Virus record (IMG/VR): IMGVR_UViG_3300030382_001515
Location: 1 to 57,075 of that record
Origin: a virus
Length of the DNA: 57,075 nucleotides
Direction: 5' to 3' (one strand)
Below the pieces are notes generated by a model. The model had not been told where the DNA came from. It saw nothing but the letters and a program-made list of their open reading frames with translations, and searched no databases. A program made the translations under genes and the position numbers. Shown piece by piece: positions 1 to 57,075 of this stretch (position 1 is its first letter; the number at the start of each line of letters is the position of its first letter).

Positions 1-255
1 GGTCATAGTCTTGTGTGTAGAGAAAAGGGTTGGACTCCTAGCCCATCTTTAGATAAACTAAGGAAAGCAACAATTAATTGGGTTCTTCAACCTTTAGGAG
101 ATTCAGAGGATCGCTATCTAAACAAAAAGTTTTGGTTAGATCAAAGTGATAATCTCATGTATCGTGGTAAGGCTGAAGGCTTAGCTGATACTAGGAGAGC
201 TAGGGTTCCTGCTTTCTTTGAAACCTCTAATAGTGATTTACCGAGTTACGCATAA
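1..255 (+). CDS. nrdB: Ribonucleotide reductase class I beta subunit, C-terminal fragment (5' end outside window)
   Basis: Reading frame 1 is open from the first base and ends at 255. It begins G-H-S-L-V-C-R-E-K-G-W, exactly the residues that follow the ETIH metal motif in the full-length gene at 43194-43913, so this is the last 84 residues of an nrdB cut by the window edge. An internal GTG at 13 is not a real start. The first 98 bases are identical to 43659-43756; differences begin at base 99. The stop codon shares its final A with the ATG of the next gene at 255. The role, radical generation for the RNR alpha subunit, is inferred from the complete copy. Confidence 0.9.
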   Translation, partial: GHSLVCREKGWTPSPSLDKLRKATINWVLQPLGDSEDRYLNKKFWLDQSDNLMYRGKAEGLADTRRARVPAFFETSNSDLPSYA

Positions 256-947
256 TGGGTTGGTGGAATAAAGTTTGGAAAACAGTTACTGCCCCAGTTA
301 GGGCAGTTGCAAACGTCGTTAAAGATGTAACTAAAACTGTTGTAAACGTAGCTAAAGATGTAGTAGATAAAACTGTAGATATAGCTAAAGATGTTGTAGA
401 TACAACTGTAAAAGTTGGTGAAAACATAGTTAGAGGCGTTAAAGATGTAGGTAAAGGTATTGCTCGTGTAACTAATGAAGTAGTTGAAACTATATCAGGT
501 GCTAAAGAGCGTAGAAAAGCTAGAGAAGATTTAGCTAGAGCAGAGGCAGAACAAAGAGAAGCTCAAGAAGCTTATGACGCAGAAACTAAAAGAATAGAAG
601 CAGATTTAGCAGAGCAAAAGCGTTTATCTCAAACAGCTCAAGCAGAACAAGATGCTGCTCAAGCTGAAGCAACTCGTATAGAACAAGAAACACAAGAGAA
701 AACACGTATAGCTGCGCTTGAATCTAAAAGAATTTCAGCTTCGTCTACAGTACAAGCGAGAATTACAGAAGCTAGAGAGTTAGCTGCACAAAGAGAGGCA
801 GCTTTAGCTGCTGAACTTGAAGTACCAAAAGAAGAAGGTGATGTTTCTCAACCAACTATCACGAGAACACCTATTTCAACACCGTCTCCTGGGGGTTATG
901 GTGGTACTGATCCTGGTGCTATTAACCCAACTGGTTTGAATATATGA
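255..947 (+). CDS. Coiled-coil virion-region protein with Gly-rich C-terminal tail
   Basis: 230 residues, start ATG overlapping the nrdB stop by one base. Residues about 10-75 are short amphipathic repeats of the type V-x-K-D-V-V-x-x-T, residues 80-175 are a long Ala/Glu/Gln/Arg coiled coil, and the tail is Gly/Pro-rich and ends T-G-L-N-I. I do not recognise a family. It lies just upstream of the portal, where T7 has small virion proteins (gp6.7, gp7.3), so a virion or assembly role is an inference from position. The homologue at 43913-44608 keeps the N-terminus and the last 20 or so residues but varies in the middle. It is translationally coupled to the next gene by an ATGA overlap. Confidence 0.85.
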   Translation: MGWWNKVWKTVTAPVRAVANVVKDVTKTVVNVAKDVVDKTVDIAKDVVDTTVKVGENIVRGVKDVGKGIARVTNEVVETISGAKERRKAREDLARAEAEQREAQEAYDAETKRIEADLAEQKRLSQTAQAEQDAAQAEATRIEQETQEKTRIAALESKRISASSTVQARITEARELAAQREAALAAELEVPKEEGDVSQPTITRTPISTPSPGGYGGTDPGAINPTGLNI

Positions 948-1117
948 TTCCTACTATTGATGATCAATTAATAGCATATTTAGAGGAGGTCTATCCAGAT
1001 AAGGCTCCAGATATTAGTATGGAAGAGAAACAAATATGGTTTAATGCTGGACAAGTGGCGGTTGTACGTCATTTGAAGGATCAGTTTAGACTACAAGAAG
1101 AAACTAAGTACAACTAA
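944..1117 (+). CDS. Small conserved acidic protein, 57 aa
   Basis: The ATG at 944 overlaps the preceding TGA by four bases. The product begins M-I-P-T-I-D-D-Q-L-I, continues with an acidic Y-L-E-E-V-Y-P-D-K-A-P-D-I stretch, and ends Q-E-E-T-K-Y-N. An identical-length homologue sits at 44605-44778 in the second copy with only a few substitutions (for example D/E, A/E, M/I, F/Y). This conservation supports it as a real gene despite its size. No signal peptide, membrane segment or known domain is seen; function unknown. Its place between two coiled-coil proteins and the portal suggests a part in head or tail assembly. Confidence 0.85.
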   Translation: MIPTIDDQLIAYLEEVYPDKAPDISMEEKQIWFNAGQVAVVRHLKDQFRLQEETKYN

Positions 1118-1120
1118 AAT

Positions 1121-1630
1121 ATGGCAGAACCTGTATCAACCACCGCTATTCTTATTGGTTCAGCCATAGTTGGTGGAGCCACAATATATTCAGCACAAAA
1201 GCAAGCTGCTGCTGCTAGAAGAGCTGCTAAACAAGCGAGAGAGAACGCTAAACAAGCGAGAGAGCAATCTGATAAAGAGATTGCACAGATGCAGTCTCAA
1301 TCTAGACAGAATAAATTACAGTTTGAAACTAATTTAGCGGAAACTCGACGGCGAACCCAGTTATCTGTTGATCAAGCTAATCAAGCACAGCAATCTGCTG
1401 TTAAACAGATTAATCAACAAAGAGCTGCTTCTCGACTAGCTATTCAACAGTCAAACTTACAAGCTAGAATCCAACAACAAGCTCAAGCAGCGAACGTTGG
1501 TAGGAAATCTAGAAAGAGAGTTGGTACACCTAGATCTCTAAGGACTAAGATTGAAACTGGTTCTGCTTTAGCTATGGGAGGAGGTACTGGTGGTACGTCA
1601 CAAACAGGGACTGGTGGATTGAATGTCTAG
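1121..1630 (+). CDS. Virion-region protein: hydrophobic N-terminus, coiled coil, Gly-rich tail
   Basis: 169 residues. Residues 5-25 form a hydrophobic Ala/Ile/Gly segment (T-A-I-L-I-G-S-A-I-V-G-G-A), then residues 30-125 are a Gln/Ala/Arg coiled coil. A conserved basic stretch, V-G-R-K-S-R-K-R-V-G-T-P-R, is followed by a Gly/Thr tail ending T-G-G-L-N-V. The portal ATG lies inside its last codons (8-nt overlap), implying coupled expression. By position it resembles the small T7 virion proteins encoded before gene 8 that are ejected or help tail assembly, but I see no sequence proof. The homologue at 44781-45287 shares both ends almost exactly. Confidence 0.85.
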   Translation: MAEPVSTTAILIGSAIVGGATIYSAQKQAAAARRAAKQARENAKQAREQSDKEIAQMQSQSRQNKLQFETNLAETRRRTQLSVDQANQAQQSAVKQINQQRAASRLAIQQSNLQARIQQQAQAANVGRKSRKRVGTPRSLRTKIETGSALAMGGGTGGTSQTGTGGLNV

Positions 1631-3215
1631 CACAACAGCTCAAGCTCTCTACTCTTTTTTAGAGGCAGAGAAGAATATTTATTTGGATAGGGCTATTGAG
1701 TGTAGTAAATACACTCTTCCTACACTTGTTACTGATGCTGATAGAAGCAGCGGTAAGAATCTATACACAAAAGTTAACACTACTTATCAGGGGCTGGGTG
1801 CTAGGGGTGTTAATAACTTAGCAAGTAAGCTTTTAATTGCTCTTTTACCTCCAAACCAAGCTTTTTTTAGGTTATCTGTAGATGATATGAAGCTCCAACA
1901 GGAGCTAGATAACTATAAAGAAGTTCAATCTGAATTTGATCAACAGCTGTCTCTCATGGAGAGATCAGTAATGAGAGATATAGAGGAGTCAGGAGATAGG
2001 ACTGCTCTATTTGAAGCTCTTAAGCACCTCATTGTTAGTGGTAACGCAGTATTATATGTAGCTGAAAACGGCACTAGAGTTTATCCTCTTAAATCTTTCT
2101 GTGTAAAAAGAGATCCAGAAGGAAACGTTTTAGAAATTGTTATTAGAGAAGAAGTTAGTACAGATGTTTTACCTGAAGGTTCAGCTCCTAAAAATTCAGA
2201 TGGTAAGTTTACAGATCAAACTACTTTCTTATTTACTCACGTTAAATGGGACTATAAATCTAGTAAGTGTGTTTGGTATCAAGAAGTATATGGTAAAAGA
2301 GTAGGTAAAGAGGGCTCCTCTCCTATGGATAAGTGCCCGTTCATAGTGTTAAGACTTTTCCGAGTAGCTCATGAAGCCTATGGGCGTAGCTTCTGCGAAG
2401 ACCTATTAGGAGATCTTAAATCTTTAGAGTATCTCTCAAAAGCAATTGTAGAAGGTTCAGCAGCTGCGGCTAAGATAATTTTCTTATGTAACCCAAATGG
2501 AACTACAAGACCCGATGCGTTGGCTAGAGCTAGCAATGGTTCTATTGTGGCTGGCAATCCTAATGATGTAGCACCGCTACAAATGAATAAACAGGCAGAC
2601 CTCACGGTTGCCTTGAATACTATTGCTCGTATAGAACAACGACTTAGTTTTGCTTTCTTATTGAATAGTGCCATCCAAGCTGGTACTCAAGGACGTGACC
2701 GCGTCACCGCGGAAGAGATCAGAATGGTTGCACAGGAATTGGAGACAGGATTAGGTGGAGTTTATTCCATACTTTCTGTAGAACTACAGCTTCCAATGGT
2801 TAGACGCAAGATGGCAATGATGGAACGTCAAGGTAGATTACCCAAATTACCGAAGAACGTAGTGAAGCCTCGTATTACGACAGGTCTGGATGCTCTTGGT
2901 AGGGGTAACGATAAAGCTAAACTAATTGAATTTATTACAACCCTAGCTCAGACCTTAGGTCCTGAGACTATGACTAAGTTTGTTAATAACCGAGAGATGA
3001 TAACAAGACTGGCTGCTTCTGATGGTTTAGATACTTATAAACTTATCAAATCAGAAGAAGACTTAATGGCAGAAGAGCAACAACAAGCTATGATGATGCA
3101 ACAGCAAGCTCAAGGACAGGACCCACAAAATGATCCTGCAAAACAAGCCGCCCTCATCAAAGCAGAAAATGACTCAGTCAGGACCCAACAAGAAGTCGCA
3201 ACCGCCCAAGGCTAA
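1623..3215 (+). CDS. Portal (head-tail connector) protein, T7 gp8-like
   Basis: 530 residues, the size of podovirus portals. The sequence carries the gp8-type head: Y-S-F-L-E near residue 10, N-T-T-Y-Q-G-L-G-A-R-G-V-N near 50, L-L-P-P-N-Q-A-F-F-R-L near 75, and an R-D-I-E-E-S-G-D-R motif in the clip/wing region. The C-terminus is Gln/Met-rich. The portal forms the dodecameric ring through which DNA is packaged and ejected, and docks the tail tube. Followed directly by a small gene and the scaffold. The stretch 2484-2711 differs in codon use from its surroundings (see findings). Identification rests on family features and synteny with scaffold and capsid. Confidence 0.95.
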   Translation: MSSTTAQALYSFLEAEKNIYLDRAIECSKYTLPTLVTDADRSSGKNLYTKVNTTYQGLGARGVNNLASKLLIALLPPNQAFFRLSVDDMKLQQELDNYKEVQSEFDQQLSLMERSVMRDIEESGDRTALFEALKHLIVSGNAVLYVAENGTRVYPLKSFCVKRDPEGNVLEIVIREEVSTDVLPEGSAPKNSDGKFTDQTTFLFTHVKWDYKSSKCVWYQEVYGKRVGKEGSSPMDKCPFIVLRLFRVAHEAYGRSFCEDLLGDLKSLEYLSKAIVEGSAAAAKIIFLCNPNGTTRPDALARASNGSIVAGNPNDVAPLQMNKQADLTVALNTIARIEQRLSFAFLLNSAIQAGTQGRDRVTAEEIRMVAQELETGLGGVYSILSVELQLPMVRRKMAMMERQGRLPKLPKNVVKPRITTGLDALGRGNDKAKLIEFITTLAQTLGPETMTKFVNNREMITRLAASDGLDTYKLIKSEEDLMAEEQQQAMMMQQQAQGQDPQNDPAKQAALIKAENDSVRTQQEVATAQG

Positions 3216-3393
3216 GGTTGTAATCTCAGAACCAGTAGACATAGCTCCTCCTAAAAAGGAACTGACTGAGATGGATCTTCGTATTGAAGAGCTTAAGGAA
3301 AAAAGCCCTCAAGTTTATGAAGAGTATGTCAACGCTATTAAAAGTAAGAAACGTGCCACAATAGGTCCTGATCTATCTTTACGTGTTGGTTAA
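3169..3393 (+). CDS. Small basic protein between portal and scaffold
   Basis: 74 residues from ATG 3169 (M-T-Q-S-G-P-N-K-K). An in-frame ATG at 3130 would give 87 residues. I prefer the inner start because it reduces the portal overlap and MTQSG is kept in the second copy (46826), but neither start has a strong Shine-Dalgarno sequence. A helical charged segment, L-R-I-E-E-L-K-E-K, is followed by a strongly conserved C-terminus, K-R-A-T-I-G-P-D-L-S-L-R-V-G. No known domain. The out-of-frame overlap with the portal end and the position before the scaffold suggest a capsid assembly accessory; the function is unknown. Confidence 0.75.
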   Translation: MTQSGPNKKSQPPKAKVVISEPVDIAPPKKELTEMDLRIEELKEKSPQVYEEYVNAIKSKKRATIGPDLSLRVG

Positions 3394-3396
3394 ACT

Positions 3397-4038
3397 ATGG
3401 AACTGAATACAGCTGAGGCTACTCAGGAGACTGGTCCGTATAGTGAAGCAGATCAGCAAGTACTTCAACAAGAAGAAGGTGAAGGTCAACAACAGGAACA
3501 ACAACCATCTGAGGATCTTATTGGTGGCAAATTTAAAAGTGCTGACGATCTTCTCGAAGCTTACCAGGCGCTTGAGAAGAAACTTGGAGAGCGTTCGGGC
3601 TACCAACAAGCTGATGGAGAAGAGGAGGTTCAGGAGACAGAGGCGGATAAACCTCAAGAGACCCCTGTTTTAGGTAAAGAAGATGAGGATGCAATCCTTG
3701 AAAGTATCGGGGGTGAAGAGAGTTTTAAAAGGATTCAGGAATGGGCTAAAGGCTCGTTAAATGAAGATGAGCTTGAGGCTTACAATAGAGAGGTAGGTAG
3801 TGGTGATTATTTCAGAGCTCGTAATGCCCTTCATTCAATGACGTATGCTTATCGCGAAAGTAATGGCTCTGAACCAGAATTGATAGGAGGCAAGCTTTCA
3901 TCTCGTACTAGCGATGTATTTAGATCTAATCAAGAAGTTGTAGCTGCTATGAGTGATCCTCGTTACTTAAGTGATGATGCTTATACCAAAGATGTTGAGG
4001 AGAAGCTCAACCGTAGTGACGTATTAGTACCTAATTAA
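3397..4038 (+). CDS. Scaffolding protein, T7 gp9-like
   Basis: 213 residues, very acidic and Gln/Glu-rich with low complexity at the N-terminus, as is usual for podovirus scaffolds. A conserved motif, D-L-I-G-G-K-F-K-S-A-D-D-L-L-E-A-Y, at about 42-58 is typical of gp9-type scaffolds in cyanophages. The C-terminal half is helical, with S-D-P-R-Y near the end. It would act as an internal assembly core of the procapsid and be removed before or during packaging. It lies between portal and major capsid gene, the canonical T7 order. The second copy (47063-47716) differs mainly in the acidic N-terminal third. Confidence 0.9.
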   Translation: MELNTAEATQETGPYSEADQQVLQQEEGEGQQQEQQPSEDLIGGKFKSADDLLEAYQALEKKLGERSGYQQADGEEEVQETEADKPQETPVLGKEDEDAILESIGGEESFKRIQEWAKGSLNEDELEAYNREVGSGDYFRARNALHSMTYAYRESNGSEPELIGGKLSSRTSDVFRSNQEVVAAMSDPRYLSDDAYTKDVEEKLNRSDVLVPN

Positions 4039-4065
4039 GCTATTATTAAGGTAGCTTATGTAAAA

Positions 4066-4094
4066 ATTGTTGCCTCTGAGGAGATAACAGCAGT
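4066..4094 (+). promoter_or_regulatory. Conserved 29-nt noncoding element upstream of the capsid gene
   Basis: The 94-nt gap between scaffold and capsid contains 29 nt that are identical in the second copy (47746-47774), while the bases on both sides have diverged. It includes a pyrimidine/purine core CCTCTGAGGAG followed by ATAAC. It could be a promoter, RNA processing site or mRNA stabiliser for the highly expressed capsid transcript; the sequence alone does not decide. No ORF covers it. Confidence 0.55.
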
Positions 4095-4132
4095 AGAAGC
4101 GTGAGCGTTTTTTACATTTAATCTTTAAATCG

Positions 4133-5545
4133 ATGCCAGATTTTTCGAGCATCTCCAGGTTAGGTGGTATTAACGGCGTTCAGTATAACGCTGGTAGTGC
4201 TGCTGGTAACTACGAAAAGGAGAATGCTAATTTTATGAAGTTGTTTGCGGGGGAAGTACTTACAGTCTTCAATCGTGAAACAATTTTCAAAGATCTAACC
4301 CAAAAGCGTACCATATCATCGGGAAAATCCGCAGAATTTCCAATTACGGGTCGTTTTTCTAGCCGCTACCATCGTCCAGGCGATTGGATAACAGGTCAGG
4401 GAAACAAAGGGATGACAGGATCCAAGATTGTAACGATCGACGATCTACTTATCGCTGATGCTTCAATCTATGACCTTGATGAGGCCAAGCTTCATTGGGA
4501 CGTTAGATCAATCTACAGTAAGGAATTAGGTAGGGCTTTATCAAGGGCCTATGACCAGCGTCTAGTCCGTACACTTCAAACAGCTTCCGAGTCTGATGGA
4601 CGTGTTAAGGACTGGGATTCTAAGAGATTCCAAATCGCAGGTGGTACGTATGCTTCTGTAAGTACAAACACAGTTACTCTTTCTGCTAACTTCGCAACAG
4701 CTGAGCTTTCATACTGGGCTGTAGGTGAAGTGGTATATGGTGAGGACTCAGGTGCTTACGCTGTTATCACTACTGCTCCTACTAACGGTGCTGCAACCTT
4801 TGTTATTAACCCAATCGGTTCTATCGGTACTGGTACTAATGCAGGGTTCAAAGTTGGAGAACGTCTATTCGTTCTAAACGCACTACCAGGCGGAACAGCA
4901 ATTACAACCTCAACTCTTAACGCAACTAGAGCAACTAGAGGCGATGAGATTGTTGAGTACTTCTACCAGGCTTGCCAAGCTCTAGATGAGAAAGATGCCC
5001 CTCGCGATGGTCGTGTCGCAGTGGTTGGACCAGGCGCATACTATGACTTGATTGCTTCTTCAAGGGCTATCAACACTGACTGGAACTCCGGCGGTGGTGA
5101 GAACGGCTCCTTCAAAGGTAATAGAGTTCTTAGTGTTGCTGGTTTCGACATCAAGGTATCTAATCACCTTGGTGACAACGCTTACAACTCAGCTCGTCAG
5201 GGCTATGTTGGACAAGCTAACCAAGCTGCTACAACTCGTGGTGAGCGTCCTAACTACATCAATGGTAAGGATGGTTCCGACGGAACTGCAGCATCAGGTA
5301 CTAACGACTACTGGCAGGATGAGCAAGGTAATACCTCAAGTGTTGCTAACTTGTTTGCTCTATGCTTCACAAAAGAAGCAGTCGGTACAGTCGCTCTCAA
5401 GGATCTGAGTATGCAGATGACTGGTTCTGAGTACAAAGCAATGACTCAGAGCACCATGATGGTTGCTTCCTACGCTGTTGGACACGGTATACTCCGTCCC
5501 GACTGCTGCGTTAGCATCAAGCATGACGGTACAAACCGCTGGTAA
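4133..5545 (+). CDS. Major capsid protein, T7 gp10-like, with inserted beta-rich domain
   Basis: 470 residues. The N-terminal part matches T7-type capsids: S-A-A-G-N-Y-E-K-E-N-A-N near residue 22 and F-N-R-E-T-I-F-K-D-L-T near 43, followed by a conserved block with S-G-K-S-A-E-F-P and R-P-G-D-W. Residues about 170-265 form a Thr/Ala/Gly-rich beta-type segment (A-V-I-T-T-A-P-T-N-G-A-A and similar). Ordinary T7-like capsids run near 340-400 residues, so this looks like an inserted surface domain. Conserved sequence then resumes with A-T-R-G-D-E-I-V-E. The gene is bounded by a conserved element upstream and a double hairpin downstream. The copy at 47812-49230 has 472 residues, the length difference falling in the insert. 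Confidence 0.95.
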   Translation: MPDFSSISRLGGINGVQYNAGSAAGNYEKENANFMKLFAGEVLTVFNRETIFKDLTQKRTISSGKSAEFPITGRFSSRYHRPGDWITGQGNKGMTGSKIVTIDDLLIADASIYDLDEAKLHWDVRSIYSKELGRALSRAYDQRLVRTLQTASESDGRVKDWDSKRFQIAGGTYASVSTNTVTLSANFATAELSYWAVGEVVYGEDSGAYAVITTAPTNGAATFVINPIGSIGTGTNAGFKVGERLFVLNALPGGTAITTSTLNATRATRGDEIVEYFYQACQALDEKDAPRDGRVAVVGPGAYYDLIASSRAINTDWNSGGGENGSFKGNRVLSVAGFDIKVSNHLGDNAYNSARQGYVGQANQAATTRGERPNYINGKDGSDGTAASGTNDYWQDEQGNTSSVANLFALCFTKEAVGTVALKDLSMQMTGSEYKAMTQSTMMVASYAVGHGILRPDCCVSIKHDGTNRW

Positions 5546-5603
5546 TTAATCTCTTAATTACGAATACAATAAGGGGAGGCGTAAAGTTTCCCCTTTTTGT
5601 TTA
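5542..5603 (+). terminator. Double hairpin and intrinsic terminator after the capsid gene
   Basis: Two stem-loops follow each other. An 8-bp AT stem, GTAATTAA (5542-5549) with TTAATTAC (5554-5561), encloses the capsid stop codon. Then AAGGGGA (5571-5577) pairs with TCCCCTT (5589-5595), followed by a T run. The second is a classic Rho-independent terminator, placed like the T7 terminator after gene 10. Both hairpins are retained at 49227-49287 although the loops differ. Confidence 0.8.
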
Positions 5604-5607
5604 AATA

Positions 5608-6246
5608 ATGGCAACTACAAAACTACAAGCAGTTAATACACTTCTTTCCATCATTGGGGAAGCACCTGTCAATTCTTTGGTTCCTCCTTTAACTGGAGAT
5701 ACAAGTCTTGCAGACAGTGTACTTGATGAAATAAGTAAAGAGATCCAAGGTGAAGGTTGGTCTTGGAACACAATGTTATACGATCAAATTCCTTTAGATA
5801 CTAATGGGCATAGTTCTCTTCCTAGTAATACTCTTGCTATAAGGTTTAATCCAGTTTCATATCCTTCCCAACGGTTTGTATTAAGGGGTGTTAAACTTTT
5901 TGATCGAGTTAGAAATACTTATGACTTAAGAGGAAGTCTTGGAGTAGCTTTAACAGGTACTACTCAAAGTGATTTAGTTGCTGAAGTTGTTGAGGAACTT
6001 GCTTGGGATGATGTACCTGAGACTGGTAAAAGATATATAATGATCCGATCTGGAAGAATATTCTCTAATAGAGCTATAACTTCAACTAGCATAGAAGCTT
6101 ACACCCAAGAAGATGAGGAGAACGCTCGTCAAATTCTGAAGCGTACAGAAGATATGGCTCAGAATAATAACTTCATTAGTGGTCCTGATGATTTATATGA
6201 TGGACGGGTAATGACTGTCTTTGGTCCTGATATCCTTAACCGCTAA
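5608..6246 (+). CDS. Tail tube (adaptor) protein, T7 gp11-like
   Basis: 212 residues, the usual size of gp11. The start M-A-T-T-K-L-Q-A-V-N-T-L-L-S-I-I-G-E-A-P-V has the typical N-terminal motif of this family (A-V-N-x-x-L-x-x-I-G-E-x-P-V). Later features include a W-S-W-N segment near residue 51 and an E-A-Y-T-Q-E-D-E-E-N-A-R helix near 168. The protein forms the ring between portal and nozzle. It lies after the capsid terminator with no obvious Shine-Dalgarno sequence (TTTAAATA before ATG), and its stop overlaps the start of the gp12-like gene (TAATG). Confidence 0.92.
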   Translation: MATTKLQAVNTLLSIIGEAPVNSLVPPLTGDTSLADSVLDEISKEIQGEGWSWNTMLYDQIPLDTNGHSSLPSNTLAIRFNPVSYPSQRFVLRGVKLFDRVRNTYDLRGSLGVALTGTTQSDLVAEVVEELAWDDVPETGKRYIMIRSGRIFSNRAITSTSIEAYTQEDEENARQILKRTEDMAQNNNFISGPDDLYDGRVMTVFGPDILNR

Positions 6247-9200
6247 TGTCTAAAGAAATTTTTAGTCAGATAATTGGTCCACTTAATAAAGGAGTGAACC
6301 AACAGGCAGATAGCTTTGTACTTCCAGGTTTTGCTAAGACTCTTGAGAACGCTAACTGTGATCTTGTAGAAGGTCTTAAGAAGAGACTAGGGTCTGTACC
6401 TCTTAAACAAGTAGATACTCTTACTAAGAATGCAGGTGGTAATACCTTAGTAGGAACTATTAAGTGGGATGAAGCTTGGGTTTATGTTTACAACAGGAGT
6501 ACCGATGAAAGGTTCATACTTATTATTGCTGATGACAGCAGGACTGTTACTAAAACTGTTACTACTGTCAATAACTCTGCGGTGGTTACTGTAAGTTCAG
6601 GCGGTGTAACTGATTTATTCGTTGGCTCAGAAGTAAGTGGTACTAACATTCCTAGTGGATCAAAAATTGTTGAGATTGGTGCAACCACCTTTACTCTGGA
6701 TAAGAACGCAACAGCAGCAGGTTCTAGTATTACTGCCACTATTGAATCTAACTACACATTCACTGCAGGAGTTTCTAATGTAGAACCTATTAGTGGGACA
6801 TTACCTAGTGTTGTACCAGTTGAGCAAACTTTTGCAAATATAACTAATACTAATCTTGAATATCTTAGAGGTTCAGGTAGAGCTAGAGATAGATTCAGAG
6901 CAACATCATTTCAAGATTATGTATTTATAACTAATATCCAGAAGAAGACTGCTTACGACAGTTCAGAGACTTTAACAAGATTTAATATTGGATCTATAAG
7001 CAATGTTTACCAACCTATAAAGGCTCAAGTTTGGGTCAAACTAGTTGACTACAATACACAGTATTCAGTTGATATTGAGTTAGACGACGGAGATAAGATA
7101 AACGGTCATTATATGACTCCTACTCTTACAGACTCTGCTGGTAATTCAAACATTGTCAGTTCTGCCACTATTGCAGAAAGACTAGTTACTTATACAACCA
7201 CTATTACAGGTACTACTGCTAACGGTAATGCAAATATTACCAGTGTTAGCACTACTTCAGGTACAGGAGATATTTGGAAAGTCCACGGTGGGGAACTCAT
7301 TACTGGTACAGGTATACCATCTAACACTTTTGTTAAAGAAGGAAGCGTTGATACTACAGCGGGTACTTTTACTCTTGCTAATGAAGCTGGGTCTAATGTA
7401 AACGCTACAGCTAGTGGAGCTGTAACACTAACTCTTAAGCACGGTCTTGATGATGTAGATATAAATAACAAACTTACGTTTGAAGTAAAAGACTCTCAAA
7501 TATTAATAGGCTGTGCTAGTGCTTCTAGATATATCAAAAGCTTTGTAGCTTCTGACGCTAGAGGTAACAGCTTAATGTCTGGTTACTCTAGTCAGGTTAC
7601 TTCTATTGTTGATCTTCCTACTACATCTTGGGAAGGTTACACAGTACTCGTAGCTCCAGATGGTACAGCAGATAAGAGTTCTTATTATTTGAAGTTTAAC
7701 GCTGAGAACACTACTGTTGCTGGTACTTATGGTAGAGGTACTTGGGAGGAGTCAGGAGGTTGGGGAGCTAGAGGAAAGCTAGATGACAACACAATGCCTC
7801 ACGCTTTTGTTTATTATAAAAACGATGACGGCTTAACTCGTTTTACTTTCCAACCTTTCAGTGGCAGTAACTACACAGATGGTTCTACAACTGTTGCAAT
7901 ACCTGGATGGGTTGTAAGGTTAGCAGGTGATGAAACAGAACAGCCAGGCCCATCCTTCTTAGGTTTTACTATTAGTGATCTTGTGTTCTTTAAGAACCGT
8001 TTAGGGTTCATTAGCGGAGAGAACGTAATACTCAGTGAAGCTGGTTCTTATTACAACTTCTGGCAGCAATCAGCTTTAAAGGTTATAGATAATGATCCTA
8101 TAGATTTAACTGCTGTTAGTAATGATGTAGCTGTACTTAACTACGCTCTACAGCAGCAGGATGAACTAGTACTATTTTCTAATGAGAACCAGTTCCGACT
8201 CTATTCAGGTGACAACGTAACGTTTAGTCCTGAAACAGCTTCTGTAGGTAGGATTAGTTCCATCACTATGGAAGCAAAGGTCAAACCACAGCAGGTAGGA
8301 CCTCAGGTAATTTTCCCAGTTAGAGAAGGTGACTTCACTGGGATGCACACCTTCATTACTACAGACAGAACAGTAGGAATAAACCTAGGTCAAACTGCTG
8401 TTATTACAGAGACAATACCTAAGTACATCCCTAAGAATATAGATTCTTTAGCTGTAAGTAGGACTGATCAGTACTTAGTAGCTCTTAGTGGTGATGATCC
8501 AGATGCTTTATATGTATATCAATTCTTCTGGGAAGCTACTGGTGGCTCACTAACTAACAGACAGAACGCTTGGTCTAAGTGGACATTCCCTAACAAGTCC
8601 GTACACTGGTGTGACTTTGTTGAGGGTACCCTGCTTACACTAAATAAGTACACAGAGAACAGTACTGTTAAGTATTACCTAGAAGGTATTAATGCTTCTA
8701 GACCGCCTCAAGATGAAAAGGATTTGTTCCTACTAGATAGGCAGTTATCTAGTTCTATTACTACAGACTTAGGTGTTGTAACTTTCACCTATAGCGGTCT
8801 TACCAACAAAACAACAGTTAACCTTCCCTATTACACTGTTAACCCAAGTCAATTTGCAATCATCAAAGTTGATAAAACAGATGCTAACGAGTCTGCGAAA
8901 CGCTGGATTGTGGCTGCAAGTGTTCCTGCGGGGGTTAACACTTTTGTTTGCGATAGCTTGGGAGATTTTAGTGGAGCGAACGTTTCTTGGGTCTTTGGGG
9001 AGAAAGTTGCGTTCAAGTTTACTCCGCCTCAGCTCATGCCCTATAGCAAAACTGCGACAGATAATACTTTTATTGGCAATCGTACTGGTCGCCTTCAGCT
9101 ACGATATGTGGACGTTTACTACAATGATGCAAGATACTTCACCATAGATGTAACACCAGATTTTAGAGATAAGAAAACTTACGAATTTGATAGGAGAGAT

Positions 9201-9386
9201 CCTCTTAACGCAAACATCGTGTTAAGCCAAGCATCTAATTTTGATGAAAGTAAGTTCAGAGCCTATATCCAAAGTAAGAACGACCAAGTTACAGTAGAAG
9301 TAGTAAACGACAGCATTGATCAAGCCAAGTTCGTCGCTTTAGAATGGACTGGTTTGTACTTTGATGTAGCGAGGAAGTACGGCTAA
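6246..9386 (+). CDS. Tail nozzle protein, T7 gp12-like, with two inserted beta modules
   Basis: 1046 residues, longer than T7 gp12 (about 794). The start Q-I-I-G-P-L-N-K-G-V-N-Q-Q-A-D is typical of podovirus tail tube protein B. Two similar Thr/Ser/Gly-rich modules are inserted at about residues 96-170 and 315-398. Each has a G-x-x-V/I-x-G-T-x-I-P core followed by T-F-T-L and an Ala-rich turn. The central region L-G-F-I-S-G-E-N-V-I-L-S-E-A-G and the blocks after residue 640 are the conserved propeller part. It forms the tail nozzle and fibre attachment site. Coupled to both neighbours by one-base overlaps. The homologue 49926-53066 has exactly the same length. Confidence 0.93.
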   Translation: MSKEIFSQIIGPLNKGVNQQADSFVLPGFAKTLENANCDLVEGLKKRLGSVPLKQVDTLTKNAGGNTLVGTIKWDEAWVYVYNRSTDERFILIIADDSRTVTKTVTTVNNSAVVTVSSGGVTDLFVGSEVSGTNIPSGSKIVEIGATTFTLDKNATAAGSSITATIESNYTFTAGVSNVEPISGTLPSVVPVEQTFANITNTNLEYLRGSGRARDRFRATSFQDYVFITNIQKKTAYDSSETLTRFNIGSISNVYQPIKAQVWVKLVDYNTQYSVDIELDDGDKINGHYMTPTLTDSAGNSNIVSSATIAERLVTYTTTITGTTANGNANITSVSTTSGTGDIWKVHGGELITGTGIPSNTFVKEGSVDTTAGTFTLANEAGSNVNATASGAVTLTLKHGLDDVDINNKLTFEVKDSQILIGCASASRYIKSFVASDARGNSLMSGYSSQVTSIVDLPTTSWEGYTVLVAPDGTADKSSYYLKFNAENTTVAGTYGRGTWEESGGWGARGKLDDNTMPHAFVYYKNDDGLTRFTFQPFSGSNYTDGSTTVAIPGWVVRLAGDETEQPGPSFLGFTISDLVFFKNRLGFISGENVILSEAGSYYNFWQQSALKVIDNDPIDLTAVSNDVAVLNYALQQQDELVLFSNENQFRLYSGDNVTFSPETASVGRISSITMEAKVKPQQVGPQVIFPVREGDFTGMHTFITTDRTVGINLGQTAVITETIPKYIPKNIDSLAVSRTDQYLVALSGDDPDALYVYQFFWEATGGSLTNRQNAWSKWTFPNKSVHWCDFVEGTLLTLNKYTENSTVKYYLEGINASRPPQDEKDLFLLDRQLSSSITTDLGVVTFTYSGLTNKTTVNLPYYTVNPSQFAIIKVDKTDANESAKRWIVAASVPAGVNTFVCDSLGDFSGANVSWVFGEKVAFKFTPPQLMPYSKTATDNTFIGNRTGRLQLRYVDVYYNDARYFTIDVTPDFRDKKTYEFDRRDPLNANIVLSQASNFDESKFRAYIQSKNDQVTVEVVNDSIDQAKFVALEWTGLYFDVARKYG

Positions 9387-10279
9387 TGACTACAGGCGCA
9401 TTACCATCTAATTATGGGAAGACTGAAGCAGCGGCTTTTTCTACGGCTGCGTCACATCAAGAACAGATTGGTTCTTTAAACAATGGAAAAGGCCAAGGAT
9501 GGGCTTCTCCAGGTACTCTTTCTCTTATTAACGGAGCCGTAGCTGTAGCTGGGGCTTATTACGGAGGAAAGATAACACAATATGAATCTGAGCGTAAACA
9601 CTATGTAGCTCAAGCTCAGTACTATAGAAAAATTCTTAATCAAGAGAAAGCTAATTACCGTCAATATGAAGTATCTCTAAATAACTGGTACAGAGATGCT
9701 GACTGGGTAGAACAGCGTAGAGCTTATGAAGAGAAAAGAAAGGAGCTTCAAGCTGCCTATAAAGGAGAAGCAACGATAGCTGCTACTCAGAATTTTGAAA
9801 GAAACATAGCTAATGTTGAAGGCCGCTTCTATGAAGAAGAAGCGATGGATATTATTGAGATGGATAATATCAGGACTCAGATGGTTGGTGAAGCTGTTAA
9901 AAAGGTAGCTTCAGGTCAAGTTGGTCGTACTGTCCAAGCAATGAGTCAACAGTATGAACAGCAGTATTTAGCTAATCTAAGTAATCGTCAAATTACTAGG
10001 AGATTTAGAATACAAGATAAAGAGAATCAAAAGGTAGCTATGGATGTTGCTAGAGAAAACGCTGTGAATCAAGTAAGGTTCTATGAACCACAACCTATAG
10101 CTGATCCTGTTAAACCTTTAGCACCTTTACCTGTACAAGGTGTACCACCAACAGCTCCTTCTCCTGTAAGTGGTATAGCTATTGATGTAGGTTCTAAAGT
10201 TCTTGGAGCTGCTATGGACTATATGGATATGCAGCCTAAAGATTCAGATAGACCCAATCGAGGTACCGTAGAAACCTAA
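9386..10279 (+). CDS. Internal virion protein, gp14-like by position
   Basis: 297 residues. A small hydrophobic stretch near residues 48-62 (I-N-G-A-V-A-V-A-G-A-Y-Y) is followed by a long charged helical/coiled region with N-W-Y-R-D-x-D-W-V-E-Q-R-R at about 103-115 and R-F-R-I-Q-D-K-E-N-Q-K-V near 206. A Pro-rich tail follows. The order after gp12 and before two very large proteins matches T7 gp14-gp15-gp16, the ejected core that forms the outer-membrane part of the DNA channel in T7. Assignment is mainly by synteny and architecture. The second-copy homologue (53066-54022) has an unrelated-looking N-terminal third. Confidence 0.8.
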   Translation: MTTGALPSNYGKTEAAAFSTAASHQEQIGSLNNGKGQGWASPGTLSLINGAVAVAGAYYGGKITQYESERKHYVAQAQYYRKILNQEKANYRQYEVSLNNWYRDADWVEQRRAYEEKRKELQAAYKGEATIAATQNFERNIANVEGRFYEEEAMDIIEMDNIRTQMVGEAVKKVASGQVGRTVQAMSQQYEQQYLANLSNRQITRRFRIQDKENQKVAMDVARENAVNQVRFYEPQPIADPVKPLAPLPVQGVPPTAPSPVSGIAIDVGSKVLGAAMDYMDMQPKDSDRPNRGTVET

Positions 10280-10281
10280 TT

Positions 10282-13200
10282 ATGGCAACTGATCGTTTTC
10301 AAATTAAACCAGCTCGTTCTAGGTTTGATAATTTAGTAGCTGGTCCAGAACCTGTTCCAGATATTAAACCACCAGCTCAACCTAACCGTGAGCAGGTTCA
10401 ACAGGGTGGACAGCTTCTTGATGCTTCTTCTTTTCAACCTGGAGATTCTAGTGCAATAAATCAGATTGAAGATTTCTTAAAAGAAGGTGGATTATTAAAT
10501 AGATCTAAAGAGTTTGGTATGCAAGCTTGGAAAGATAGAGCTAGAGAAAACGCTGATAACTACCGTAGAGCTAGAAGATGGTTTGAAGCTGCTGAAGATG
10601 CAAACCTCAAGGCTGAAAGAAGAACAGAAATAGTTGATGAACTAAGAAAGAAGGGCTATACAAAAGAAAGTATGGATGTAGCTCTTAGTGACCGTTGGAC
10701 TAAGTTTTACATAGATGATAACGATGCTTTTAACGCAGGTGTAAACGCAGCAATCAAACTAAAATCTCGTATTAATGATGATTTAAATTTTGTAGCTGGT
10801 TTACCTGATGTTGAAAGAGGTATCTATATACAAAAACAGGCTGATAATTTACTTGTTGGTACTGAGCATTTACCCCAAGCTGCTGTAAACGCCAGAATAG
10901 ATCCGCTTATAGCTCAAATAAGTGCAGAAGCTAAAGCTAACGCTCAAGAAAGAGCCTTACAGTTAGAAGCTAACAAGATAACTATAAAAACTAGAAATAG
11001 TTTTATGGGTTCTTTAATGCGTGTCTCTTCTCTTACAAAGATTAAAGGAGAAGGAGCTGAAACACCTATTACTATTGACCAAGCCTTTTTAGGTGAGCAT
11101 AAGAGTTTAACGCAGAAACACGGTAAAACCTATCATGATGCTACAGACATTATAGTTGGACTTATCAAAGAAAATATGTATGTTGATAATGATGGAGATA
11201 CTTTAAACGACTTTGGTCAAGATGGTGCTTTAAGTCTTACAACTATATATAAAGCGTTAGAAGGTAAGAAAACAGCTCCTGGTCAGCCTCTCTTTCTAGA
11301 TCTCACGACTTCTGATGGTAAAACATCTATTAGAAAAGCGTTAATGGATGCGGCTCATGATGCAACTCAAAAGAATAGCGCTAGAAGTAAACAAGCAGCG
11401 ATTGAAGCTAATGGTAAATTATTTAGTTTTAAAGCAAGACTACAAAGAAACGCTAAACAAAAATGGCTCTCTTTACCTGAAAATTATACCCTTGATGATG
11501 TTCAAAAATTAAGGACACAGCTAGAAGAAGAAATAGCTGCAATGGACGATAATACTATTCCTGATGGTTGGACAGTAAAATCACAGCGTACCTTTTTAGA
11601 TAATAATTTACCCCTCACAGGTACTACATCTCCTGATGGATCAAAAGAATTAATGAAAAGTTGGGCAGAACGTTTAGTTAAAGAGAAAAAGATATTTAAT
11701 ATTGAAGATACTCCTGAAGATTTTCAAGCAGCACTAAGGGATCCAAGTGGTCATTACTATGATTTTTATGGTGATGTAGTAGGTGTATTTGCTAAAGCAG
11801 AGACAGCACAGACTCAAGAACGTATTGCAGAACTAGATAGAATTATACCTACTTATATTACTAACGCTAAGAAACAGTTAGAAAAATCTATTTGGGAGAA
11901 AGATCCTACAATAGTAGCTTTAAGAAAAGTTAATACTCAAGAATCTAGGAACGAGATTAAAAGGTATAAAGAAGCTGTTATGGCTAATATCTCTGAAATG
12001 TTCGCAGCAGAGGCTGATACAGAATTAAGAGCACTTTTTGCTGATGTAAAAGATCTAGACGACAAGATAGCAGTTAACGGGGTTTTTCAGAATTATATGG
12101 AAAGTGTTAAAGATAACCCTATGTGGTCTGATATAGATACTTGGTTAGAAGTTAACCCAGCTAATCCAAAGTTAAGAACTGTTAGAGAGATAGGTCAACG
12201 TGGTAACGTTCAGCTTGGTTATAAACGAGTTGTAGACAGTAGAGGAGGGGTTACTTATGAGCCTACCGCTAAACACATTATAGAAATTAACGATCCTTAT
12301 AACGGTAGATCTTTTGGTACTTATCTACAAAGTAAATTTGCAGGTGATAAAGATAAATATTTAAATGAGTATCTAAATGGCACAATTGTTTTAAGCCAAG
12401 ACAGTCTTGATGGTTGGACAGCAGCTTTAAGTGGTGGAGATTTATCTCTCATTACTAAAGATATGAGAGAAGAATTAGCAAATATGAGTACGTTAGCTAC
12501 TGACGGAGCTGTAGCTCCTTGGCAAGTACTTGAGAAGACTCTTCAACTATACGAAGGTAACGGAGATAAACATAGAAGAAAATGGATGTACCCAAACTCC
12601 GCTGCTCTTCAACAAGCTATGAAACGAATGGCTGCACTTACAAACACTGTTGATGGTATAGACGCTGAGCAAGGTGCTTTAGATAGAGCTAGTATTAAAG
12701 GTTTACCTTTTACTACCGTTAAAGATGGTGAGGAAAACTTTAGTACACGTTATCGAATACAGAAAGGTTCAGATCTACAAGGAGGTAACGAGGTTAGTTC
12801 TCCTGTAAATGGTCAAATAGTTGAAGTAGGTAACAATAAAACTAATGGTAACTACGTTGTAGTACAAGCTAATAGTCAAGGTAGTTACTGGGCAAAAGGA
12901 GATTTAATTAAGATATCTAATTTAGCAAATGTAAGTTCAGTTGAAGGAGAGCAAATAACACGAAACGGAGTTGTAGGTCTTCAAGGAAACGATTCAGAAC
13001 TAGGAAGCACTGAGTTATCTACTACAGGTACAGGTATTACACCAGGAGAAATTGATATACAAGTAATGAATAAAGATGGTGAACAGTATGGAGCTAATAC
13101 ACAAAGAAACTTCTACAACGGGGCTGTTGTTAGTTTGATTCAACCTGTAAGTGAACTTGGAGTTTTAAGTACAGAACAAGTTATTCCTATGGGTAATACA

Positions 13201-13590
13201 CAGAGAGTAGCTATAGAGACGGCTTTTAGAACTATGGGCGTTAATCTAAATTTAAAAGATCTACAAATACACGGATCTCGTATTGTTAATTATATGGATG
13301 CCAACGACGGTGATTTAGGTCCTCCTGATGAGTTTACCTGGAGTGGTCCCGCTAAAGGTTCAAGATATACACAAGCTAAGAAAGAGCACGCATCATTAGT
13401 AGAACAGTGGACTAGTTTACAAGAGGTTGTTAGACCTAAACCAACCTTCAGAGGTAAGGAGTTTATTCCATCTAAAAACATATGGGAAGTCAGAACTAGG
13501 TCTAAAAAGAGAGGAAGAGTTAAAATAACTGAATATAGTAATGACGGTGGTAAAACCTGGACCACTGAGAAACCACCATCTACCAAGTAA
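10282..13590 (+). CDS. Internal virion protein, gp15-like by position, with degenerate M23-like domain
   Basis: 1102 residues, mostly charged helical sequence. At about residues 826-940 there is a beta-rich stretch resembling an M23 peptidase core: K-G-S-D, S-S-P-V-N-G-Q-I-V-E-V-G, G-N-Y-V-V-V, N-G-V-V-G-L-Q-G and E-I-D-I-Q-V. The metal-binding residues are mostly missing: His of HxxxD is replaced by Gln, and the HxH motif reads E-I-D. A non-catalytic fold is therefore suggested. The region just after gp14 and before the largest ORF corresponds to T7 gp15, part of the ejected periplasmic tunnel. Start ATG 10282 lies two bases after the previous stop. The C-terminal tail is basic. Confidence 0.82.
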   Translation: MATDRFQIKPARSRFDNLVAGPEPVPDIKPPAQPNREQVQQGGQLLDASSFQPGDSSAINQIEDFLKEGGLLNRSKEFGMQAWKDRARENADNYRRARRWFEAAEDANLKAERRTEIVDELRKKGYTKESMDVALSDRWTKFYIDDNDAFNAGVNAAIKLKSRINDDLNFVAGLPDVERGIYIQKQADNLLVGTEHLPQAAVNARIDPLIAQISAEAKANAQERALQLEANKITIKTRNSFMGSLMRVSSLTKIKGEGAETPITIDQAFLGEHKSLTQKHGKTYHDATDIIVGLIKENMYVDNDGDTLNDFGQDGALSLTTIYKALEGKKTAPGQPLFLDLTTSDGKTSIRKALMDAAHDATQKNSARSKQAAIEANGKLFSFKARLQRNAKQKWLSLPENYTLDDVQKLRTQLEEEIAAMDDNTIPDGWTVKSQRTFLDNNLPLTGTTSPDGSKELMKSWAERLVKEKKIFNIEDTPEDFQAALRDPSGHYYDFYGDVVGVFAKAETAQTQERIAELDRIIPTYITNAKKQLEKSIWEKDPTIVALRKVNTQESRNEIKRYKEAVMANISEMFAAEADTELRALFADVKDLDDKIAVNGVFQNYMESVKDNPMWSDIDTWLEVNPANPKLRTVREIGQRGNVQLGYKRVVDSRGGVTYEPTAKHIIEINDPYNGRSFGTYLQSKFAGDKDKYLNEYLNGTIVLSQDSLDGWTAALSGGDLSLITKDMREELANMSTLATDGAVAPWQVLEKTLQLYEGNGDKHRRKWMYPNSAALQQAMKRMAALTNTVDGIDAEQGALDRASIKGLPFTTVKDGEENFSTRYRIQKGSDLQGGNEVSSPVNGQIVEVGNNKTNGNYVVVQANSQGSYWAKGDLIKISNLANVSSVEGEQITRNGVVGLQGNDSELGSTELSTTGTGITPGEIDIQVMNKDGEQYGANTQRNFYNGAVVSLIQPVSELGVLSTEQVIPMGNTQRVAIETAFRTMGVNLNLKDLQIHGSRIVNYMDANDGDLGPPDEFTWSGPAKGSRYTQAKKEHASLVEQWTSLQEVVRPKPTFRGKEFIPSKNIWEVRTRSKKRGRVKITEYSNDGGKTWTTEKPPSTK

Positions 13591-13596
13591 ATTTAA

Positions 13597-16500
13597 ATGC
13601 CATACATACCACAGAAAGACGGTAAAACCATTTGGGTTGAAGAAGAAGACGCAGCTCAACAACAGTTTCGGGATTCTTGGGGCTCTGAATTACCAGAGCA
13701 AACTTTTGGTGGAATCAGTCAAGCACCTAATGAACCTGAAAAAGACAAGGCTGGAATCTTTGAGCCTGTAAGAGTTGTAACCCACGGTCTTACAGCTATA
13801 CCTGGAGACCTTTATGGTTTAGGTCAAAAGATGGGTACTTGGTTAAAGCAAGAAGGACGCATAGGAGAAGCTATAGGAACAATGGGTATGGATGATGAAG
13901 AGAAAGAATCATATAGATCTAACGCTAGATATGAGATGGAAGCTCTTCAGAATCTAGGAGTACAAGGAGATGGGTCAGCTTTTGGACTACCAAAGTCTTT
14001 TGGATTATGGAGTACAGATAGTCAATTTAGAAAGGATTGGTTAAAACCTAGAACAGGTCTTGGAAGGCTTGGTTCTGATATCGTCTCTGTAATAGGATCT
14101 GCCAAAATTACTGCAGCAGCAAAGATACCAGGAGTAGTTGCAAAAAGTAATATAGCTTTTAAACTTGCTAACTCTATGAAGTTACCTGGAGGATCAGCAG
14201 GTATTAAAGGTGCTTTAAGAGGGGCTGTAATTTTTACAGTTAAAGATCTTATACCTAACGCTTTAGAAGATATAGCTTATTTCCAGCCAGATGCTAATCC
14301 AGAAGTATCAGGTGCTTTAAAAGAGATAGCTAATTTACCTATAGAACAGAGACACTTAGCAGTAAAAGCTTTATTAGCTGAAACAGATTCTGAGTATAAC
14401 TACTATATGGAGACCATCGAAGAAGTAGCTGGTGGTGCTGTAGCTGTTATAGGGCTTAGATCTATCTTTAAAATTGGTCGTAAAATTCTAAAATCTAAAA
14501 CAGATGAACTTGCTAAAGGTGGTAAACCAGAGGATATTAATCAAAGAATTAATCAACAATTAGAGTCAGCTCTTGATGAGGAGCTTCCTAACGTAGTTGA
14601 TGATATAGATGCTGTTAAAGCAACTGAATCTGTTCAATACGGTGATCTACAGCTAAGTAAGTTACAAAAAGATTTTAGAGATGTAACTGATAATCTCTCT
14701 AGAGATACTTCAATGGGGGCTCACGCTGTAGGTGAGAACTTCCTTAATAAATCACTAGGATCACCCGTATTAGATGATTCTTTAAGACTTCAAGAATTAG
14801 CAGATGATATAGATGGTTTTACACCTTTAACTAATATTGAAGGTGAATTAGCAAGAATTGAGAAAGCTGCTAAAACTAGTGACCCTAAAGAAATTAAATC
14901 TCAGTTAAATATATTAAGAAAAACACTAGCTGGTTATGAAAGTAAGATAGAAGCTAACCCTATTCAATACACTACTGGTCCAAGAGGTGGTAAAAAGAAA
15001 GTACCAGGAACAGGATGGGAAAGCCAAAGATCACAAAAATTAGGTGGTAAGCAAGGAGTATATAACTCAACATTAGTTAAGCAAGTTAGACAAGCAATAG
15101 AAGAGCTTGAAAAATGGGAAAATTTACAAGAAAGAAAAACAAAGTATGAAGGAGGTAGAACAACTAAACAAGCTGAAAGAGACCGTATTAGTAAAGAACT
15201 TTTAGATTACTACGGTGAAGGAGAAGAGGGTTTTAGAAAGTTTATAAACTCTATACGTCAAGGTTTTAACGAAACAGATAATATTTATAGAAACCTCTTA
15301 GAAAAGCGTGGTAATCAGAACTCTCTGTTAGAACAGATGGGTCGTAATGATGAAGTTATTGAACAACCTATAGACGAGTTCACTAGGAAGCATCAAGCTT
15401 TAAGAGAGTTACTAGAAGAAGCAGAAGGTAAGAGTAATTTTGATACTGATTTTATTGAACAGTTTGTAAAACGAGCTGATGATATCCATGAGGGTATTAT
15501 TAAAGCTGGTGGTGTAGCCCCAACAAAAGGCGAAGCTGTAGAAACTCTTAGACAGTTAGATCTACCTACAGATACAGATCTAGAAAAACTTGGTAAGGAT
15601 TTAGATCCTAAAGTTGTAGCGGCTAATCAAGCTCAAATGGAGGAAGGAAACTCCTTATTAGCTGAACTGTATTTAGAAGGCTCAGAAGAATCTAAACAAC
15701 TTTTAGCTGAAAAGGGTGCTGAAGAATTTAAGGTGCCTGTAGAAAAGTTCCGTGAAATTATAGATGATACAGAAACTCTTGATGAGTTCTTTGAAATCTT
15801 TGGTATAAAATCACCAGAAGTAGGTGGTGGTAAGGCTGATCCAGGCGATATTATACCTCCAAGAACTACTGAAATTGTTAATCAAACACCTCTAAAAACT
15901 ACTCCAAATGGAGGAGTACAGGTCAATACTGATCAAGTTAACTTAAGAAGAGCCTCAAAAGCTGTTCCTGCAGAGGAGATGAACATACCTATTGTTGAAT
16001 CTGTAGCACGTTTAAATGAAGAAAACTTTATATACCAACCAGTTAAAACTGAAAAAAGCATAAGAGCTTTAGCTAAACGATATGCTGATGCTGCTCAAGA
16101 GATGCAAAGGTACGCAGAAGAGGGTAAAAATATCAAGGAATTTACTCCTTGGTTCAGGTCTAACGTTCTTACTTATGTACCTGATGCTGACATAGCTGCT
16201 GTAGTTGAAGAAACAGTAAAAATTCTAGGTAAAAGAGGGTTCAAAATAGAGCGTCACTCTTTAATGGCTTCGACTCAGATGCTGATTGACGCTGCTAATA
16301 ACCCAGAATATGTCAATGATTTAATTGGTGAAGCTGCTGAATATGCAAAAGGAGTTAAAGCTGGACTACCTTTTATTACAGTTGCAACCTCAATGCTTAG
16401 AAATAACGCTTTACAAGCTTTAAAGGCTTCTAAAGAGTTACAAGATATCAGGAGAACAGGAGCTCTAAAAGGCGGTTATTCAGATAGACAAGCTTTAGTC

Positions 16501-19431
16501 AACTTTAAAAACTCTTTTACAAGAGTAATGAATAACGTTCACGCTGTTAGCGATTTATTTGAAGGGTTTGGTAACGGTTTACGCTTAATGAGAAAGCAAA
16601 ACCGTCTTCAGTTTGAGGAAGGTAGACCTGGAGTTGTTATTGAATCTTTTGGGCGTATAGCTGAAAGATGGGGTGATGCTGCTGACTTTGGTGAAGAGTT
16701 AGCTAAAGCTACTCAAAAGGGTAAAGAAACTGTTACAGAAAGGTTTAACGAATTTATATCTAAAGTAGATAGCGATGATCCTTTAACAGAAGCAGATTGG
16801 GAAGGTATTGATAACTTGGTTGGTAGAGTCTTTGATTCTCAAGGTGATCTAACAAAGCTAAAAGAGTTAGAAGTTACTGGACCATCATTACTAAGAAGAG
16901 TTCAAAGCGCGGCTCTAATATCTAGTCCTATGACTTTTTCCTCTATTCCGCCACAGGCAGCAATGGAGGGTATGCTCAGACACGCTGGTATCACAGGTTC
17001 ATCTTACGCTAACGCTGCTGTAGAAAGGTTTATAAAAAGAAACACAGGAGATGAATATGTAGAAGCTCTTCGATTAGCAAGACAGAATCATAGAATGTGG
17101 TTGGAATATAAATATGGATTGCAAGAAGCTTGGGAAGATACTAAAGCTAGATGGTTCTACGGAAGATCTATATCAGATCCTGGTGTTTTTAACAGAGCTG
17201 CTGAGATATCTAAAGCTGGTGTTCTTAGAGAAAGTAAAATATCAGATGAACTAAAAGCTACTCAAATTAAGATACCTTTTACAGATTTAATTCTAAAGAA
17301 AGAAGATTTTGAGAAAGAAGCAATTTTCAACGCTTTAAATGAAATTCGTGTAGGTCTTAAGGTTTTCCATGACTACGCCATAGCTGGAGAGGCTTGGGAG
17401 AAAAGAAGCTGGCAAGCTAAATGGCTTTTAGCTCCTGCAGTTACTGGAGCTAGAAAGATCCCAGGGCTTAAAAATTTAGGTACTAAGAGTTATTACCCTA
17501 ACGGAGAAATGGTCAACATGACTGCTCCGTTCCAGTTTGCAGCTCTTGGGGATGAGTTTATGACTTCTTTTATCTCTAACGCTGCTGTTAAAGCAAATAT
17601 AGAAGTAAAAGTAGATGAAATGATTGCTTCTGGAGCTTTAAACGTAGCAGACAGAGCAGAAGAAGTTAAGAAACTTCTAGATAAAGGTAATAGAGATTTC
17701 TATGAACCAGTAAGAGCTGGTATGGATGATGAGATTATTGGTCACACTGTTATCAATAAGCAACTAGAAAACGTTATGCAGTTTACTAGGGAAGTCAATC
17801 GTACTGAGGAACTGACTGGACCTTTTGCTGCTGCAGGAAAATGGATTAACTGGGGTAGATACCACGAAGGTGAAGGTTATAGCCCTTATCTAAATATGTT
17901 TGCTAACACAATGGCAGGCGTTGTTACTTCTCCTCTTAACTCAATTAAATGGGGTTTACGTTGGGGTCTTGGTACTGATATACCACAATCACTTCATGAT
18001 GCAACTCGTATAGGGATAAGAAGTCTTGGTGAACATTTACCAGATGAACTACAAAAGCGTGTTACTCAAAATAACTTATGGAAGAGACACTTAACTGAGT
18101 TTGAAAGTAAGTATTTCAGTAAAGACTTAAATACAAGAGTTAAGGCTCAAGGAGCTCTTGCCACTGCTGTAGGTATGCACACTATGGCTTGGATGCAAAT
18201 GATGGACCCAGAACTTGAAGTTACTGGTGGTCTTGAAAACACTTATAGATCAGAGCAAGGTCAAGTAGGTTTATATACGATGAAAATTTCTACGCCTTGG
18301 GGAGGCTTTAGGTTCCCATATAGGTGGATACCTATTTATGGAAACGTCATGGCTATTCAAGCCACTATGAGGGATATAGAGGAGTTTGGTGTTAAAAGAT
18401 CTGAAGGTTTCGATCTTATGGGAGCTGTAGCTTCAGTCACAGCTAACTACATCATGGAGACTCCAGGTTTAGCTAGCTTTGATCGCTTCTTTAAAGCTAT
18501 CGATCAAGCAGCTAAAGGAGACCCAAGTACTTTTAGTAATTTCTTTGGTCAAGCTATAGCAGGAGCTGGTGAACCTTATTATCAATTTAGGAAGTTTGTG
18601 GCAGAAGGTTTTGATCCTAGAAAGCCTGCCAATTTAGGTGCTAAGTATTCTTCACAACAATTCTGGTTAGATAACCCAGAAGCACCAGATAATCCAATCT
18701 TTGCAACGCTTAGAGCAGGTAAAGATTCAATTGGAAGTACACTAGCTTATAACTTTGAATACTCTAGTTTCGGTTTTCTTGCTGATGAAGTAGTCAACGT
18801 ATTAAACGGCCATCCAGAAGGTAGAAGCCGTAGAGCTCTTTGGTGGGGTAAACCAGGTGAAACAGTTAATGTCCGTGGGGGTGGTAAATATAACGCCCTT
18901 AGAGCTGTAATGGGACGCTATATGCCGTTTCCTGATGACTTAGATGTAGTAGGTAGAGAAATGGTTACTAACTTAATTCAACCTCCTAGAGCAGATCTTT
19001 ATAGCGGTAAGGAGTATAATATACGTGGCGTTAATAAAACTGTTCTTAATGATTTTAATCACTTCTTAAATCAAGAGTTTAGATACTATGATTCAACTAC
19101 AGGAATCTTACACGTAGGAATACATTCAGCTCTTAAAGATTTAATAGAAAGTGGCTATTATAAGAACTTACCAGGAGTAGATAGCCCTTATGCTTCTTCT
19201 GGGTATAGCATATTACCAGGGATAAAAGCACCGCTATCTCCTACACCACCTAATTGGGAAACTAAAAACAACGAAAAAAGAACTATTTTGGCTAATTATG
19301 TTCAATCTTTGTTCAATAAAGCTAAAGAAGATTTTATGATGGGAGAATACGAGAACCAGCAGTATAGAGCTCCTGAGGCTTTAAAAGAAGCTGTTCTAAA
19401 ACATAGAAGAAGTCTTCTTGGAGGTCTTTAA
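13597..19431 (+). CDS. Very large internal virion protein, gp16-like by position
   Basis: 1944 residues, the largest gene in the window and well above T7 gp16 (about 1318). It begins M-P-Y-I-P-Q-K-D-G-K-T-I-W-V, a start typical of this cyanophage protein. Most of the sequence is helical and charged, with some hydrophobic stretches (for example near residues 285-300). I do not see the Glu-Ser-Gly lysozyme/transglycosylase signature that marks the T7 gp16 N-terminus. By synteny it is the last of the three core proteins ejected ahead of DNA. The window's second copy ends before reaching its homologue. Followed after three bases by the fibre gene. Confidence 0.82.
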   Translation: MPYIPQKDGKTIWVEEEDAAQQQFRDSWGSELPEQTFGGISQAPNEPEKDKAGIFEPVRVVTHGLTAIPGDLYGLGQKMGTWLKQEGRIGEAIGTMGMDDEEKESYRSNARYEMEALQNLGVQGDGSAFGLPKSFGLWSTDSQFRKDWLKPRTGLGRLGSDIVSVIGSAKITAAAKIPGVVAKSNIAFKLANSMKLPGGSAGIKGALRGAVIFTVKDLIPNALEDIAYFQPDANPEVSGALKEIANLPIEQRHLAVKALLAETDSEYNYYMETIEEVAGGAVAVIGLRSIFKIGRKILKSKTDELAKGGKPEDINQRINQQLESALDEELPNVVDDIDAVKATESVQYGDLQLSKLQKDFRDVTDNLSRDTSMGAHAVGENFLNKSLGSPVLDDSLRLQELADDIDGFTPLTNIEGELARIEKAAKTSDPKEIKSQLNILRKTLAGYESKIEANPIQYTTGPRGGKKKVPGTGWESQRSQKLGGKQGVYNSTLVKQVRQAIEELEKWENLQERKTKYEGGRTTKQAERDRISKELLDYYGEGEEGFRKFINSIRQGFNETDNIYRNLLEKRGNQNSLLEQMGRNDEVIEQPIDEFTRKHQALRELLEEAEGKSNFDTDFIEQFVKRADDIHEGIIKAGGVAPTKGEAVETLRQLDLPTDTDLEKLGKDLDPKVVAANQAQMEEGNSLLAELYLEGSEESKQLLAEKGAEEFKVPVEKFREIIDDTETLDEFFEIFGIKSPEVGGGKADPGDIIPPRTTEIVNQTPLKTTPNGGVQVNTDQVNLRRASKAVPAEEMNIPIVESVARLNEENFIYQPVKTEKSIRALAKRYADAAQEMQRYAEEGKNIKEFTPWFRSNVLTYVPDADIAAVVEETVKILGKRGFKIERHSLMASTQMLIDAANNPEYVNDLIGEAAEYAKGVKAGLPFITVATSMLRNNALQALKASKELQDIRRTGALKGGYSDRQALVNFKNSFTRVMNNVHAVSDLFEGFGNGLRLMRKQNRLQFEEGRPGVVIESFGRIAERWGDAADFGEELAKATQKGKETVTERFNEFISKVDSDDPLTEADWEGIDNLVGRVFDSQGDLTKLKELEVTGPSLLRRVQSAALISSPMTFSSIPPQAAMEGMLRHAGITGSSYANAAVERFIKRNTGDEYVEALRLARQNHRMWLEYKYGLQEAWEDTKARWFYGRSISDPGVFNRAAEISKAGVLRESKISDELKATQIKIPFTDLILKKEDFEKEAIFNALNEIRVGLKVFHDYAIAGEAWEKRSWQAKWLLAPAVTGARKIPGLKNLGTKSYYPNGEMVNMTAPFQFAALGDEFMTSFISNAAVKANIEVKVDEMIASGALNVADRAEEVKKLLDKGNRDFYEPVRAGMDDEIIGHTVINKQLENVMQFTREVNRTEELTGPFAAAGKWINWGRYHEGEGYSPYLNMFANTMAGVVTSPLNSIKWGLRWGLGTDIPQSLHDATRIGIRSLGEHLPDELQKRVTQNNLWKRHLTEFESKYFSKDLNTRVKAQGALATAVGMHTMAWMQMMDPELEVTGGLENTYRSEQGQVGLYTMKISTPWGGFRFPYRWIPIYGNVMAIQATMRDIEEFGVKRSEGFDLMGAVASVTANYIMETPGLASFDRFFKAIDQAAKGDPSTFSNFFGQAIAGAGEPYYQFRKFVAEGFDPRKPANLGAKYSSQQFWLDNPEAPDNPIFATLRAGKDSIGSTLAYNFEYSSFGFLADEVVNVLNGHPEGRSRRALWWGKPGETVNVRGGGKYNALRAVMGRYMPFPDDLDVVGREMVTNLIQPPRADLYSGKEYNIRGVNKTVLNDFNHFLNQEFRYYDSTTGILHVGIHSALKDLIESGYYKNLPGVDSPYASSGYSILPGIKAPLSPTPPNWETKNNEKRTILANYVQSLFNKAKEDFMMGEYENQQYRAPEALKEAVLKHRRSLLGGL

Positions 19432-19434
19432 TTA

Positions 19435-22400
19435 ATGGCTTATTCAACTCGAACCTATACACCTAGCGGTTCAACAACAACGTTTGCTCTTACTACCTCT
19501 GGTGGTAGTCCTATTGGATATATTCAAGAGTCAGATATTAAAGTAACAGTTAACGGAACTGTATACACCAACGCAGCTAGTGGTACAAGTACTTATCAAA
19601 TATCAGGTAGTAGTACTGTTGAACAGCCTAACGGCGGTAACGTAGTCTTAAACGCTGGTGTAACTGGAACAGTAATCTTAGAAAGGACAACAGCAATACA
19701 AAGTGCAACAGTTACTTATACAGCAGGTTCTACCCTTACAGCTAGTGATCTTAACAACGCAGATAACCAGATTAGATTTGGACTACAAGAGTTCTCAGAT
19801 GACTACGCAGCTTTATTAGGTACAGGAAATCTAACAACTTTAGGTTCGTTCCTTGGTGGTTCAGATACTTGGGTTAGTAACGATGCCAAAGCTGCCACTA
19901 CAGCGGCTATTGACGGTCAAATAGATACTAAAGCAACAGCGAAAGTAAAAGACGACATAATTGCTACAGCTCCAGTATCCATAGCAGATGACAGCCCTAG
20001 TGCTGGGAAGATCACTATTTCTGTTGATGCTGAGCTAACAGAACTGGCAACAATGCCAATAGCTACAGCTCAATCTTTAGCTGATCTAACCAGTACAGAA
20101 GTACAAATATTAGACGGGGCTACATTATCTACTGCTGAACTTAACTATGTAGATGGAGTTACCTCTGCAGTTCAAACCCAGATAGATGGTAAACAACCTT
20201 TAGATGGAGAACTTACAGAGCTAGCCACAATGGCTAGTGGTACTGCAAGTGCTCTTGCTGATCTCACTCAAGCAGAAGTAGAGATACTTGATGGAGCAAC
20301 TCTTACTACTACAGAACTGAATTATGTAGATGGTGTCACTTCTAATGTCCAGACTCAGCTAGACGCAAAGCAGACTTTAGATGCTGAGTTAACTGAGTTG
20401 GCTACTATGTCAACTGGTACTTCTGAAGCATTAGCTGATTTAACTCAAACTGAAGTTCAAATACTAGATGACGCTACTGTTACTACCGCAGAACTTAATG
20501 TTCTAGATGGAATACCAGGAACTTTAACAGCTACAGAGCTTGGATATGTAGACGGTGTAACTTCATCAATTCAAACACAGCTAGGAGCTAAACAACCTCT
20601 TGATGCAGACCTAACCACTCTTGCTGGAATGCAGGGTGCTACTGCTTCAATCCTTGCAGGTGGTACAGCTCTTACTTCAACCCTAACTGAGCTTAACCAG
20701 ATTGATGGTAAGACTATTGGAGAGACTTCTCTTACTACTAACAGCAACACAGCGATACCAACTTCTAAAGCAGTAGCTGATCACGTATCTGGATCTGTAA
20801 CAGCACTTGGTGGTTTCGTAGCTATAGCAACTGAAGCAGCTTTCCCAGCTACAGCTTCAATGCCAGCCTCTGGTGTAGTAGTCAGTATTAGTGATGCTGG
20901 AGGAGTGGTCGTTAATGGTTCAGGTGCATCAACCACTGGTAGGACTACTGATGGTTCACCTGCAACTGTAACTATTAACAGCTTCCCTAGTTCTCTATAC
21001 AGTGAGACACTAGCTGCTGGAGTAGGTCTACAAGTACTCTCTACAGGATCAAGTAATACTTATACTTACCATAAAGTACTAGCTGCTGAAACTGATGTTA
21101 AACAGTTATCAGATGATATAAACGACTTCAACGCTAGATACCGTACAGATACTAGCGACCCAGGAAGTAATAACGACGAAGGTGACCTCTTCTTTAACAA
21201 GACCTCTAACACCATGAAGGTGTATGACGGTTCAGCTTGGGGAGAGGTTACATCAACTGGAGACTTTAAGTTCCTATTCCTATGTCCTACAGGTGGTTCA
21301 GGTGCTCCAACTATTGATGGTTCTATTGATACCTATGACTTAAGAGAAACAACTAACTCAGGTACAGGAGCTAGTGTTACCAATGCTGCTCAACTTGTTG
21401 TATCGGTAAACGGAGTTATCCAACAACCAAATGCAGGTACATCCACTTCAGGCTTAGATGGCTTTGTAATGACTGATGCGAACACTATTAAGTTCGCTGC
21501 AAACTTACAAACTGGTGATGATGTATTTGTTATACAGATAGGTTCAGCCGTAACCCTTAACGCTCCAGCTAATAACACAGTATCTACTGATGTCCTTCAG
21601 AACTTAGCAGTTACAAATGGCAAGATAGCTGATGACACTATTGCAGAAGTTAAGTTAGATATTAGTAACGCACCTGCTGATGGTAAATACCTACAATATA
21701 AAGACTCTTCAGACAAACTAACCTGGTCAACAGTCTCTACAACACCCACCACAACTCGTGGTGATATTATCTACAGAGCTGCTAGTGCTGACGCAAGGTT
21801 AGCTAAGGGTACATCCGGTCAATATCTTAAGATAGGAGCCAACGACCCTGAATGGGCTGATGTTGTAGCAGATTTAGTAAACGATACTTCACCACAACTT
21901 GGTGGTGATCTGGATACTAATTCATTTGAAATTAGTTTAGACGATTCTCATAAAGTAAAATTTGGAGATAGCTCTGACCTAGGGATCTACCATGATGGAA
22001 CAGATTCAATAATTAGTAATTTATCAGGTGAAACACGTATACAATGTGCCAACATATTTAAAGTTACTAACTATGGGAATAGTGAAACATATATAAAAGG
22101 TGGGCTTAATGCTCAAGTAGAACTCTATTACGACAACAGTAAGAAGTTTGAGACTACTTCAAATGGAGTAAAAGTAACTGGAACATTAGAAGGACAAACA
22201 GATTCCGCAACTTCAACACATACACTACCTGTTACTGTTAACTCTTGGGGATGGAGGTTCTATCAAAACTCCTCATCTTCTCCTTATGGGCTAGAGATTA
22301 AATACTCTGGTATGACTAGAGATGATAGTGTCGGTGAATTTCTTAATTGCTTAGATACTACTGCAGTTAGATTTAAAGTATCTTCTGATGGAGATGTATG

Positions 22401-22752
22401 GAACCATGATGATTCTTATAGTGGTTCTGACCAAACTTTAAAAGAAAATATTGTCGATGCTAGTTCTAAATTAGAAGATGTAAAGAAGTTAAAAGTTCGT
22501 AATTTTAACTGGAAAGCTGATAAGTTTCCTGAGAAATCTAAGAAAAAAATGCTTGGATTTATAGCTCAAGAAGTTGAAGAAGTATTCCCTAGTCTAATAA
22601 AAGAATATAATATAACAGGAGATAACGATAATCCTGTTATGAAGAAAGCTATTAAGCAAGCTTGGGCACCTATTCTAGTAAAAGCTTTACAAGAAGCCGT
22701 AGCTAAAATTGAGGTACTTGAAACTAAAGTAGCAGCACTGGAGGCAGTCTAA
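19435..22752 (+). CDS. Tail fibre with T7 gp17-type N-terminus, repeats and S74 chaperone tail
   Basis: 1105 residues. The N-terminus (S-T-R-T-Y-T-P-S-G-S-T-T-T-F, later L-T-A-S-D-L-N-N-A-D-N-Q-I-R) is the phage_T7_tail type that anchors the fibre to the tail. Residues about 198-420 hold repeats built on L-T-E-L-A-T-M and L-N-Y-V-D-G-V-T-S-x-x-Q-T-Q (see repeat). From about residue 995 comes an intramolecular chaperone, peptidase S74: G-S-D-Q-T-L-K-E-N-I, F-N-W-K-A-D and M-L-G-F-I-A-Q-E-V-E-E-V-F-P. This domain trimerises the fibre and then usually cuts itself off, ending in a coiled coil as seen here. Function: host recognition. Confidence 0.93.
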   Translation: MAYSTRTYTPSGSTTTFALTTSGGSPIGYIQESDIKVTVNGTVYTNAASGTSTYQISGSSTVEQPNGGNVVLNAGVTGTVILERTTAIQSATVTYTAGSTLTASDLNNADNQIRFGLQEFSDDYAALLGTGNLTTLGSFLGGSDTWVSNDAKAATTAAIDGQIDTKATAKVKDDIIATAPVSIADDSPSAGKITISVDAELTELATMPIATAQSLADLTSTEVQILDGATLSTAELNYVDGVTSAVQTQIDGKQPLDGELTELATMASGTASALADLTQAEVEILDGATLTTTELNYVDGVTSNVQTQLDAKQTLDAELTELATMSTGTSEALADLTQTEVQILDDATVTTAELNVLDGIPGTLTATELGYVDGVTSSIQTQLGAKQPLDADLTTLAGMQGATASILAGGTALTSTLTELNQIDGKTIGETSLTTNSNTAIPTSKAVADHVSGSVTALGGFVAIATEAAFPATASMPASGVVVSISDAGGVVVNGSGASTTGRTTDGSPATVTINSFPSSLYSETLAAGVGLQVLSTGSSNTYTYHKVLAAETDVKQLSDDINDFNARYRTDTSDPGSNNDEGDLFFNKTSNTMKVYDGSAWGEVTSTGDFKFLFLCPTGGSGAPTIDGSIDTYDLRETTNSGTGASVTNAAQLVVSVNGVIQQPNAGTSTSGLDGFVMTDANTIKFAANLQTGDDVFVIQIGSAVTLNAPANNTVSTDVLQNLAVTNGKIADDTIAEVKLDISNAPADGKYLQYKDSSDKLTWSTVSTTPTTTRGDIIYRAASADARLAKGTSGQYLKIGANDPEWADVVADLVNDTSPQLGGDLDTNSFEISLDDSHKVKFGDSSDLGIYHDGTDSIISNLSGETRIQCANIFKVTNYGNSETYIKGGLNAQVELYYDNSKKFETTSNGVKVTGTLEGQTDSATSTHTLPVTVNSWGWRFYQNSSSSPYGLEIKYSGMTRDDSVGEFLNCLDTTAVRFKVSSDGDVWNHDDSYSGSDQTLKENIVDASSKLEDVKKLKVRNFNWKADKFPEKSKKKMLGFIAQEVEEVFPSLIKEYNITGDNDNPVMKKAIKQAWAPILVKALQEAVAKIEVLETKVAALEAV
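20026..20700 (+). repeat. In-frame fibre repeats, about 60 codons each
   Basis: Three clear units and one degenerate unit follow the pattern E-L-T-E-L-A-T-M ... A-L-A-D-L-T-Q-x-E-V-x-I-L-D-G-A-T ... E-L-N-Y-V-D-G-V-T-S ... Q-T-Q-x-D-A-K-Q. The third unit carries an extra short insert (L-D-G-I-P-G-T-L-T-A-T-E-L). The units differ at many synonymous sites, so they are old duplications under selection. Such repeats form the triple-helical shaft of cyanophage fibres and are common sites of length change. Confidence 0.8.
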
Positions 22753-23991
22753 ATGGCATTAACACAAATAAAAGCTGATGGCTTAACAGCTGATCTCATT
22801 GATGAAACCAAACTTGCCGATAACTCTATAGACTCTGAACATTATAATGATGGGTCTATAGATAATGCCCACTTAGCAGCCAACTCTGTAGACAGCGATA
22901 ATTATGTTGATGGGTCTATAGATAATGCTCATCTTGCAGATAATGCTGTAGATACTGATGAAATTGCAGATGATGCAGTTACTCTTGCTAAGATGGATGC
23001 TCTTGCTAGAGGTAAACTTATAGTAGGAGACTCCTCTGGTAATCCTTCAGCTTTAGCAGCTGGTAGTGATAACTATGTTCTTACTATGGATGCCAATGGT
23101 GATGCCGGTTGGGAAGCTGCAGCTGGAGGTGGAGCAACAATTAATAATGCAACAGCAAACGAATTAGTTACAGTTGCATCCACTACTACTCAATTAGATG
23201 CAGAAGCTAATCTTACTTTTGATGGTACTTCTCTCGTCTTAACTGGCGATCAGATGATTAAAGCTAACGATGCTGCTGCGAAACTTAAATTCAAAAGTGG
23301 TAACGTAGCTAGTGATGATGAAGAACTTGGAAGTGTAACTTGGCAAAGTTCAGCAGATAATGTAAATGCATCTATTGCAGCTCATAGAGCAACTTGGGCT
23401 AATGATGGTTATTTAGTTTTTAAAACTGCATCTAGTGGTACTTTAAGTGAACAACTACGTATAGACAGGTTTGGTAATTTAGATGTAGCTAGAGGTAATA
23501 TAGAAATTAAAACAGCTGGTAAAGGCATTGATTTTAGTGCTACTAGTAATAGTGCTGGCACTATGTCTTCAGAGCTCTTAGATGACTATGAAGAAGGTAC
23601 CTTCACAGGTACTTGGACTGCTTATACAAGTGGTTGTAGTACTACACAAACATCTACTAATCACTATACAAAAATTGGTAGACAAGTTACTTGTTGGATT
23701 AATGCTTCCAATATGTCTCTTGTTGGAGGTAGTGGACCAGTAAAAATGGAGGGATTACCATTCGCTACTTCTTCTAGTTTAGGAGGAGGAGCAACTGGTA
23801 CTGCACCATTAACATATAAAGTCGGTTTCGATACCGATATGCATTACACATTTTATACTTGGCAAAGTGTAAGTTTCTTCCTTGGATATCGCTCTAGGAA
23901 TGGTACAACTTGGCAAGCTTGGGATATTACTGAATGGGATACTGCTGGTGCTTATTGCCAAATGACTTTCACATATTTTACAGACTCTTAA
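22753..23991 (+). CDS. Second tail-fibre-like protein
   Basis: 412 residues; ATG immediately follows the previous stop. It starts M-A-L-T-Q-I-K-A-D-G-L-T-A-D-L-I-D-E-T-K-L-A-D-N-S-I-D, a common cyanophage fibre start, followed by 20-residue repeats with the core S-I-D-N-A-H-L-A. A middle part is like phage structural proteins (G-D-A-G-W-E-A, L-R-I-D-R-F-G-N-L). Then comes a beta-rich end, with Y-E-E-G-T-F-T-G-T-W near residue 278, likely the receptor-binding or tip domain. A tail fibre or fibre-tip role is inferred from repeats and position. No S74 tail is seen here. Confidence 0.85.
   Translation: MALTQIKADGLTADLIDETKLADNSIDSEHYNDGSIDNAHLAANSVDSDNYVDGSIDNAHLADNAVDTDEIADDAVTLAKMDALARGKLIVGDSSGNPSALAAGSDNYVLTMDANGDAGWEAAAGGGATINNATANELVTVASTTTQLDAEANLTFDGTSLVLTGDQMIKANDAAAKLKFKSGNVASDDEELGSVTWQSSADNVNASIAAHRATWANDGYLVFKTASSGTLSEQLRIDRFGNLDVARGNIEIKTAGKGIDFSATSNSAGTMSSELLDDYEEGTFTGTWTAYTSGCSTTQTSTNHYTKIGRQVTCWINASNMSLVGGSGPVKMEGLPFATSSSLGGGATGTAPLTYKVGFDTDMHYTFYTWQSVSFFLGYRSRNGTTWQAWDITEWDTAGAYCQMTFTYFTDS
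22822..22980 (+). repeat. 20-codon tandem repeats in the second fibre gene
   Basis: A 60-nt period starts with the AACTCTATAGAC-like unit. The best matched segment, GATGGGTCTATAGATAATGC, recurs at about 22849 and 22909. Encoded units are N-S-I-D-S-E-H-Y-N-D-G / S-I-D-N-A-H-L-A-x-N-S-V-D and variants, degenerating toward I-A-D-D-A-V-T-L-A-K. Probably shaft repeats. Confidence 0.7.
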
Positions 23992-24052
23992 AGACCGCAA
24001 TTCAGTCTATAAACTAAGTACCTAAACCTGTTTAATTCGGAGAATTATCCTA

Positions 24053-24337
24053 ATGGCCCTAACAAAAACAACAATTGAAGATAAAATAGAAGTAGTCGGT
24101 GACTACAAGCATATTCAAATTAGAACCGCGACGGTTATTAAAGAAGATGGAGTAGAACTAAGCCGCTCGTTTCATCGAAAGACATTAGACCTAGGAGTTC
24201 TTGATGCCTCTGACAACTTGGTAGATAGAGACATAAGTTCTGAATCTACAGAAGTAAAAGGAATAGCAGCTACTGTTTGGACTCAATCAGTAAAAGATGC
24301 TTGGAAGGCACATTTAATTGCAAATAAACCATCATGA
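24053..24337 (+). CDS. Conserved-type small cyanophage protein, 94 aa
   Basis: Starts M-A-L-T-K-T-T-I-E-D-K-I-E-V-V-G-D-Y-K-H-I-Q-I-R-T and continues with a charged beta-type sequence. The C-terminal helix contains V-W-T-Q-S-V-K-D-A-W-K-A-H. I recall similar small proteins beside fibre genes in cyanophages but know no function. An upstream AATTCGGAGAATTATCCTA stretch gives a GGAG Shine-Dalgarno sequence about 11 bases before ATG. The last codon and stop overlap the next ATG (ATGA). It may help fibre assembly or form part of the tail tip; this is only positional inference. Confidence 0.75.
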   Translation: MALTKTTIEDKIEVVGDYKHIQIRTATVIKEDGVELSRSFHRKTLDLGVLDASDNLVDRDISSESTEVKGIAATVWTQSVKDAWKAHLIANKPS

Positions 24338-24549
24338 GAAAAATCATTGATGGAATTGCAATTGCTTCAGGCGTTGGAGTCATAGCAATTCTTGGTGGCG
24401 GGGCGTATGGCTTCTTCTGGTTCCAAGGGAACAAGGATGCCTTGATGGATAAAGCAATTGAACAAGTCACAAAATCCATAAAACTACCTGCACTGTCTAG
24501 TCCAGCACTACCTACCAGCAAACCAAAATCAGGAAAATTACCACTTTAA
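24334..24549 (+). CDS. Small single-span membrane protein, 71 aa
   Basis: M-R-K-I-I-D-G-I-A-I-A-S-G-V-G-V-I-A-I-L-G-G is followed by G-A-Y-G-F-F-W-F, giving one N-terminal hydrophobic segment (about residues 5-30). A Lys/Ser/Pro-rich hydrophilic tail follows, ending S-G-K-L-P-L. The ATG overlaps the previous stop (ATGA), so the two are coupled. Small membrane proteins near fibres in podoviruses include holins and spanins; no specific motif lets me choose. It could equally be a virion or host-modifying protein. Confidence 0.7.
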   Translation: MRKIIDGIAIASGVGVIAILGGGAYGFFWFQGNKDALMDKAIEQVTKSIKLPALSSPALPTSKPKSGKLPL

Positions 24550-24555
24550 AACTAA

Positions 24556-25260
24556 GTGGATAAAATTCCAAAGATAAATGCACCTGTTATTGAACAGTGG
24601 AAGGTAGAACCTCCACAAGTTTTAAACATACCAGTACACGTAACAGTACCTTTAGGCTTTCCAATAATTGATATGCCTGGGTGTGTAGTTAGTAGAAAAA
24701 GCAATAGGGAAAATAGCGCATTAATTAATAACGATCCCGATGGTAATGTTGTTTTATGTCAAGCGGAGTATCCAAGTTATGACGCAATGGACTACACCCC
24801 AGAGGAACTTTTATACACACAAGAGGCTGAGCCACAAAGATATCCACAACCGCCAATCCCAGCCGCAGAGCCACCGCCCCCCAAGGAATTTGAGGATTGT
24901 CCGCCTGCAGGAGCGGCTGAAGTCGGAGCTAAAATTGAAGATGGACGGAAAGAGATAACTGGATATCAACTAATAGGCAATCGCTGTGTTACGCAATATA
25001 AGAAACTAACAGTACAGCAGCAAGTTATTAATGCCATACCTACTGCTCCTCAAGTTGTTAGCACTACTGGGATAACACTCATAGCAACGAGTGCTGCATT
25101 AGCTACGCCGCTACTTCTCAAGGTCGTCAAACCGATAGTCAAACAGATAATTAATAAGATTAAAAAGAAACTTGGTAAGCCTGTTAGAGCATTAACTCCT
25201 TCAGAAAAGAGAGCTAATTCTTATCGCGAGAAGAAGGGTTTACCACCTCTAAAGGTTTAA
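24556..25260 (+). CDS. Hypothetical protein with C-terminal hydrophobic segment, GTG start
   Basis: 234 residues from GTG 24556 (D-K-I-P-K-I-N-A-P follows). The protein is Pro-rich in the middle (P-P-I-P-A-A-E-P-P-P-P-K) and has cysteines at about residues 36, 57, 115 and 144. Residues 170-200 form a hydrophobic helix (I-T-L-I-A-T-S-A-A-L-A-T-P-L-L-L-K-V-V) followed by a strongly basic tail. Two hydrophobic elements plus a basic end hint at membrane association. No family recognised. Its 3' end overlaps by 47 nt the end of the oppositely oriented gene 25214-26005, so the two transcripts are complementary there. Confidence 0.75.
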   Translation: MDKIPKINAPVIEQWKVEPPQVLNIPVHVTVPLGFPIIDMPGCVVSRKSNRENSALINNDPDGNVVLCQAEYPSYDAMDYTPEELLYTQEAEPQRYPQPPIPAAEPPPPKEFEDCPPAGAAEVGAKIEDGRKEITGYQLIGNRCVTQYKKLTVQQQVINAIPTAPQVVSTTGITLIATSAALATPLLLKVVKPIVKQIINKIKKKLGKPVRALTPSEKRANSYREKKGLPPLKV

Positions 25261-26005
25261 GTGTATGCCTATGCGGTAAAACCTGCCCTGGCTTTGCTCT
25301 TACAATTACATCCTTACATATATCTATATAAGGACTATTAGGAGCAAACTCTATACCACGTAGTTTTAAATCCCCACAATTTTTCAAACGAGTTAGCTCA
25401 AAATCTAAACGCTTAAAGTTATTGACTTCTTCCATTAATTTCAACTGTCTATCTACAGCAGCCTTACATCTACTCTGCATCCCACCATCTAACGGAATTG
25501 AGAAGTTAGCGGATACTCCTAAGTTCAAGGCAAAGTTATCTTTCTGCCCTGTACGTGTAGCAACATGGTGGCTCAAAGATCCATCGTCGTTATACGAAGG
25601 TGCATCATACCAATACTCCCTTGGTGTACTATAACTATGGCTATCTGTGACGAAGGGAGATATAGTTAGCATCGGTCCTTGACATATAATATTCCCTCCA
25701 TAATGGTTGGTAACACTGTTACCTGGAAGGTTCTGAATTCCCATATTGGTTACCGAACCAGAGGAATTTGCGACGGGCGCTGCTGTGGAAGAGGTCTGAG
25801 AATACGCAGGTAAAGTTATAAATAGTGACGCAATTACTGGGAGAAAACTGACGTTGTTTCTGTGACGCTTTCTATGTTCGTGGTCCTTTGGATGTTCGTT
25901 ACATTCTGAAGTGAAGGTCCACGGTAAGTTTCTACGAATTGGAAGCTTGCACCAGGATTGGTGATCGTGACGTTTCCTCTTGAGTTGATGTCTAATCCAG
26001 TCCAT
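25214..26005 (-). CDS. Secreted conserved-type protein; start uncertain, long overlap with upstream gene
   Basis: The frame is open from ATG 26005 (GGAGG lies 12 bases upstream) down to 25214, 263 residues. Residues 1-50 are very basic and unlike a normal N-terminus. A signal-peptide-like segment only appears at about 51-70 (F-L-P-V-I-A-S-L-F-I-T-L-P-A-Y-S). After it comes a mature domain with V-T-N-M-G-I-Q-N, G-G-N-I-I-C-Q-G-P and further cysteines. No ATG, GTG or TTG occurs just before the signal segment. It lies in the -1 frame relative to the gene 25834-26259, overlapping it by 172 nt. Either the ATG at 26005, an unusual start, or a -1 frameshift makes the product. Confidence 0.65.
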   Translation of the reverse strand: MDWIRHQLKRKRHDHQSWCKLPIRRNLPWTFTSECNEHPKDHEHRKRHRNNVSFLPVIASLFITLPAYSQTSSTAAPVANSSGSVTNMGIQNLPGNSVTNHYGGNIICQGPMLTISPFVTDSHSYSTPREYWYDAPSYNDDGSLSHHVATRTGQKDNFALNLGVSANFSIPLDGGMQSRCKAAVDRQLKLMEEVNNFKRLDFELTRLKNCGDLKLRGIEFAPNSPYIDICKDVIVRAKPGQVLPHRHTLKPLEVVNPSSRDKN

Positions 26006-26259
26006 GTTTGAGTTTGTCCTCCAACAGTTCCTGTAGTTGTTGTTGGATCAGGTGCAATGGAGTTACCATCAACAGAGATATTAGAGCCATTCAGGGAATA
26101 CTGGTAGCCCGAATAATCGTGGGACACAATCGATTCTGTTACTACAGAGGTAGTTCTTGTAGTGGATTGCATAGTGCCTGCGGAAAAATTGGGCACTACG
26201 GGGACTCCATAAGCAGGGGAACCTATAAACAGTAAAAGCGGCCAAAGCCTCTTCATCAC
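25834..26259 (-). CDS. Secreted protein with signal peptide, 141 aa
   Basis: Signal peptide M-M-K-R-L-W-P-L-L-L-F-I-G-S-P-A-Y-G, probably cut after Ala-Tyr-Gly. The mature part is rich in Thr/Ser/Asn: G-Y-Q-Y-S-L-N-G-S-N-I near residue 51, a conserved-looking P-G-A-S-F-Q-F-V-E-T-Y-R-G-P near 103, and the end T-E-T-T-S-V-F-S-Q. I recall comparable exported proteins in cyanobacteria and cyanophages but no function. The start overlaps the end of the upstream gene 26256-26744 by four bases. Second secreted gene in a minus-strand cassette. The product would reach the periplasm or outer surface of the infected cell. Confidence 0.8.
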   Translation of the reverse strand: MMKRLWPLLLFIGSPAYGVPVVPNFSAGTMQSTTRTTSVVTESIVSHDYSGYQYSLNGSNISVDGNSIAPDPTTTTGTVGGQTQTWTGLDINSRGNVTITNPGASFQFVETYRGPSLQNVTNIQRTTNIESVTETTSVFSQ

Positions 26260-26744
26260 TTAATAGTTATAGCGCTTTCAATACTTGATATTGCCGAAGT
26301 CCCAGCACCTCCAGCCGTAATGCTATTCACTGAGGCTGAAGTTACTGATCCAGCTAAACTTCCAGCAACTCCTAAAGCAGTAGAAGTCACATTAGAAAAA
26401 TTCCCTACAGCTCCTACCGCTGGGGCAGAAGTGGGAACCGCATCAGCTTGAATAAATGAAGCCGAGTACGAAAAACTCTCTCCAGAAGTTGCATTCTGAG
26501 TCGCTGCAATGGTTCCTGGGGAATACACTCCACTGCTAATAGTTCCTGCAGAGATAGTCCCAGCAGTCGTACCGTCAGTTACATCGACCCCTGTGCCAGC
26601 CGCACTGAAGGTTGACCCGATTCTTTGGGCCTGTGTTGCTGCGGCGTTAACATTTAACTGAACACTAGAAGTTATAGCGTGGTGTATGTCAGCCTTAACT
26701 GGTGATGCTGCTAATAACAACACTAATAGTAAGTACTTTTTCAT
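26256..26744 (-). CDS. Secreted Ser/Thr/Ala-rich protein, 162 aa
   Basis: Starts with a clean signal peptide, M-K-K-Y-L-L-L-V-L-L-L-A-A-S-P-V-K-A, followed by a low-complexity Ala/Ser/Thr/Gly sequence with beta-type repeats (T-A-G-T-I-S-A-G-T-I-S-S-G). The end is A-I-T-I-K. There are no cysteines in the mature part. The 4-nt overlaps with both neighbours indicate one minus-strand operon: holin-like, this protein, then two more secreted proteins. The role is unknown; possibly an exported surface or periplasmic protein acting in lysis or superinfection control. Confidence 0.78.
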   Translation of the reverse strand: MKKYLLLVLLLAASPVKADIHHAITSSVQLNVNAAATQAQRIGSTFSAAGTGVDVTDGTTAGTISAGTISSGVYSPGTIAATQNATSGESFSYSASFIQADAVPTSAPAVGAVGNFSNVTSTALGVAGSLAGSVTSASVNSITAGGAGTSAISSIESAITIK

Positions 26745-27082
26745 ACTTTCGTAACCTTTTTAGAGTCAACTCCTTCGATCTTAATAGGAGTTTCTATGAT
26801 TATAGTTTGTGTAGCCCCATTAGTTTTGTCTTTATGTTCTTTCTTCTTGGCTGTATCAATCCCAAAGGTAGCTAAAGCTGAAGTAAAAACGAAAGTTATG
26901 AAAGTTATATCATTGTTCTGCTTATTATCTACACCTGGCAAGGGAACATAATTTAAGCTTATGATAAACCCAGACCACACAACGACTCCAAGACGCACGA
27001 AAGTACCAAGGACTTGAAGTTGCTCCTCCTTATCAGCAACTCCATCCTTAAGTTTACCTATTAAGCTCTTTTCTTCTGCCAT
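26741..27082 (-). CDS. Holin-like membrane protein, 113 aa
   Basis: Two hydrophobic segments: about residues 24-48 (L-G-T-F-V-R-L-G-V-V-V-W-S-G-F-I-I) and 60-78 (I-T-F-I-T-F-V-F-T-S-A-L-A-T-F). A charged N-terminus precedes them and a Lys-rich C-terminus follows. This two-span layout, size and position at the head of a secreted-protein cassette fit a class II-type holin, but there is no signature sequence. Its ATG (27082-27080) overlaps by two bases the oppositely oriented ATG at 27081 (CATG), so the two genes diverge with no intergenic space and its promoter must lie within the opposite gene. Confidence 0.7.
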   Translation of the reverse strand: MAEEKSLIGKLKDGVADKEEQLQVLGTFVRLGVVVWSGFIISLNYVPLPGVDNKQNNDITFITFVFTSALATFGIDTAKKKEHKDKTNGATQTIIIETPIKIEGVDSKKVTKV

Positions 27083-27209
27083 GCCTTTTAAATCTGAAAA
27101 ACAGAAAAAATATCTCTATGCTAATAAGCCTAGCGTAGCTAAGAAGTTTCAAAAAGATTCTAAATCTAAAAAAGGTGCCAAAATGAATACAGGGTATAAA
27201 TACAAGTAA
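27081..27209 (+). CDS. Small basic protein, 42 aa
   Basis: Begins M-P-F-K-S-E-K-Q-K-K-Y-L-Y-A-N-K-P and ends G-Y-K-Y-K. It is very rich in lysine. I recognise the K-S-E-K-Q-x-K-Y-L-x-A-N-x-P motif as recurrent in small cyanophage proteins of unknown function; a nucleic-acid-binding role is plausible from charge only. Too short for ordinary ORF cutoffs. The start overlaps the divergent holin-like ATG in a CATG, and the stop is separated by one base from the next ATG at 27211. Confidence 0.8.
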   Translation: MPFKSEKQKKYLYANKPSVAKKFQKDSKSKKGAKMNTGYKYK

Positions 27210-27210
27210 A

Positions 27211-28203
27211 ATGGCTGAACTTGGATACGAATTAAAAACAAACCGTAGAGGCCGTAAGGTTAAGGTCACTACAGGTAAAACAAAAGTAAAAACCCCTACA
27301 AAGCTTACTGGTGGTACTGAAAAAGGAAACATAGTAGGAGGTTGGAATAGAACTGGTAGAAGAGTTAGACAAGGAGCTTCTCAAGCTACTGAGAGAGGAA
27401 AAATAACTTCAAATCAGCAATTAGGACCTAATCCACGGCAAAACGTTACTCGTTATAAGTCAGGACAAATAGTTAAAAGCCCTTCAGGAGCTTTAACAAT
27501 TACTCCTCCTAGTAAAGGTGGAGCTTTAACTATTCAATATGAACCATATAAACCAGGACCAAGATCAGTAAAACCTGATCCGTTTAAACGCTCAGGAACA
27601 GTCTTAAGTGAAGGTAGGCAGAAATTTAGAACACATTCTTCAGACATGATGGAGAAAATTCAAAATTGGGAAAGAAGTGGAGCTACAGACGGAAAGGCTT
27701 CTACACCTGGACCTCAAACTTCTAGAAGAGGCTTCTCAGGACCTCAATCAGGACTAAGAGGTGACGTCTCAACAGCAAACGAATGGGTAGGTAGAACTGA
27801 TGGTGGAGATGCTAAACCGTTTAGACAAACAGGAGGAGAATATAGAAAAATACCTACAGATTCCGGTGGTCCCAATAAGAGCTCACCACTCTTTGATCCA
27901 GCTACTAGAAAAGCTGTTGGAAACAAAGTAGGTGCTGCTATGCGGTTCCTAAGAGTGTTAGGCCCTCAGATTCAAAACTTTGCTCTCTCTGGAAAACTAG
28001 ATGCTTATGCACTAACAGCAGGAAGCATTATTAACGATGTTTGGAATAACCCTGTAGGACCTGTAGATGAATACGGTAACCCTATTGATGAAAGACTTCT
28101 TATGGAAGCTTCACAAAGTAGCGATCCTGCACAAGCTCATGAAGAACTAATGTCTGGACAGTGGAGTGAACAGAAAAAAGAACATATACTAAAGAATAGA
28201 TAA
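27211..28203 (+). CDS. Hypothetical protein, Gly/Arg/Pro-rich, 330 aa
   Basis: Basic low-complexity N-terminal two-thirds (R-R-G-R-K-V-K-V-T-T-G-K-T and many Gly/Ser/Pro/Arg) and a more ordered C-terminal part from about residue 225: F-D-P-A-T-R-K-A-V-G-N-K-V-G-A-A-M-R-F-L, a hydrophobic helix, and Y-G-N-P-I-D-E-R-L-L. No known family. It sits between the divergent lysis-type cassette and the terminase region. The basic disordered sequence suggests a nucleic acid or virion partner, but this is only compositional inference. AAATACAAGTAAAATG gives no strong Shine-Dalgarno sequence. Confidence 0.75.
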   Translation: MAELGYELKTNRRGRKVKVTTGKTKVKTPTKLTGGTEKGNIVGGWNRTGRRVRQGASQATERGKITSNQQLGPNPRQNVTRYKSGQIVKSPSGALTITPPSKGGALTIQYEPYKPGPRSVKPDPFKRSGTVLSEGRQKFRTHSSDMMEKIQNWERSGATDGKASTPGPQTSRRGFSGPQSGLRGDVSTANEWVGRTDGGDAKPFRQTGGEYRKIPTDSGGPNKSSPLFDPATRKAVGNKVGAAMRFLRVLGPQIQNFALSGKLDAYALTAGSIINDVWNNPVGPVDEYGNPIDERLLMEASQSSDPAQAHEELMSGQWSEQKKEHILKNR

Positions 28204-28218
28204 TTATCAGAACTAAAA

Positions 28219-28407
28219 ATGTCTGAAATGGATTACGCCGCCCGCGAGGGTGCTAAAGAGAGAGAACGTTTAAGACAGGTTCCCTGGGAGAACTACAAAA
28301 AAAGTAAAGAATGGGCTGATACGAAGAAAAAGATCTTACAAAAAGAGCGAGAAGATAGAGGCTCTACACCAGTAAGAACTAAAACACCTAGCGTCACTAA
28401 AGATTGA
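28219..28407 (+). CDS. Small charged protein, 62 aa
   Basis: M-S-E-M-D-Y-A-A-R-E-G-A-K-E-R-E-R-L followed by a W-E-N-Y-K-K-S-K-E-W-A-D-T-K-K-K helix, ending K-T-P-S-V-T-K-D. Highly charged and probably helical; no domain recognised. The TTG start of the next gene overlaps its stop (ATTGA), consistent with an operon running into terminase. Real-gene call rests on tight spacing and open frame; function unknown. Confidence 0.65.
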   Translation: MSEMDYAAREGAKERERLRQVPWENYKKSKEWADTKKKILQKEREDRGSTPVRTKTPSVTKD

Positions 28408-28745
28408 AATTCTCCCTACGTGATGTAGCTACCTACTACTCTGGTCAGCTTCATCAGAAGGAGGCTCTCGATATGATTCAGATGTACATTCCTGAGTCGA
28501 TCGAGGAGCGCTTCGCTGAGATATGGTGTAGTGGACCGAAGAATGTAATTCCGACTCACGTTTCTTGGCACGAGAAACTAAAGCTTCTTCTTGAAGCCGA
28601 AGCTCAGCTTCCCGAACGGATGGACATTGAGAGTGTGTATCTTCTATTTGCGGAACTCCTAATTCAACAGAGTAGTAATGCTGATCCTGAGTACGCTTCT
28701 AAACTTTTAGACCTAATAGCACTTAAACGAGCAAAAAAGGAGTAA
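28404..28745 (+). CDS. Hypothetical acidic helical protein upstream of terminase, TTG start
   Basis: 113 residues from TTG 28404 (K-F-S-L-R-D-V-A-T-Y-Y follows). The sequence is helical and acidic with two conserved-looking Trp segments (F-A-E-I-W-C-S-G-P and H-V-S-W-H-E-K) and a Leu-rich C-terminal half (V-Y-L-L-F-A-E-L-L-I-Q-Q). It overlaps the previous stop by four bases. Codon use is GC-richer at the start than in neighbours. I cannot assign a family; its place just before the small and large terminase genes suggests a packaging or late-function accessory. Confidence 0.7.
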   Translation: MKFSLRDVATYYSGQLHQKEALDMIQMYIPESIEERFAEIWCSGPKNVIPTHVSWHEKLKLLLEAEAQLPERMDIESVYLLFAELLIQQSSNADPEYASKLLDLIALKRAKKE

Positions 28746-28770
28746 CCTAGCTACAGCTTAAATTTTTCTA

Positions 28771-28953
28771 ATGGTTCTCCTAGTTAAGCCTATTCTTTTC
28801 GCGTTTCTAAAATCTGACAGCGTTAAACAGCTGATCGTGGATATGCTTACAAAGCTTGTCGAATCCACTGACAATACTATAGACGATACAGCTGTAGAGT
28901 TAATAAAAAGAAACCTGTTCCCAAACAAAAAGGTGACCGTGAACAATGGCTAG
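28771..28953 (+). CDS. Small protein preceding terminase small subunit, 60 aa
   Basis: M-V-L-L-V-K-P-I-L-F-A-F-L-K-S-D-S-V-K-Q-L-I-V-D-M-L followed by a charged helix and the end K-K-V-T-V-N-N-G. The N-terminal 14 residues are hydrophobic enough for a short membrane-associated segment. In T7 the holin gene 17.5 lies just before gene 18, and this gene is in exactly that position, so it may be a small lysis or membrane protein; the sequence itself is not conclusive. Its stop overlaps the start of the terminase small subunit by eight bases. Confidence 0.7.
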   Translation: MVLLVKPILFAFLKSDSVKQLIVDMLTKLVESTDNTIDDTAVELIKRNLFPNKKVTVNNG

Positions 28954-29200
28954 AAGAAAAGCACAAGGTATGGCTACTGAAGAAGAACTTCAGAGTCTCC
29001 ACAGGTTGGTAGCTACTAAACTCGTCGATCAACTACATAGAGATGATGTAAAGGCTTCTGACCTAGCAAACGCAATTAAGTTTCTCAAGGATCAAGGCAT
29101 AACCCTCGATAAGAACGGTGATGTCTCTGCAATCACTGAGATGATCTCTAATCTTCCTGAGATCGATATGTCTAAAGTTAAATCTTATATAAGTGCCTAA
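28946..29200 (+). CDS. terS: Terminase small subunit (DNA maturase A), T7 gp18-like
   Basis: 84 residues, the size of T7 gp18. An N-terminal helix contains A-T-E-E-E-L-Q-S-L-H-R-L-V-A-T-K-L. A second part reads D-V-K-A-S-D-L-A-N-A-I-K-F-L-K-D-Q-G-I-T, typical of this family in T7-like phages. It recognises phage DNA and regulates the large subunit during packaging. It overlaps the large-subunit gene by eight bases, with the GTG start of that gene in the last codons. The assignment rests on the characteristic motif and direct coupling to TerL. Confidence 0.88.
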   Translation: MARRKAQGMATEEELQSLHRLVATKLVDQLHRDDVKASDLANAIKFLKDQGITLDKNGDVSAITEMISNLPEIDMSKVKSYISA

Positions 29201-30941
29201 TGATAATCACAAACAAATTATTAAGGAAGCGCTCAGTAGCTTTCCAGTTTTTGCTACTCATCTCTGGCACTTTCTAAGGCTTCCTAGCCCTACTCCTGTT
29301 CAGTACCAACTTGCAGACTATTTGCAGAACGGTCCTAACAGAAGAATCATCATGGCGTACCGAGGTTGCGGTAAGAGCTTCCTCACAGCAGGCTACGTGC
29401 TCTGGAGACTGCGTAAAAACCCAGACACGAAGGTTTTAGTCATATCAGCCGCACAAGACCGTGCAGACGCTTTTAGCGTGTTCTGCCACGATCTCCTTAG
29501 AAACTGGTTCATGGTCAAGGATCTGTTTCCTAGTGACACTCAGAGGTTCTCTAAGGTTGCTTTTGACGTGTTTGGCGCTAAGCCCGATCAGAGCCCCTCA
29601 GTGCGCTCTAGTGGTATTTTCGGGCAGATCACTGGGTCGAGGGCAGATCTGATCGTAGCGGACGACGTAGAGACCCCTCAGAGCTGTGAGACGCAGCTTA
29701 TACGTGACAAGCTTAGAGAAAGTATTAAAGAGTTTGACTCAGTTATCAAACCAGGTGGAGAGATCGTATTTCTAGGAACTCCCCACACTCAGGACAGTAT
29801 CTACGCCAAGCTTGAACTAGCTGGCTATTCTCCTCGAATCTGGCCTGCCCTATATCCTACTGCGGCTAAACTTAAAAACTATTACGGAGACAGATTAGCT
29901 CCAAAAATATTAAGTGATTTAAAAGAAGATTCTAGTCTGGCTGGGCACCCTACAGACTCTGGAAGATTTGGTTGGGAGGAGCTGGAGGCTCGTCAGGAAT
30001 CAATTGGAAGGTCAACGTTTAACCTCCAGTTCCTTCTTGATATTAGCCTATCTGACGAAGAGAGATATCCTCTCAAACTGATGGATCTATGCGTATTTAG
30101 ACTCAATCGTGAACAAGGTCCAGATAAAGTTATTTGGATGGCTAACGGTGATAAAGCTCTTGATTTACCGTCCGTAGGTCTTCACGGGGATCTCTTTTAC
30201 AAACCCGCCCAAATCGGGTCTGAGTTTATTGAGTACACAGGGGTCGTACTCGCTATAGATCCCTCCGGTAAAGGAAGTGATGAATTGGGATACGCTGTAG
30301 TCGCCTACCTCAACGGTAACCTTTTTCTCCTCGCTTCTGGAGGACTTAGAGGTGGTTACAGCGAGGTCAACCTCAAAAAGCTTACGCTCATTGCCAAAGA
30401 GTACAAAGTCAAAGAAATAATTGTAGAAAGTAACCTCGGACTCGGTATGTTCAGTGAACTTCTTAAGCGTTACCTTGGGACTATATACCCGTGCTCCGTT
30501 GAAGAGGTTAGACATACAAAACAGAAAGAGACAAGGATTATTGATACCCTTGAGCCTGTCATGAACCAACACAGATTGATGGTTGATACGGATGTAATCA
30601 GTAAAGATATCTCTACAACAGAATGCTACCCAGGCGAAACTAGAAGCCAGTATCAACTGTTCTGGCAGCTTACCCGCATAACCAAAGAGAAAAATTCCAT
30701 CAGACACGACGATAGGTTAGATGCTTTAGCTATGGCTGTTCAATATTTTACGGAGAATATGGCTCTCACAGAAACTAAAGCTATAAAAGCTAGGGAACGT
30801 GAACAGTGGGAACTTGAAAGACGGTTCATACAAGGAGAGGGTGGTCTTAACGTTGGGGTCCTTGGATACGCTAGGACCTTAGAGGACCTTCAGAAGGCCG
30901 CTAATGCCTCTACAAGTTACGCTAACTGGCTTGACTCATAA
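29193..30941 (+). CDS. terL: Terminase large subunit (DNA maturase B), T7 gp19-like
   Basis: 582 residues from GTG 29193; no in-frame ATG exists before the ATPase motif. Walker A is A-Y-R-G-C-G-K-S at about residue 55. Walker B is L-I-V-A-D-D-V-E at about 152, with a coupling motif V-F-L-G-T-P-H-T near 190. The nuclease domain shows A-I-D-P-S-G-K-G-S-D-E near 353, I-I-V-E-S-N near 410 and the final acidic D-D-R-L-D-A-L near 505. It is the packaging motor and cuts concatemers into unit genomes. In T7-like phages the genome ends lie after this gene, so the noncoding stretch that follows is where a terminal repeat would be expected. Confidence 0.96.
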   Translation: MPNDNHKQIIKEALSSFPVFATHLWHFLRLPSPTPVQYQLADYLQNGPNRRIIMAYRGCGKSFLTAGYVLWRLRKNPDTKVLVISAAQDRADAFSVFCHDLLRNWFMVKDLFPSDTQRFSKVAFDVFGAKPDQSPSVRSSGIFGQITGSRADLIVADDVETPQSCETQLIRDKLRESIKEFDSVIKPGGEIVFLGTPHTQDSIYAKLELAGYSPRIWPALYPTAAKLKNYYGDRLAPKILSDLKEDSSLAGHPTDSGRFGWEELEARQESIGRSTFNLQFLLDISLSDEERYPLKLMDLCVFRLNREQGPDKVIWMANGDKALDLPSVGLHGDLFYKPAQIGSEFIEYTGVVLAIDPSGKGSDELGYAVVAYLNGNLFLLASGGLRGGYSEVNLKKLTLIAKEYKVKEIIVESNLGLGMFSELLKRYLGTIYPCSVEEVRHTKQKETRIIDTLEPVMNQHRLMVDTDVISKDISTTECYPGETRSQYQLFWQLTRITKEKNSIRHDDRLDALAMAVQYFTENMALTETKAIKAREREQWELERRFIQGEGGLNVGVLGYARTLEDLQKAANASTSYANWLDS

Positions 30942-31023
30942 AAGACTTTAAGGGCTATCTGAGGACCTTCTAGGCCCCTTACAGAGATGGTGGGATTCTC
31001 TGGTTTTGTACCACTTTAAAGAA

Positions 31024-31116
31024 GAACCATCCAGTTATAATAGTTATATAACTGTTAAAACAGTTCCTTTAACTGTTTCTTTTACTGTTGTTACTGTTGT
31101 TACTGTCCCTTTACTG
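31024..31116 (+). repeat. Left arm of inverted repeat; ACTGTT-rich control region
   Basis: This stretch matches the reverse complement of 35167-35253. An exact 26-nt core lies at 31091-31116, and GAACCATCCA at 31024-31033 has its partner at 35244-35253; the middle is similar but diverged. Inside are AACTGTT-AA-AACAGTT (a perfect dyad, 31050-31065) and further ACTGTT/ACTGTC copies at about 31072, 31084, 31093 and 31102. A TATAAT box sits at 31036-31041. The arrangement looks like a promoter with repeated operator half-sites reading toward the gene at 31145. Confidence 0.75.
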
Positions 31117-31144
31117 CCCTACTATATACATACAATAGGTAATT

Positions 31145-31360
31145 ATGACTAGGAACTATCGTAAAGAATACGACAACTACCAAGGTAAACCTCAGCAAAG
31201 AGCTAACAGGAGTAGTCGTAATAAAGCTAGAAGAAAGCTGGCTAAGTCCGGTTATGCGTTAAAAGGTAAAGATGTAGATCATAAGGATGGTAATCCTAAA
31301 AACAACAGTAGAAGTAATCTTCAAGTAAGTTCTAAGGGGTATAACAGATCTAAGAAGTAA
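31145..31360 (+). CDS. Small HNH-type protein
   Basis: 71 residues, strongly basic. The motif V-D-H-K-D-G-N-P-K-N-N-S-R-S-N-L at about 45-60 is the core of HNH homing-type endonucleases and intron-less HNH proteins common in cyanophages; it lacks the longer flanking domains. The first half is Arg/Lys/Asn-rich and may bind DNA. It is the first gene after the left inverted-repeat arm, reading away from it. Its stop overlaps the next ATG (TAATG). Activity is uncertain at this size: it may be a nicking enzyme, a packaging-associated HNH, or a remnant. Confidence 0.72.
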   Translation: MTRNYRKEYDNYQGKPQQRANRSSRNKARRKLAKSGYALKGKDVDHKDGNPKNNSRSNLQVSSKGYNRSKK

Positions 31361-31692
31361 TGGACTTTCCTTGTACTGGCTGCCTTTGTTGCTGCCATAG
31401 TATGGGTTTGATACTTGAAAATATAGATAAACTAGAACCTATGAAACGCTTTATAGCTAGTAAATTTCCTTATGAAGTTGATGAAAATGGTTGCTGTACT
31501 CAACTGAATGAAGATGGTAATTGTAATGTCTATGATCACAGACCAGTGTTATGTAATGTTCGTTTAATGTCTAAGTTTAGTGGTGAGTCAGAGCTTGAGT
31601 ATTTTAAAAAGTCTGCAAAGGCTTGTAATCAGATTATGGATGATTGGGGTGTTGAAGAAGAGTACCGAATTAATCTTGAAGAAAGCTTTTAA
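31360..31692 (+). CDS. CxxCxxCC cysteine-cluster protein (YkgJ-type metal-binding)
   Basis: 110 residues. The N-terminus D-F-P-C-T-G-C-L-C-C-C-H gives the CxxCxxCC-like cluster, followed by E-N-G-C-C-T-Q-L and N-C-N-V-Y-D-H-R-P-V-L-C at residues about 45-68. This is the pattern of the YkgJ family, putative zinc or iron-sulfur chelating proteins. Such proteins occur in cyanophages without known function; metal chelation or a modifying enzyme are both possible. It is coupled to the HNH gene before it and overlaps a possible small gene at its 3' end. Confidence 0.8.
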   Translation: MDFPCTGCLCCCHSMGLILENIDKLEPMKRFIASKFPYEVDENGCCTQLNEDGNCNVYDHRPVLCNVRLMSKFSGESELEYFKKSAKACNQIMDDWGVEEEYRINLEESF

Positions 31693-31807
31693 GAAGCTTA
31701 TTAAGCTTAATGTGAAAGCTGAGAAGTGTTTAACTAGAGAAAAGGCCCAGAAGCTGCTTAGAAAGGCTGAGAAACAGCACCAAAAGATTTTTACTTCAGA
31801 TTTTTGA
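31676..31807 (+). CDS. Possible small Lys-rich protein, TTG start, 43 aa
   Basis: From TTG 31676: K-K-A-F-K-K-L-I-K-L-N-V-K-A-E-K then L-T-R-E-K-A-Q-K-L-L-R-K-A-E-K. A basic helical protein overlapping the end of the YkgJ-type gene in another frame. The start is uncertain; the open frame extends further upstream inside the previous gene. It could be real, as this region is full of overlapping small genes, but there is no homologue in the window to test it. Confidence 0.4.
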   Translation: MKKAFKKLIKLNVKAEKCLTREKAQKLLRKAEKQHQKIFTSDF

Positions 31808-32113
31808 GCACCAGTTAGTAAGGTGACGGCTGTGGAAAACCCCCGGTGGGGTATAAATCGCCTCTTATTGAGAGTATTTCTCAAAAAGAAGAAAGACTAT
31901 ATATAAATCCTTAAGCTGCCACCAAATTGCTGTGTTTTTATTTTTTTATTTATCCATGACCAAGGCCACAACAAAATAAGAGAATAAATCTTAAGAGTTT
32001 ATATCAATATGTTAAGACAGCTTAAGGACCTACTAGTCATATCAAGGGCTCTAGCAATAATGGGAGAGCTCTAAGCAATTAGAGCACTTGTTCACTCAAT
32101 CACCCTTTCAACT
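31808..32113 (+). other. Noncoding stretch of about 300 nt with hairpins and one tiny ORF
   Basis: No normal gene is visible. The features are GGGGT/ACCCC pairing around 31838-31853, a long T-rich tract near 31930-31955, and a tiny 21-codon ORF at 32009. A strong hairpin GCTCTAA (32068-32074) / TTAGAGC (32079-32085) lies just ahead of the gene at 32114. The segment GCTCTA-GCAAT occurs twice (near 32049 and 32068), so alternative pairings are possible. It probably carries promoter and leader signals for the genes that follow. Confidence 0.5.
32009..32074 (+). CDS. Candidate leader peptide, 21 aa (low confidence)
   Basis: ATG 32009 reads M-L-R-Q-L-K-D-L-L-V-I-S-R-A-L-A-I-M-G-E-L and stops at TAA, and that stop lies inside the 5' arm of the hairpin at 32068-32085. 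A short ORF ending in a stem-loop ahead of a gene resembles a translational leader, but the Shine-Dalgarno candidate AAGAG is 12 bases away and a chance ORF of this length is quite possible. Confidence 0.22.
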   Translation: MLRQLKDLLVISRALAIMGEL

Positions 32114-32467
32114 ATGACCTTTGATCACATCAATGCTTCAACTGGGAAGCCTTGGTCACGTCAAGAACTCTGGGAGGAGTTAGAGACAGTTAAAGCTGTT
32201 CTAGCTGCTACAGATGATGAGAACGCCTTACTACGTAAGAAGTGCTCAACACTAGCCAAACAACGTGATCACGCTGCTGAAAGTTTCTTAACTGTGAAAC
32301 AGTATCTAACTGATTTCAAACTAAGAGTTAAAGAACACAATAAGCACTTCACTGAGGCAGTCATCGATGTTAAAGCGTTAGGAAGGCAAGCAAGGATAGC
32401 TTCTGAACCAGCACTCGCTAAGTTCTCAAGTTTCTACGCTTCAACCTCCGACAGTTTTAAGAAGTAG
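32114..32467 (+). CDS. Hypothetical coiled-coil protein, 117 aa
   Basis: M-T-F-D-H-I-N-A-S-T-G-K-P-W-S-R-Q-E-L-W-E-E-L followed by a charged helical stretch (A-T-D-D-E-N-A-L-L-R-K-K-C-S-T-L-A-K-Q-R-D-H) that may form a coiled coil, and a Ser/Phe-rich C-terminus. No family recognised. It begins after a leader with the sequence CCTTTCAACT just before ATG, which recurs upstream of the ssDNA-binding gene (35274-35283). Probably part of the early host-takeover set by location between terminase and replication genes. Confidence 0.65.
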   Translation: MTFDHINASTGKPWSRQELWEELETVKAVLAATDDENALLRKKCSTLAKQRDHAAESFLTVKQYLTDFKLRVKEHNKHFTEAVIDVKALGRQARIASEPALAKFSSFYASTSDSFKK

Positions 32468-32546
32468 AAGCACTCTCTAAGGGCTGAGTAATCAGCCTTT
32501 ACTGAGTGACTCAACATCACTCAACCTTTCACTAACTACTAACAAA

Positions 32547-32807
32547 ATGCTCAAGTATTTTGAACGTTGGTTTCCTGCTTTAACAATCAGGAGAGCAGCT
32601 AGATTCTCTGGACAATTAGAGGATCAAACTGGATATCAAATCCACGTAGTTGATTCAGATGGAACTTTATGTTTCTTCTTGATTGATCCTTATGGTGACC
32701 CTCAAGAGCCTGATCCTTATGCCTTTGATGCTGACTTCTGGGATGACCTAGATGATTGCATCTCTGATCTTTCTTACTTCAACGGTTACGAGGTTAATTA
32801 TGTTTGA
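32547..32807 (+). CDS. Hypothetical acidic protein, 86 aa
   Basis: M-L-K-Y-F-E-R-W-F-P-A-L-T-I-R-R-A-A-R is a basic amphipathic start, followed by a beta-type middle (G-Y-Q-I-H-V-V-D-S-D-G-T-L-C-F-F-L) and a strongly acidic end (D-A-D-F-W-D-D-L-D-D-C). No known domain. First gene of a tightly overlapping set (32547-33456). The next ATG lies within its last three codons. Function unknown; small acidic early proteins of T7-like phages often inhibit host enzymes, but nothing here proves that. Confidence 0.7.
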   Translation: MLKYFERWFPALTIRRAARFSGQLEDQTGYQIHVVDSDGTLCFFLIDPYGDPQEPDPYAFDADFWDDLDDCISDLSYFNGYEVNYV

Positions 32808-32952
32808 TCCTGATTCTCATTTCCTAGCCATTGAACAACAGTACTACCAAGAACTAGATGAACAACATCAGTACGAAGTAGCACTAGATCAGTGGGTTAA
32901 AGGGGAGATTAAAGTCAAACCTGAACAGCCTTTTACTGTGTTCATTCAATGA
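32800..32952 (+). CDS. Small acidic protein, 50 aa
   Basis: From ATG 32800: M-F-D-P-D-S-H-F-L-A-I-E-Q-Q-Y-Y-Q-E-L-D-E-Q then V-K-G-E-I-K-V-K-P-E-Q-P-F-T-V-F-I-Q. The frame is open further upstream but the start is set by the overlap with the preceding stop (ATGTTTGA). Ends in ATGA overlap with the next gene. Acidic helix then beta segment; no family recognised. Confidence 0.65.
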   Translation: MFDPDSHFLAIEQQYYQELDEQHQYEVALDQWVKGEIKVKPEQPFTVFIQ

Positions 32953-33125
32953 ATAAATCATCTGATCTACTAGCAGGAATAGAAATGATCTATTCACTTG
33001 CTAAAGAAAAGAGTTGGACTTCTGATCAACTTAATTCTCAAGTTCAGTCATTCATTAATGATTGGAAAGATAGAAGATCAAGTGATCTAAGTAAAAGACA
33101 CGGAGGGGATCTTGACGCTATCTAA
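32949..33125 (+). CDS. Small protein, 58 aa
   Basis: ATG overlaps the preceding TGA by four bases. Product M-N-K-S-S-D-L-L-A-G-I-E-M-I-Y-S-L-A-K-E-K-S-W-T continuing to R-H-G-G-D-L-D-A-I. It looks helical with conserved-type W and N-D-W-K positions. The end region GGAGGGGATC also serves as the ribosome binding site of the next gene. No homologue recognised; the overlaps on both sides support it as a gene of the same operon. Confidence 0.65.
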   Translation: MNKSSDLLAGIEMIYSLAKEKSWTSDQLNSQVQSFINDWKDRRSSDLSKRHGGDLDAI

Positions 33126-33456
33126 AGAAACTAAGGCTACTCTCGACGTTATAGTCGAGGGTAAACCTCTTAATTTAAACAATAGCTTTTTTGCTATTGA
33201 GAGGTTGTATCAATGGGCAGACAATGCCGATGAAAGCTGTACTCTTTGGAATCTTTATCTAGATCTAATTGGATACAGTGAAGAGGTCTATGGCTGCTCA
33301 CTCCTTCACCTTGATGTTTACTCTGTCTCCCAAGTTCTTGGATATCAAGAGCTGTGCCACTTAGGTGATGCACTCAAAGTATTCGAGGATGATGGCTATG
33401 AATCAGTGTATAAATACATTGATCACCTAATTAGTACAGGTGAGAATGAAGACTAG
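33112..33456 (+). CDS. Hypothetical acidic protein, TTG start, 114 aa
   Basis: TTG 33112 is preceded by a strong GGAGGGG Shine-Dalgarno sequence at 4 bases, which decides the start. The product is M-T-L-S-K-E-T-K-A-T-L-D-V-I-V-E-G-K-P-L-N then a helical Asp/Leu/Tyr-rich part with E-E-V-Y-G-C-S-L-L-H-L-D-V-Y and the acidic end S-T-G-E-N-E-D. Last gene before the terminator at 33513. Function unknown. Confidence 0.72.
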   Translation: MTLSKETKATLDVIVEGKPLNLNNSFFAIERLYQWADNADESCTLWNLYLDLIGYSEEVYGCSLLHLDVYSVSQVLGYQELCHLGDALKVFEDDGYESVYKYIDHLISTGENED

Positions 33457-33512
33457 TTACTACATCCTTGTGATGTTATGGCCAGTTATTATCTCTGTTC
33501 TTATACAACTCT

Positions 33513-33544
33513 CAGCCTCCTCAAATTGAGGGGGCTTTTTATTA
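33513..33544 (+). terminator. Strong intrinsic terminator after the small-gene operon
   Basis: AGCCTCCTCA pairs with TGAGGGGGCT (one G-T pair) around a short loop, followed by TTTTTATT. It ends the plus-strand small-gene operon (32547-33456) and lies between it and the convergent minus-strand peptide genes. Confidence 0.85.
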
Positions 33545-33545
33545 T

Positions 33546-33695
33546 TTAACTAAGCAATGTTTGTCTTAGTGCTTGAGCTAAATCTCTATAAGAACAAGCA
33601 ACAAATAGCTGTCCTCCTAATACTGTGAGGGTAGCGATTGACCAGAAGATGTAGTAATACCTCTGCTTATGTTGAAGTGGAGGTGTACTAGGCAT
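33546..33695 (-). CDS. Small single-span membrane protein, 49 aa
   Basis: Begins M-P-S-T-P-P-L-Q-H-K-Q-R-Y-Y-Y. A hydrophobic segment follows (I-F-W-S-I-A-T-L-T-V-L-G-G-Q-L-F-V-A), then a short tail ending L-R-Q-T-L-L-S. The length and single membrane segment fit a membrane toxin-like or lysis peptide, but there is no signature. Its start overlaps the end of the 26-residue peptide gene upstream (ATGCCTAG, 8 bases), pointing to translational coupling on the minus strand. Confidence 0.6.
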   Translation of the reverse strand: MPSTPPLQHKQRYYYIFWSIATLTVLGGQLFVACSYRDLAQALRQTLLS

Positions 33696-33768
33696 GAGGA
33701 TTATAAAATCTAATGATTAAATAAACTAAGATAATCATTGCTAATAAAACAGCAATAGTATCAATCAT
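33688..33768 (-). CDS. Tiny hydrophobic peptide, 26 aa
   Basis: M-I-D-T-I-A-V-L-L-A-M-I-I-L-V-Y-L-I-I-R-F-Y-N-P-H-A, almost entirely one membrane helix. Ends in TAG overlapping the ATG of the following minus-strand gene by eight bases. That overlap and the clean membrane helix argue for a real gene; the length alone does not. Upstream lies the palindromic region around 33803. Confidence 0.5.
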   Translation of the reverse strand: MIDTIAVLLAMIILVYLIIRFYNPHA

Positions 33769-33802
33769 GATTAATTGTTGAGAATGAGAATCAATAGCAG
33801 AG

Positions 33803-33818
33803 TAGTACAGGTGTACTA
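33803..33818. promoter_or_regulatory. Palindromic operator-like site
   Basis: TAGTAC-AGGT-GTACTA is a perfect 6+6 dyad, followed by another AGTAC copy at 33820. It lies upstream of the minus-strand peptide genes and of the plus-strand gene at 33989, in a 220-nt stretch (33769-33988) without any gene. A DNA-binding protein site or promoter element is likely, unproven. Confidence 0.4.
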
Positions 33819-33915
33819 TAGTACAAACATACTAGGTAATAATACCCTGTGGAAAACTTGAGTACAGCTAGCCTCCCCTCTCAAAGAAGGGCCACGGGAT
33901 GATGGGAGTTGTACT

Positions 33916-33931
33916 ATCACGTCTTCGTGAT
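33916..33931 (+). promoter_or_regulatory. Stable stem-loop in the leader of 33989
   Basis: ATCACG (33916-33921), loop TCTT, CGTGAT (33926-33931) form a perfect tight hairpin about 60 bases ahead of the gene at 33989. There is no T run after it, so it is an mRNA leader structure rather than a terminator. Confidence 0.4.
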
Positions 33932-33988
33932 GATGCTTATGCAAACTCATCTTGATTTAAACTGCTAGTAGGTAGCTTACTGGACAGT

Positions 33989-34369
33989 ATGGCAAGTAAA
34001 GCAGCAAAAGAGAAGTTCTATGGACCACTTAAGCAAGTGGCTAAACAGTACCTACCTATGCTCATGGCACGGCTGAAGGTCCTTGAAGATCGCTCACTCA
34101 ACGCGATGGACTTCTTGGATGCAGAAGCTGATACAGAGCACGAGTTTGTGTGGGAGTTTGATGAGGCTGAAAGGATCTCCTCAGTAGCGGAAGCACAGAC
34201 AGACCTGCACACAGCAGTATTAGAGGCAGGAACGTGTCAGTCTTTGGTCGGGGCATTTATAGACCTATTACAAGAGGATTATCCAAAGATAAGAGATAGC
34301 AGCTGCTTCTTTGTTGGTCCTGATGGTAGACACGTATCACTGTATGAGGGACAGCATCCTAATCAATAA
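33989..34369 (+). CDS. Hypothetical protein, 126 aa
   Basis: M-A-S-K-A-A-K-E-K-F-Y-G-P-L-K-Q-V-A-K-Q-Y then a helical acidic sequence (D-A-E-A-D-T-E-H-E-F-V-W-E-F-D-E-A-E-R) and a C-terminal beta-type part with C-F-F-V-G-P-D-G-R-H-V-S-L-Y. No known family. The end is convergent with the minus-strand gene 34359-34517 and overlaps it by 11 bases. Codon use is GC-richer than that of neighbouring small genes, hinting at a different recent history. Confidence 0.7.
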   Translation: MASKAAKEKFYGPLKQVAKQYLPMLMARLKVLEDRSLNAMDFLDAEADTEHEFVWEFDEAERISSVAEAQTDLHTAVLEAGTCQSLVGAFIDLLQEDYPKIRDSSCFFVGPDGRHVSLYEGQHPNQ

Positions 34370-34517
34370 CTTGTTTCTTATACATTGTGTCAAGACCATC
34401 TAGAAAGCCTTCCCAATAGTCTTTATCTCTGTCTCCTATAGCGTCTTTGTATTGCTGTTTGGCGTACTCATAGGTCTCAGTGAGGTACTCAATGTCAAAC
34501 GTCACGTACTCTTTCAT
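34359..34517 (-). CDS. Small acidic protein, 52 aa
   Basis: From ATG 34517 (AGGA four bases upstream): M-K-E-Y-V-T-F-D-I-E-Y-L-T-E-T-Y-E-Y-A-K-Q-Q-Y-K-D-A-I-G-D then D-Y-W-E-G-F-L-D-G-L-D-T-M-Y. The frame is open further but the upstream part overlaps the hairpin at 34537, so this start is preferred. Helical and Tyr-rich, no family recognised. Confidence 0.6.
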   Translation of the reverse strand: MKEYVTFDIEYLTETYEYAKQQYKDAIGDRDKDYWEGFLDGLDTMYKKQVID

Positions 34518-34536
34518 CAGTCCTAAAAAGTATAAA

Positions 34537-34556
34537 GGCTCCTGGTTAAAGGAGCC
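34537..34556 (-). terminator. Terminator-type hairpin reading on the minus strand
   Basis: GGCTCCT (34537-34543) and AGGAGCC (34550-34556) form a perfect 7-bp stem. Read on the minus strand it is followed by TTTATACTTTTT, so it would terminate transcription coming from the outer-membrane-protein-like gene and lies just ahead of the 34517 start. Confidence 0.6.
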
Positions 34557-34750
34557 CTTATATCTTAATGTGCCTTCCTGTAATAGACGACACCACGGTA
34601 GACGAGTTTGGTCATGGGTTGATCCTCTTAACACCTATTCCCCGTTCCTTGAATAGGTTGCCTGCGTCCCTTTATGGGATGAACGTAAGCTAGAGGTTAT
34701 CAGATCTGGTAGCCGTTGCTACTAACAGTATACCACTCTGTAATGTGTCA

Positions 34751-35122
34751 CTAGAATTTATACTTAGCCCCGACTTTAGAACCCCAAGTATTATCAGTGT
34801 CATCAACAGTGACCATTGATAACTCACCATAGACATCAAGCTTCTCGGTAGCAGCTACGCTAAGGCCAGCCTTACCACTGAACTGAGTATCGTTGTCAGA
34901 AGTACCGTCAGTACTAATAACTGCTGGTCCTCCTTGAATGTAGTATCCGAGGTTGTCCTTTCCCAGATCCCCTTCGTATCCAAGATGGATATCTGTTGTG
35001 GAGCCTGTAAAATTAGAGCCTGTGTTTGAGCCATTGTATTCAACGTTTGTATAGAAATCACCAGCAAGGGCAGGAGCTGAGCCTACACCTAGCAGGGCAG
35101 CTAGAGCTATTGCGAACTTCAT
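34751..35122 (-). CDS. Exported beta-barrel outer-membrane-protein-like protein, 123 aa
   Basis: A signal peptide M-K-F-A-I-A-L-A-A-L-L-G-V-G-S-A-P-A-L-A is cut at A-L-A/G. The mature ~103 residues alternate polar and hydrophobic residues in short strands (I-H-L-G-Y-E-G-D-L, L-G-Y-Y-I-Q-G-G-P, F-S-G-K-A-G-L-S-V, L-D-V-Y-G-E-L-S-M-V) and end K-V-G-A-K-Y-K-F, with the terminal Phe typical of outer-membrane proteins. A small barrel in the host outer membrane is the likely product. Transcribed away from the right inverted-repeat arm. Possible roles are receptor masking, superinfection exclusion or permeability; none is shown by sequence. Confidence 0.72.
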   Translation of the reverse strand: MKFAIALAALLGVGSAPALAGDFYTNVEYNGSNTGSNFTGSTTDIHLGYEGDLGKDNLGYYIQGGPAVISTDGTSDNDTQFSGKAGLSVAATEKLDVYGELSMVTVDDTDNTWGSKVGAKYKF

Positions 35123-35166
35123 TAGTAATAAATGTTACGACCTTTGTAGCTTAACAGTTAATAGAT

Positions 35167-35253
35167 CAGTAAAGGGACAGTAACAACAGTAAAGAAAACA
35201 GTAAAAGGACAGTTATTAAACTGTCTACCTTAAGGTATACAATTGGATGGTTC
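35167..35253 (-). repeat. Right arm of inverted repeat; ACTGTT-rich control region
   Basis: Reverse complement of the 31024-31116 arm, including the exact 26-nt core at 35167-35192. It also contains its own dyad GACAGTT-ATTA-AACTGTC (35208-35225) and an end element TGGATGGTTC (35244-35253). In this arm the motifs read toward the minus-strand gene at 35122, just as the left arm reads toward 31145. On the plus strand a TATACAAT box follows (about 35236-35243) that could serve the ssDNA-binding gene at 35293. The intergenic 35123-35292 holds nothing else. Confidence 0.75.
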
Positions 35254-35292
35254 TCTGTCTAACTGTATTAGTCCTTTCAACTATCACGCCTT

Positions 35293-35883
35293 ATGGCATA
35301 CGAAAAGCTTAAAGTATGTGGAACACTAGAAGGTTGGATTCCTAACTTCTTTGAGGAACCTACCTATAAGAATGAGCCTTGCGATTTCCGTCTAAAGATC
35401 AGGGTTACTGAGGATGCTGATGAACTCAGAGAGATCTTAAGAGACAACTACGAAAGTCTCTGTGAGTGGTATCGGAAAACAAGTGGGAACAAGCGCTTCT
35501 TTGCTGAGCCTTGGATAGAGAATGAGGATGGTTCTGTTACCGTTCGTGTTACTGCCAAGCCTAGGTATCAAGAGTTTCCGTTTCCAGTAGTAGATGGAGA
35601 ACTAGAAGCTGTAGATGAGAATCTCAACCTAAAAGAGGGTACAACTGTACTAGTCAGCACTGTTCTAATGCCTTACTCACCTAAGAGTCCTCAAGGTGGT
35701 ATGAGGATCAGACCTCGTGCTATCCAGATCATTGAAGCTGTGACTTATGATGCTTCAGACAGTGGTGAGTTGGACCTAGAAGAGGAGTTCACAAAGACTA
35801 AGGGTTATAAGAAATCAAAACCCAACGTCAAGAAATCTACTAAGAAATCTGATAACGTACCAGACGAAGACGAAGATTTCTAA
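35293..35883 (+). CDS. Single-stranded DNA-binding protein, T7 gp2.5-like
   Basis: 196 residues. The OB-type core shows A-Y-E-K-L-K-V-C-G-T-L, F-R-L-K-I-R-V-T, and R-V-T-A-K-P-R-Y. The C-terminus is highly acidic and ends D-E-D-E-D-F. In T7 gp2.5 the acidic tail with its terminal Phe contacts the polymerase and helicase, and this protein has the same finish. It coats ssDNA and coordinates the replisome. First gene of the replication block, four bases before the endonuclease I gene. No Shine-Dalgarno sequence in front of ATG; the leader has CCTTTCAACT also seen before 32114. Confidence 0.9.
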   Translation: MAYEKLKVCGTLEGWIPNFFEEPTYKNEPCDFRLKIRVTEDADELREILRDNYESLCEWYRKTSGNKRFFAEPWIENEDGSVTVRVTAKPRYQEFPFPVVDGELEAVDENLNLKEGTTVLVSTVLMPYSPKSPQGGMRIRPRAIQIIEAVTYDASDSGELDLEEEFTKTKGYKKSKPNVKKSTKKSDNVPDEDEDF

Positions 35884-35887
35884 GTAA

Positions 35888-36283
35888 ATGGCCCGACGAT
35901 TTCACAAGTATGGACGACGTACAAGAGATGGATTTAGATCGGGCTTTGAATCAGAAGTAGCTCACGACCTCAAGCTAAACGGTATTAACTACGAGTACGA
36001 AACTCAAAAGTACGATCTAGTAATACCTAGAAGCTATACCCCCGATTTCATTCTTGATAACGGTAGGGTTGTTGAGGTTAAGGGCTATTTTGATTCTGAA
36101 GATAGGAGACTCATTAGGATTTTTAAAGAACAACATCCTGATGTAGATATCCGTATGTGTTTTCAAAAGCCACATCAAAAGTTGTCTAAGACAGCCAAGA
36201 TGACTTACGCAATGTGGTGTGACAAACACAATATTCCCTGGTGTAAGGGGCCTCACTTGCCACACCGCTGGACTCTGTTATAG
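35888..36283 (+). CDS. Endonuclease I (Holliday junction resolvase), T7 gp3-like
   Basis: 131 residues, close to T7 gp3 (149). Active-site pattern: G-F-E-S-E-V (E near 21), Y-T-P-D-F-I-L (D near 54) and V-V-E-V-K-G-Y (E and K near 63-65), the E-D-E-K set of the PD-D/ExK resolvase fold. It resolves branched DNA and, in T7, breaks host DNA to supply nucleotides. Basic N-terminus (R-R-F-H-K-Y-G-R-R-T-R). Followed by the hairpin that overlaps the primase-helicase ribosome binding site. Confidence 0.94.
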   Translation: MARRFHKYGRRTRDGFRSGFESEVAHDLKLNGINYEYETQKYDLVIPRSYTPDFILDNGRVVEVKGYFDSEDRRLIRIFKEQHPDVDIRMCFQKPHQKLSKTAKMTYAMWCDKHNIPWCKGPHLPHRWTLL

Positions 36284-36312
36284 TCCGATTGGTAAGTGAA
36301 AGGGTTACCACT

Positions 36313-36344
36313 ACCTCCAGGGATATCCCCACCTGGAGGTTTTT
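36313..36344 (+). terminator. Hairpin that contains the primase-helicase Shine-Dalgarno sequence
   Basis: ACCTCCAG (36313-36320) pairs perfectly with CTGGAGGT (36333-36340), followed by TTTTT. The 3' arm supplies GGAGG at seven bases from the ATG at 36347, so the same bases are a terminator stem and the ribosome binding site. Folded, it would stop transcription or hide the Shine-Dalgarno sequence; opened, it would allow gp4-like synthesis. Confidence 0.75.
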
Positions 36345-36346
36345 AA

Positions 36347-37957
36347 ATGTCTTCAATTAAATCACCATGCCCTAAATGTGGTAGTAGAGATAATAAAGCA
36401 ATCTTTGAAGATGGCAGTGAACACTGCTTTACTCCAGGTTGTAACTATCACGTTTTCTCAGACTCTTCTAAATCCTTTTCAACAATGGAAAACTCTTTCA
36501 CTGAAGTCCCTCTAATAGAGGGTGAGTACGTCGCTAATAAGAAGCGGTGTATACCTGCCTCAACACCTCAGTTCTTTGGAGAAGTGAGAGCTGTACACAA
36601 CGGAGAGAAGGCAGACTTTTGGCCTATCTATGACAACGAGAGAAGGCTTGTTGGATACAAAGTTAGAAAGGGTAAGAAGGACTTCTTTCAATTAGGTAAG
36701 AACATAGACAATAGGTTCTTAGGTCAAGAGAAGTGGAACGGAGGGAAGCTTTGTGTAGTTTTTGAGGGTGAGATGGATTGTAAGAGTTACCACGCTATTA
36801 GAAAGACGTGGCCTTGTGTCTCTCTTCCTAATGGATGTGAATCTGGTAATAAAACGATTAAAGCTCAGCTTGATTGGCTGCTCAAATTTGATGAGATCAT
36901 ATTGTGTTATGACAACGATGAACAAGGACAGAAAGCATCTCAACGTGACATCCAACTACTACCACCACGAAAGGCAAAGGTAGGAGTTATTGAGGGTTAT
37001 AAAGATGCAAGTGAAGCTCTTATGGATGGAAATGAGAAAGCTGTTCTCAATATGGTGTGGAACGCTAAGGAGTATGAGCCTGATGGAATTGTATGTGGTG
37101 ACAAGCTAAGAACTCAGGTACTTGAAGATCCTAAAGTAGACAGTGTTGAGTATGGTTTTCCTTTTCTTGATGAGAAGCTTCACGGCTTAAGGCGTGGAGA
37201 GCTCTGTACTATCACAGCGGGCACAGGTCAAGGTAAATCAACCTTTGTTAACGAAATCGCTTATCACTTAGCTATTAAACAAAATGAGCGTGTCGCTGTC
37301 ATATCCTTGGAGGAGAATAACCTTAGAACTGCGCGCCGATTTGTCGGCATTAAACTTAATCACCCTCTACATATTGACCGTGGAACCTTCACCGATGAGC
37401 AGATCGAGGCAGCATTCGATGAAACCCTTGGGAAAGGGGATGTCTATTTTTACGATCATTTTGGCAGCCTTGACAGCACCGTTCTTCTTAATCGTATACG
37501 GCATTGTGTTATTGCTTTGGGTTGCAGCTTTGTTATTTTTGATCACTTATCAATTTTGGTGTCGGGTATGGACCAAGCTCAGGATGAACGCCGCGCGATT
37601 GACCAAACGATGACAAAGCTCCGCAGTTTTGTAGAAGAAACAAACTGTGGAATGATATTGGTCAGTCACCTTAGAAGACCTTCAGGAGATAAAGGACATG
37701 AAGATGGTCAACAAACGAGTCTTTCTGGTCTTCGCGGTAGTGCAGCTATCGGCCAGCTCAGTGACATTGTCCTTGGCTTGGAACGCGACCAACAAGGATC
37801 CGACAGTAGTGAATGTAGAGTCCGTGTACTTAAGAATAGATTCACAGGATGGCTTGGAGTTGCAGGAACTGTGAAGTATTACGAGAAAACTGGCAGAATG
37901 TTACCGCTGGATGATATTGCTGTGATTACAGATGATTTTATTGAACCCGATTTTTGA
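36347..37957 (+). CDS. DNA primase-helicase, T7 gp4-like
   Basis: 536 residues. An N-terminal zinc finger (C-P-K-C at 8-11, and two more Cys in C-F-T-P-G-C near 27-32) is followed by a TOPRIM-like primase (V-F-E-G-E-M-D, near 138). The helicase shows Walker A G-T-G-Q-G-K-S-T near 290, V-I-S-L-E-E-N near 316, V-I-F-D-H-L near 395, and motif H4 (R-F-T-G-W). The C-terminus D-D-F-I-E-P-D-F is acidic with a terminal Phe, like T7 gp4, where it binds the polymerase. It makes primers and unwinds DNA. The stretch about 37325-37620 uses clearly GC-richer codons than the rest. Overlaps the next small gene by 26 nt. Confidence 0.95.
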   Translation: MSSIKSPCPKCGSRDNKAIFEDGSEHCFTPGCNYHVFSDSSKSFSTMENSFTEVPLIEGEYVANKKRCIPASTPQFFGEVRAVHNGEKADFWPIYDNERRLVGYKVRKGKKDFFQLGKNIDNRFLGQEKWNGGKLCVVFEGEMDCKSYHAIRKTWPCVSLPNGCESGNKTIKAQLDWLLKFDEIILCYDNDEQGQKASQRDIQLLPPRKAKVGVIEGYKDASEALMDGNEKAVLNMVWNAKEYEPDGIVCGDKLRTQVLEDPKVDSVEYGFPFLDEKLHGLRRGELCTITAGTGQGKSTFVNEIAYHLAIKQNERVAVISLEENNLRTARRFVGIKLNHPLHIDRGTFTDEQIEAAFDETLGKGDVYFYDHFGSLDSTVLLNRIRHCVIALGCSFVIFDHLSILVSGMDQAQDERRAIDQTMTKLRSFVEETNCGMILVSHLRRPSGDKGHEDGQQTSLSGLRGSAAIGQLSDIVLGLERDQQGSDSSECRVRVLKNRFTGWLGVAGTVKYYEKTGRMLPLDDIAVITDDFIEPDF

Positions 37958-38174
37958 TGTACATCTTAGAAAGATAAACAGAGTTAAAGTATCTGCTTTC
38001 GCTGCTACTGAAAAAGCTAAACGATCCCTTTCCACTTTCTTTAAAGCTAATGACTTTGTACACACGTTCAATGAGCCTCAAATCAAAGAGCTCATCAAAT
38101 ACTGTTATTCTGAGAAACTCAAAGTCCACATCGATGAGAGTCTTCGACATAGAAACGAACGCTCTGAAGATTGA
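37932..38174 (+). CDS. Small protein between primase-helicase and DNA polymerase, 80 aa
   Basis: Starts inside the end of the helicase gene (ATG 37932; an in-frame TTG at 37941 is an alternative) and overlaps the polymerase start by 41 bases. The C-terminal 65 residues look like a folded domain: R-K-I-N-R-V-K-V-S-A-F-A-A-T-E-K-A-K-R-S-L and F-V-H-T-F-N-E-P-Q-I-K-E-L. No family recognised. Sitting between gp4 and gp5-like genes, it may be a replisome accessory; T7 has small genes of unknown role in the same place. Confidence 0.65.
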   Translation: MILLNPIFDVHLRKINRVKVSAFAATEKAKRSLSTFFKANDFVHTFNEPQIKELIKYCYSEKLKVHIDESLRHRNERSED

Positions 38175-39945
38175 CGACATCACAAAGATTCATTGCTGTG
38201 TAGTTGGTACACCCTGTGGTCATACTGTTCTGCATACTGATCCAGAGAAGTGGCTACCCATACTGGAGAACTGTGAAATACTTGTTGGACATAACATCAT
38301 TCAATATGACATTCCAGCAATCCAGAAGCTTTATCCAAACTTCAAACCTAAAGGAAGGCTTATAGATACTCTGATATGTAGCAGGATGTTTTGGCCTGAC
38401 ATATTAGATATTGACTTTAAGCATAAATGGGAGACGATGCCTATTCAACTGTATGGCCGACACAGCTTAGAAGCTTATGGTCACAGGATGAAGAAGCATA
38501 AGAAACACGCGGATCTTGAAGATTTCTCAAAATTAACCAAAGAATTAGCAGAGAGATGTGTTTGTGATGTCGAAGTAACAGCTACACTTTGGCGTAGGTT
38601 GCAACCTAAGGTTGATGCTAATCCCGACGCTATTAACCTTGAGATGAGATTTGCAACTCTTATCTCGAAGCAGGAACAGTCTGGCTTTCATTTTGACGTT
38701 AAGGGAGCGCTTGAATTGGAAGCCCACTGCGTAAGTCAACTGAATACTCTCGATGAACGATTGAGACAACGGTTCCCGTTCATTGACGGAGGGCTCTTCA
38801 CCCCTAAGCGAAACGATAAAAGTCGAGGATACGTAGCTTCATCACCTATGTGTCGTCTGACCCCCTTGAATCCAAACTCAAGGGATCATATTGCTTGGGC
38901 ACTAAAGAATCATCTGAATTGGAAAGCAGAAGTTTTCACCGAGACTGGTAAACCCAAGATCGATGAGAAGATTCTTAAGAAGATTCCTGGAGCTGAAGAT
39001 TTCGTATCTTCTCTTACGTTCCAAAAAAGACTAAGCCAACTAAGTACTGGCAAAGGTGCTTGGTTGAAACTAGTAGGTAAAGACAATCGTATTCATGGCA
39101 GCGTGATTACGGTTGGCTGTGCTACTCAGAGATGTGCCCACGTCAACCCCAATATGGCCCAGGTACCTGCCGTTAGGTCAGTCCTGGGACCGGAGTGCCG
39201 AGCTCTGTTTGGACCTAACAACCTGTCAAATTGTTCACCCCGAAGGGACGGTGTAGTAAGGACAGTCAAACAGGTTGGCGTGGATCTCTCTGGTATCGAA
39301 GCACGGTGTTTAGCTCATTACTTAATGCCTCTTGATGGTGGTAAATTTGCACGAGCAGTTATCGATGGAGATATCCATTCTGCGAATCAACGGGCTGCTG
39401 GTTTACCAACTAGGGATATGGCGAAAACTTTCCTATATGCCCTAATCTATGGGGCAGGTTCAGAACGCATAGGTGCAATCGTTAGTGAAAAAGGTTCAAC
39501 AAAAAAGCAGAGAATGTCTAGAGGATATAAGTTAAAGCGTAAGTATTATAAAAATTTACCAGCCTTAGAAGAACTTACTAAAAAGATAACAGCTAAAGCA
39601 GAGTCTGAAGGGTTTATCAAAGCTATTGATGGTAGACCTATTAAAATAAGATCACCTCATAGCGCTTTAAATTTCTGTTTACAGTCAGCTGGTGCAATAA
39701 TATCTAAACTCTGGTACATCATCTGCTACGAAGAATTAAGTAGAAAAGGTTTTGTATATGGGAAAGATTGGAGCTTCTTAGCACACGTACATGATGAGAT
39801 CCAATTTGCAGCTAAAGATTCTATTGCTGAAGATGTGGCGAAAGTTGCAGTACTCTCGTCTGAACTCGCAGGGGATCGTCTTAGAATGCGAGTTAAGATC
39901 GAATCAGAATATAAGATTGGAGACAACTGGGCAGAATGCCACTAA
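38134..39945 (+). CDS. Family A DNA polymerase, T7 gp5-like
   Basis: 603 residues from ATG 38134, which puts exonuclease motif I (M-R-V-F-D-I-E-T-N) at the very start, as in T7 gp5; the longer open frame upstream is not needed. Exo II L-V-G-H-N-I-I-Q-Y-D near residue 49 and Exo III C-V-C-D-V-E-V near 140. Polymerase motif A V-G-V-D-L-S-G-I-E-A-R near 380, motif B R-D-M-A-K-T-F-L-Y-A-L-I-Y-G near 427, motif C H-V-H-D-E-I-Q near 551. It is shorter than T7 gp5 (704), as is usual for marine relatives. Replicates the genome with 3'-5' proofreading. Confidence 0.95.
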   Translation: MRVFDIETNALKIDDITKIHCCVVGTPCGHTVLHTDPEKWLPILENCEILVGHNIIQYDIPAIQKLYPNFKPKGRLIDTLICSRMFWPDILDIDFKHKWETMPIQLYGRHSLEAYGHRMKKHKKHADLEDFSKLTKELAERCVCDVEVTATLWRRLQPKVDANPDAINLEMRFATLISKQEQSGFHFDVKGALELEAHCVSQLNTLDERLRQRFPFIDGGLFTPKRNDKSRGYVASSPMCRLTPLNPNSRDHIAWALKNHLNWKAEVFTETGKPKIDEKILKKIPGAEDFVSSLTFQKRLSQLSTGKGAWLKLVGKDNRIHGSVITVGCATQRCAHVNPNMAQVPAVRSVLGPECRALFGPNNLSNCSPRRDGVVRTVKQVGVDLSGIEARCLAHYLMPLDGGKFARAVIDGDIHSANQRAAGLPTRDMAKTFLYALIYGAGSERIGAIVSEKGSTKKQRMSRGYKLKRKYYKNLPALEELTKKITAKAESEGFIKAIDGRPIKIRSPHSALNFCLQSAGAIISKLWYIICYEELSRKGFVYGKDWSFLAHVHDEIQFAAKDSIAEDVAKVAVLSSELAGDRLRMRVKIESEYKIGDNWAECH

Positions 39946-40336
39946 GAACTGTAAGATCTGTGGCAAACAAAAAGATATAACTAAGTTCTATAAGAACGGG
40001 ACTTGGACTAGACCTGAATGCGCTGTATGTACTAGAGAGACACAAAAGAACTATCACGAAATAAGGAAGAAACATAAAACTCCACCACTTGGTACTCCTT
40101 GTGAATGTTGTGGTAAGACAGATGAAAAACTAACTTGGGATCATTGTCACAACACTACCAACCATAGGGGTTGGCTTTGTCATAACTGCAATACAGGTAT
40201 AGGGAAGTTAGGTGACAATCTTCAAGGTGTCACCAACGCTATGAACTACTTACTCCGACCCCGTAGGATTGCTTCAGATACAAAAGGGGATCATGAAAAC
40301 GACGAAGGATTGGGACTGTCTTCAAGACTGCACTGA
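39917..40336 (+). CDS. Recombination endonuclease VII-type zinc HNH protein
   Basis: The C-terminal domain is diagnostic: C-K-I-C-G-K-Q, then T-W-D-H-C-H-N-T-T-N-H-R-G-W-L-C-H-N-C-N-T-G-I-G, the Endonuclease_7 pattern with two CxxC zinc pairs and the D-H-C-H core. It could resolve branched DNA or act as a homing-type nuclease; its location right after DNA polymerase is typical for mobile or auxiliary nucleases in phages. The start is uncertain: no ATG close to the domain, a TTG at 39917 overlaps the polymerase end by 29 bases, and the frame is open upstream to 39791. Confidence 0.78.
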   Translation: METTGQNATKNCKICGKQKDITKFYKNGTWTRPECAVCTRETQKNYHEIRKKHKTPPLGTPCECCGKTDEKLTWDHCHNTTNHRGWLCHNCNTGIGKLGDNLQGVTNAMNYLLRPRRIASDTKGDHENDEGLGLSSRLH

Positions 40337-40472
40337 AGAACAAACAGCTTTCTACAACGAAACAGTTAAGTTACTTAAAGAGGCTGAACGGAGAGGAGGG
40401 AATTTAGAAAAATTTTTAAAGGAAAGAGGGGATGGTCTATATATACCGAAACGTAGGGAAACTTCCTCATGA
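40293..40472 (+). CDS. Small protein, 59 aa
   Basis: From ATG 40293, preceded by AAAGGGGATC: M-K-T-T-K-D-W-D-C-L-Q-D-C-T-E-E-Q-T-A-F and a helical Lys/Glu part (V-K-L-L-K-E-A-E-R-R-G-G-N-L-E-K-F-L), ending R-R-E-T-S-S. It overlaps the endonuclease VII-type gene out of frame and shares four bases (ATGA) with the exonuclease start. No family recognised. Confidence 0.6.
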   Translation: MKTTKDWDCLQDCTEEQTAFYNETVKLLKEAERRGGNLEKFLKERGDGLYIPKRRETSS

Positions 40473-41254
40473 CTTGGCTCTTAGTCGACGCCGATATGCT
40501 TCTATTTCAAGCCTGCTGTGCTTGTGAAGTAGAGGTAGAATGGCAAACAGACATCATCACAACACACCTTCCTGTTAGGGAAGCGTTGATGATATTTGAA
40601 GACTTGCTAAGCATTAAAAAGCAGCAAGTTAAAGCTGAATGGGTAACCCTCTGCTGGACTGGGGTGGATAACTTTCGTAAGAAGGTTGACCCATCCTATA
40701 AAGCAAATAGGAGAGCTACGAATCATCGGATTAAACCTGTTGGTTTTAAAGAGGTTCGTAGACGGCTGGAAAACAGCTACAAGTCAGAATGCTGGTATCG
40801 TTTGGAAGCAGACGATGTATTAGGAATTCTTGCGACTCGACACAGAGACAAGACTCCTGTTATATGGTCTGGAGATAAGGATCTTCAACAGATTCCTGGC
40901 TTTCACCTTAATAAAGAAGGTGACATTGAATTAATTACGGAGGATCAAGCTGATGCCTATTTTTTACAGCAGTGTCTCAGCGGCGACACTGTCGACGGCT
41001 ATTCTGGCTGCCCTGGTGTGGGGCCGAAAACGGCGAAGAAGCTCATTCCTGTGGAACGGTTCTCACTTGCCTCCTCATGGAGAGTTGTAGTTCAACAGTA
41101 TGAGAAGAAGGGTCTCAGTGCAGATCACGCCTTGAAACAAGCACGGTTGGCCCGTATATTACGGGACACTGAGTACACCTACGATGACATTGAACTATGG
41201 GAACCCCCGACACTACCAACCCTAGTTACTACGGATTCGGAGACGAGGCCGTAA
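40469..41254 (+). CDS. 5'-3' exonuclease, T7 gp6-like
   Basis: 261 residues. FEN/5'-3' exonuclease signatures: L-V-D-A-D-M-L at the start, D-P-S-Y-K-A-N-R near 75, R-L-E-A-D-D-V-L-G-I near 111, S-G-D-K-D-L-Q-Q-I near 130, and a helix-hairpin-helix G-D-T-V-D-G-Y-S-G-C-P-G-V-G-P-K-T-A near 171-190. It removes RNA primers and degrades host DNA for nucleotide recycling. Overlaps the DUF3310 gene by 58 nt. GC-rich codons cluster around 40975-41110. Confidence 0.94.
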   Translation: MTWLLVDADMLLFQACCACEVEVEWQTDIITTHLPVREALMIFEDLLSIKKQQVKAEWVTLCWTGVDNFRKKVDPSYKANRRATNHRIKPVGFKEVRRRLENSYKSECWYRLEADDVLGILATRHRDKTPVIWSGDKDLQQIPGFHLNKEGDIELITEDQADAYFLQQCLSGDTVDGYSGCPGVGPKTAKKLIPVERFSLASSWRVVVQQYEKKGLSADHALKQARLARILRDTEYTYDDIELWEPPTLPTLVTTDSETRP

Positions 41255-41526
41255 TTGAATGTATTGACTACATTAGTAGTCATGGTTTTGACTTCCTTGA
41301 GGGAAACATCATTAAGTATGTGACTCGTTATGAAGGAAAGAATGGGGTTGAAGATCTTAAGAAAGCCTCTTGGTATCTTGACCGCCTCATTAAACGTGAA
41401 GAGGGTAAGGCTAAGTCTTATGATTCTTCCTTATATCAATCCATTAAAAATGCCAAGGCTCAGGACATCCAATTCACGCCTAGTCCAGTTATGGATGAGG
41501 AGTGCTGGTCAACTTGCGACACCTAA
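41197..41526 (+). CDS. DUF3310-type protein, possible nucleotide metabolism
   Basis: 109 residues starting M-G-T-P-D-T-T-N-P-S-Y-Y. The motif G-D-E-A-V-I-E-C-I-D-Y, then E-G-N-I-I-K-Y-V-T-R-Y-E-G-K-N-G-V-E-D-L-K-K-A-S-W-Y-L-D-R-L fits DUF3310 proteins that are common in T7-like phages. T7 gp1.7, a nucleotide kinase, carries a related domain, so a nucleotide-handling role is reasonable but inferred. Flanked and overlapped by exonuclease and MazG-like genes, i.e. within the nucleotide-supply block. The MazG-like start at 41495 lies in its last codons. Confidence 0.85.
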   Translation: MGTPDTTNPSYYGFGDEAVIECIDYISSHGFDFLEGNIIKYVTRYEGKNGVEDLKKASWYLDRLIKREEGKAKSYDSSLYQSIKNAKAQDIQFTPSPVMDEECWSTCDT

Positions 41527-41803
41527 TGATGAAGAAGCTTGCAATCTCCAAATGGTTTTCATCGAAGAGGAGTTCTATGAACTTCTTCATGCTCACAGTA
41601 ATCTCAAACGTGAAGATGTCATTAAAGAAGCCTGTGATTTAATCTGGGTTACTTACGGACTACTACACTCAATGGGTGTAGATGTTGATACCGCTTTTGG
41701 AAAGGTGTCAGATTCTAATATGACAAAACTACCCTTCACTTACAAAGAAGGGAAGGTACAGAAAGGACCAAACTACAGAAAACCTGACTTATCAAAACTA
41801 TGA
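41495..41803 (+). CDS. mazG: MazG-like nucleotide pyrophosphohydrolase
   Basis: 102 residues from ATG 41495 (M-R-S-A-G-Q-L-A-T-P-N-D-E-E-A); the open frame extends upstream to 41330 but only inside the DUF3310 gene. The MazG pattern is visible: I-E-E-E-F-Y-E-L (EExxE) near residue 30, and E-A-C-D-L-I-W-V (ExxD) near 51. Enzymes of this fold hydrolyse NTPs or (d)NTPs; cyanophage MazG proteins are thought to supply nucleotides or alter host nucleotide signalling. Ends in an ATGA overlap with nrdA. Confidence 0.85.
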   Translation: MRSAGQLATPNDEEACNLQMVFIEEEFYELLHAHSNLKREDVIKEACDLIWVTYGLLHSMGVDVDTAFGKVSDSNMTKLPFTYKEGKVQKGPNYRKPDLSKL

Positions 41804-43197
41804 AACTTAAAGAAGCTTATACCTCACTTGCCATGACTGGCAGGGTAAAGAGCTGGTTGAAAGATCCAGCTAGACGCTACCCCGTGTCGTGTTGTGTCAT
41901 GGTTGTTGACGACACGATGGATGAGTCTGAAGACTCTATTGAACAGTCCTTTATCTTTGCTTCTAAAGCACTTCGTTATGGCGCAGGAGTCTCCTTACAC
42001 CTCTCAAACCTCAGACCAAAAGGAACTGAGAACGAGCACGGAATGGTTGCTAGCGGTCCTTGTGGATTCATGGAGATCTACTCCAAGTTCAACGAAATCC
42101 TCAGACGTGGGGGACAGTACAGAAATGGGGCGATCGTGGCTCATTGCGACTGGGACCATAGCGACATTATTGAGTTCATCAATTATGATCGTGCTCGCAT
42201 ACCGTGGCTTAAGCGCTGCGTCAATGTTGATCCAGAGGTAATCAACAAGCCTTCTATATTGAATGCGATTATGGAGGGAGCCCGTAAAGGTGACCTTTGG
42301 CTTGTTAAGAAGCAGTACGACTCAAATGGTGAGAGAATTTACCATAACGTATGCCAGGAGATCTTAATTAAATCTAGAGATACCTGCCTCTTAAGTCATA
42401 TAAATTTAGCTGGTACTAATAGTGTTAGTGATATACCTGAAGCCTTTGTAAAAGGTATGGAGTTTCTTTGTGACCTTTACAAAAGAACTGGAGTTAATAG
42501 ATCTGGTATCTACCGTAAGAAAGATAATCAGGTAGGTCTAGGTGTACTTGGTCTGTCTAATCTTCTAGCTATTGAGAATGTATCTTATAAAGATTTTGTC
42601 TCAGCTATGAGGAGAACTAATTTAGGTGTTCGTATAGAAGAAGTGACTATGGCTGACTCTATAGCTCTAGCTATTCATCACGGTATGCAAGCGGCGGCTA
42701 AGGTGGCTGAAGAAAATGGTATGACTAGAGCCTTTACCGTAGCTCCAACTGCTACTTGTTCTTATAACTATGTAGACAGAGAAGGTTACACAACAACACC
42801 TGAAATTTCTCCACCAATCTCACGTGAGGTAGATCGTGATAGTACTACTCTTGGTGTTAAATCATATAAGTATCATCCAAAGTGTGAGACTGCTGAAGAA
42901 GTAGGTTGGGATACTTTCTTTGAGTTGAATTGTGAATGGCAAGTCATGATGGATAAAACCAAGAAGGCACACGCTATCTCCATGAATTGGTGGTCTGACT
43001 TAATAAATTTTGACAGACAGTTTATGTCTAGATGGTTAAATTCTCCGTTGAAAAGCCTATACTATTCTTTACAGGTCATGCCGGATACGCAAGATAAAAC
43101 AGATGTGTATGCCGCTTTAGGGGATACCGATGTTGACGAGTATCTCAGTGAAATTTTGACCGATGATAACCCAATAACTTGTGATTGTGCAGAATGA
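41800..43197 (+). CDS. nrdA: Ribonucleotide reductase alpha subunit, compact class I
   Basis: 465 residues, much shorter than E. coli NrdA (about 760); no ATP-cone is seen at the N-terminus. Active-site residues are present: Cys pair Y-P-V-S-C-C at 27-32 (for Cys225), N-V-C-Q-E-I at 183-188 (Asn437, Cys439, Glu441), C196 in D-T-C-L-L-S (Cys462), the Tyr dyad L-Y-Y at 421-422 (Tyr730/731), and C-terminal cysteines D-C/C near 461-463. The Tyr dyad and a beta gene directly after it mark class I, although cyanopodovirus RNRs were long labelled class II. It makes dNDPs/dNTPs. Ends with an ATGA overlap with nrdB. Confidence 0.94.
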   Translation: MKLKEAYTSLAMTGRVKSWLKDPARRYPVSCCVMVVDDTMDESEDSIEQSFIFASKALRYGAGVSLHLSNLRPKGTENEHGMVASGPCGFMEIYSKFNEILRRGGQYRNGAIVAHCDWDHSDIIEFINYDRARIPWLKRCVNVDPEVINKPSILNAIMEGARKGDLWLVKKQYDSNGERIYHNVCQEILIKSRDTCLLSHINLAGTNSVSDIPEAFVKGMEFLCDLYKRTGVNRSGIYRKKDNQVGLGVLGLSNLLAIENVSYKDFVSAMRRTNLGVRIEEVTMADSIALAIHHGMQAAAKVAEENGMTRAFTVAPTATCSYNYVDREGYTTTPEISPPISREVDRDSTTLGVKSYKYHPKCETAEEVGWDTFFELNCEWQVMMDKTKKAHAISMNWWSDLINFDRQFMSRWLNSPLKSLYYSLQVMPDTQDKTDVYAALGDTDVDEYLSEILTDDNPITCDCAE

Positions 43198-43913
43198 TGA
43201 GACAGCATCCATACAAACAGCTTCTGGAAAGGAAGCGTACCTGGACTCCCGTGCGTCCAACAGCAGGAAAGCTGAAGGAAGGCTCTGAAGAGACTATTAA
43301 ACGTGCTCTATCTATAAGACACCTTGAACTACCCGTAGGAGGGTTCATCAAGGCGGCTCTTGAAGATATCCCAGTTTTATCTAAGGAGCTTCTAGAGGAC
43401 AACGTAAGAGATGAGGATAGGCATGATATAGCCCTCAATTATATTGCTGAAGCTCATGGTGTAGATGAGAAAGCTGAGGCTGAAGCTTTTAGACTTCAAG
43501 CAGCTTGGAAGGCTCACCCTGATCCCACAGTTTTAAAAGCTCTTGTAATTGAGAAAGCTATCTTTTTTGTGTTGCTGCCTTTCTTCAGATTCAACGGAGA
43601 CACTGGGATGAGGGTTACATCAGCGGATATCAGCCGTGATGAGACCATCCACGTAAGTGGTCATAGTCTTGTGTGTAGAGAAAAGGGTTGGACTCCTAGC
43701 CCATCTTTAGATAAACTAAGGAAAGCAACAATTAATTGGGTTCTTCAACCTTTAGGTGATTCTGAGGATCGCTATCTAAACAAAAAGTTTTGGTTAGATC
43801 AAAGTGATAATCTCATGTATCGTGGTAAGGCTGAAGGCTTAGCTGATACTAAGAGAGCTAGAGTTCCTGCTTTCTTTGAAACTAGCAATTCCGATTTACC
43901 GAGTTACGCATAA
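43194..43913 (+). CDS. nrdB: Ribonucleotide reductase class I beta subunit lacking the radical tyrosine
   Basis: 239 residues from ATG 43194 in an ATGA overlap; a TTG upstream at 43185 is unlikely. Metal ligands: E74-D-R-H77, I-E120-K-A-I-F-F and E150-T-I-H153, i.e. the E-xx-H ... E ... E-xx-H set of diiron or dimetal R2 proteins. Four residues after H77, where E. coli has Tyr122, there is Leu (L81), so the usual tyrosyl radical cannot form. It is short for an R2 (about 350-380 usually). Partner of nrdA. The sequence 43659-43756, within this gene, is identical to window positions 1-98 and is where the two phage copies meet. Confidence 0.88.
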   Translation: MMRQHPYKQLLERKRTWTPVRPTAGKLKEGSEETIKRALSIRHLELPVGGFIKAALEDIPVLSKELLEDNVRDEDRHDIALNYIAEAHGVDEKAEAEAFRLQAAWKAHPDPTVLKALVIEKAIFFVLLPFFRFNGDTGMRVTSADISRDETIHVSGHSLVCREKGWTPSPSLDKLRKATINWVLQPLGDSEDRYLNKKFWLDQSDNLMYRGKAEGLADTKRARVPAFFETSNSDLPSYA

Positions 43914-44608
43914 TGGGTTGGTGGAGCAGAGCTTGGAAAGCAGTTACTGCCCCAGTTAGGGCAGTTGTAAACGTTGCTAAAGATGTAACTAAAAAGGTTG
44001 TTAATGTAACTAAAGATGTAGTTAAAGTTACAACCCAAGCAGCTAAAGATGTAGTTAAAACTACTACAAAGGTAGTAGGTAACGTAGCTAGAGGTGTTGA
44101 CGATCTTCAAAAAAACGTCCGAAAAAATGTTAACAACGTTGTAGAGGACTTATCAGGAGCTAGAGACCGTAGAAAAGCTGCAGAAGATTTAGAAAGGGCT
44201 GCTGCTGAGCAGAGCGAAGCTCAAGAGGCTTACGATAAACAAGCTGCTGAGATTAAAAGGCAGACAGAAGATCAGAAAGCTCAAATGGCTGCTGCTACAG
44301 CAAAGCAAACAACAGCTACTCAAGAAGCTCAAAGAATAGAAGCTGAAACTATAGAGAAAACTAGAATTGCTGAACTTGAATCTAAACGTTTAAGTGCTTC
44401 TACTAGAGTTCAAACTCAAATAGACGCAGCTACAGCAGCTAGACAAGCTCAAATCGCAGAGCAACAGGCTATTGCAAGTCTTCCAGAGGAAGATGATGAT
44501 ACTGGAGCAGGACCAACTGTTACAAGAACACCTATAGCAACACCCGTTCCTGGGGGTTATGGTGGTACTGAACCTGGTGCTATTAACCCAACTGGCTTGA
44601 ATATATGA
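43913..44608 (+). CDS. Coiled-coil virion-region protein, second copy
   Basis: 231 residues, homologue of 255-947. M-G-W-W-S-R-A-W-K-A-V-T-A-P-V-R-A-V and the tail T-R-T-P-I-A-T-P-V-P-G-G-Y-G-G, ending T-G-L-N-I, match closely. The middle coiled coil differs in many residues and holds extra Thr/Val repeats (K-V-T-T-Q-A-A-K-D-V-V-K-T-T). The same one-base overlap with nrdB and four-base overlap with the next gene are kept. Belongs to the diverged second phage after the join. Confidence 0.85.
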   Translation: MGWWSRAWKAVTAPVRAVVNVAKDVTKKVVNVTKDVVKVTTQAAKDVVKTTTKVVGNVARGVDDLQKNVRKNVNNVVEDLSGARDRRKAAEDLERAAAEQSEAQEAYDKQAAEIKRQTEDQKAQMAAATAKQTTATQEAQRIEAETIEKTRIAELESKRLSASTRVQTQIDAATAARQAQIAEQQAIASLPEEDDDTGAGPTVTRTPIATPVPGGYGGTEPGAINPTGLNI

Positions 44609-44778
44609 TTCCTGTAATTGATGAGCAATTAATTGAATATTTAGAAGAGGTCTATCCAGATAAGGCTCCAGATATTAGTATAGAAGAGAAGCAAATATGG
44701 TTTAATGCTGGACAGGTGGCGGTTGTACGTCATTTGAAGGATCAGTATAGACTACAAGAAGAAACTAAGTACAACTAG
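44605..44778 (+). CDS. Small conserved acidic protein, 57 aa, second copy
   Basis: Same length as 944-1117. M-I-P-V-I-D-E-Q-L-I-E-Y-L-E-E-V-Y-P-D-K-A-P-D-I-S continuing to Q-E-E-T-K-Y-N. Only a few conservative changes; overlap with the upstream TGA kept. Its conservation is the main support for both copies. Confidence 0.85.
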   Translation: MIPVIDEQLIEYLEEVYPDKAPDISIEEKQIWFNAGQVAVVRHLKDQYRLQEETKYN

Positions 44779-44780
44779 AT

Positions 44781-45287
44781 ATGGCCGCTACTGCTACCGC
44801 TATTCTAATTGGTTCTGTCTTAGCTGGTGGAGCCACAGTTTACGCAGCTCAAAAGGCTGCCTCAAATGCTAGAAGAGCTGCTAAACAAGCTAGAGAAGAT
44901 GCACGTTTAATGCGTGAGCAATCTGATAAAGAGATTGCACAAATGCAGTCGAGTGCAAAACAGAATCAATTACAATTTGAAACTAATATAGCTGAGACTC
45001 GAAAACGAACACAATTATCTATTGACCAAGCTAGTGCGGCACAACAAACAGCACTTAAATCGATAGCTCAACAACGATCCACATCTCAGAGGGCTATACA
45101 ACAATCAAATTTACAAAGTAGAATCCAACAACAGCGGTCAGCTCATAACGTTGGTAGGAAATCTAGGAAGAGAGTTGGCACACCTAGAGCTTTAAGAACT
45201 AAAGTGGAGACAAACTCTGCTTTAGCTATGGGAGGTGGTACTGGGGGTGGTACAACTAAATCAGGTACTGGCGGTCTAAATGTCTAA
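44781..45287 (+). CDS. Hydrophobic/coiled-coil/Gly-tail protein, second copy
   Basis: 168 residues, homologue of 1121-1630. The N-terminal A-T-A-I-L-I-G-S-V-L-A-G-G-A-T segment, basic V-G-R-K-S-R-K-R-V-G-T-P-R and end T-G-G-L-N-V are kept. The 8-nt overlap with the portal ATG is the same. Coiled-coil residues vary. Virion or assembly role by position only. Confidence 0.85.
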   Translation: MAATATAILIGSVLAGGATVYAAQKAASNARRAAKQAREDARLMREQSDKEIAQMQSSAKQNQLQFETNIAETRKRTQLSIDQASAAQQTALKSIAQQRSTSQRAIQQSNLQSRIQQQRSAHNVGRKSRKRVGTPRALRTKVETNSALAMGGGTGGGTTKSGTGGLNV

Positions 45288-46884
45288 AAACACAGCTCAG
45301 GCTCTTTATTCTTTTCTGGAGCCAGAGAAATCCATTTATCTCGATAGAGGTATTGAGTGTAGTAAATACACGCTACCTACTCTTATTACTGAGAATGATA
45401 AGAGTAGTGGGAGGAATCTCTATACAAAAATTAACACTACTTATCAAGGGCTGGGCGCTAGAGGTGTTAATCACTTAGCGAGCAAACTTTTGATTGCTCT
45501 ACTACCACCAAACCAAGCATTTTTTAGGTTATCTGTAGATGATATGAAGCTCCAGAAGGAGTTAGATAACTATAAAGAAATCCAATCACAATTTGATCAA
45601 CAACTTTCTCTAATGGAGAGGGCTGTTATGAGAGATATAGAGGAGTCAGGAGATAGGACTGCTTTATTTGAAGCTCTTAAACATCTCCTTGTTAGTGGAA
45701 ATGCTTTATTATATATAGCTGAAAACGGTACTAGGGTTTATCCTCTTAAGTCTTTCTGTTTAAAGAGAGATCCAGAAGGAAATATTTTAGAAGTAGTTAT
45801 TAGAGAAGAAGTTAGTACTGATGTTTTACCTGAAGGTACAGCTCCTAAGAATGGTGATGGTAAGTTTACAGATAAAACTACTTTCCTATTTACTCACGTT
45901 CAATGGGATTATAAGAAAGCTAAATGTAACTGGTATCAAGAAGTTTATAGCAAGAAGATAGGAAAACCAGGCTCTTCTCCTATGGATAAGTGTCCGTTCA
46001 TTCCTTTACGACTATTCCGAGTAGCTCACGAAGCTTATGGACGCAGCTTTTGTGAAGACCTATTAGGGGATCTTAAGTCTCTTGAGTATTTATCTAAAGC
46101 AATTGTTGAAGGATCTGCAGCCGCAGCTAAAATAATCTTCTTATGTAACCCAAATGGAACTACACGACCCGATGCGTTGGCTAGAGCTAGCAATGGTTCT
46201 ATTGTGGCTGGCAATCCTAATGATGTAGCACCACTGCAAATGAATAAGCAGGCTGACCTCACGGTTGCCCTGAATACTATTGCTCGTATAGAACAACGAC
46301 TTAGTTTTGCTTTCTTATTGAATAGTGCTATCCAAGCTGGTACTCAAGGTAGAGATAGGGTTACAGCAGAAGAGATCAGAATGATTGCACAAGAGCTTGA
46401 GACTGGTCTTGGAGGGGTTTACTCCATACTTTCTGTAGAACTACAGCTACCTATGGTTCATAGAAAGATGGCACTGATGGAACGTCAGGGCCGCTTACCG
46501 AAATTACCGAAGGATATAGTTAAGCCACGTATTACGACTGGACTAGATGCTTTAGGTAGAGGTAATGACAAAGTTAAACTAATTGAATTTATCCAAACCC
46601 TAGCTCAAACCTTAGGTCCTGAAGTTATGAGTAAGTTTGTTAATAACCAAGAACTTATTACAAGACTTGCTGCTTCTGACGGATTAGATACTTACAAGCT
46701 TATAAAATCTGAAGAAGATTTAGTGGCAGAAGAACAGCAACAGGCTATGATGATGCAACAACAAGCTGCAGGTCAGGATCCACAAAATGATCCTGCTAAA
46801 CAAGCAGCCCTTATTAAAGCAGAAAATGACTCAGTCAGGACGGGACAGGAAGTTGCAGCAGCCCAAGGTCAAGCTGGAGCCTAA
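45280..46884 (+). CDS. Portal protein, T7 gp8-like, second copy
   Basis: 534 residues, four longer than the first copy at its Gln/Ala-rich end (Q-G-Q-A-G-A). Conserved motifs Y-S-F-L-E, N-T-T-Y-Q-G-L-G-A-R-G-V-N and L-L-P-P-N-Q-A-F-F-R-L are identical. Most base differences are synonymous. In 46145-46347 the DNA is nearly identical to the first copy, then at 46348-46368 seven codons in a row change synonymously. Function as for the first portal. Confidence 0.95.
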   Translation: MSKNTAQALYSFLEPEKSIYLDRGIECSKYTLPTLITENDKSSGRNLYTKINTTYQGLGARGVNHLASKLLIALLPPNQAFFRLSVDDMKLQKELDNYKEIQSQFDQQLSLMERAVMRDIEESGDRTALFEALKHLLVSGNALLYIAENGTRVYPLKSFCLKRDPEGNILEVVIREEVSTDVLPEGTAPKNGDGKFTDKTTFLFTHVQWDYKKAKCNWYQEVYSKKIGKPGSSPMDKCPFIPLRLFRVAHEAYGRSFCEDLLGDLKSLEYLSKAIVEGSAAAAKIIFLCNPNGTTRPDALARASNGSIVAGNPNDVAPLQMNKQADLTVALNTIARIEQRLSFAFLLNSAIQAGTQGRDRVTAEEIRMIAQELETGLGGVYSILSVELQLPMVHRKMALMERQGRLPKLPKDIVKPRITTGLDALGRGNDKVKLIEFIQTLAQTLGPEVMSKFVNNQELITRLAASDGLDTYKLIKSEEDLVAEEQQQAMMMQQQAAGQDPQNDPAKQAALIKAENDSVRTGQEVAAAQGQAGA

Positions 46885-47059
46885 GGTTGTTATTTCAGAG
46901 GAGGTAGATACTGCACCTCCAAAAGTAGAGAATGAGATTGAACGACGTATTAGAGAATTAAAAGAACAAAAGCCTAATATCTATGAGGAGTATAAAAATG
47001 CTATTAAGAGTCAGAAACGTGCCACAATAGGCCCTGACTTATCTCTACGTGTCGGTTAA
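46826..47059 (+). CDS. Small protein between portal and scaffold, second copy
   Basis: 77 residues from ATG 46826 (alternative ATG 46787 in frame). M-T-Q-S-G-R-D-R-K-L-Q-Q-P-K then a helix (E-R-R-I-R-E-L-K-E-Q) and the conserved end K-R-A-T-I-G-P-D-L-S-L-R-V-G. Slightly longer than the first copy by a P-K-V-K-L-E insert. Confidence 0.75.
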   Translation: MTQSGRDRKLQQPKVKLEPKVVISEEVDTAPPKVENEIERRIRELKEQKPNIYEEYKNAIKSQKRATIGPDLSLRVG

Positions 47060-47062
47060 ATT

Positions 47063-47716
47063 ATGGAGTTAAATTCTGGAGATGGCGCAGCTACGCAGGA
47101 AACTGGGCCGTATAACGAGGCGGATCTCGAAATTATCAAAGAGGGTGATCAAGCACAATCTCAAGAACAGCAACCACAAGAAGACCTTATCGGTGGTAAG
47201 TTCAAAACTGCAGACGACCTCCTTGAGGCTTACCAAGCGCTTGAAAAGAAACTTGGAGACCGTGCAGGCTATCAAAGGACTGAAGAGGAATCTAAGGAGG
47301 GAACAGAAGAGACTGAAGCGAAAGGAGCTGATCTAGATGATGGTCCTATTACTCAGGAAGAAGAGACTGCTATTTTAGAAAGTGTGGGAGGTAAAGAGTC
47401 TTTCACCAAGATACAAGAGTGGGCTAAAGGCGCTCTTAATGAAGATGAGCTAACCGTCTACAACAGGGAGGTTGCTAGTGGTGATTACTTCAGAGCGAGG
47501 AATGCGCTTCAATCTATGGCGTTTGCTTATACCGAAAGTAATGGCTCTGAACCAAACTTAATAGGAGGAAAACTAACAGGTCGTAGTACTGATGTATTTC
47601 GCTCTAATCAAGAAGTTGTAGAAGCTATGAGTGATCCTAGGTATCTTAAAGATTCTGCTTATACACAGGATATAGAAGAAAAGCTAGGACGTAGTGACGT
47701 ATTAACACCTAGATAA
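47063..47716 (+). CDS. Scaffolding protein, second copy
   Basis: 217 residues. Conserved D-L-I-G-G-K-F-K-T-A-D-D-L-L-E-A-Y block; the acidic N-terminus and the linker after residue 65 vary and include small insertions. Same place between portal and capsid as in the first copy. Confidence 0.9.
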   Translation: MELNSGDGAATQETGPYNEADLEIIKEGDQAQSQEQQPQEDLIGGKFKTADDLLEAYQALEKKLGDRAGYQRTEEESKEGTEETEAKGADLDDGPITQEEETAILESVGGKESFTKIQEWAKGALNEDELTVYNREVASGDYFRARNALQSMAFAYTESNGSEPNLIGGKLTGRSTDVFRSNQEVVEAMSDPRYLKDSAYTQDIEEKLGRSDVLTPR

Positions 47717-47745
47717 GCTAATATTAAAGAAGCTTAAGTATTTAT

Positions 47746-47774
47746 ATTGTTGCCTCTGAGGAGATAACAGCAGT
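47746..47774 (+). promoter_or_regulatory. Conserved 29-nt element upstream of capsid, second copy
   Basis: Identical to 4066-4094, with unrelated flanks. Its spacing to the capsid ATG (47812) is shorter (37 versus 38 bases). The identity across diverged noncoding DNA implies a functional site. Confidence 0.55.
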
Positions 47775-47811
47775 GGTGTACTAAGCATTAAGCATTTTAA
47801 CTATTAAATCG

Positions 47812-49230
47812 ATGCCAGATTTTTCGAGCATCTCCAGGTTAGGTGGCATTAATGGCGCTCAGTATAACGCCAACTCTGCTGCTGGCAACTACGAAAAGGA
47901 GAATGCAAATTTCATGAAAATCTTCTCTGGAGAAGTCCTAACGGTCTTCAATAGGGAAACTATTTTCAAAGACTTAACCCAAAAGCGTACCATCTCATCG
48001 GGAAAATCCGCTGAGTTTCCAATCACGGGACGTTTTTCTAGCCGCTACCATCGTCCAGGCGATTGGATCACAGGCCAAGGCAACAAAGGGATGACAGGAT
48101 CAAAGATTATTACAATCGACGATCTACTTATCGCAGATGCCTCGATCTATGATTTAGATGAAGCCAAACTTCACTGGGACGTTAGGTCTATATACTCAAA
48201 AGAATTGGGTAGGGCACTTTCAAGAGCCTATGACCAGCGTCTAGTTCGCACACTTCAAACAGCTTCCGAGTCTGATGGTCGTGTTAAGGACTGGGATTCT
48301 AAGAGATTCCAAATTGCAGGTGGTACTGTAGCTTCTGTTGCAACTGCCACAGGTGTTGTAACTATAAGCGCTAACTTCGCAACTGCTGAGCTTTCATACT
48401 GGGCTGTTGGTGAAAGTGTTTATGGTGAAGACTCAGGTGCTTACGGTGTTATCACTGCAGCTCCTACAAACGGTGCTGCTGTATTCACAATCAGTCCTGT
48501 TGGTGCTATTGGTACTGGTACTGATTCAGTCTTCAAGGTTGGAGAGCGTCTATTCGTTCTTAATTCACTTCCAGGTGGAACAGCCATAACAACAGGAACA
48601 CTTAGCGCTACGAGAGCTACTCGTGGTGATGAGATTGTTGAGCAGTTCTATCAGGCTTGCCAAGCACTTGACGAGAAAGACGCTCCTCGTGAGGGTCGTG
48701 TCGCAGTGGTTGGACCTGGCGCTTACTATGACTTGATCTCTTCTGCAAGAGCAATCAACACTGACTGGAACTCAGGCGGTGGTGAGAACGGTTCCTTCAA
48801 AGGAAACAAAGTTCTTAGTGTTGCTGGTTTTGATATCAGGGTATCTAATCACCTTGGTGACAACGCTTACAACTCAGCTCGTCAGGGCTACATCGGTCAA
48901 GCTAACCAAGCTGCTACAACTCGTGGTGAACGTCCTAACTACATCAATGGTAACGACGGTTCCGACGGTACGGCTGCTGCAGGTACTAACGACTACTGGC
49001 AGGATGAGCAAGGTAATACTTCAAGTATTGCTAACTTGTTCGCTCTTTGCTTCACTAAAGAAGCAGTGGGTACAGTAGCTCTTAAGGATCTGAATATGCA
49101 GATGACTGGTTCTGAGTACAAAGCGATGACTCAGAGCACCATGATGGTTGCTTCTTATGCTGTTGGTCACGGTATACTCCGTCCCGACTGCTGTGTAAGC
49201 ATCAAGCATGATGGCACAAACCGCTGGTAA
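47812..49230 (+). CDS. Major capsid protein, second copy
   Basis: 472 residues. Nearly the same N- and C-terminal parts as the first copy; the inserted beta-rich part (about residues 170-267) carries most replacements and a two-residue difference (A-S-V-A-T-A-T-G-V-V-T-I). This supports reading that part as a surface-exposed inserted domain. Confidence 0.95.
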   Translation: MPDFSSISRLGGINGAQYNANSAAGNYEKENANFMKIFSGEVLTVFNRETIFKDLTQKRTISSGKSAEFPITGRFSSRYHRPGDWITGQGNKGMTGSKIITIDDLLIADASIYDLDEAKLHWDVRSIYSKELGRALSRAYDQRLVRTLQTASESDGRVKDWDSKRFQIAGGTVASVATATGVVTISANFATAELSYWAVGESVYGEDSGAYGVITAAPTNGAAVFTISPVGAIGTGTDSVFKVGERLFVLNSLPGGTAITTGTLSATRATRGDEIVEQFYQACQALDEKDAPREGRVAVVGPGAYYDLISSARAINTDWNSGGGENGSFKGNKVLSVAGFDIRVSNHLGDNAYNSARQGYIGQANQAATTRGERPNYINGNDGSDGTAAAGTNDYWQDEQGNTSSIANLFALCFTKEAVGTVALKDLNMQMTGSEYKAMTQSTMMVASYAVGHGILRPDCCVSIKHDGTNRW

Positions 49231-49287
49231 TTAATTCCTTAATTACGAATACAATAAGGGGAGGCGTAAGTTTCCCCTTTTTGTTTA
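49227..49287 (+). terminator. Double hairpin and terminator after capsid, second copy
   Basis: GTAATTAA (49227-49234) pairs with TTAATTAC (49239-49246) around TTCC. AAGGGGA (49256-49262) pairs with TCCCCTT (49273-49279), followed by TTTTG. Stems are identical to 5542-5603 while the loops differ. Confidence 0.8.
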
Positions 49288-49290
49288 AAT

Positions 49291-49926
49291 ATGGCAACTA
49301 CAAAACTACAAGCAGTAAATACTCTTCTATCCATTATTGGAGAAGCACCAGTTAACTCATTGGTTCCTCCTTTAACAGGTGATACAAGTCTTGCAGACAG
49401 TGTTATTGATGAGATAAGTAAAGAGATACAAGGAGAAGGGTGGTCTTGGAATACTATGATGTATGATTCAATACCCCTAGATACGAATGGACATAGCTCT
49501 CTTCCTAGTAATACCCTTGCTGTAAGATTTAACCCAGTTTCATACCCAACCCAACGTTTTGTATTAAGAGGTATAAAGTTATTTGATCGTGTCAAGAACT
49601 CCTATGATTTAAGAGGAAGTCTTGGTGTGGCTTTAACTGGTAGTACTACAGATTTAGTTGCTGAACTTATAGAAGAATTAGTTTGGGATGAGGTACCAGA
49701 AACAGGTAAACGTTATATCATGATACGAGCTGGAAGAATCTTTGCTAACAGAGCTATAACATCAACCAGCATAGAAGCCTATACTCAAGAAGATGAAGAG
49801 AATGCTCGTCAGATATTAAAACGTACAGAGGATATGGCACAGAACTGTAACTTCATTAGTGGTCCTGATGATTTATATGATGGTCGTGTAAGAACTACCT
49901 TTGGTCCTGATATTCTCAACCGCTAA
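49291..49926 (+). CDS. Tail tube protein, gp11-like, second copy
   Basis: 211 residues, one shorter than the first copy (a T-T-Q-S versus S-T-T difference near residue 117). N-terminal A-V-N-T-L-L-S-I-I-G-E-A-P-V kept. Stop overlaps the gp12-like start (TAATG). Confidence 0.92.
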   Translation: MATTKLQAVNTLLSIIGEAPVNSLVPPLTGDTSLADSVIDEISKEIQGEGWSWNTMMYDSIPLDTNGHSSLPSNTLAVRFNPVSYPTQRFVLRGIKLFDRVKNSYDLRGSLGVALTGSTTDLVAELIEELVWDEVPETGKRYIMIRAGRIFANRAITSTSIEAYTQEDEENARQILKRTEDMAQNCNFISGPDDLYDGRVRTTFGPDILNR

Positions 49927-52900
49927 TGTCAAAAGAACTTTTTAGTCAGATAATTGGTCCACTGAATAAAGGAGTGAACCAACAGGCAGATAGCTTTGTC
50001 TTACCAGGTTTTGCTAAGACACTTGAAAATGGTAACTGTGATCTTGTAGAAGGTCTTAAGAAGAGGCTTGGATCAGTTCCCGTAAAAAGGATTGATACTC
50101 TTACTAAGAATGCAGGAGGTAATACTTTAGTAGGAACAATCAAGTGGGATGAAGCTTGGGTATACGTTTACAACAGGAGTAGTGATGAAAGGTTCATACT
50201 TATTGTCGCTGATGACAGCAGGACTATTACTAAAACTGTTAATACTGTCAATAACTCTGCGGTACTTACTGTAACTTCAGGAGGGATGACTGATCTATTT
50301 GTAGGATCAATAGTCACAGGAACAGGTATAGGAGCTGGAGCAAAAATCGTAGAGATAGGAGCTAGTACTATTACTGTTGATAAGAACTCAACTGCAACTG
50401 CCTCAGGTATTACTGCCACCATTGAATCTAACTATACATTTACTGCAGGGGTATCCAATGTAGAGCCTATAAGTGGCACACTCCCCAGTGTGGTTCCTGT
50501 TGAACAGACATTTGCAAATATAACTAATACAAATCTTGAATACCTACGTGGGTCAGGTAGAGCTAGGGATAGGTTTAGAGCAACCTCATTCCAAGATTAT
50601 GTATTTATAACAAATACACAAAAGAAAACTGCTTATGACAGCTCAGAAACTTTAACGAGATATAATATCGGATCTATAAGTAGTGCTTACCAACCTATAA
50701 AGGCTCAAGTTTGGGTTAAGCTCGTTGACTACAATACAGAGTATTCAGTTGATATTGAGCTAGACGACGGAGATAAGATAAACGGTCATTATATGACACC
50801 AACTCTTACTGACACTAGTGGTAACGCAAACGTTGTTAGTTCTGCCACTATTGCAGAAAGACTAGTTACGTATACAAACACTATTACAGGAACTACAACC
50901 AGTGGCAACCCTACGATTACAAGCGTTAGTACTACTGCAGCTACAGGAGATATTTGGAAAGTTCACGGTGGAGAACTCATTACTGGTACAGGTATACCAT
51001 CCAATACTTTTGTTAAAGATGGAAGCGTTGACACTTCAGCGGGTACTTTCACTCTTGTTAATGAAGCTGGGTCTAATGTAAACGCAACAGCTAGTGGAGC
51101 TGTAACTCTTACCCTTAAGCACGGCTTAGATGATTGTGATATTAACAATAAACTTACATTTGAAGTAAAGGATTCTCAGATATTAATAGGATGTGCCAGC
51201 GCTTCTAGATACATCAAAAGCTTTGTAGCCTCTGACGCTAGAGGTAATAGTTTAATGTCTGGTTTTTCTAATCAGGTTACCTCTATAGTTGATCTTCCTA
51301 CCACATCTTGGGAAGGCTACACAGTACTTGTAGCTCCAGATGGTACAGCAGATAAGAGTTCTTACTATTTAAAATTCAACGCTGAAAATACTACAGTTGC
51401 TGGTACTTATGGTAGAGGTACTTGGGAAGAATCTAGCGGTTGGGGTGCTAGAGGAAAGCTAGATGACAATACAATGCCTCACGCTTTTGTTTATTACAGA
51501 AATGCTGATGGTCTTGTAAGGTTCACATTTCAACCCTTTAGTGGTAGTAATTATACAGACGGTACTATAACTATTGCGTTACCTGGCTGGGTTGAAAGAT
51601 TAGCAGGTGATGAGAGTGAACAGGAGGGTCCTTCTTTTGTTGGGTTTACTATTAATGATGTTGTGTTCTTTAAGAACCGTTTAGGGTTCATTAGCGGAGA
51701 AAACGTAATACTCAGTGAAGCTGGGTCTTACTACAACTTCTGGCAGCAATCAGCTCTACAGGTTATAGACAACGATCCTATAGATTTAACAGCTGTTAGT
51801 AACGACGTCGCTGTACTTAACTATGCTTTACAGCAGCAGGATGAATTAGTACTCTTCTCTAATGAGAACCAGTTCAGACTCTACTCAGGTGACAACGTAA
51901 CGTTTAGTCCTGAGACTGCCTCTGTAGGTAGGATTAGTTCCATCACTATGGAAGCAAAGGTTAAACCACAGCAGGTAGGACCTCAAGTAATTTTCCCAGT
52001 TAGAGAGGGTGACTTCACTGGGATGCATACTTTCATTACTACAGACAGAACAGTAGGAATAAACCTAGGTCAAACTGCTGTTATTACAGAGACAATACCT
52101 AAGTACATCCCTAAGAACATAGATTCTTTAGCTGTAAGTAGAACTGATCAATATTTAGTAGCCCTTAGTGGTGATGATCCAGATGCTTTATATATATATC
52201 AATTCTTCTGGGAAGCTACTGGTGGCTCACTAACTAACAGACAGAACGCTTGGTCTAAGTGGACATTCCCTAACAAAGACATCTATTGGTGTGACTTTGT
52301 TGAGGGTACTTTATTTACACTGGTTAAGTATACGGAGAATAGTGTTGTTAAGTATTACCTGGAAGGTATAAACGCTTCTAGACCTCCTCAAGATGAGAAG
52401 GATCTGTTTTTACTAGATAGACAATTATCTAGTTCTATTACTACAGATTTAGGAGCCCCAACATTTACCTATAGCGGCCTTACTAATAAAACAACAGTAA
52501 GTCTCCCTTACTACACCGTTAACGATAGTCAGTTTGTCATTCTCAAAAAGGATACAACAGATGCAACAGAGTCTGCGAAGCGTTGGATCGTGGCTGCTTC
52601 TATTCCGGCTGGGGTTAACTCTTTTGTTTGCGATAGCTTGGGAGATTTTAGTGGTGCGAACGTTTCTTGGGTCTTTGGGGAGAAAGTTACATTCAAGTTT
52701 ACTCCGCCTCAGCTCATGCCCTATAGCAAAACTGCGACAGACAACACTTTTATTGGCAATCGTACTGGTCGCCTTCAGCTACGATATGTGGATGTTTACT
52801 ACAATGATGCACGATACTTCACCATCGACGTGACTCCTGATTTCAGAGATAAGAAAACTTACGAGTTCGATAGAAGAGACCCTCTTAATGCGAACATCGT

Positions 52901-53066
52901 GTTAAGCCAAGCATCTGACTTTGATGAAAGTAAGTTCAGAGCTTATATCCAAAGTAAGAACGACCAAGTTAGAGTAGAAGTAGTAAACGACAGCATTGAT
53001 CAAGCTAAGTTCGTCGCTTTAGAATGGACTGGCTTGTACTTTGACGTAGCGAGGAAGTACGGTTAA
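49926..53066 (+). CDS. Tail nozzle protein, gp12-like, second copy
   Basis: 1046 residues, the same length as the first copy. Both inserted Thr/Gly-rich modules are present and are the most changed parts; the central and C-terminal blocks are almost unchanged. The DNA at 52620-52800 is nearly identical to 8940-9120 and uses GC-richer codons than the surroundings. Confidence 0.93.
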   Translation: MSKELFSQIIGPLNKGVNQQADSFVLPGFAKTLENGNCDLVEGLKKRLGSVPVKRIDTLTKNAGGNTLVGTIKWDEAWVYVYNRSSDERFILIVADDSRTITKTVNTVNNSAVLTVTSGGMTDLFVGSIVTGTGIGAGAKIVEIGASTITVDKNSTATASGITATIESNYTFTAGVSNVEPISGTLPSVVPVEQTFANITNTNLEYLRGSGRARDRFRATSFQDYVFITNTQKKTAYDSSETLTRYNIGSISSAYQPIKAQVWVKLVDYNTEYSVDIELDDGDKINGHYMTPTLTDTSGNANVVSSATIAERLVTYTNTITGTTTSGNPTITSVSTTAATGDIWKVHGGELITGTGIPSNTFVKDGSVDTSAGTFTLVNEAGSNVNATASGAVTLTLKHGLDDCDINNKLTFEVKDSQILIGCASASRYIKSFVASDARGNSLMSGFSNQVTSIVDLPTTSWEGYTVLVAPDGTADKSSYYLKFNAENTTVAGTYGRGTWEESSGWGARGKLDDNTMPHAFVYYRNADGLVRFTFQPFSGSNYTDGTITIALPGWVERLAGDESEQEGPSFVGFTINDVVFFKNRLGFISGENVILSEAGSYYNFWQQSALQVIDNDPIDLTAVSNDVAVLNYALQQQDELVLFSNENQFRLYSGDNVTFSPETASVGRISSITMEAKVKPQQVGPQVIFPVREGDFTGMHTFITTDRTVGINLGQTAVITETIPKYIPKNIDSLAVSRTDQYLVALSGDDPDALYIYQFFWEATGGSLTNRQNAWSKWTFPNKDIYWCDFVEGTLFTLVKYTENSVVKYYLEGINASRPPQDEKDLFLLDRQLSSSITTDLGAPTFTYSGLTNKTTVSLPYYTVNDSQFVILKKDTTDATESAKRWIVAASIPAGVNSFVCDSLGDFSGANVSWVFGEKVTFKFTPPQLMPYSKTATDNTFIGNRTGRLQLRYVDVYYNDARYFTIDVTPDFRDKKTYEFDRRDPLNANIVLSQASDFDESKFRAYIQSKNDQVRVEVVNDSIDQAKFVALEWTGLYFDVARKYG

Positions 53067-54022
53067 TGGCAAAAGGACCAACCTATACACCATCTTTGGG
53101 TTCAGCTTATTCAGGAGCGAACTACGACTGGAGTGGTACGAGTAGTATTAGTTTTTCACAAGGAGCGAAACTTAATACTGGAAATCTGATAAAGAGCTCT
53201 CCTAACATATCGAGCAAGAACCAGTTCATGTCTCCTGGCATGATGGCAGGTCTTGATGCTGGGTTTGCGGTTGCTGGTATGTATTTCCAACACCAAACTA
53301 ATAAGTACGAAACTCAACGTCAAAACGCTGTAGCAGAACAACAGTACTACAGAGCAAAGCTTAATAAGGAGAAAGAGAACTACCGTAATTTTGCAGTAGA
53401 TCTACGGAACTGGTATAGAGATACAGATTGGGTAGAACAGCGTAGACAGTATGAACAGAAACGTAAGGAGCTTCAAGCTGGGTATAAGGGGGAAGTAACT
53501 ATTGCAGCTACTAAAAACTTTGAAAGGATGATGGCTAATATTGAAGGTAGGTTTTATGAAGAAGAAGCTAGAGATATCGTTCAGTTAGACAGCATTAGAA
53601 CTGAGTTTATATCTCAAGCAGTTAAGAAGGTAGCTTCTGGACAGGCTGGTAGAACAGTCAAAGCTTTAGGTAATCAATTTGAGCAACAGTGGTTAGCTAA
53701 CCTCAGTAACCGCAATATTACTCGTAGGTTTAGGATACAAGATAAGGAGAATCAAAAGGTAGCTGCAGACACAGCTAGAGAGAACTCAGTTAACGCTGTT
53801 CAGTTCTATACACCAACACCTCTTGCAGACACTGTGAAACCTATGATGCCTCTACCTGTTGAAGGTGTTGCACCTACTCCAGCTACATCAACTGGAGGTT
53901 TAGGAATTAAGATTGCTCAACAGGGTCTAAAATCCTATCAAAAATACATTGATGCACAGCCTTCTTACCCGAAGGGTGATGCTCCAAAACGTACTCCAGT
54001 TTCACTAGGCGAATCTAAATGA
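53066..54022 (+). CDS. Internal virion protein, gp14-like, second copy with different N-terminus
   Basis: 318 residues against 297 in the first copy. From N-W-Y-R-D-T-D-W-V-E-Q-R-R onward the proteins align well (R-F-R-I-Q-D-K-E-N-Q-K-V kept). The first ~70 residues (M-A-K-G-P-T-Y-T-P-S-L-G-S) bear no clear resemblance beyond a shared hydrophobic segment. The Pro-rich tail also differs. Start overlaps gp12 stop (TAATG); end overlaps the gp15-like ATG (ATGA). Confidence 0.8.
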   Translation: MAKGPTYTPSLGSAYSGANYDWSGTSSISFSQGAKLNTGNLIKSSPNISSKNQFMSPGMMAGLDAGFAVAGMYFQHQTNKYETQRQNAVAEQQYYRAKLNKEKENYRNFAVDLRNWYRDTDWVEQRRQYEQKRKELQAGYKGEVTIAATKNFERMMANIEGRFYEEEARDIVQLDSIRTEFISQAVKKVASGQAGRTVKALGNQFEQQWLANLSNRNITRRFRIQDKENQKVAADTARENSVNAVQFYTPTPLADTVKPMMPLPVEGVAPTPATSTGGLGIKIAQQGLKSYQKYIDAQPSYPKGDAPKRTPVSLGESK

Positions 54023-57000
54023 CAAGTAGCGGTGGTAGAAACCAGTTTCAAATAACTCCTAAGAGGTCTCAATTTGAGGACTTAGCACCTCAAGCTGAAA
54101 AGCCTGAATTACCTGGAGCACCAGCTCAACCAAATAAAGAGCGATATCAAACTGGTGGGCAGTTATATGATAAGTCTTCCTTTCAACCAGATAACAGATT
54201 ACAATCTGCTGTTGATTCAATAGAAGCGTTTATAGATCCTCAAACTGGTGGTTGGACTAAATCTCAAGAGATGCTTCTTCAACATTGGAGAGGAGAATCT
54301 CAAAAGATAGCAGATTCAGTAAGACAGGCAGATTCTTGGTTGGATTCTGTTGATGCTGCTACTAAAAATGCAGAGAAAACTGCTGATGTAGTTAGGCTTT
54401 TAGAAAAGAAAGGTGAAATTGAATTAGCTAGAGAAACAGCTTTAAACGATAATACAAACGCTTTTTACTACTGGGATGCGGTTGCTTATGACGCAGGTAG
54501 AGATGCTGCAATTACTTTAAGAGATATAGGTGTTAAAGATTTACAGCATATAGCTTCTTTGGATGAAACTAAGAGAGGTTTATACATACAGAAACTTGCA
54601 TCAGGAGCACTTAAAGGAACAGAACATATACCTTCAGCAGCTAGAGCAGCGAGAATAGATCCACTAATGGCCTCTGTTACTGCTGAATTAAAAGCAGAAG
54701 CTAATAGTAGAGCTAGAGAATTTAAAGATGATATAGATAGACGTACCTCTACTCAATTGCTTAGAGGAGCAGTTAGTGAAACTTCTAGATTAATCTTCGC
54801 TGATAAAGATGGTCCAGTAGCAGTATCCAGATTAAGGTCTGGGCTTACGAACCAAAGAGGGTTCTGGATGATTACTAAAGGTAAAAGCGGTAAGTTTGCT
54901 ACTGAACAGTTATCTTTATCAATTCAAAATGGAGATCTATTTGTAGACGTTGCAGGAGCTACAGATTCACAAGGGAACCCTATAGGCGATTCTTGGAATG
55001 ATTGGGGGCAAGCTGGAGTAGGTATAGATGCTTCTTATTTTCTTAAGTCTTTAGATGGGATGATGGTTCCTGATGGTAACGGCGGAATGATAAACCAGTT
55101 AGAGGCTAAAGATTCTAAGGGTATAACTATAAGAGAGAGGATACAGGAGTATGGGAAAAAGCAGTCAGCATTATATACAGCTCATCTTAAAGCTAAAGAA
55201 ACATCTTTATCTGCAATAACGAAAAACTACAAACGTGGCATTGTAAATGAGTCTAATGACTGGGATGAAAAGAATCCAGGTGCTAGTTATCAACAGATAG
55301 AAACTCAAAGAAATAAGGTAAGAGCTTCTATTGAAAAAGATATGGAGAGTAACGGTACTCTTAAAGACCTATTTGGTGATGGTGATATAGAGAAGTTGTT
55401 AAATAGGGCTTATCCTCTTGATCTTTTAAAGACACCTGTTGAGCTAAGAAACGACGTATTAGACGCAGTAGAGTTGTCTATTTATGAAGACGGAGACTTG
55501 GAGATCCCTCCAGACATCATGAGGATGATGACAAATAATGACGGTAAACTTTACGATGTTTATAAAGATGTTCGTAAGACGTATAGAGATGCAAATAAAG
55601 AAGCCTTTAAAACTAACAGAACTTTAATAAAGAATCTTGTTAGGGAAAATGTAACCAGTTTAAAGGGTGAATTACCTGTAATACTAAGAGATCATCCAGG
55701 TTTAACAGATTTATATAACGGTTCTAATGAGGGTAAAGCTCACGCAAAAGATTTAGTAGATGCTGCGAAAGCTAAAATATTCCCAATATTAGAACCTAAG
55801 TTTAACGAACTTTTAAGGAAGAAATATAGAGCAGCGTTAGTTGCTAAGAAAGACATCAATAGTGAAGCAGTTCAAAAAGAGATATATAACTCAGCTCTTA
55901 ACGACCTTAAGAGTGATCCACTTCTAGGTGATATTGACTCATGGATCGTAAAAGTACCAGGAACTAACCAGTGGAAGCTTAGAAATATAGCTAAACCAGA
56001 GGGTGTAGTACTCAGCTACCCTAACGGTAGGTTTGTACCAGGGCAGATAAACACACCAACAGGTAATGGTAATAAGGCTAATTTTACATATAGCGATAAC
56101 GGTTTAAGCGCATCACTGTATTACCAAGGTGAGTTCGTAGGACCAAATGCTAGAAGTGCCTTTGATGAATTTACAAGAGACACTATTCTCATACCTGAAG
56201 ACCACTTAAAAGCTTGGTCACACGCAAGGACTCTTCTTTCTCAAGGGAAGCCCATACCTGACGGTCTCATCACCAACGATATGAGAGAGACTCTAACTAA
56301 TTTAAGTACTAGGGCTACTAACGGTGCAGTACAACCTTGGGAACTCTTAAAAAGATCGCATGAAGTTTTCTATGGTAATACAAAAATGAACGCATTAGGT
56401 CTTAGTGATGAAGACAATAAAGGTTTTTATCAACAGCTAGGCTCCTTAACAGGCTCAGTTAGTGCTTCTAATAATGCTGATGATTCTATGGATGCTTCAA
56501 GTATTACAGTTAAGCCTATGACAAGGCTTATATATGGGGTAAATAACTACGGTGTATCAGTATCTCTAACTAAAGGTAACGATCAACAGTTTTCAAATGA
56601 CGTACCTACACCTGTAAATGGTGAGATTGTTGAAGTTGGTAATAATAAGATTGATGGTAATTTCATAGTCATCAGAACGAATAGTAAATCTAATTACAAC
56701 GAAAAGGGTGACTTAGTTAAAATCTCTAATTTAGCTGAAACCAACGTTGAGGTTGGAGATGTGGTAGAGCCAGGAGAGCAGATAGGCTTACAAGGAGATG
56801 ATACAGACCTTAACAGTGGAGAAAGGTCTACCACTGGTCAAATAGTTTCTCCAGGGCATCTCACTGTTCAGATATTCCAAGGTGATACAGGAGAAGTAGG
56901 TACTGATACTCAATACAGTCAAGGTTATAACACAGCATTTGTTAACGGTATGTTCATACCTCTTTATACAGATGTGCTAGCAGCGGCTAATGAAGTACCT

Positions 57001-57075
57001 GCAACACCTATAAATACAGAAAAAGGGATTGGTTACTCACCAGATGATATTGATGTAGGTGGTGCAAAAACGCTT
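54019..57075 (+). CDS. Internal virion protein, gp15-like, second copy (3' end outside window)
   Basis: Open from ATG 54019 to the last base, 1019 codons without a stop. Start M-T-S-S-G-G-R-N-Q-F-Q-I-T-P-K-R-S-Q-F parallels the first copy, with shared A-Q-P-N-K-E and S-S-F-Q-P-D. It is more diverged than the other genes. The M23-like part at about 843-955 (T-P-V-N-G-E-I-V-E-V-G, I-G-L-Q-G-D, S-P-G-H-L-T-V-Q-I) again lacks the full metal set, but one His of the HxH motif is kept (H-L-T). Confidence 0.85.
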   Translation, partial: MTSSGGRNQFQITPKRSQFEDLAPQAEKPELPGAPAQPNKERYQTGGQLYDKSSFQPDNRLQSAVDSIEAFIDPQTGGWTKSQEMLLQHWRGESQKIADSVRQADSWLDSVDAATKNAEKTADVVRLLEKKGEIELARETALNDNTNAFYYWDAVAYDAGRDAAITLRDIGVKDLQHIASLDETKRGLYIQKLASGALKGTEHIPSAARAARIDPLMASVTAELKAEANSRAREFKDDIDRRTSTQLLRGAVSETSRLIFADKDGPVAVSRLRSGLTNQRGFWMITKGKSGKFATEQLSLSIQNGDLFVDVAGATDSQGNPIGDSWNDWGQAGVGIDASYFLKSLDGMMVPDGNGGMINQLEAKDSKGITIRERIQEYGKKQSALYTAHLKAKETSLSAITKNYKRGIVNESNDWDEKNPGASYQQIETQRNKVRASIEKDMESNGTLKDLFGDGDIEKLLNRAYPLDLLKTPVELRNDVLDAVELSIYEDGDLEIPPDIMRMMTNNDGKLYDVYKDVRKTYRDANKEAFKTNRTLIKNLVRENVTSLKGELPVILRDHPGLTDLYNGSNEGKAHAKDLVDAAKAKIFPILEPKFNELLRKKYRAALVAKKDINSEAVQKEIYNSALNDLKSDPLLGDIDSWIVKVPGTNQWKLRNIAKPEGVVLSYPNGRFVPGQINTPTGNGNKANFTYSDNGLSASLYYQGEFVGPNARSAFDEFTRDTILIPEDHLKAWSHARTLLSQGKPIPDGLITNDMRETLTNLSTRATNGAVQPWELLKRSHEVFYGNTKMNALGLSDEDNKGFYQQLGSLTGSVSASNNADDSMDASSITVKPMTRLIYGVNNYGVSVSLTKGNDQQFSNDVPTPVNGEIVEVGNNKIDGNFIVIRTNSKSNYNEKGDLVKISNLAETNVEVGDVVEPGEQIGLQGDDTDLNSGERSTTGQIVSPGHLTVQIFQGDTGEVGTDTQYSQGYNTAFVNGMFIPLYTDVLAAANEVPATPINTEKGIGYSPDDIDVGGAKTL

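Follow-up and report, generated by a model that had tools for sequence, protein, structure and literature searches.

A 57-kb viral contig that probably joins two podophage strains through a shared stretch of nrdB

The 57,075-nt stretch of DNA analyzed here, referred to as the window, is the IMG/VR viral contig IMGVR_UViG_3300030382_001515. As genome structure, this record is very probably an assembly artefact, a contig that would be chimeric between two strains of a phage population. This assessment was derived from sequence comparisons, in which an exact repeat was detected, each strain version was found in separate contigs, these contigs broke in or beside a shared stretch of nrdB, contig ends overlapped by k-sized lengths, and trees of the shared tract and of its flanks conflicted. 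Chimeric assembly through a shared stretch was the account favored in an earlier sequence-only reading of the window and was supported by the separate strain contigs, their common break region and the k-sized end overlaps. That natural recombination had itself produced the shared stretch had gone unnoticed in that reading.

Two versions of one module in an over-long contig

The relevant features of the window are as follows.

1..98, plus strand: first copy of the 98-nt exact repeat, at the contig start in the 3′ part of nrdB (strain 1), with a mismatch at base 99
43659..43756, plus strand: second copy of the 98-nt exact repeat, within an intact nrdB
1..9396, plus strand: strain 1 nrdB 3′ end and portal, scaffold, capsid and tail-tube genes, found alone in contigs L008 and L167
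43659..53077, plus strand: strain 2 version of those genes, found alone in contig L005 (43433-53077)
53078..57075, plus strand: strain 2 tail genes, to the contig end, with only ~50 to 75% identity to strain 1
43185..43913, plus strand: nrdB, ribonucleotide reductase class Ia beta subunit (phrog_6799, E = 9.9e-117), adjoining nrdA and containing the putative crossover
43297..43777, plus strand: nrdB tract, near-exact in otherwise diverged lineages (match to contig L003)
40468..43296, plus strand: upstream segment with exonuclease, MazG-like and nrdA genes, of the same clade as both strains and not assignable to either

A period of 43658 bases and the identity of positions 1-98 with 43659-43756, both noted previously, were borne out, with the first mismatch at base 99 (43757). 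No exact repeat in the window exceeded the 98-nt one in length; the remaining direct repeats of at least 50 nt all fell on the same alignment diagonal (allowing indels), with a maximum of 88 nt, and strains 1 and 2 had no second exact stretch of at least 98 nt in common in the part where both are known. The exact stretch opens at the contig end and closes at a strain difference. A chimera was favored because the sole exact inter-strain match of this length starts at the first base of the contig and ends at a strain SNP. The earlier statement that identity stops after 98 bases was correct for the exact match but not for near-identity, as only 4 mismatches (99, 105, 194 and 204) were present in the first 222 nt of the two versions, past which identity dropped to ~65 to 69%.

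By blastn, the two versions were 83.6% identical over 9482 columns (1-9396 against 43659-53076). A 13.3-kb collinear relationship with mostly synonymous changes had been described, and this description was accurate for the first ~9.4 kb (to ~53.07 kb) but not beyond, where identity was 73% for 0.57 kb and then 50 to 60% in the tail genes. Even within the module, a predominance of synonymous changes was found for the portal, capsid and tail-tube genes (dN/dS of 0.06 to 0.10 between versions) but not for the scaffold gene, the gene at 255-947 (after nrdB) or the gene at 9386-10279, for which dN/dS was 0.18 to 0.46 and dN was 0.22 to 0.38. At 53078-53190, the start of the gene at 53066, a different sequence was present in L005, which matched strain 2 almost perfectly on both sides; another contig, L173, likewise did not align at these positions. 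On these alignments, this segment is putatively a short exchangeable cassette at the 5′ end of a virion gene. Positions 10282-13590 of strain 1 encode a tail-region protein of 1102 amino acids for which neither a relative in the viral contigs (pattern search) nor a PHROG match was detected.

The nearest annotated relative of the window was Prochlorococcus phage P-RSP2 (HQ332139), a member of the Autographiviridae. The two were collinear, in inverse orientation, with blocks of 66 to 79% nucleotide identity across the P-RSP2 record. Gene order and nucleotide similarity over the core place the window phage as a probable P-RSP2-like podophage. The unit of the window (43658 bases, 43.7 kb) is close in length to the P-RSP2 record (42257 bases, 42.3 kb) while the window is longer than one unit by 13 kb, which also favored a chimera. 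In the P-RSP2 record, positions 4-516 and the last 511 bases form a direct terminal repeat (511 to 513 nt, 99.6% identity), and the genome ends of this phage, with the neighborhood of the repeat, mapped to ~34.3 to 35.3 kb of the window. The contig therefore passes through the likely physical genome ends, which is what a circular assembly graph would give; a terminal repeat of the window phage would not be visible in such a contig.

Two observations were made on gene content. Positions 33321-35441 of the P-RSP2 record lack annotated genes despite containing sequence homologous to nrdA and nrdB, and the nrdB similarity there is divided between overlapping frames, 33761-33321 and 34042-33638, a pattern suggestive of a frameshift or sequencing error in that record. 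In the window, no ORF large enough for a T7-type RNA polymerase was present from terminase to helicase (29193-36347); an RNA polymerase profile search of the window gave no match, but its controls were negative as well, which makes the search uninformative.

Contigs from other datasets and k-sized end overlaps

Six contigs contained the repeated region in a pattern scan. L005 (3300025096) corresponded to strain 2 at all but 4 of 9645 nt (43433-53077); L008 (3300006751) was strain 1 over 19-8325 (99.95%, 4 differences), and L167 (3300006754) was strain 1 over 112-4349 (99.5%). Both versions had been assembled separately in other datasets, at 99.5 to 99.96% identity, and the three contigs ended within or close to one and the same portion of nrdB (43433, 19 and 112). 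A genuine 57-kb phage genome with a duplicated head-tail module, which is what the sequence as deposited would represent, was considered extremely unlikely, as each version occurred alone in these contigs (>99.5% identity), the first copy starts inside nrdB at the first base of the contig, and P-RSP2 is just 42 kb.

A tandem prophage of two strains, the alternative raised in the sequence-only reading, gained no support and was given next to no probability. The head-to-tail arrangement is the one feature that fits it. The record begins and ends within phage genes, with no host-like flank seen, and no match to the tyrosine integrase family (PF00589) was detected in the record, with 14/14 control genomes positive. 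A bacterial genome with a close relative of the portal was not found, the one match being 49% identical. Prophage and duplicated-genome readings were, therefore, rejected on the absence of an integrase, the single occurrence of each version and the size of P-RSP2.

Exact overlaps of 127 nt with other lineages were detected at four distinct contig ends (L003, L004, L005 and L006), comprising six end-partner matches. The overlap at the far end of L003 was with L006. Those in nrdB were at the ends of L004, L005 and L006, and the end of L004 matched L003, L006 and L007 alike. Similarly, the end of L008 had an exact 101 nt in common with L003, L006 and L007. Fixed-length end overlaps of this type are a graph-node signature and provide a positive control for the k-mer argument; the 98-nt overlap of the window is probably of the same nature. 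A k value near 99 had been proposed, and the 98-nt repeat does fit k = 99. However, other exact matches also open at the first base of the window, extending over 113 nt in L004 and over 119 nt in L003, L006 and L007; hence, k = 99 is plausible but is not the sole candidate.

These overlaps also bear on whether a mixed concatemer of two strains from a co-infected cell had been sequenced, which was judged very unlikely. T7-like phages replicate via concatemers and P-RSP2 has long terminal repeats, both of which would suit such a molecule, but its joints would be expected at the terminal repeats, at ~34 to 35 kb, and not in nrdB. Furthermore, a rare intracellular molecule would not assemble as a consensus, and exact k-sized contig overlaps would not be predicted.

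The shared nrdB tract and the position of the strain switch

Contig L003 (3300025141) matched the window over 43297-43777 (~481 nt) with 99.0% identity to the window path and 99.4% identity to the strain 1 allele, while outside this tract its identity was ~73% upstream and ~76% downstream. In L006 and L007, from two further datasets, the tract was present as far as the contig ends reach and was exited at the same point as in L003; L004 carries the 3′ part and exits 6 nt earlier than the other three. Numbers of quartet sites grouping the window with L010 as against L003 were 62:6 upstream, 1:20 in the tract and 22:0 downstream. In the tree of the nrdA 3′ end, the window grouped with L009, L010 and L171, while in the tree of the tract it grouped with L003 (support, 0.999). 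With conflicting tract and flank phylogenies and sharp changes of identity at both edges, the tract is, as judged from these comparisons, a product of natural homologous recombination between phage lineages, a known process. An early idea that the tract was foreign to the clade of the window was weakened by the tract tree, which put the window and L003 beside the window's own clade. The support for this placement was only 0.64, too low for a donor of the tract to be chosen.

A wider reading, held as a rather doubtful speculation, is that recombination in P-RSP2-like podophages is at present concentrated in a hot spot in mid-nrdB, with one allele having recently spread, as a tract of ~460 to 480 nt, through at least three otherwise diverged lineages in marine samples. 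A nearby endonuclease VII/HNH gene (39791-40336, 31145-31360) might perhaps aid such a hot spot. Separately, a stretch of ~170 bases of the window (40297-40468), which covers the end of the endonuclease VII-like gene and the bases following it, did not align with most relatives, for example, L010, L011, L012 and L015.

As the tract is a real recombination tract, the strain switch is possible anywhere in it. A passage between strains at 43659 had been proposed; the change of strain is real, but the switch may lie anywhere within ~43297-43756, and base 43659 is merely where the contig's own start happens to fall. The segment upstream of 43297 showed ~90 to 93% identity to several clade members, whichever strain they resembled downstream, and its owner therefore cannot be assigned. 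Assignment through relatives gave divided results, as L010 favored strain 2 while L009, L168, L169 and L171 did not. No match to the upstream/tract junction or to the last bases of the contig was found in exact pattern scans of the viral contigs compared.

These uncertainties affect an alternative in which the crossing in nrdB is real, with a phage genome in which the strain 2 head-tail module follows the upstream part and with the strain change located elsewhere in the 43.7-kb circle. Such a genome would be a recombinant in the nrdB tract or strain 2 itself. This alternative was regarded as possible, if somewhat unlikely, and is a variant of the chimera account, as the 57-kb whole is still composite. 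Recombinants at exactly this tract do exist, as exemplified by L003 (481 nt at 99%) and the conflicting trees. The identities of L010 fit a genome consisting of the upstream segment and strain 2, being 91 to 93% to the upstream segment and, for the first 3 kb downstream, 89 to 94% to strain 2 versus 74 to 89% to strain 1. L005 contains the 226 bases preceding the join and then strain 2; as it spans the join, the join sequence is real strain 2 sequence from 43433 on. L005 stops short of strain-unique upstream sequence, yet it is compatible with, and so would allow, a strain 2 upstream segment. The linkage is weakened, however, by L009, L168, L169 and L171, which have a similar upstream segment but do not resemble strain 2 in the gene that follows. 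Moreover, outside the nrdB stretch, the strains lack an exact match of at least 98 nt where both are known.

Proposed assembly path and comparison with known systems

The chimera account could be explained as follows. A population of P-RSP2-like podophages would contain at least two strains, ~84% identical in the head-tail module and almost identical in the nrdB stretch, which these strains would have in common through natural homologous recombination among phage lineages. The phage genome probably has redundant ends, in which a terminal repeat may play a role, and would thus close into a circle in the assembly graph. From a starting point at a branch node in nrdB, the assembler would have traced strain 1, or a composite containing strain 1, through one full turn of 43658 bases. 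On reaching the shared nrdB stretch again, it would have exited on the strain 2 branch for 13.3 kb, with the crossover located somewhere in 43297-43756.

Artefacts of this kind are well known (PMC11443906; PMC10563150). De Bruijn assemblers cannot pair the contigs upstream and downstream of a region conserved between strains, and at such regions they either fragment, avoiding chimeras, or build a consensus (PMC11443906). The 57-kb record is unfit for use as one genome, as taxonomic assignments and completeness estimates would be distorted by its gene counts, size and duplicated head-tail module. More generally, short-read assemblies can switch strain at sites where phage populations carry natural recombination tracts, and over-long viral contigs can be screened for such switches by looking for internal self-overlaps of one k-mer.

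P-RSP2 resembles the unit of the window in gene order and in genome size (42.3 kb) but differs from the window in being a single unit with a terminal repeat and no duplicated head-tail module. The nrdB tract resembles other phage homologous recombination or gene conversion-like tracts, being a short stretch of 99% identity with flanks of ~73 to 76% and conflicting trees; it differs only in its location in nrdB and in being shared by several lineages, and the mechanism is not new. As in other inter-strain de Bruijn chimeras, an exact repeat, putatively k-sized, leads from the contig end into a diverged, collinear strain, and the shared stretch is also where assemblies of related strains from other datasets are interrupted. 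Unlike the usual chimera of this type, the path in the window would have circled the graph fully before switching, such that both versions of 13 kb are present in one contig.
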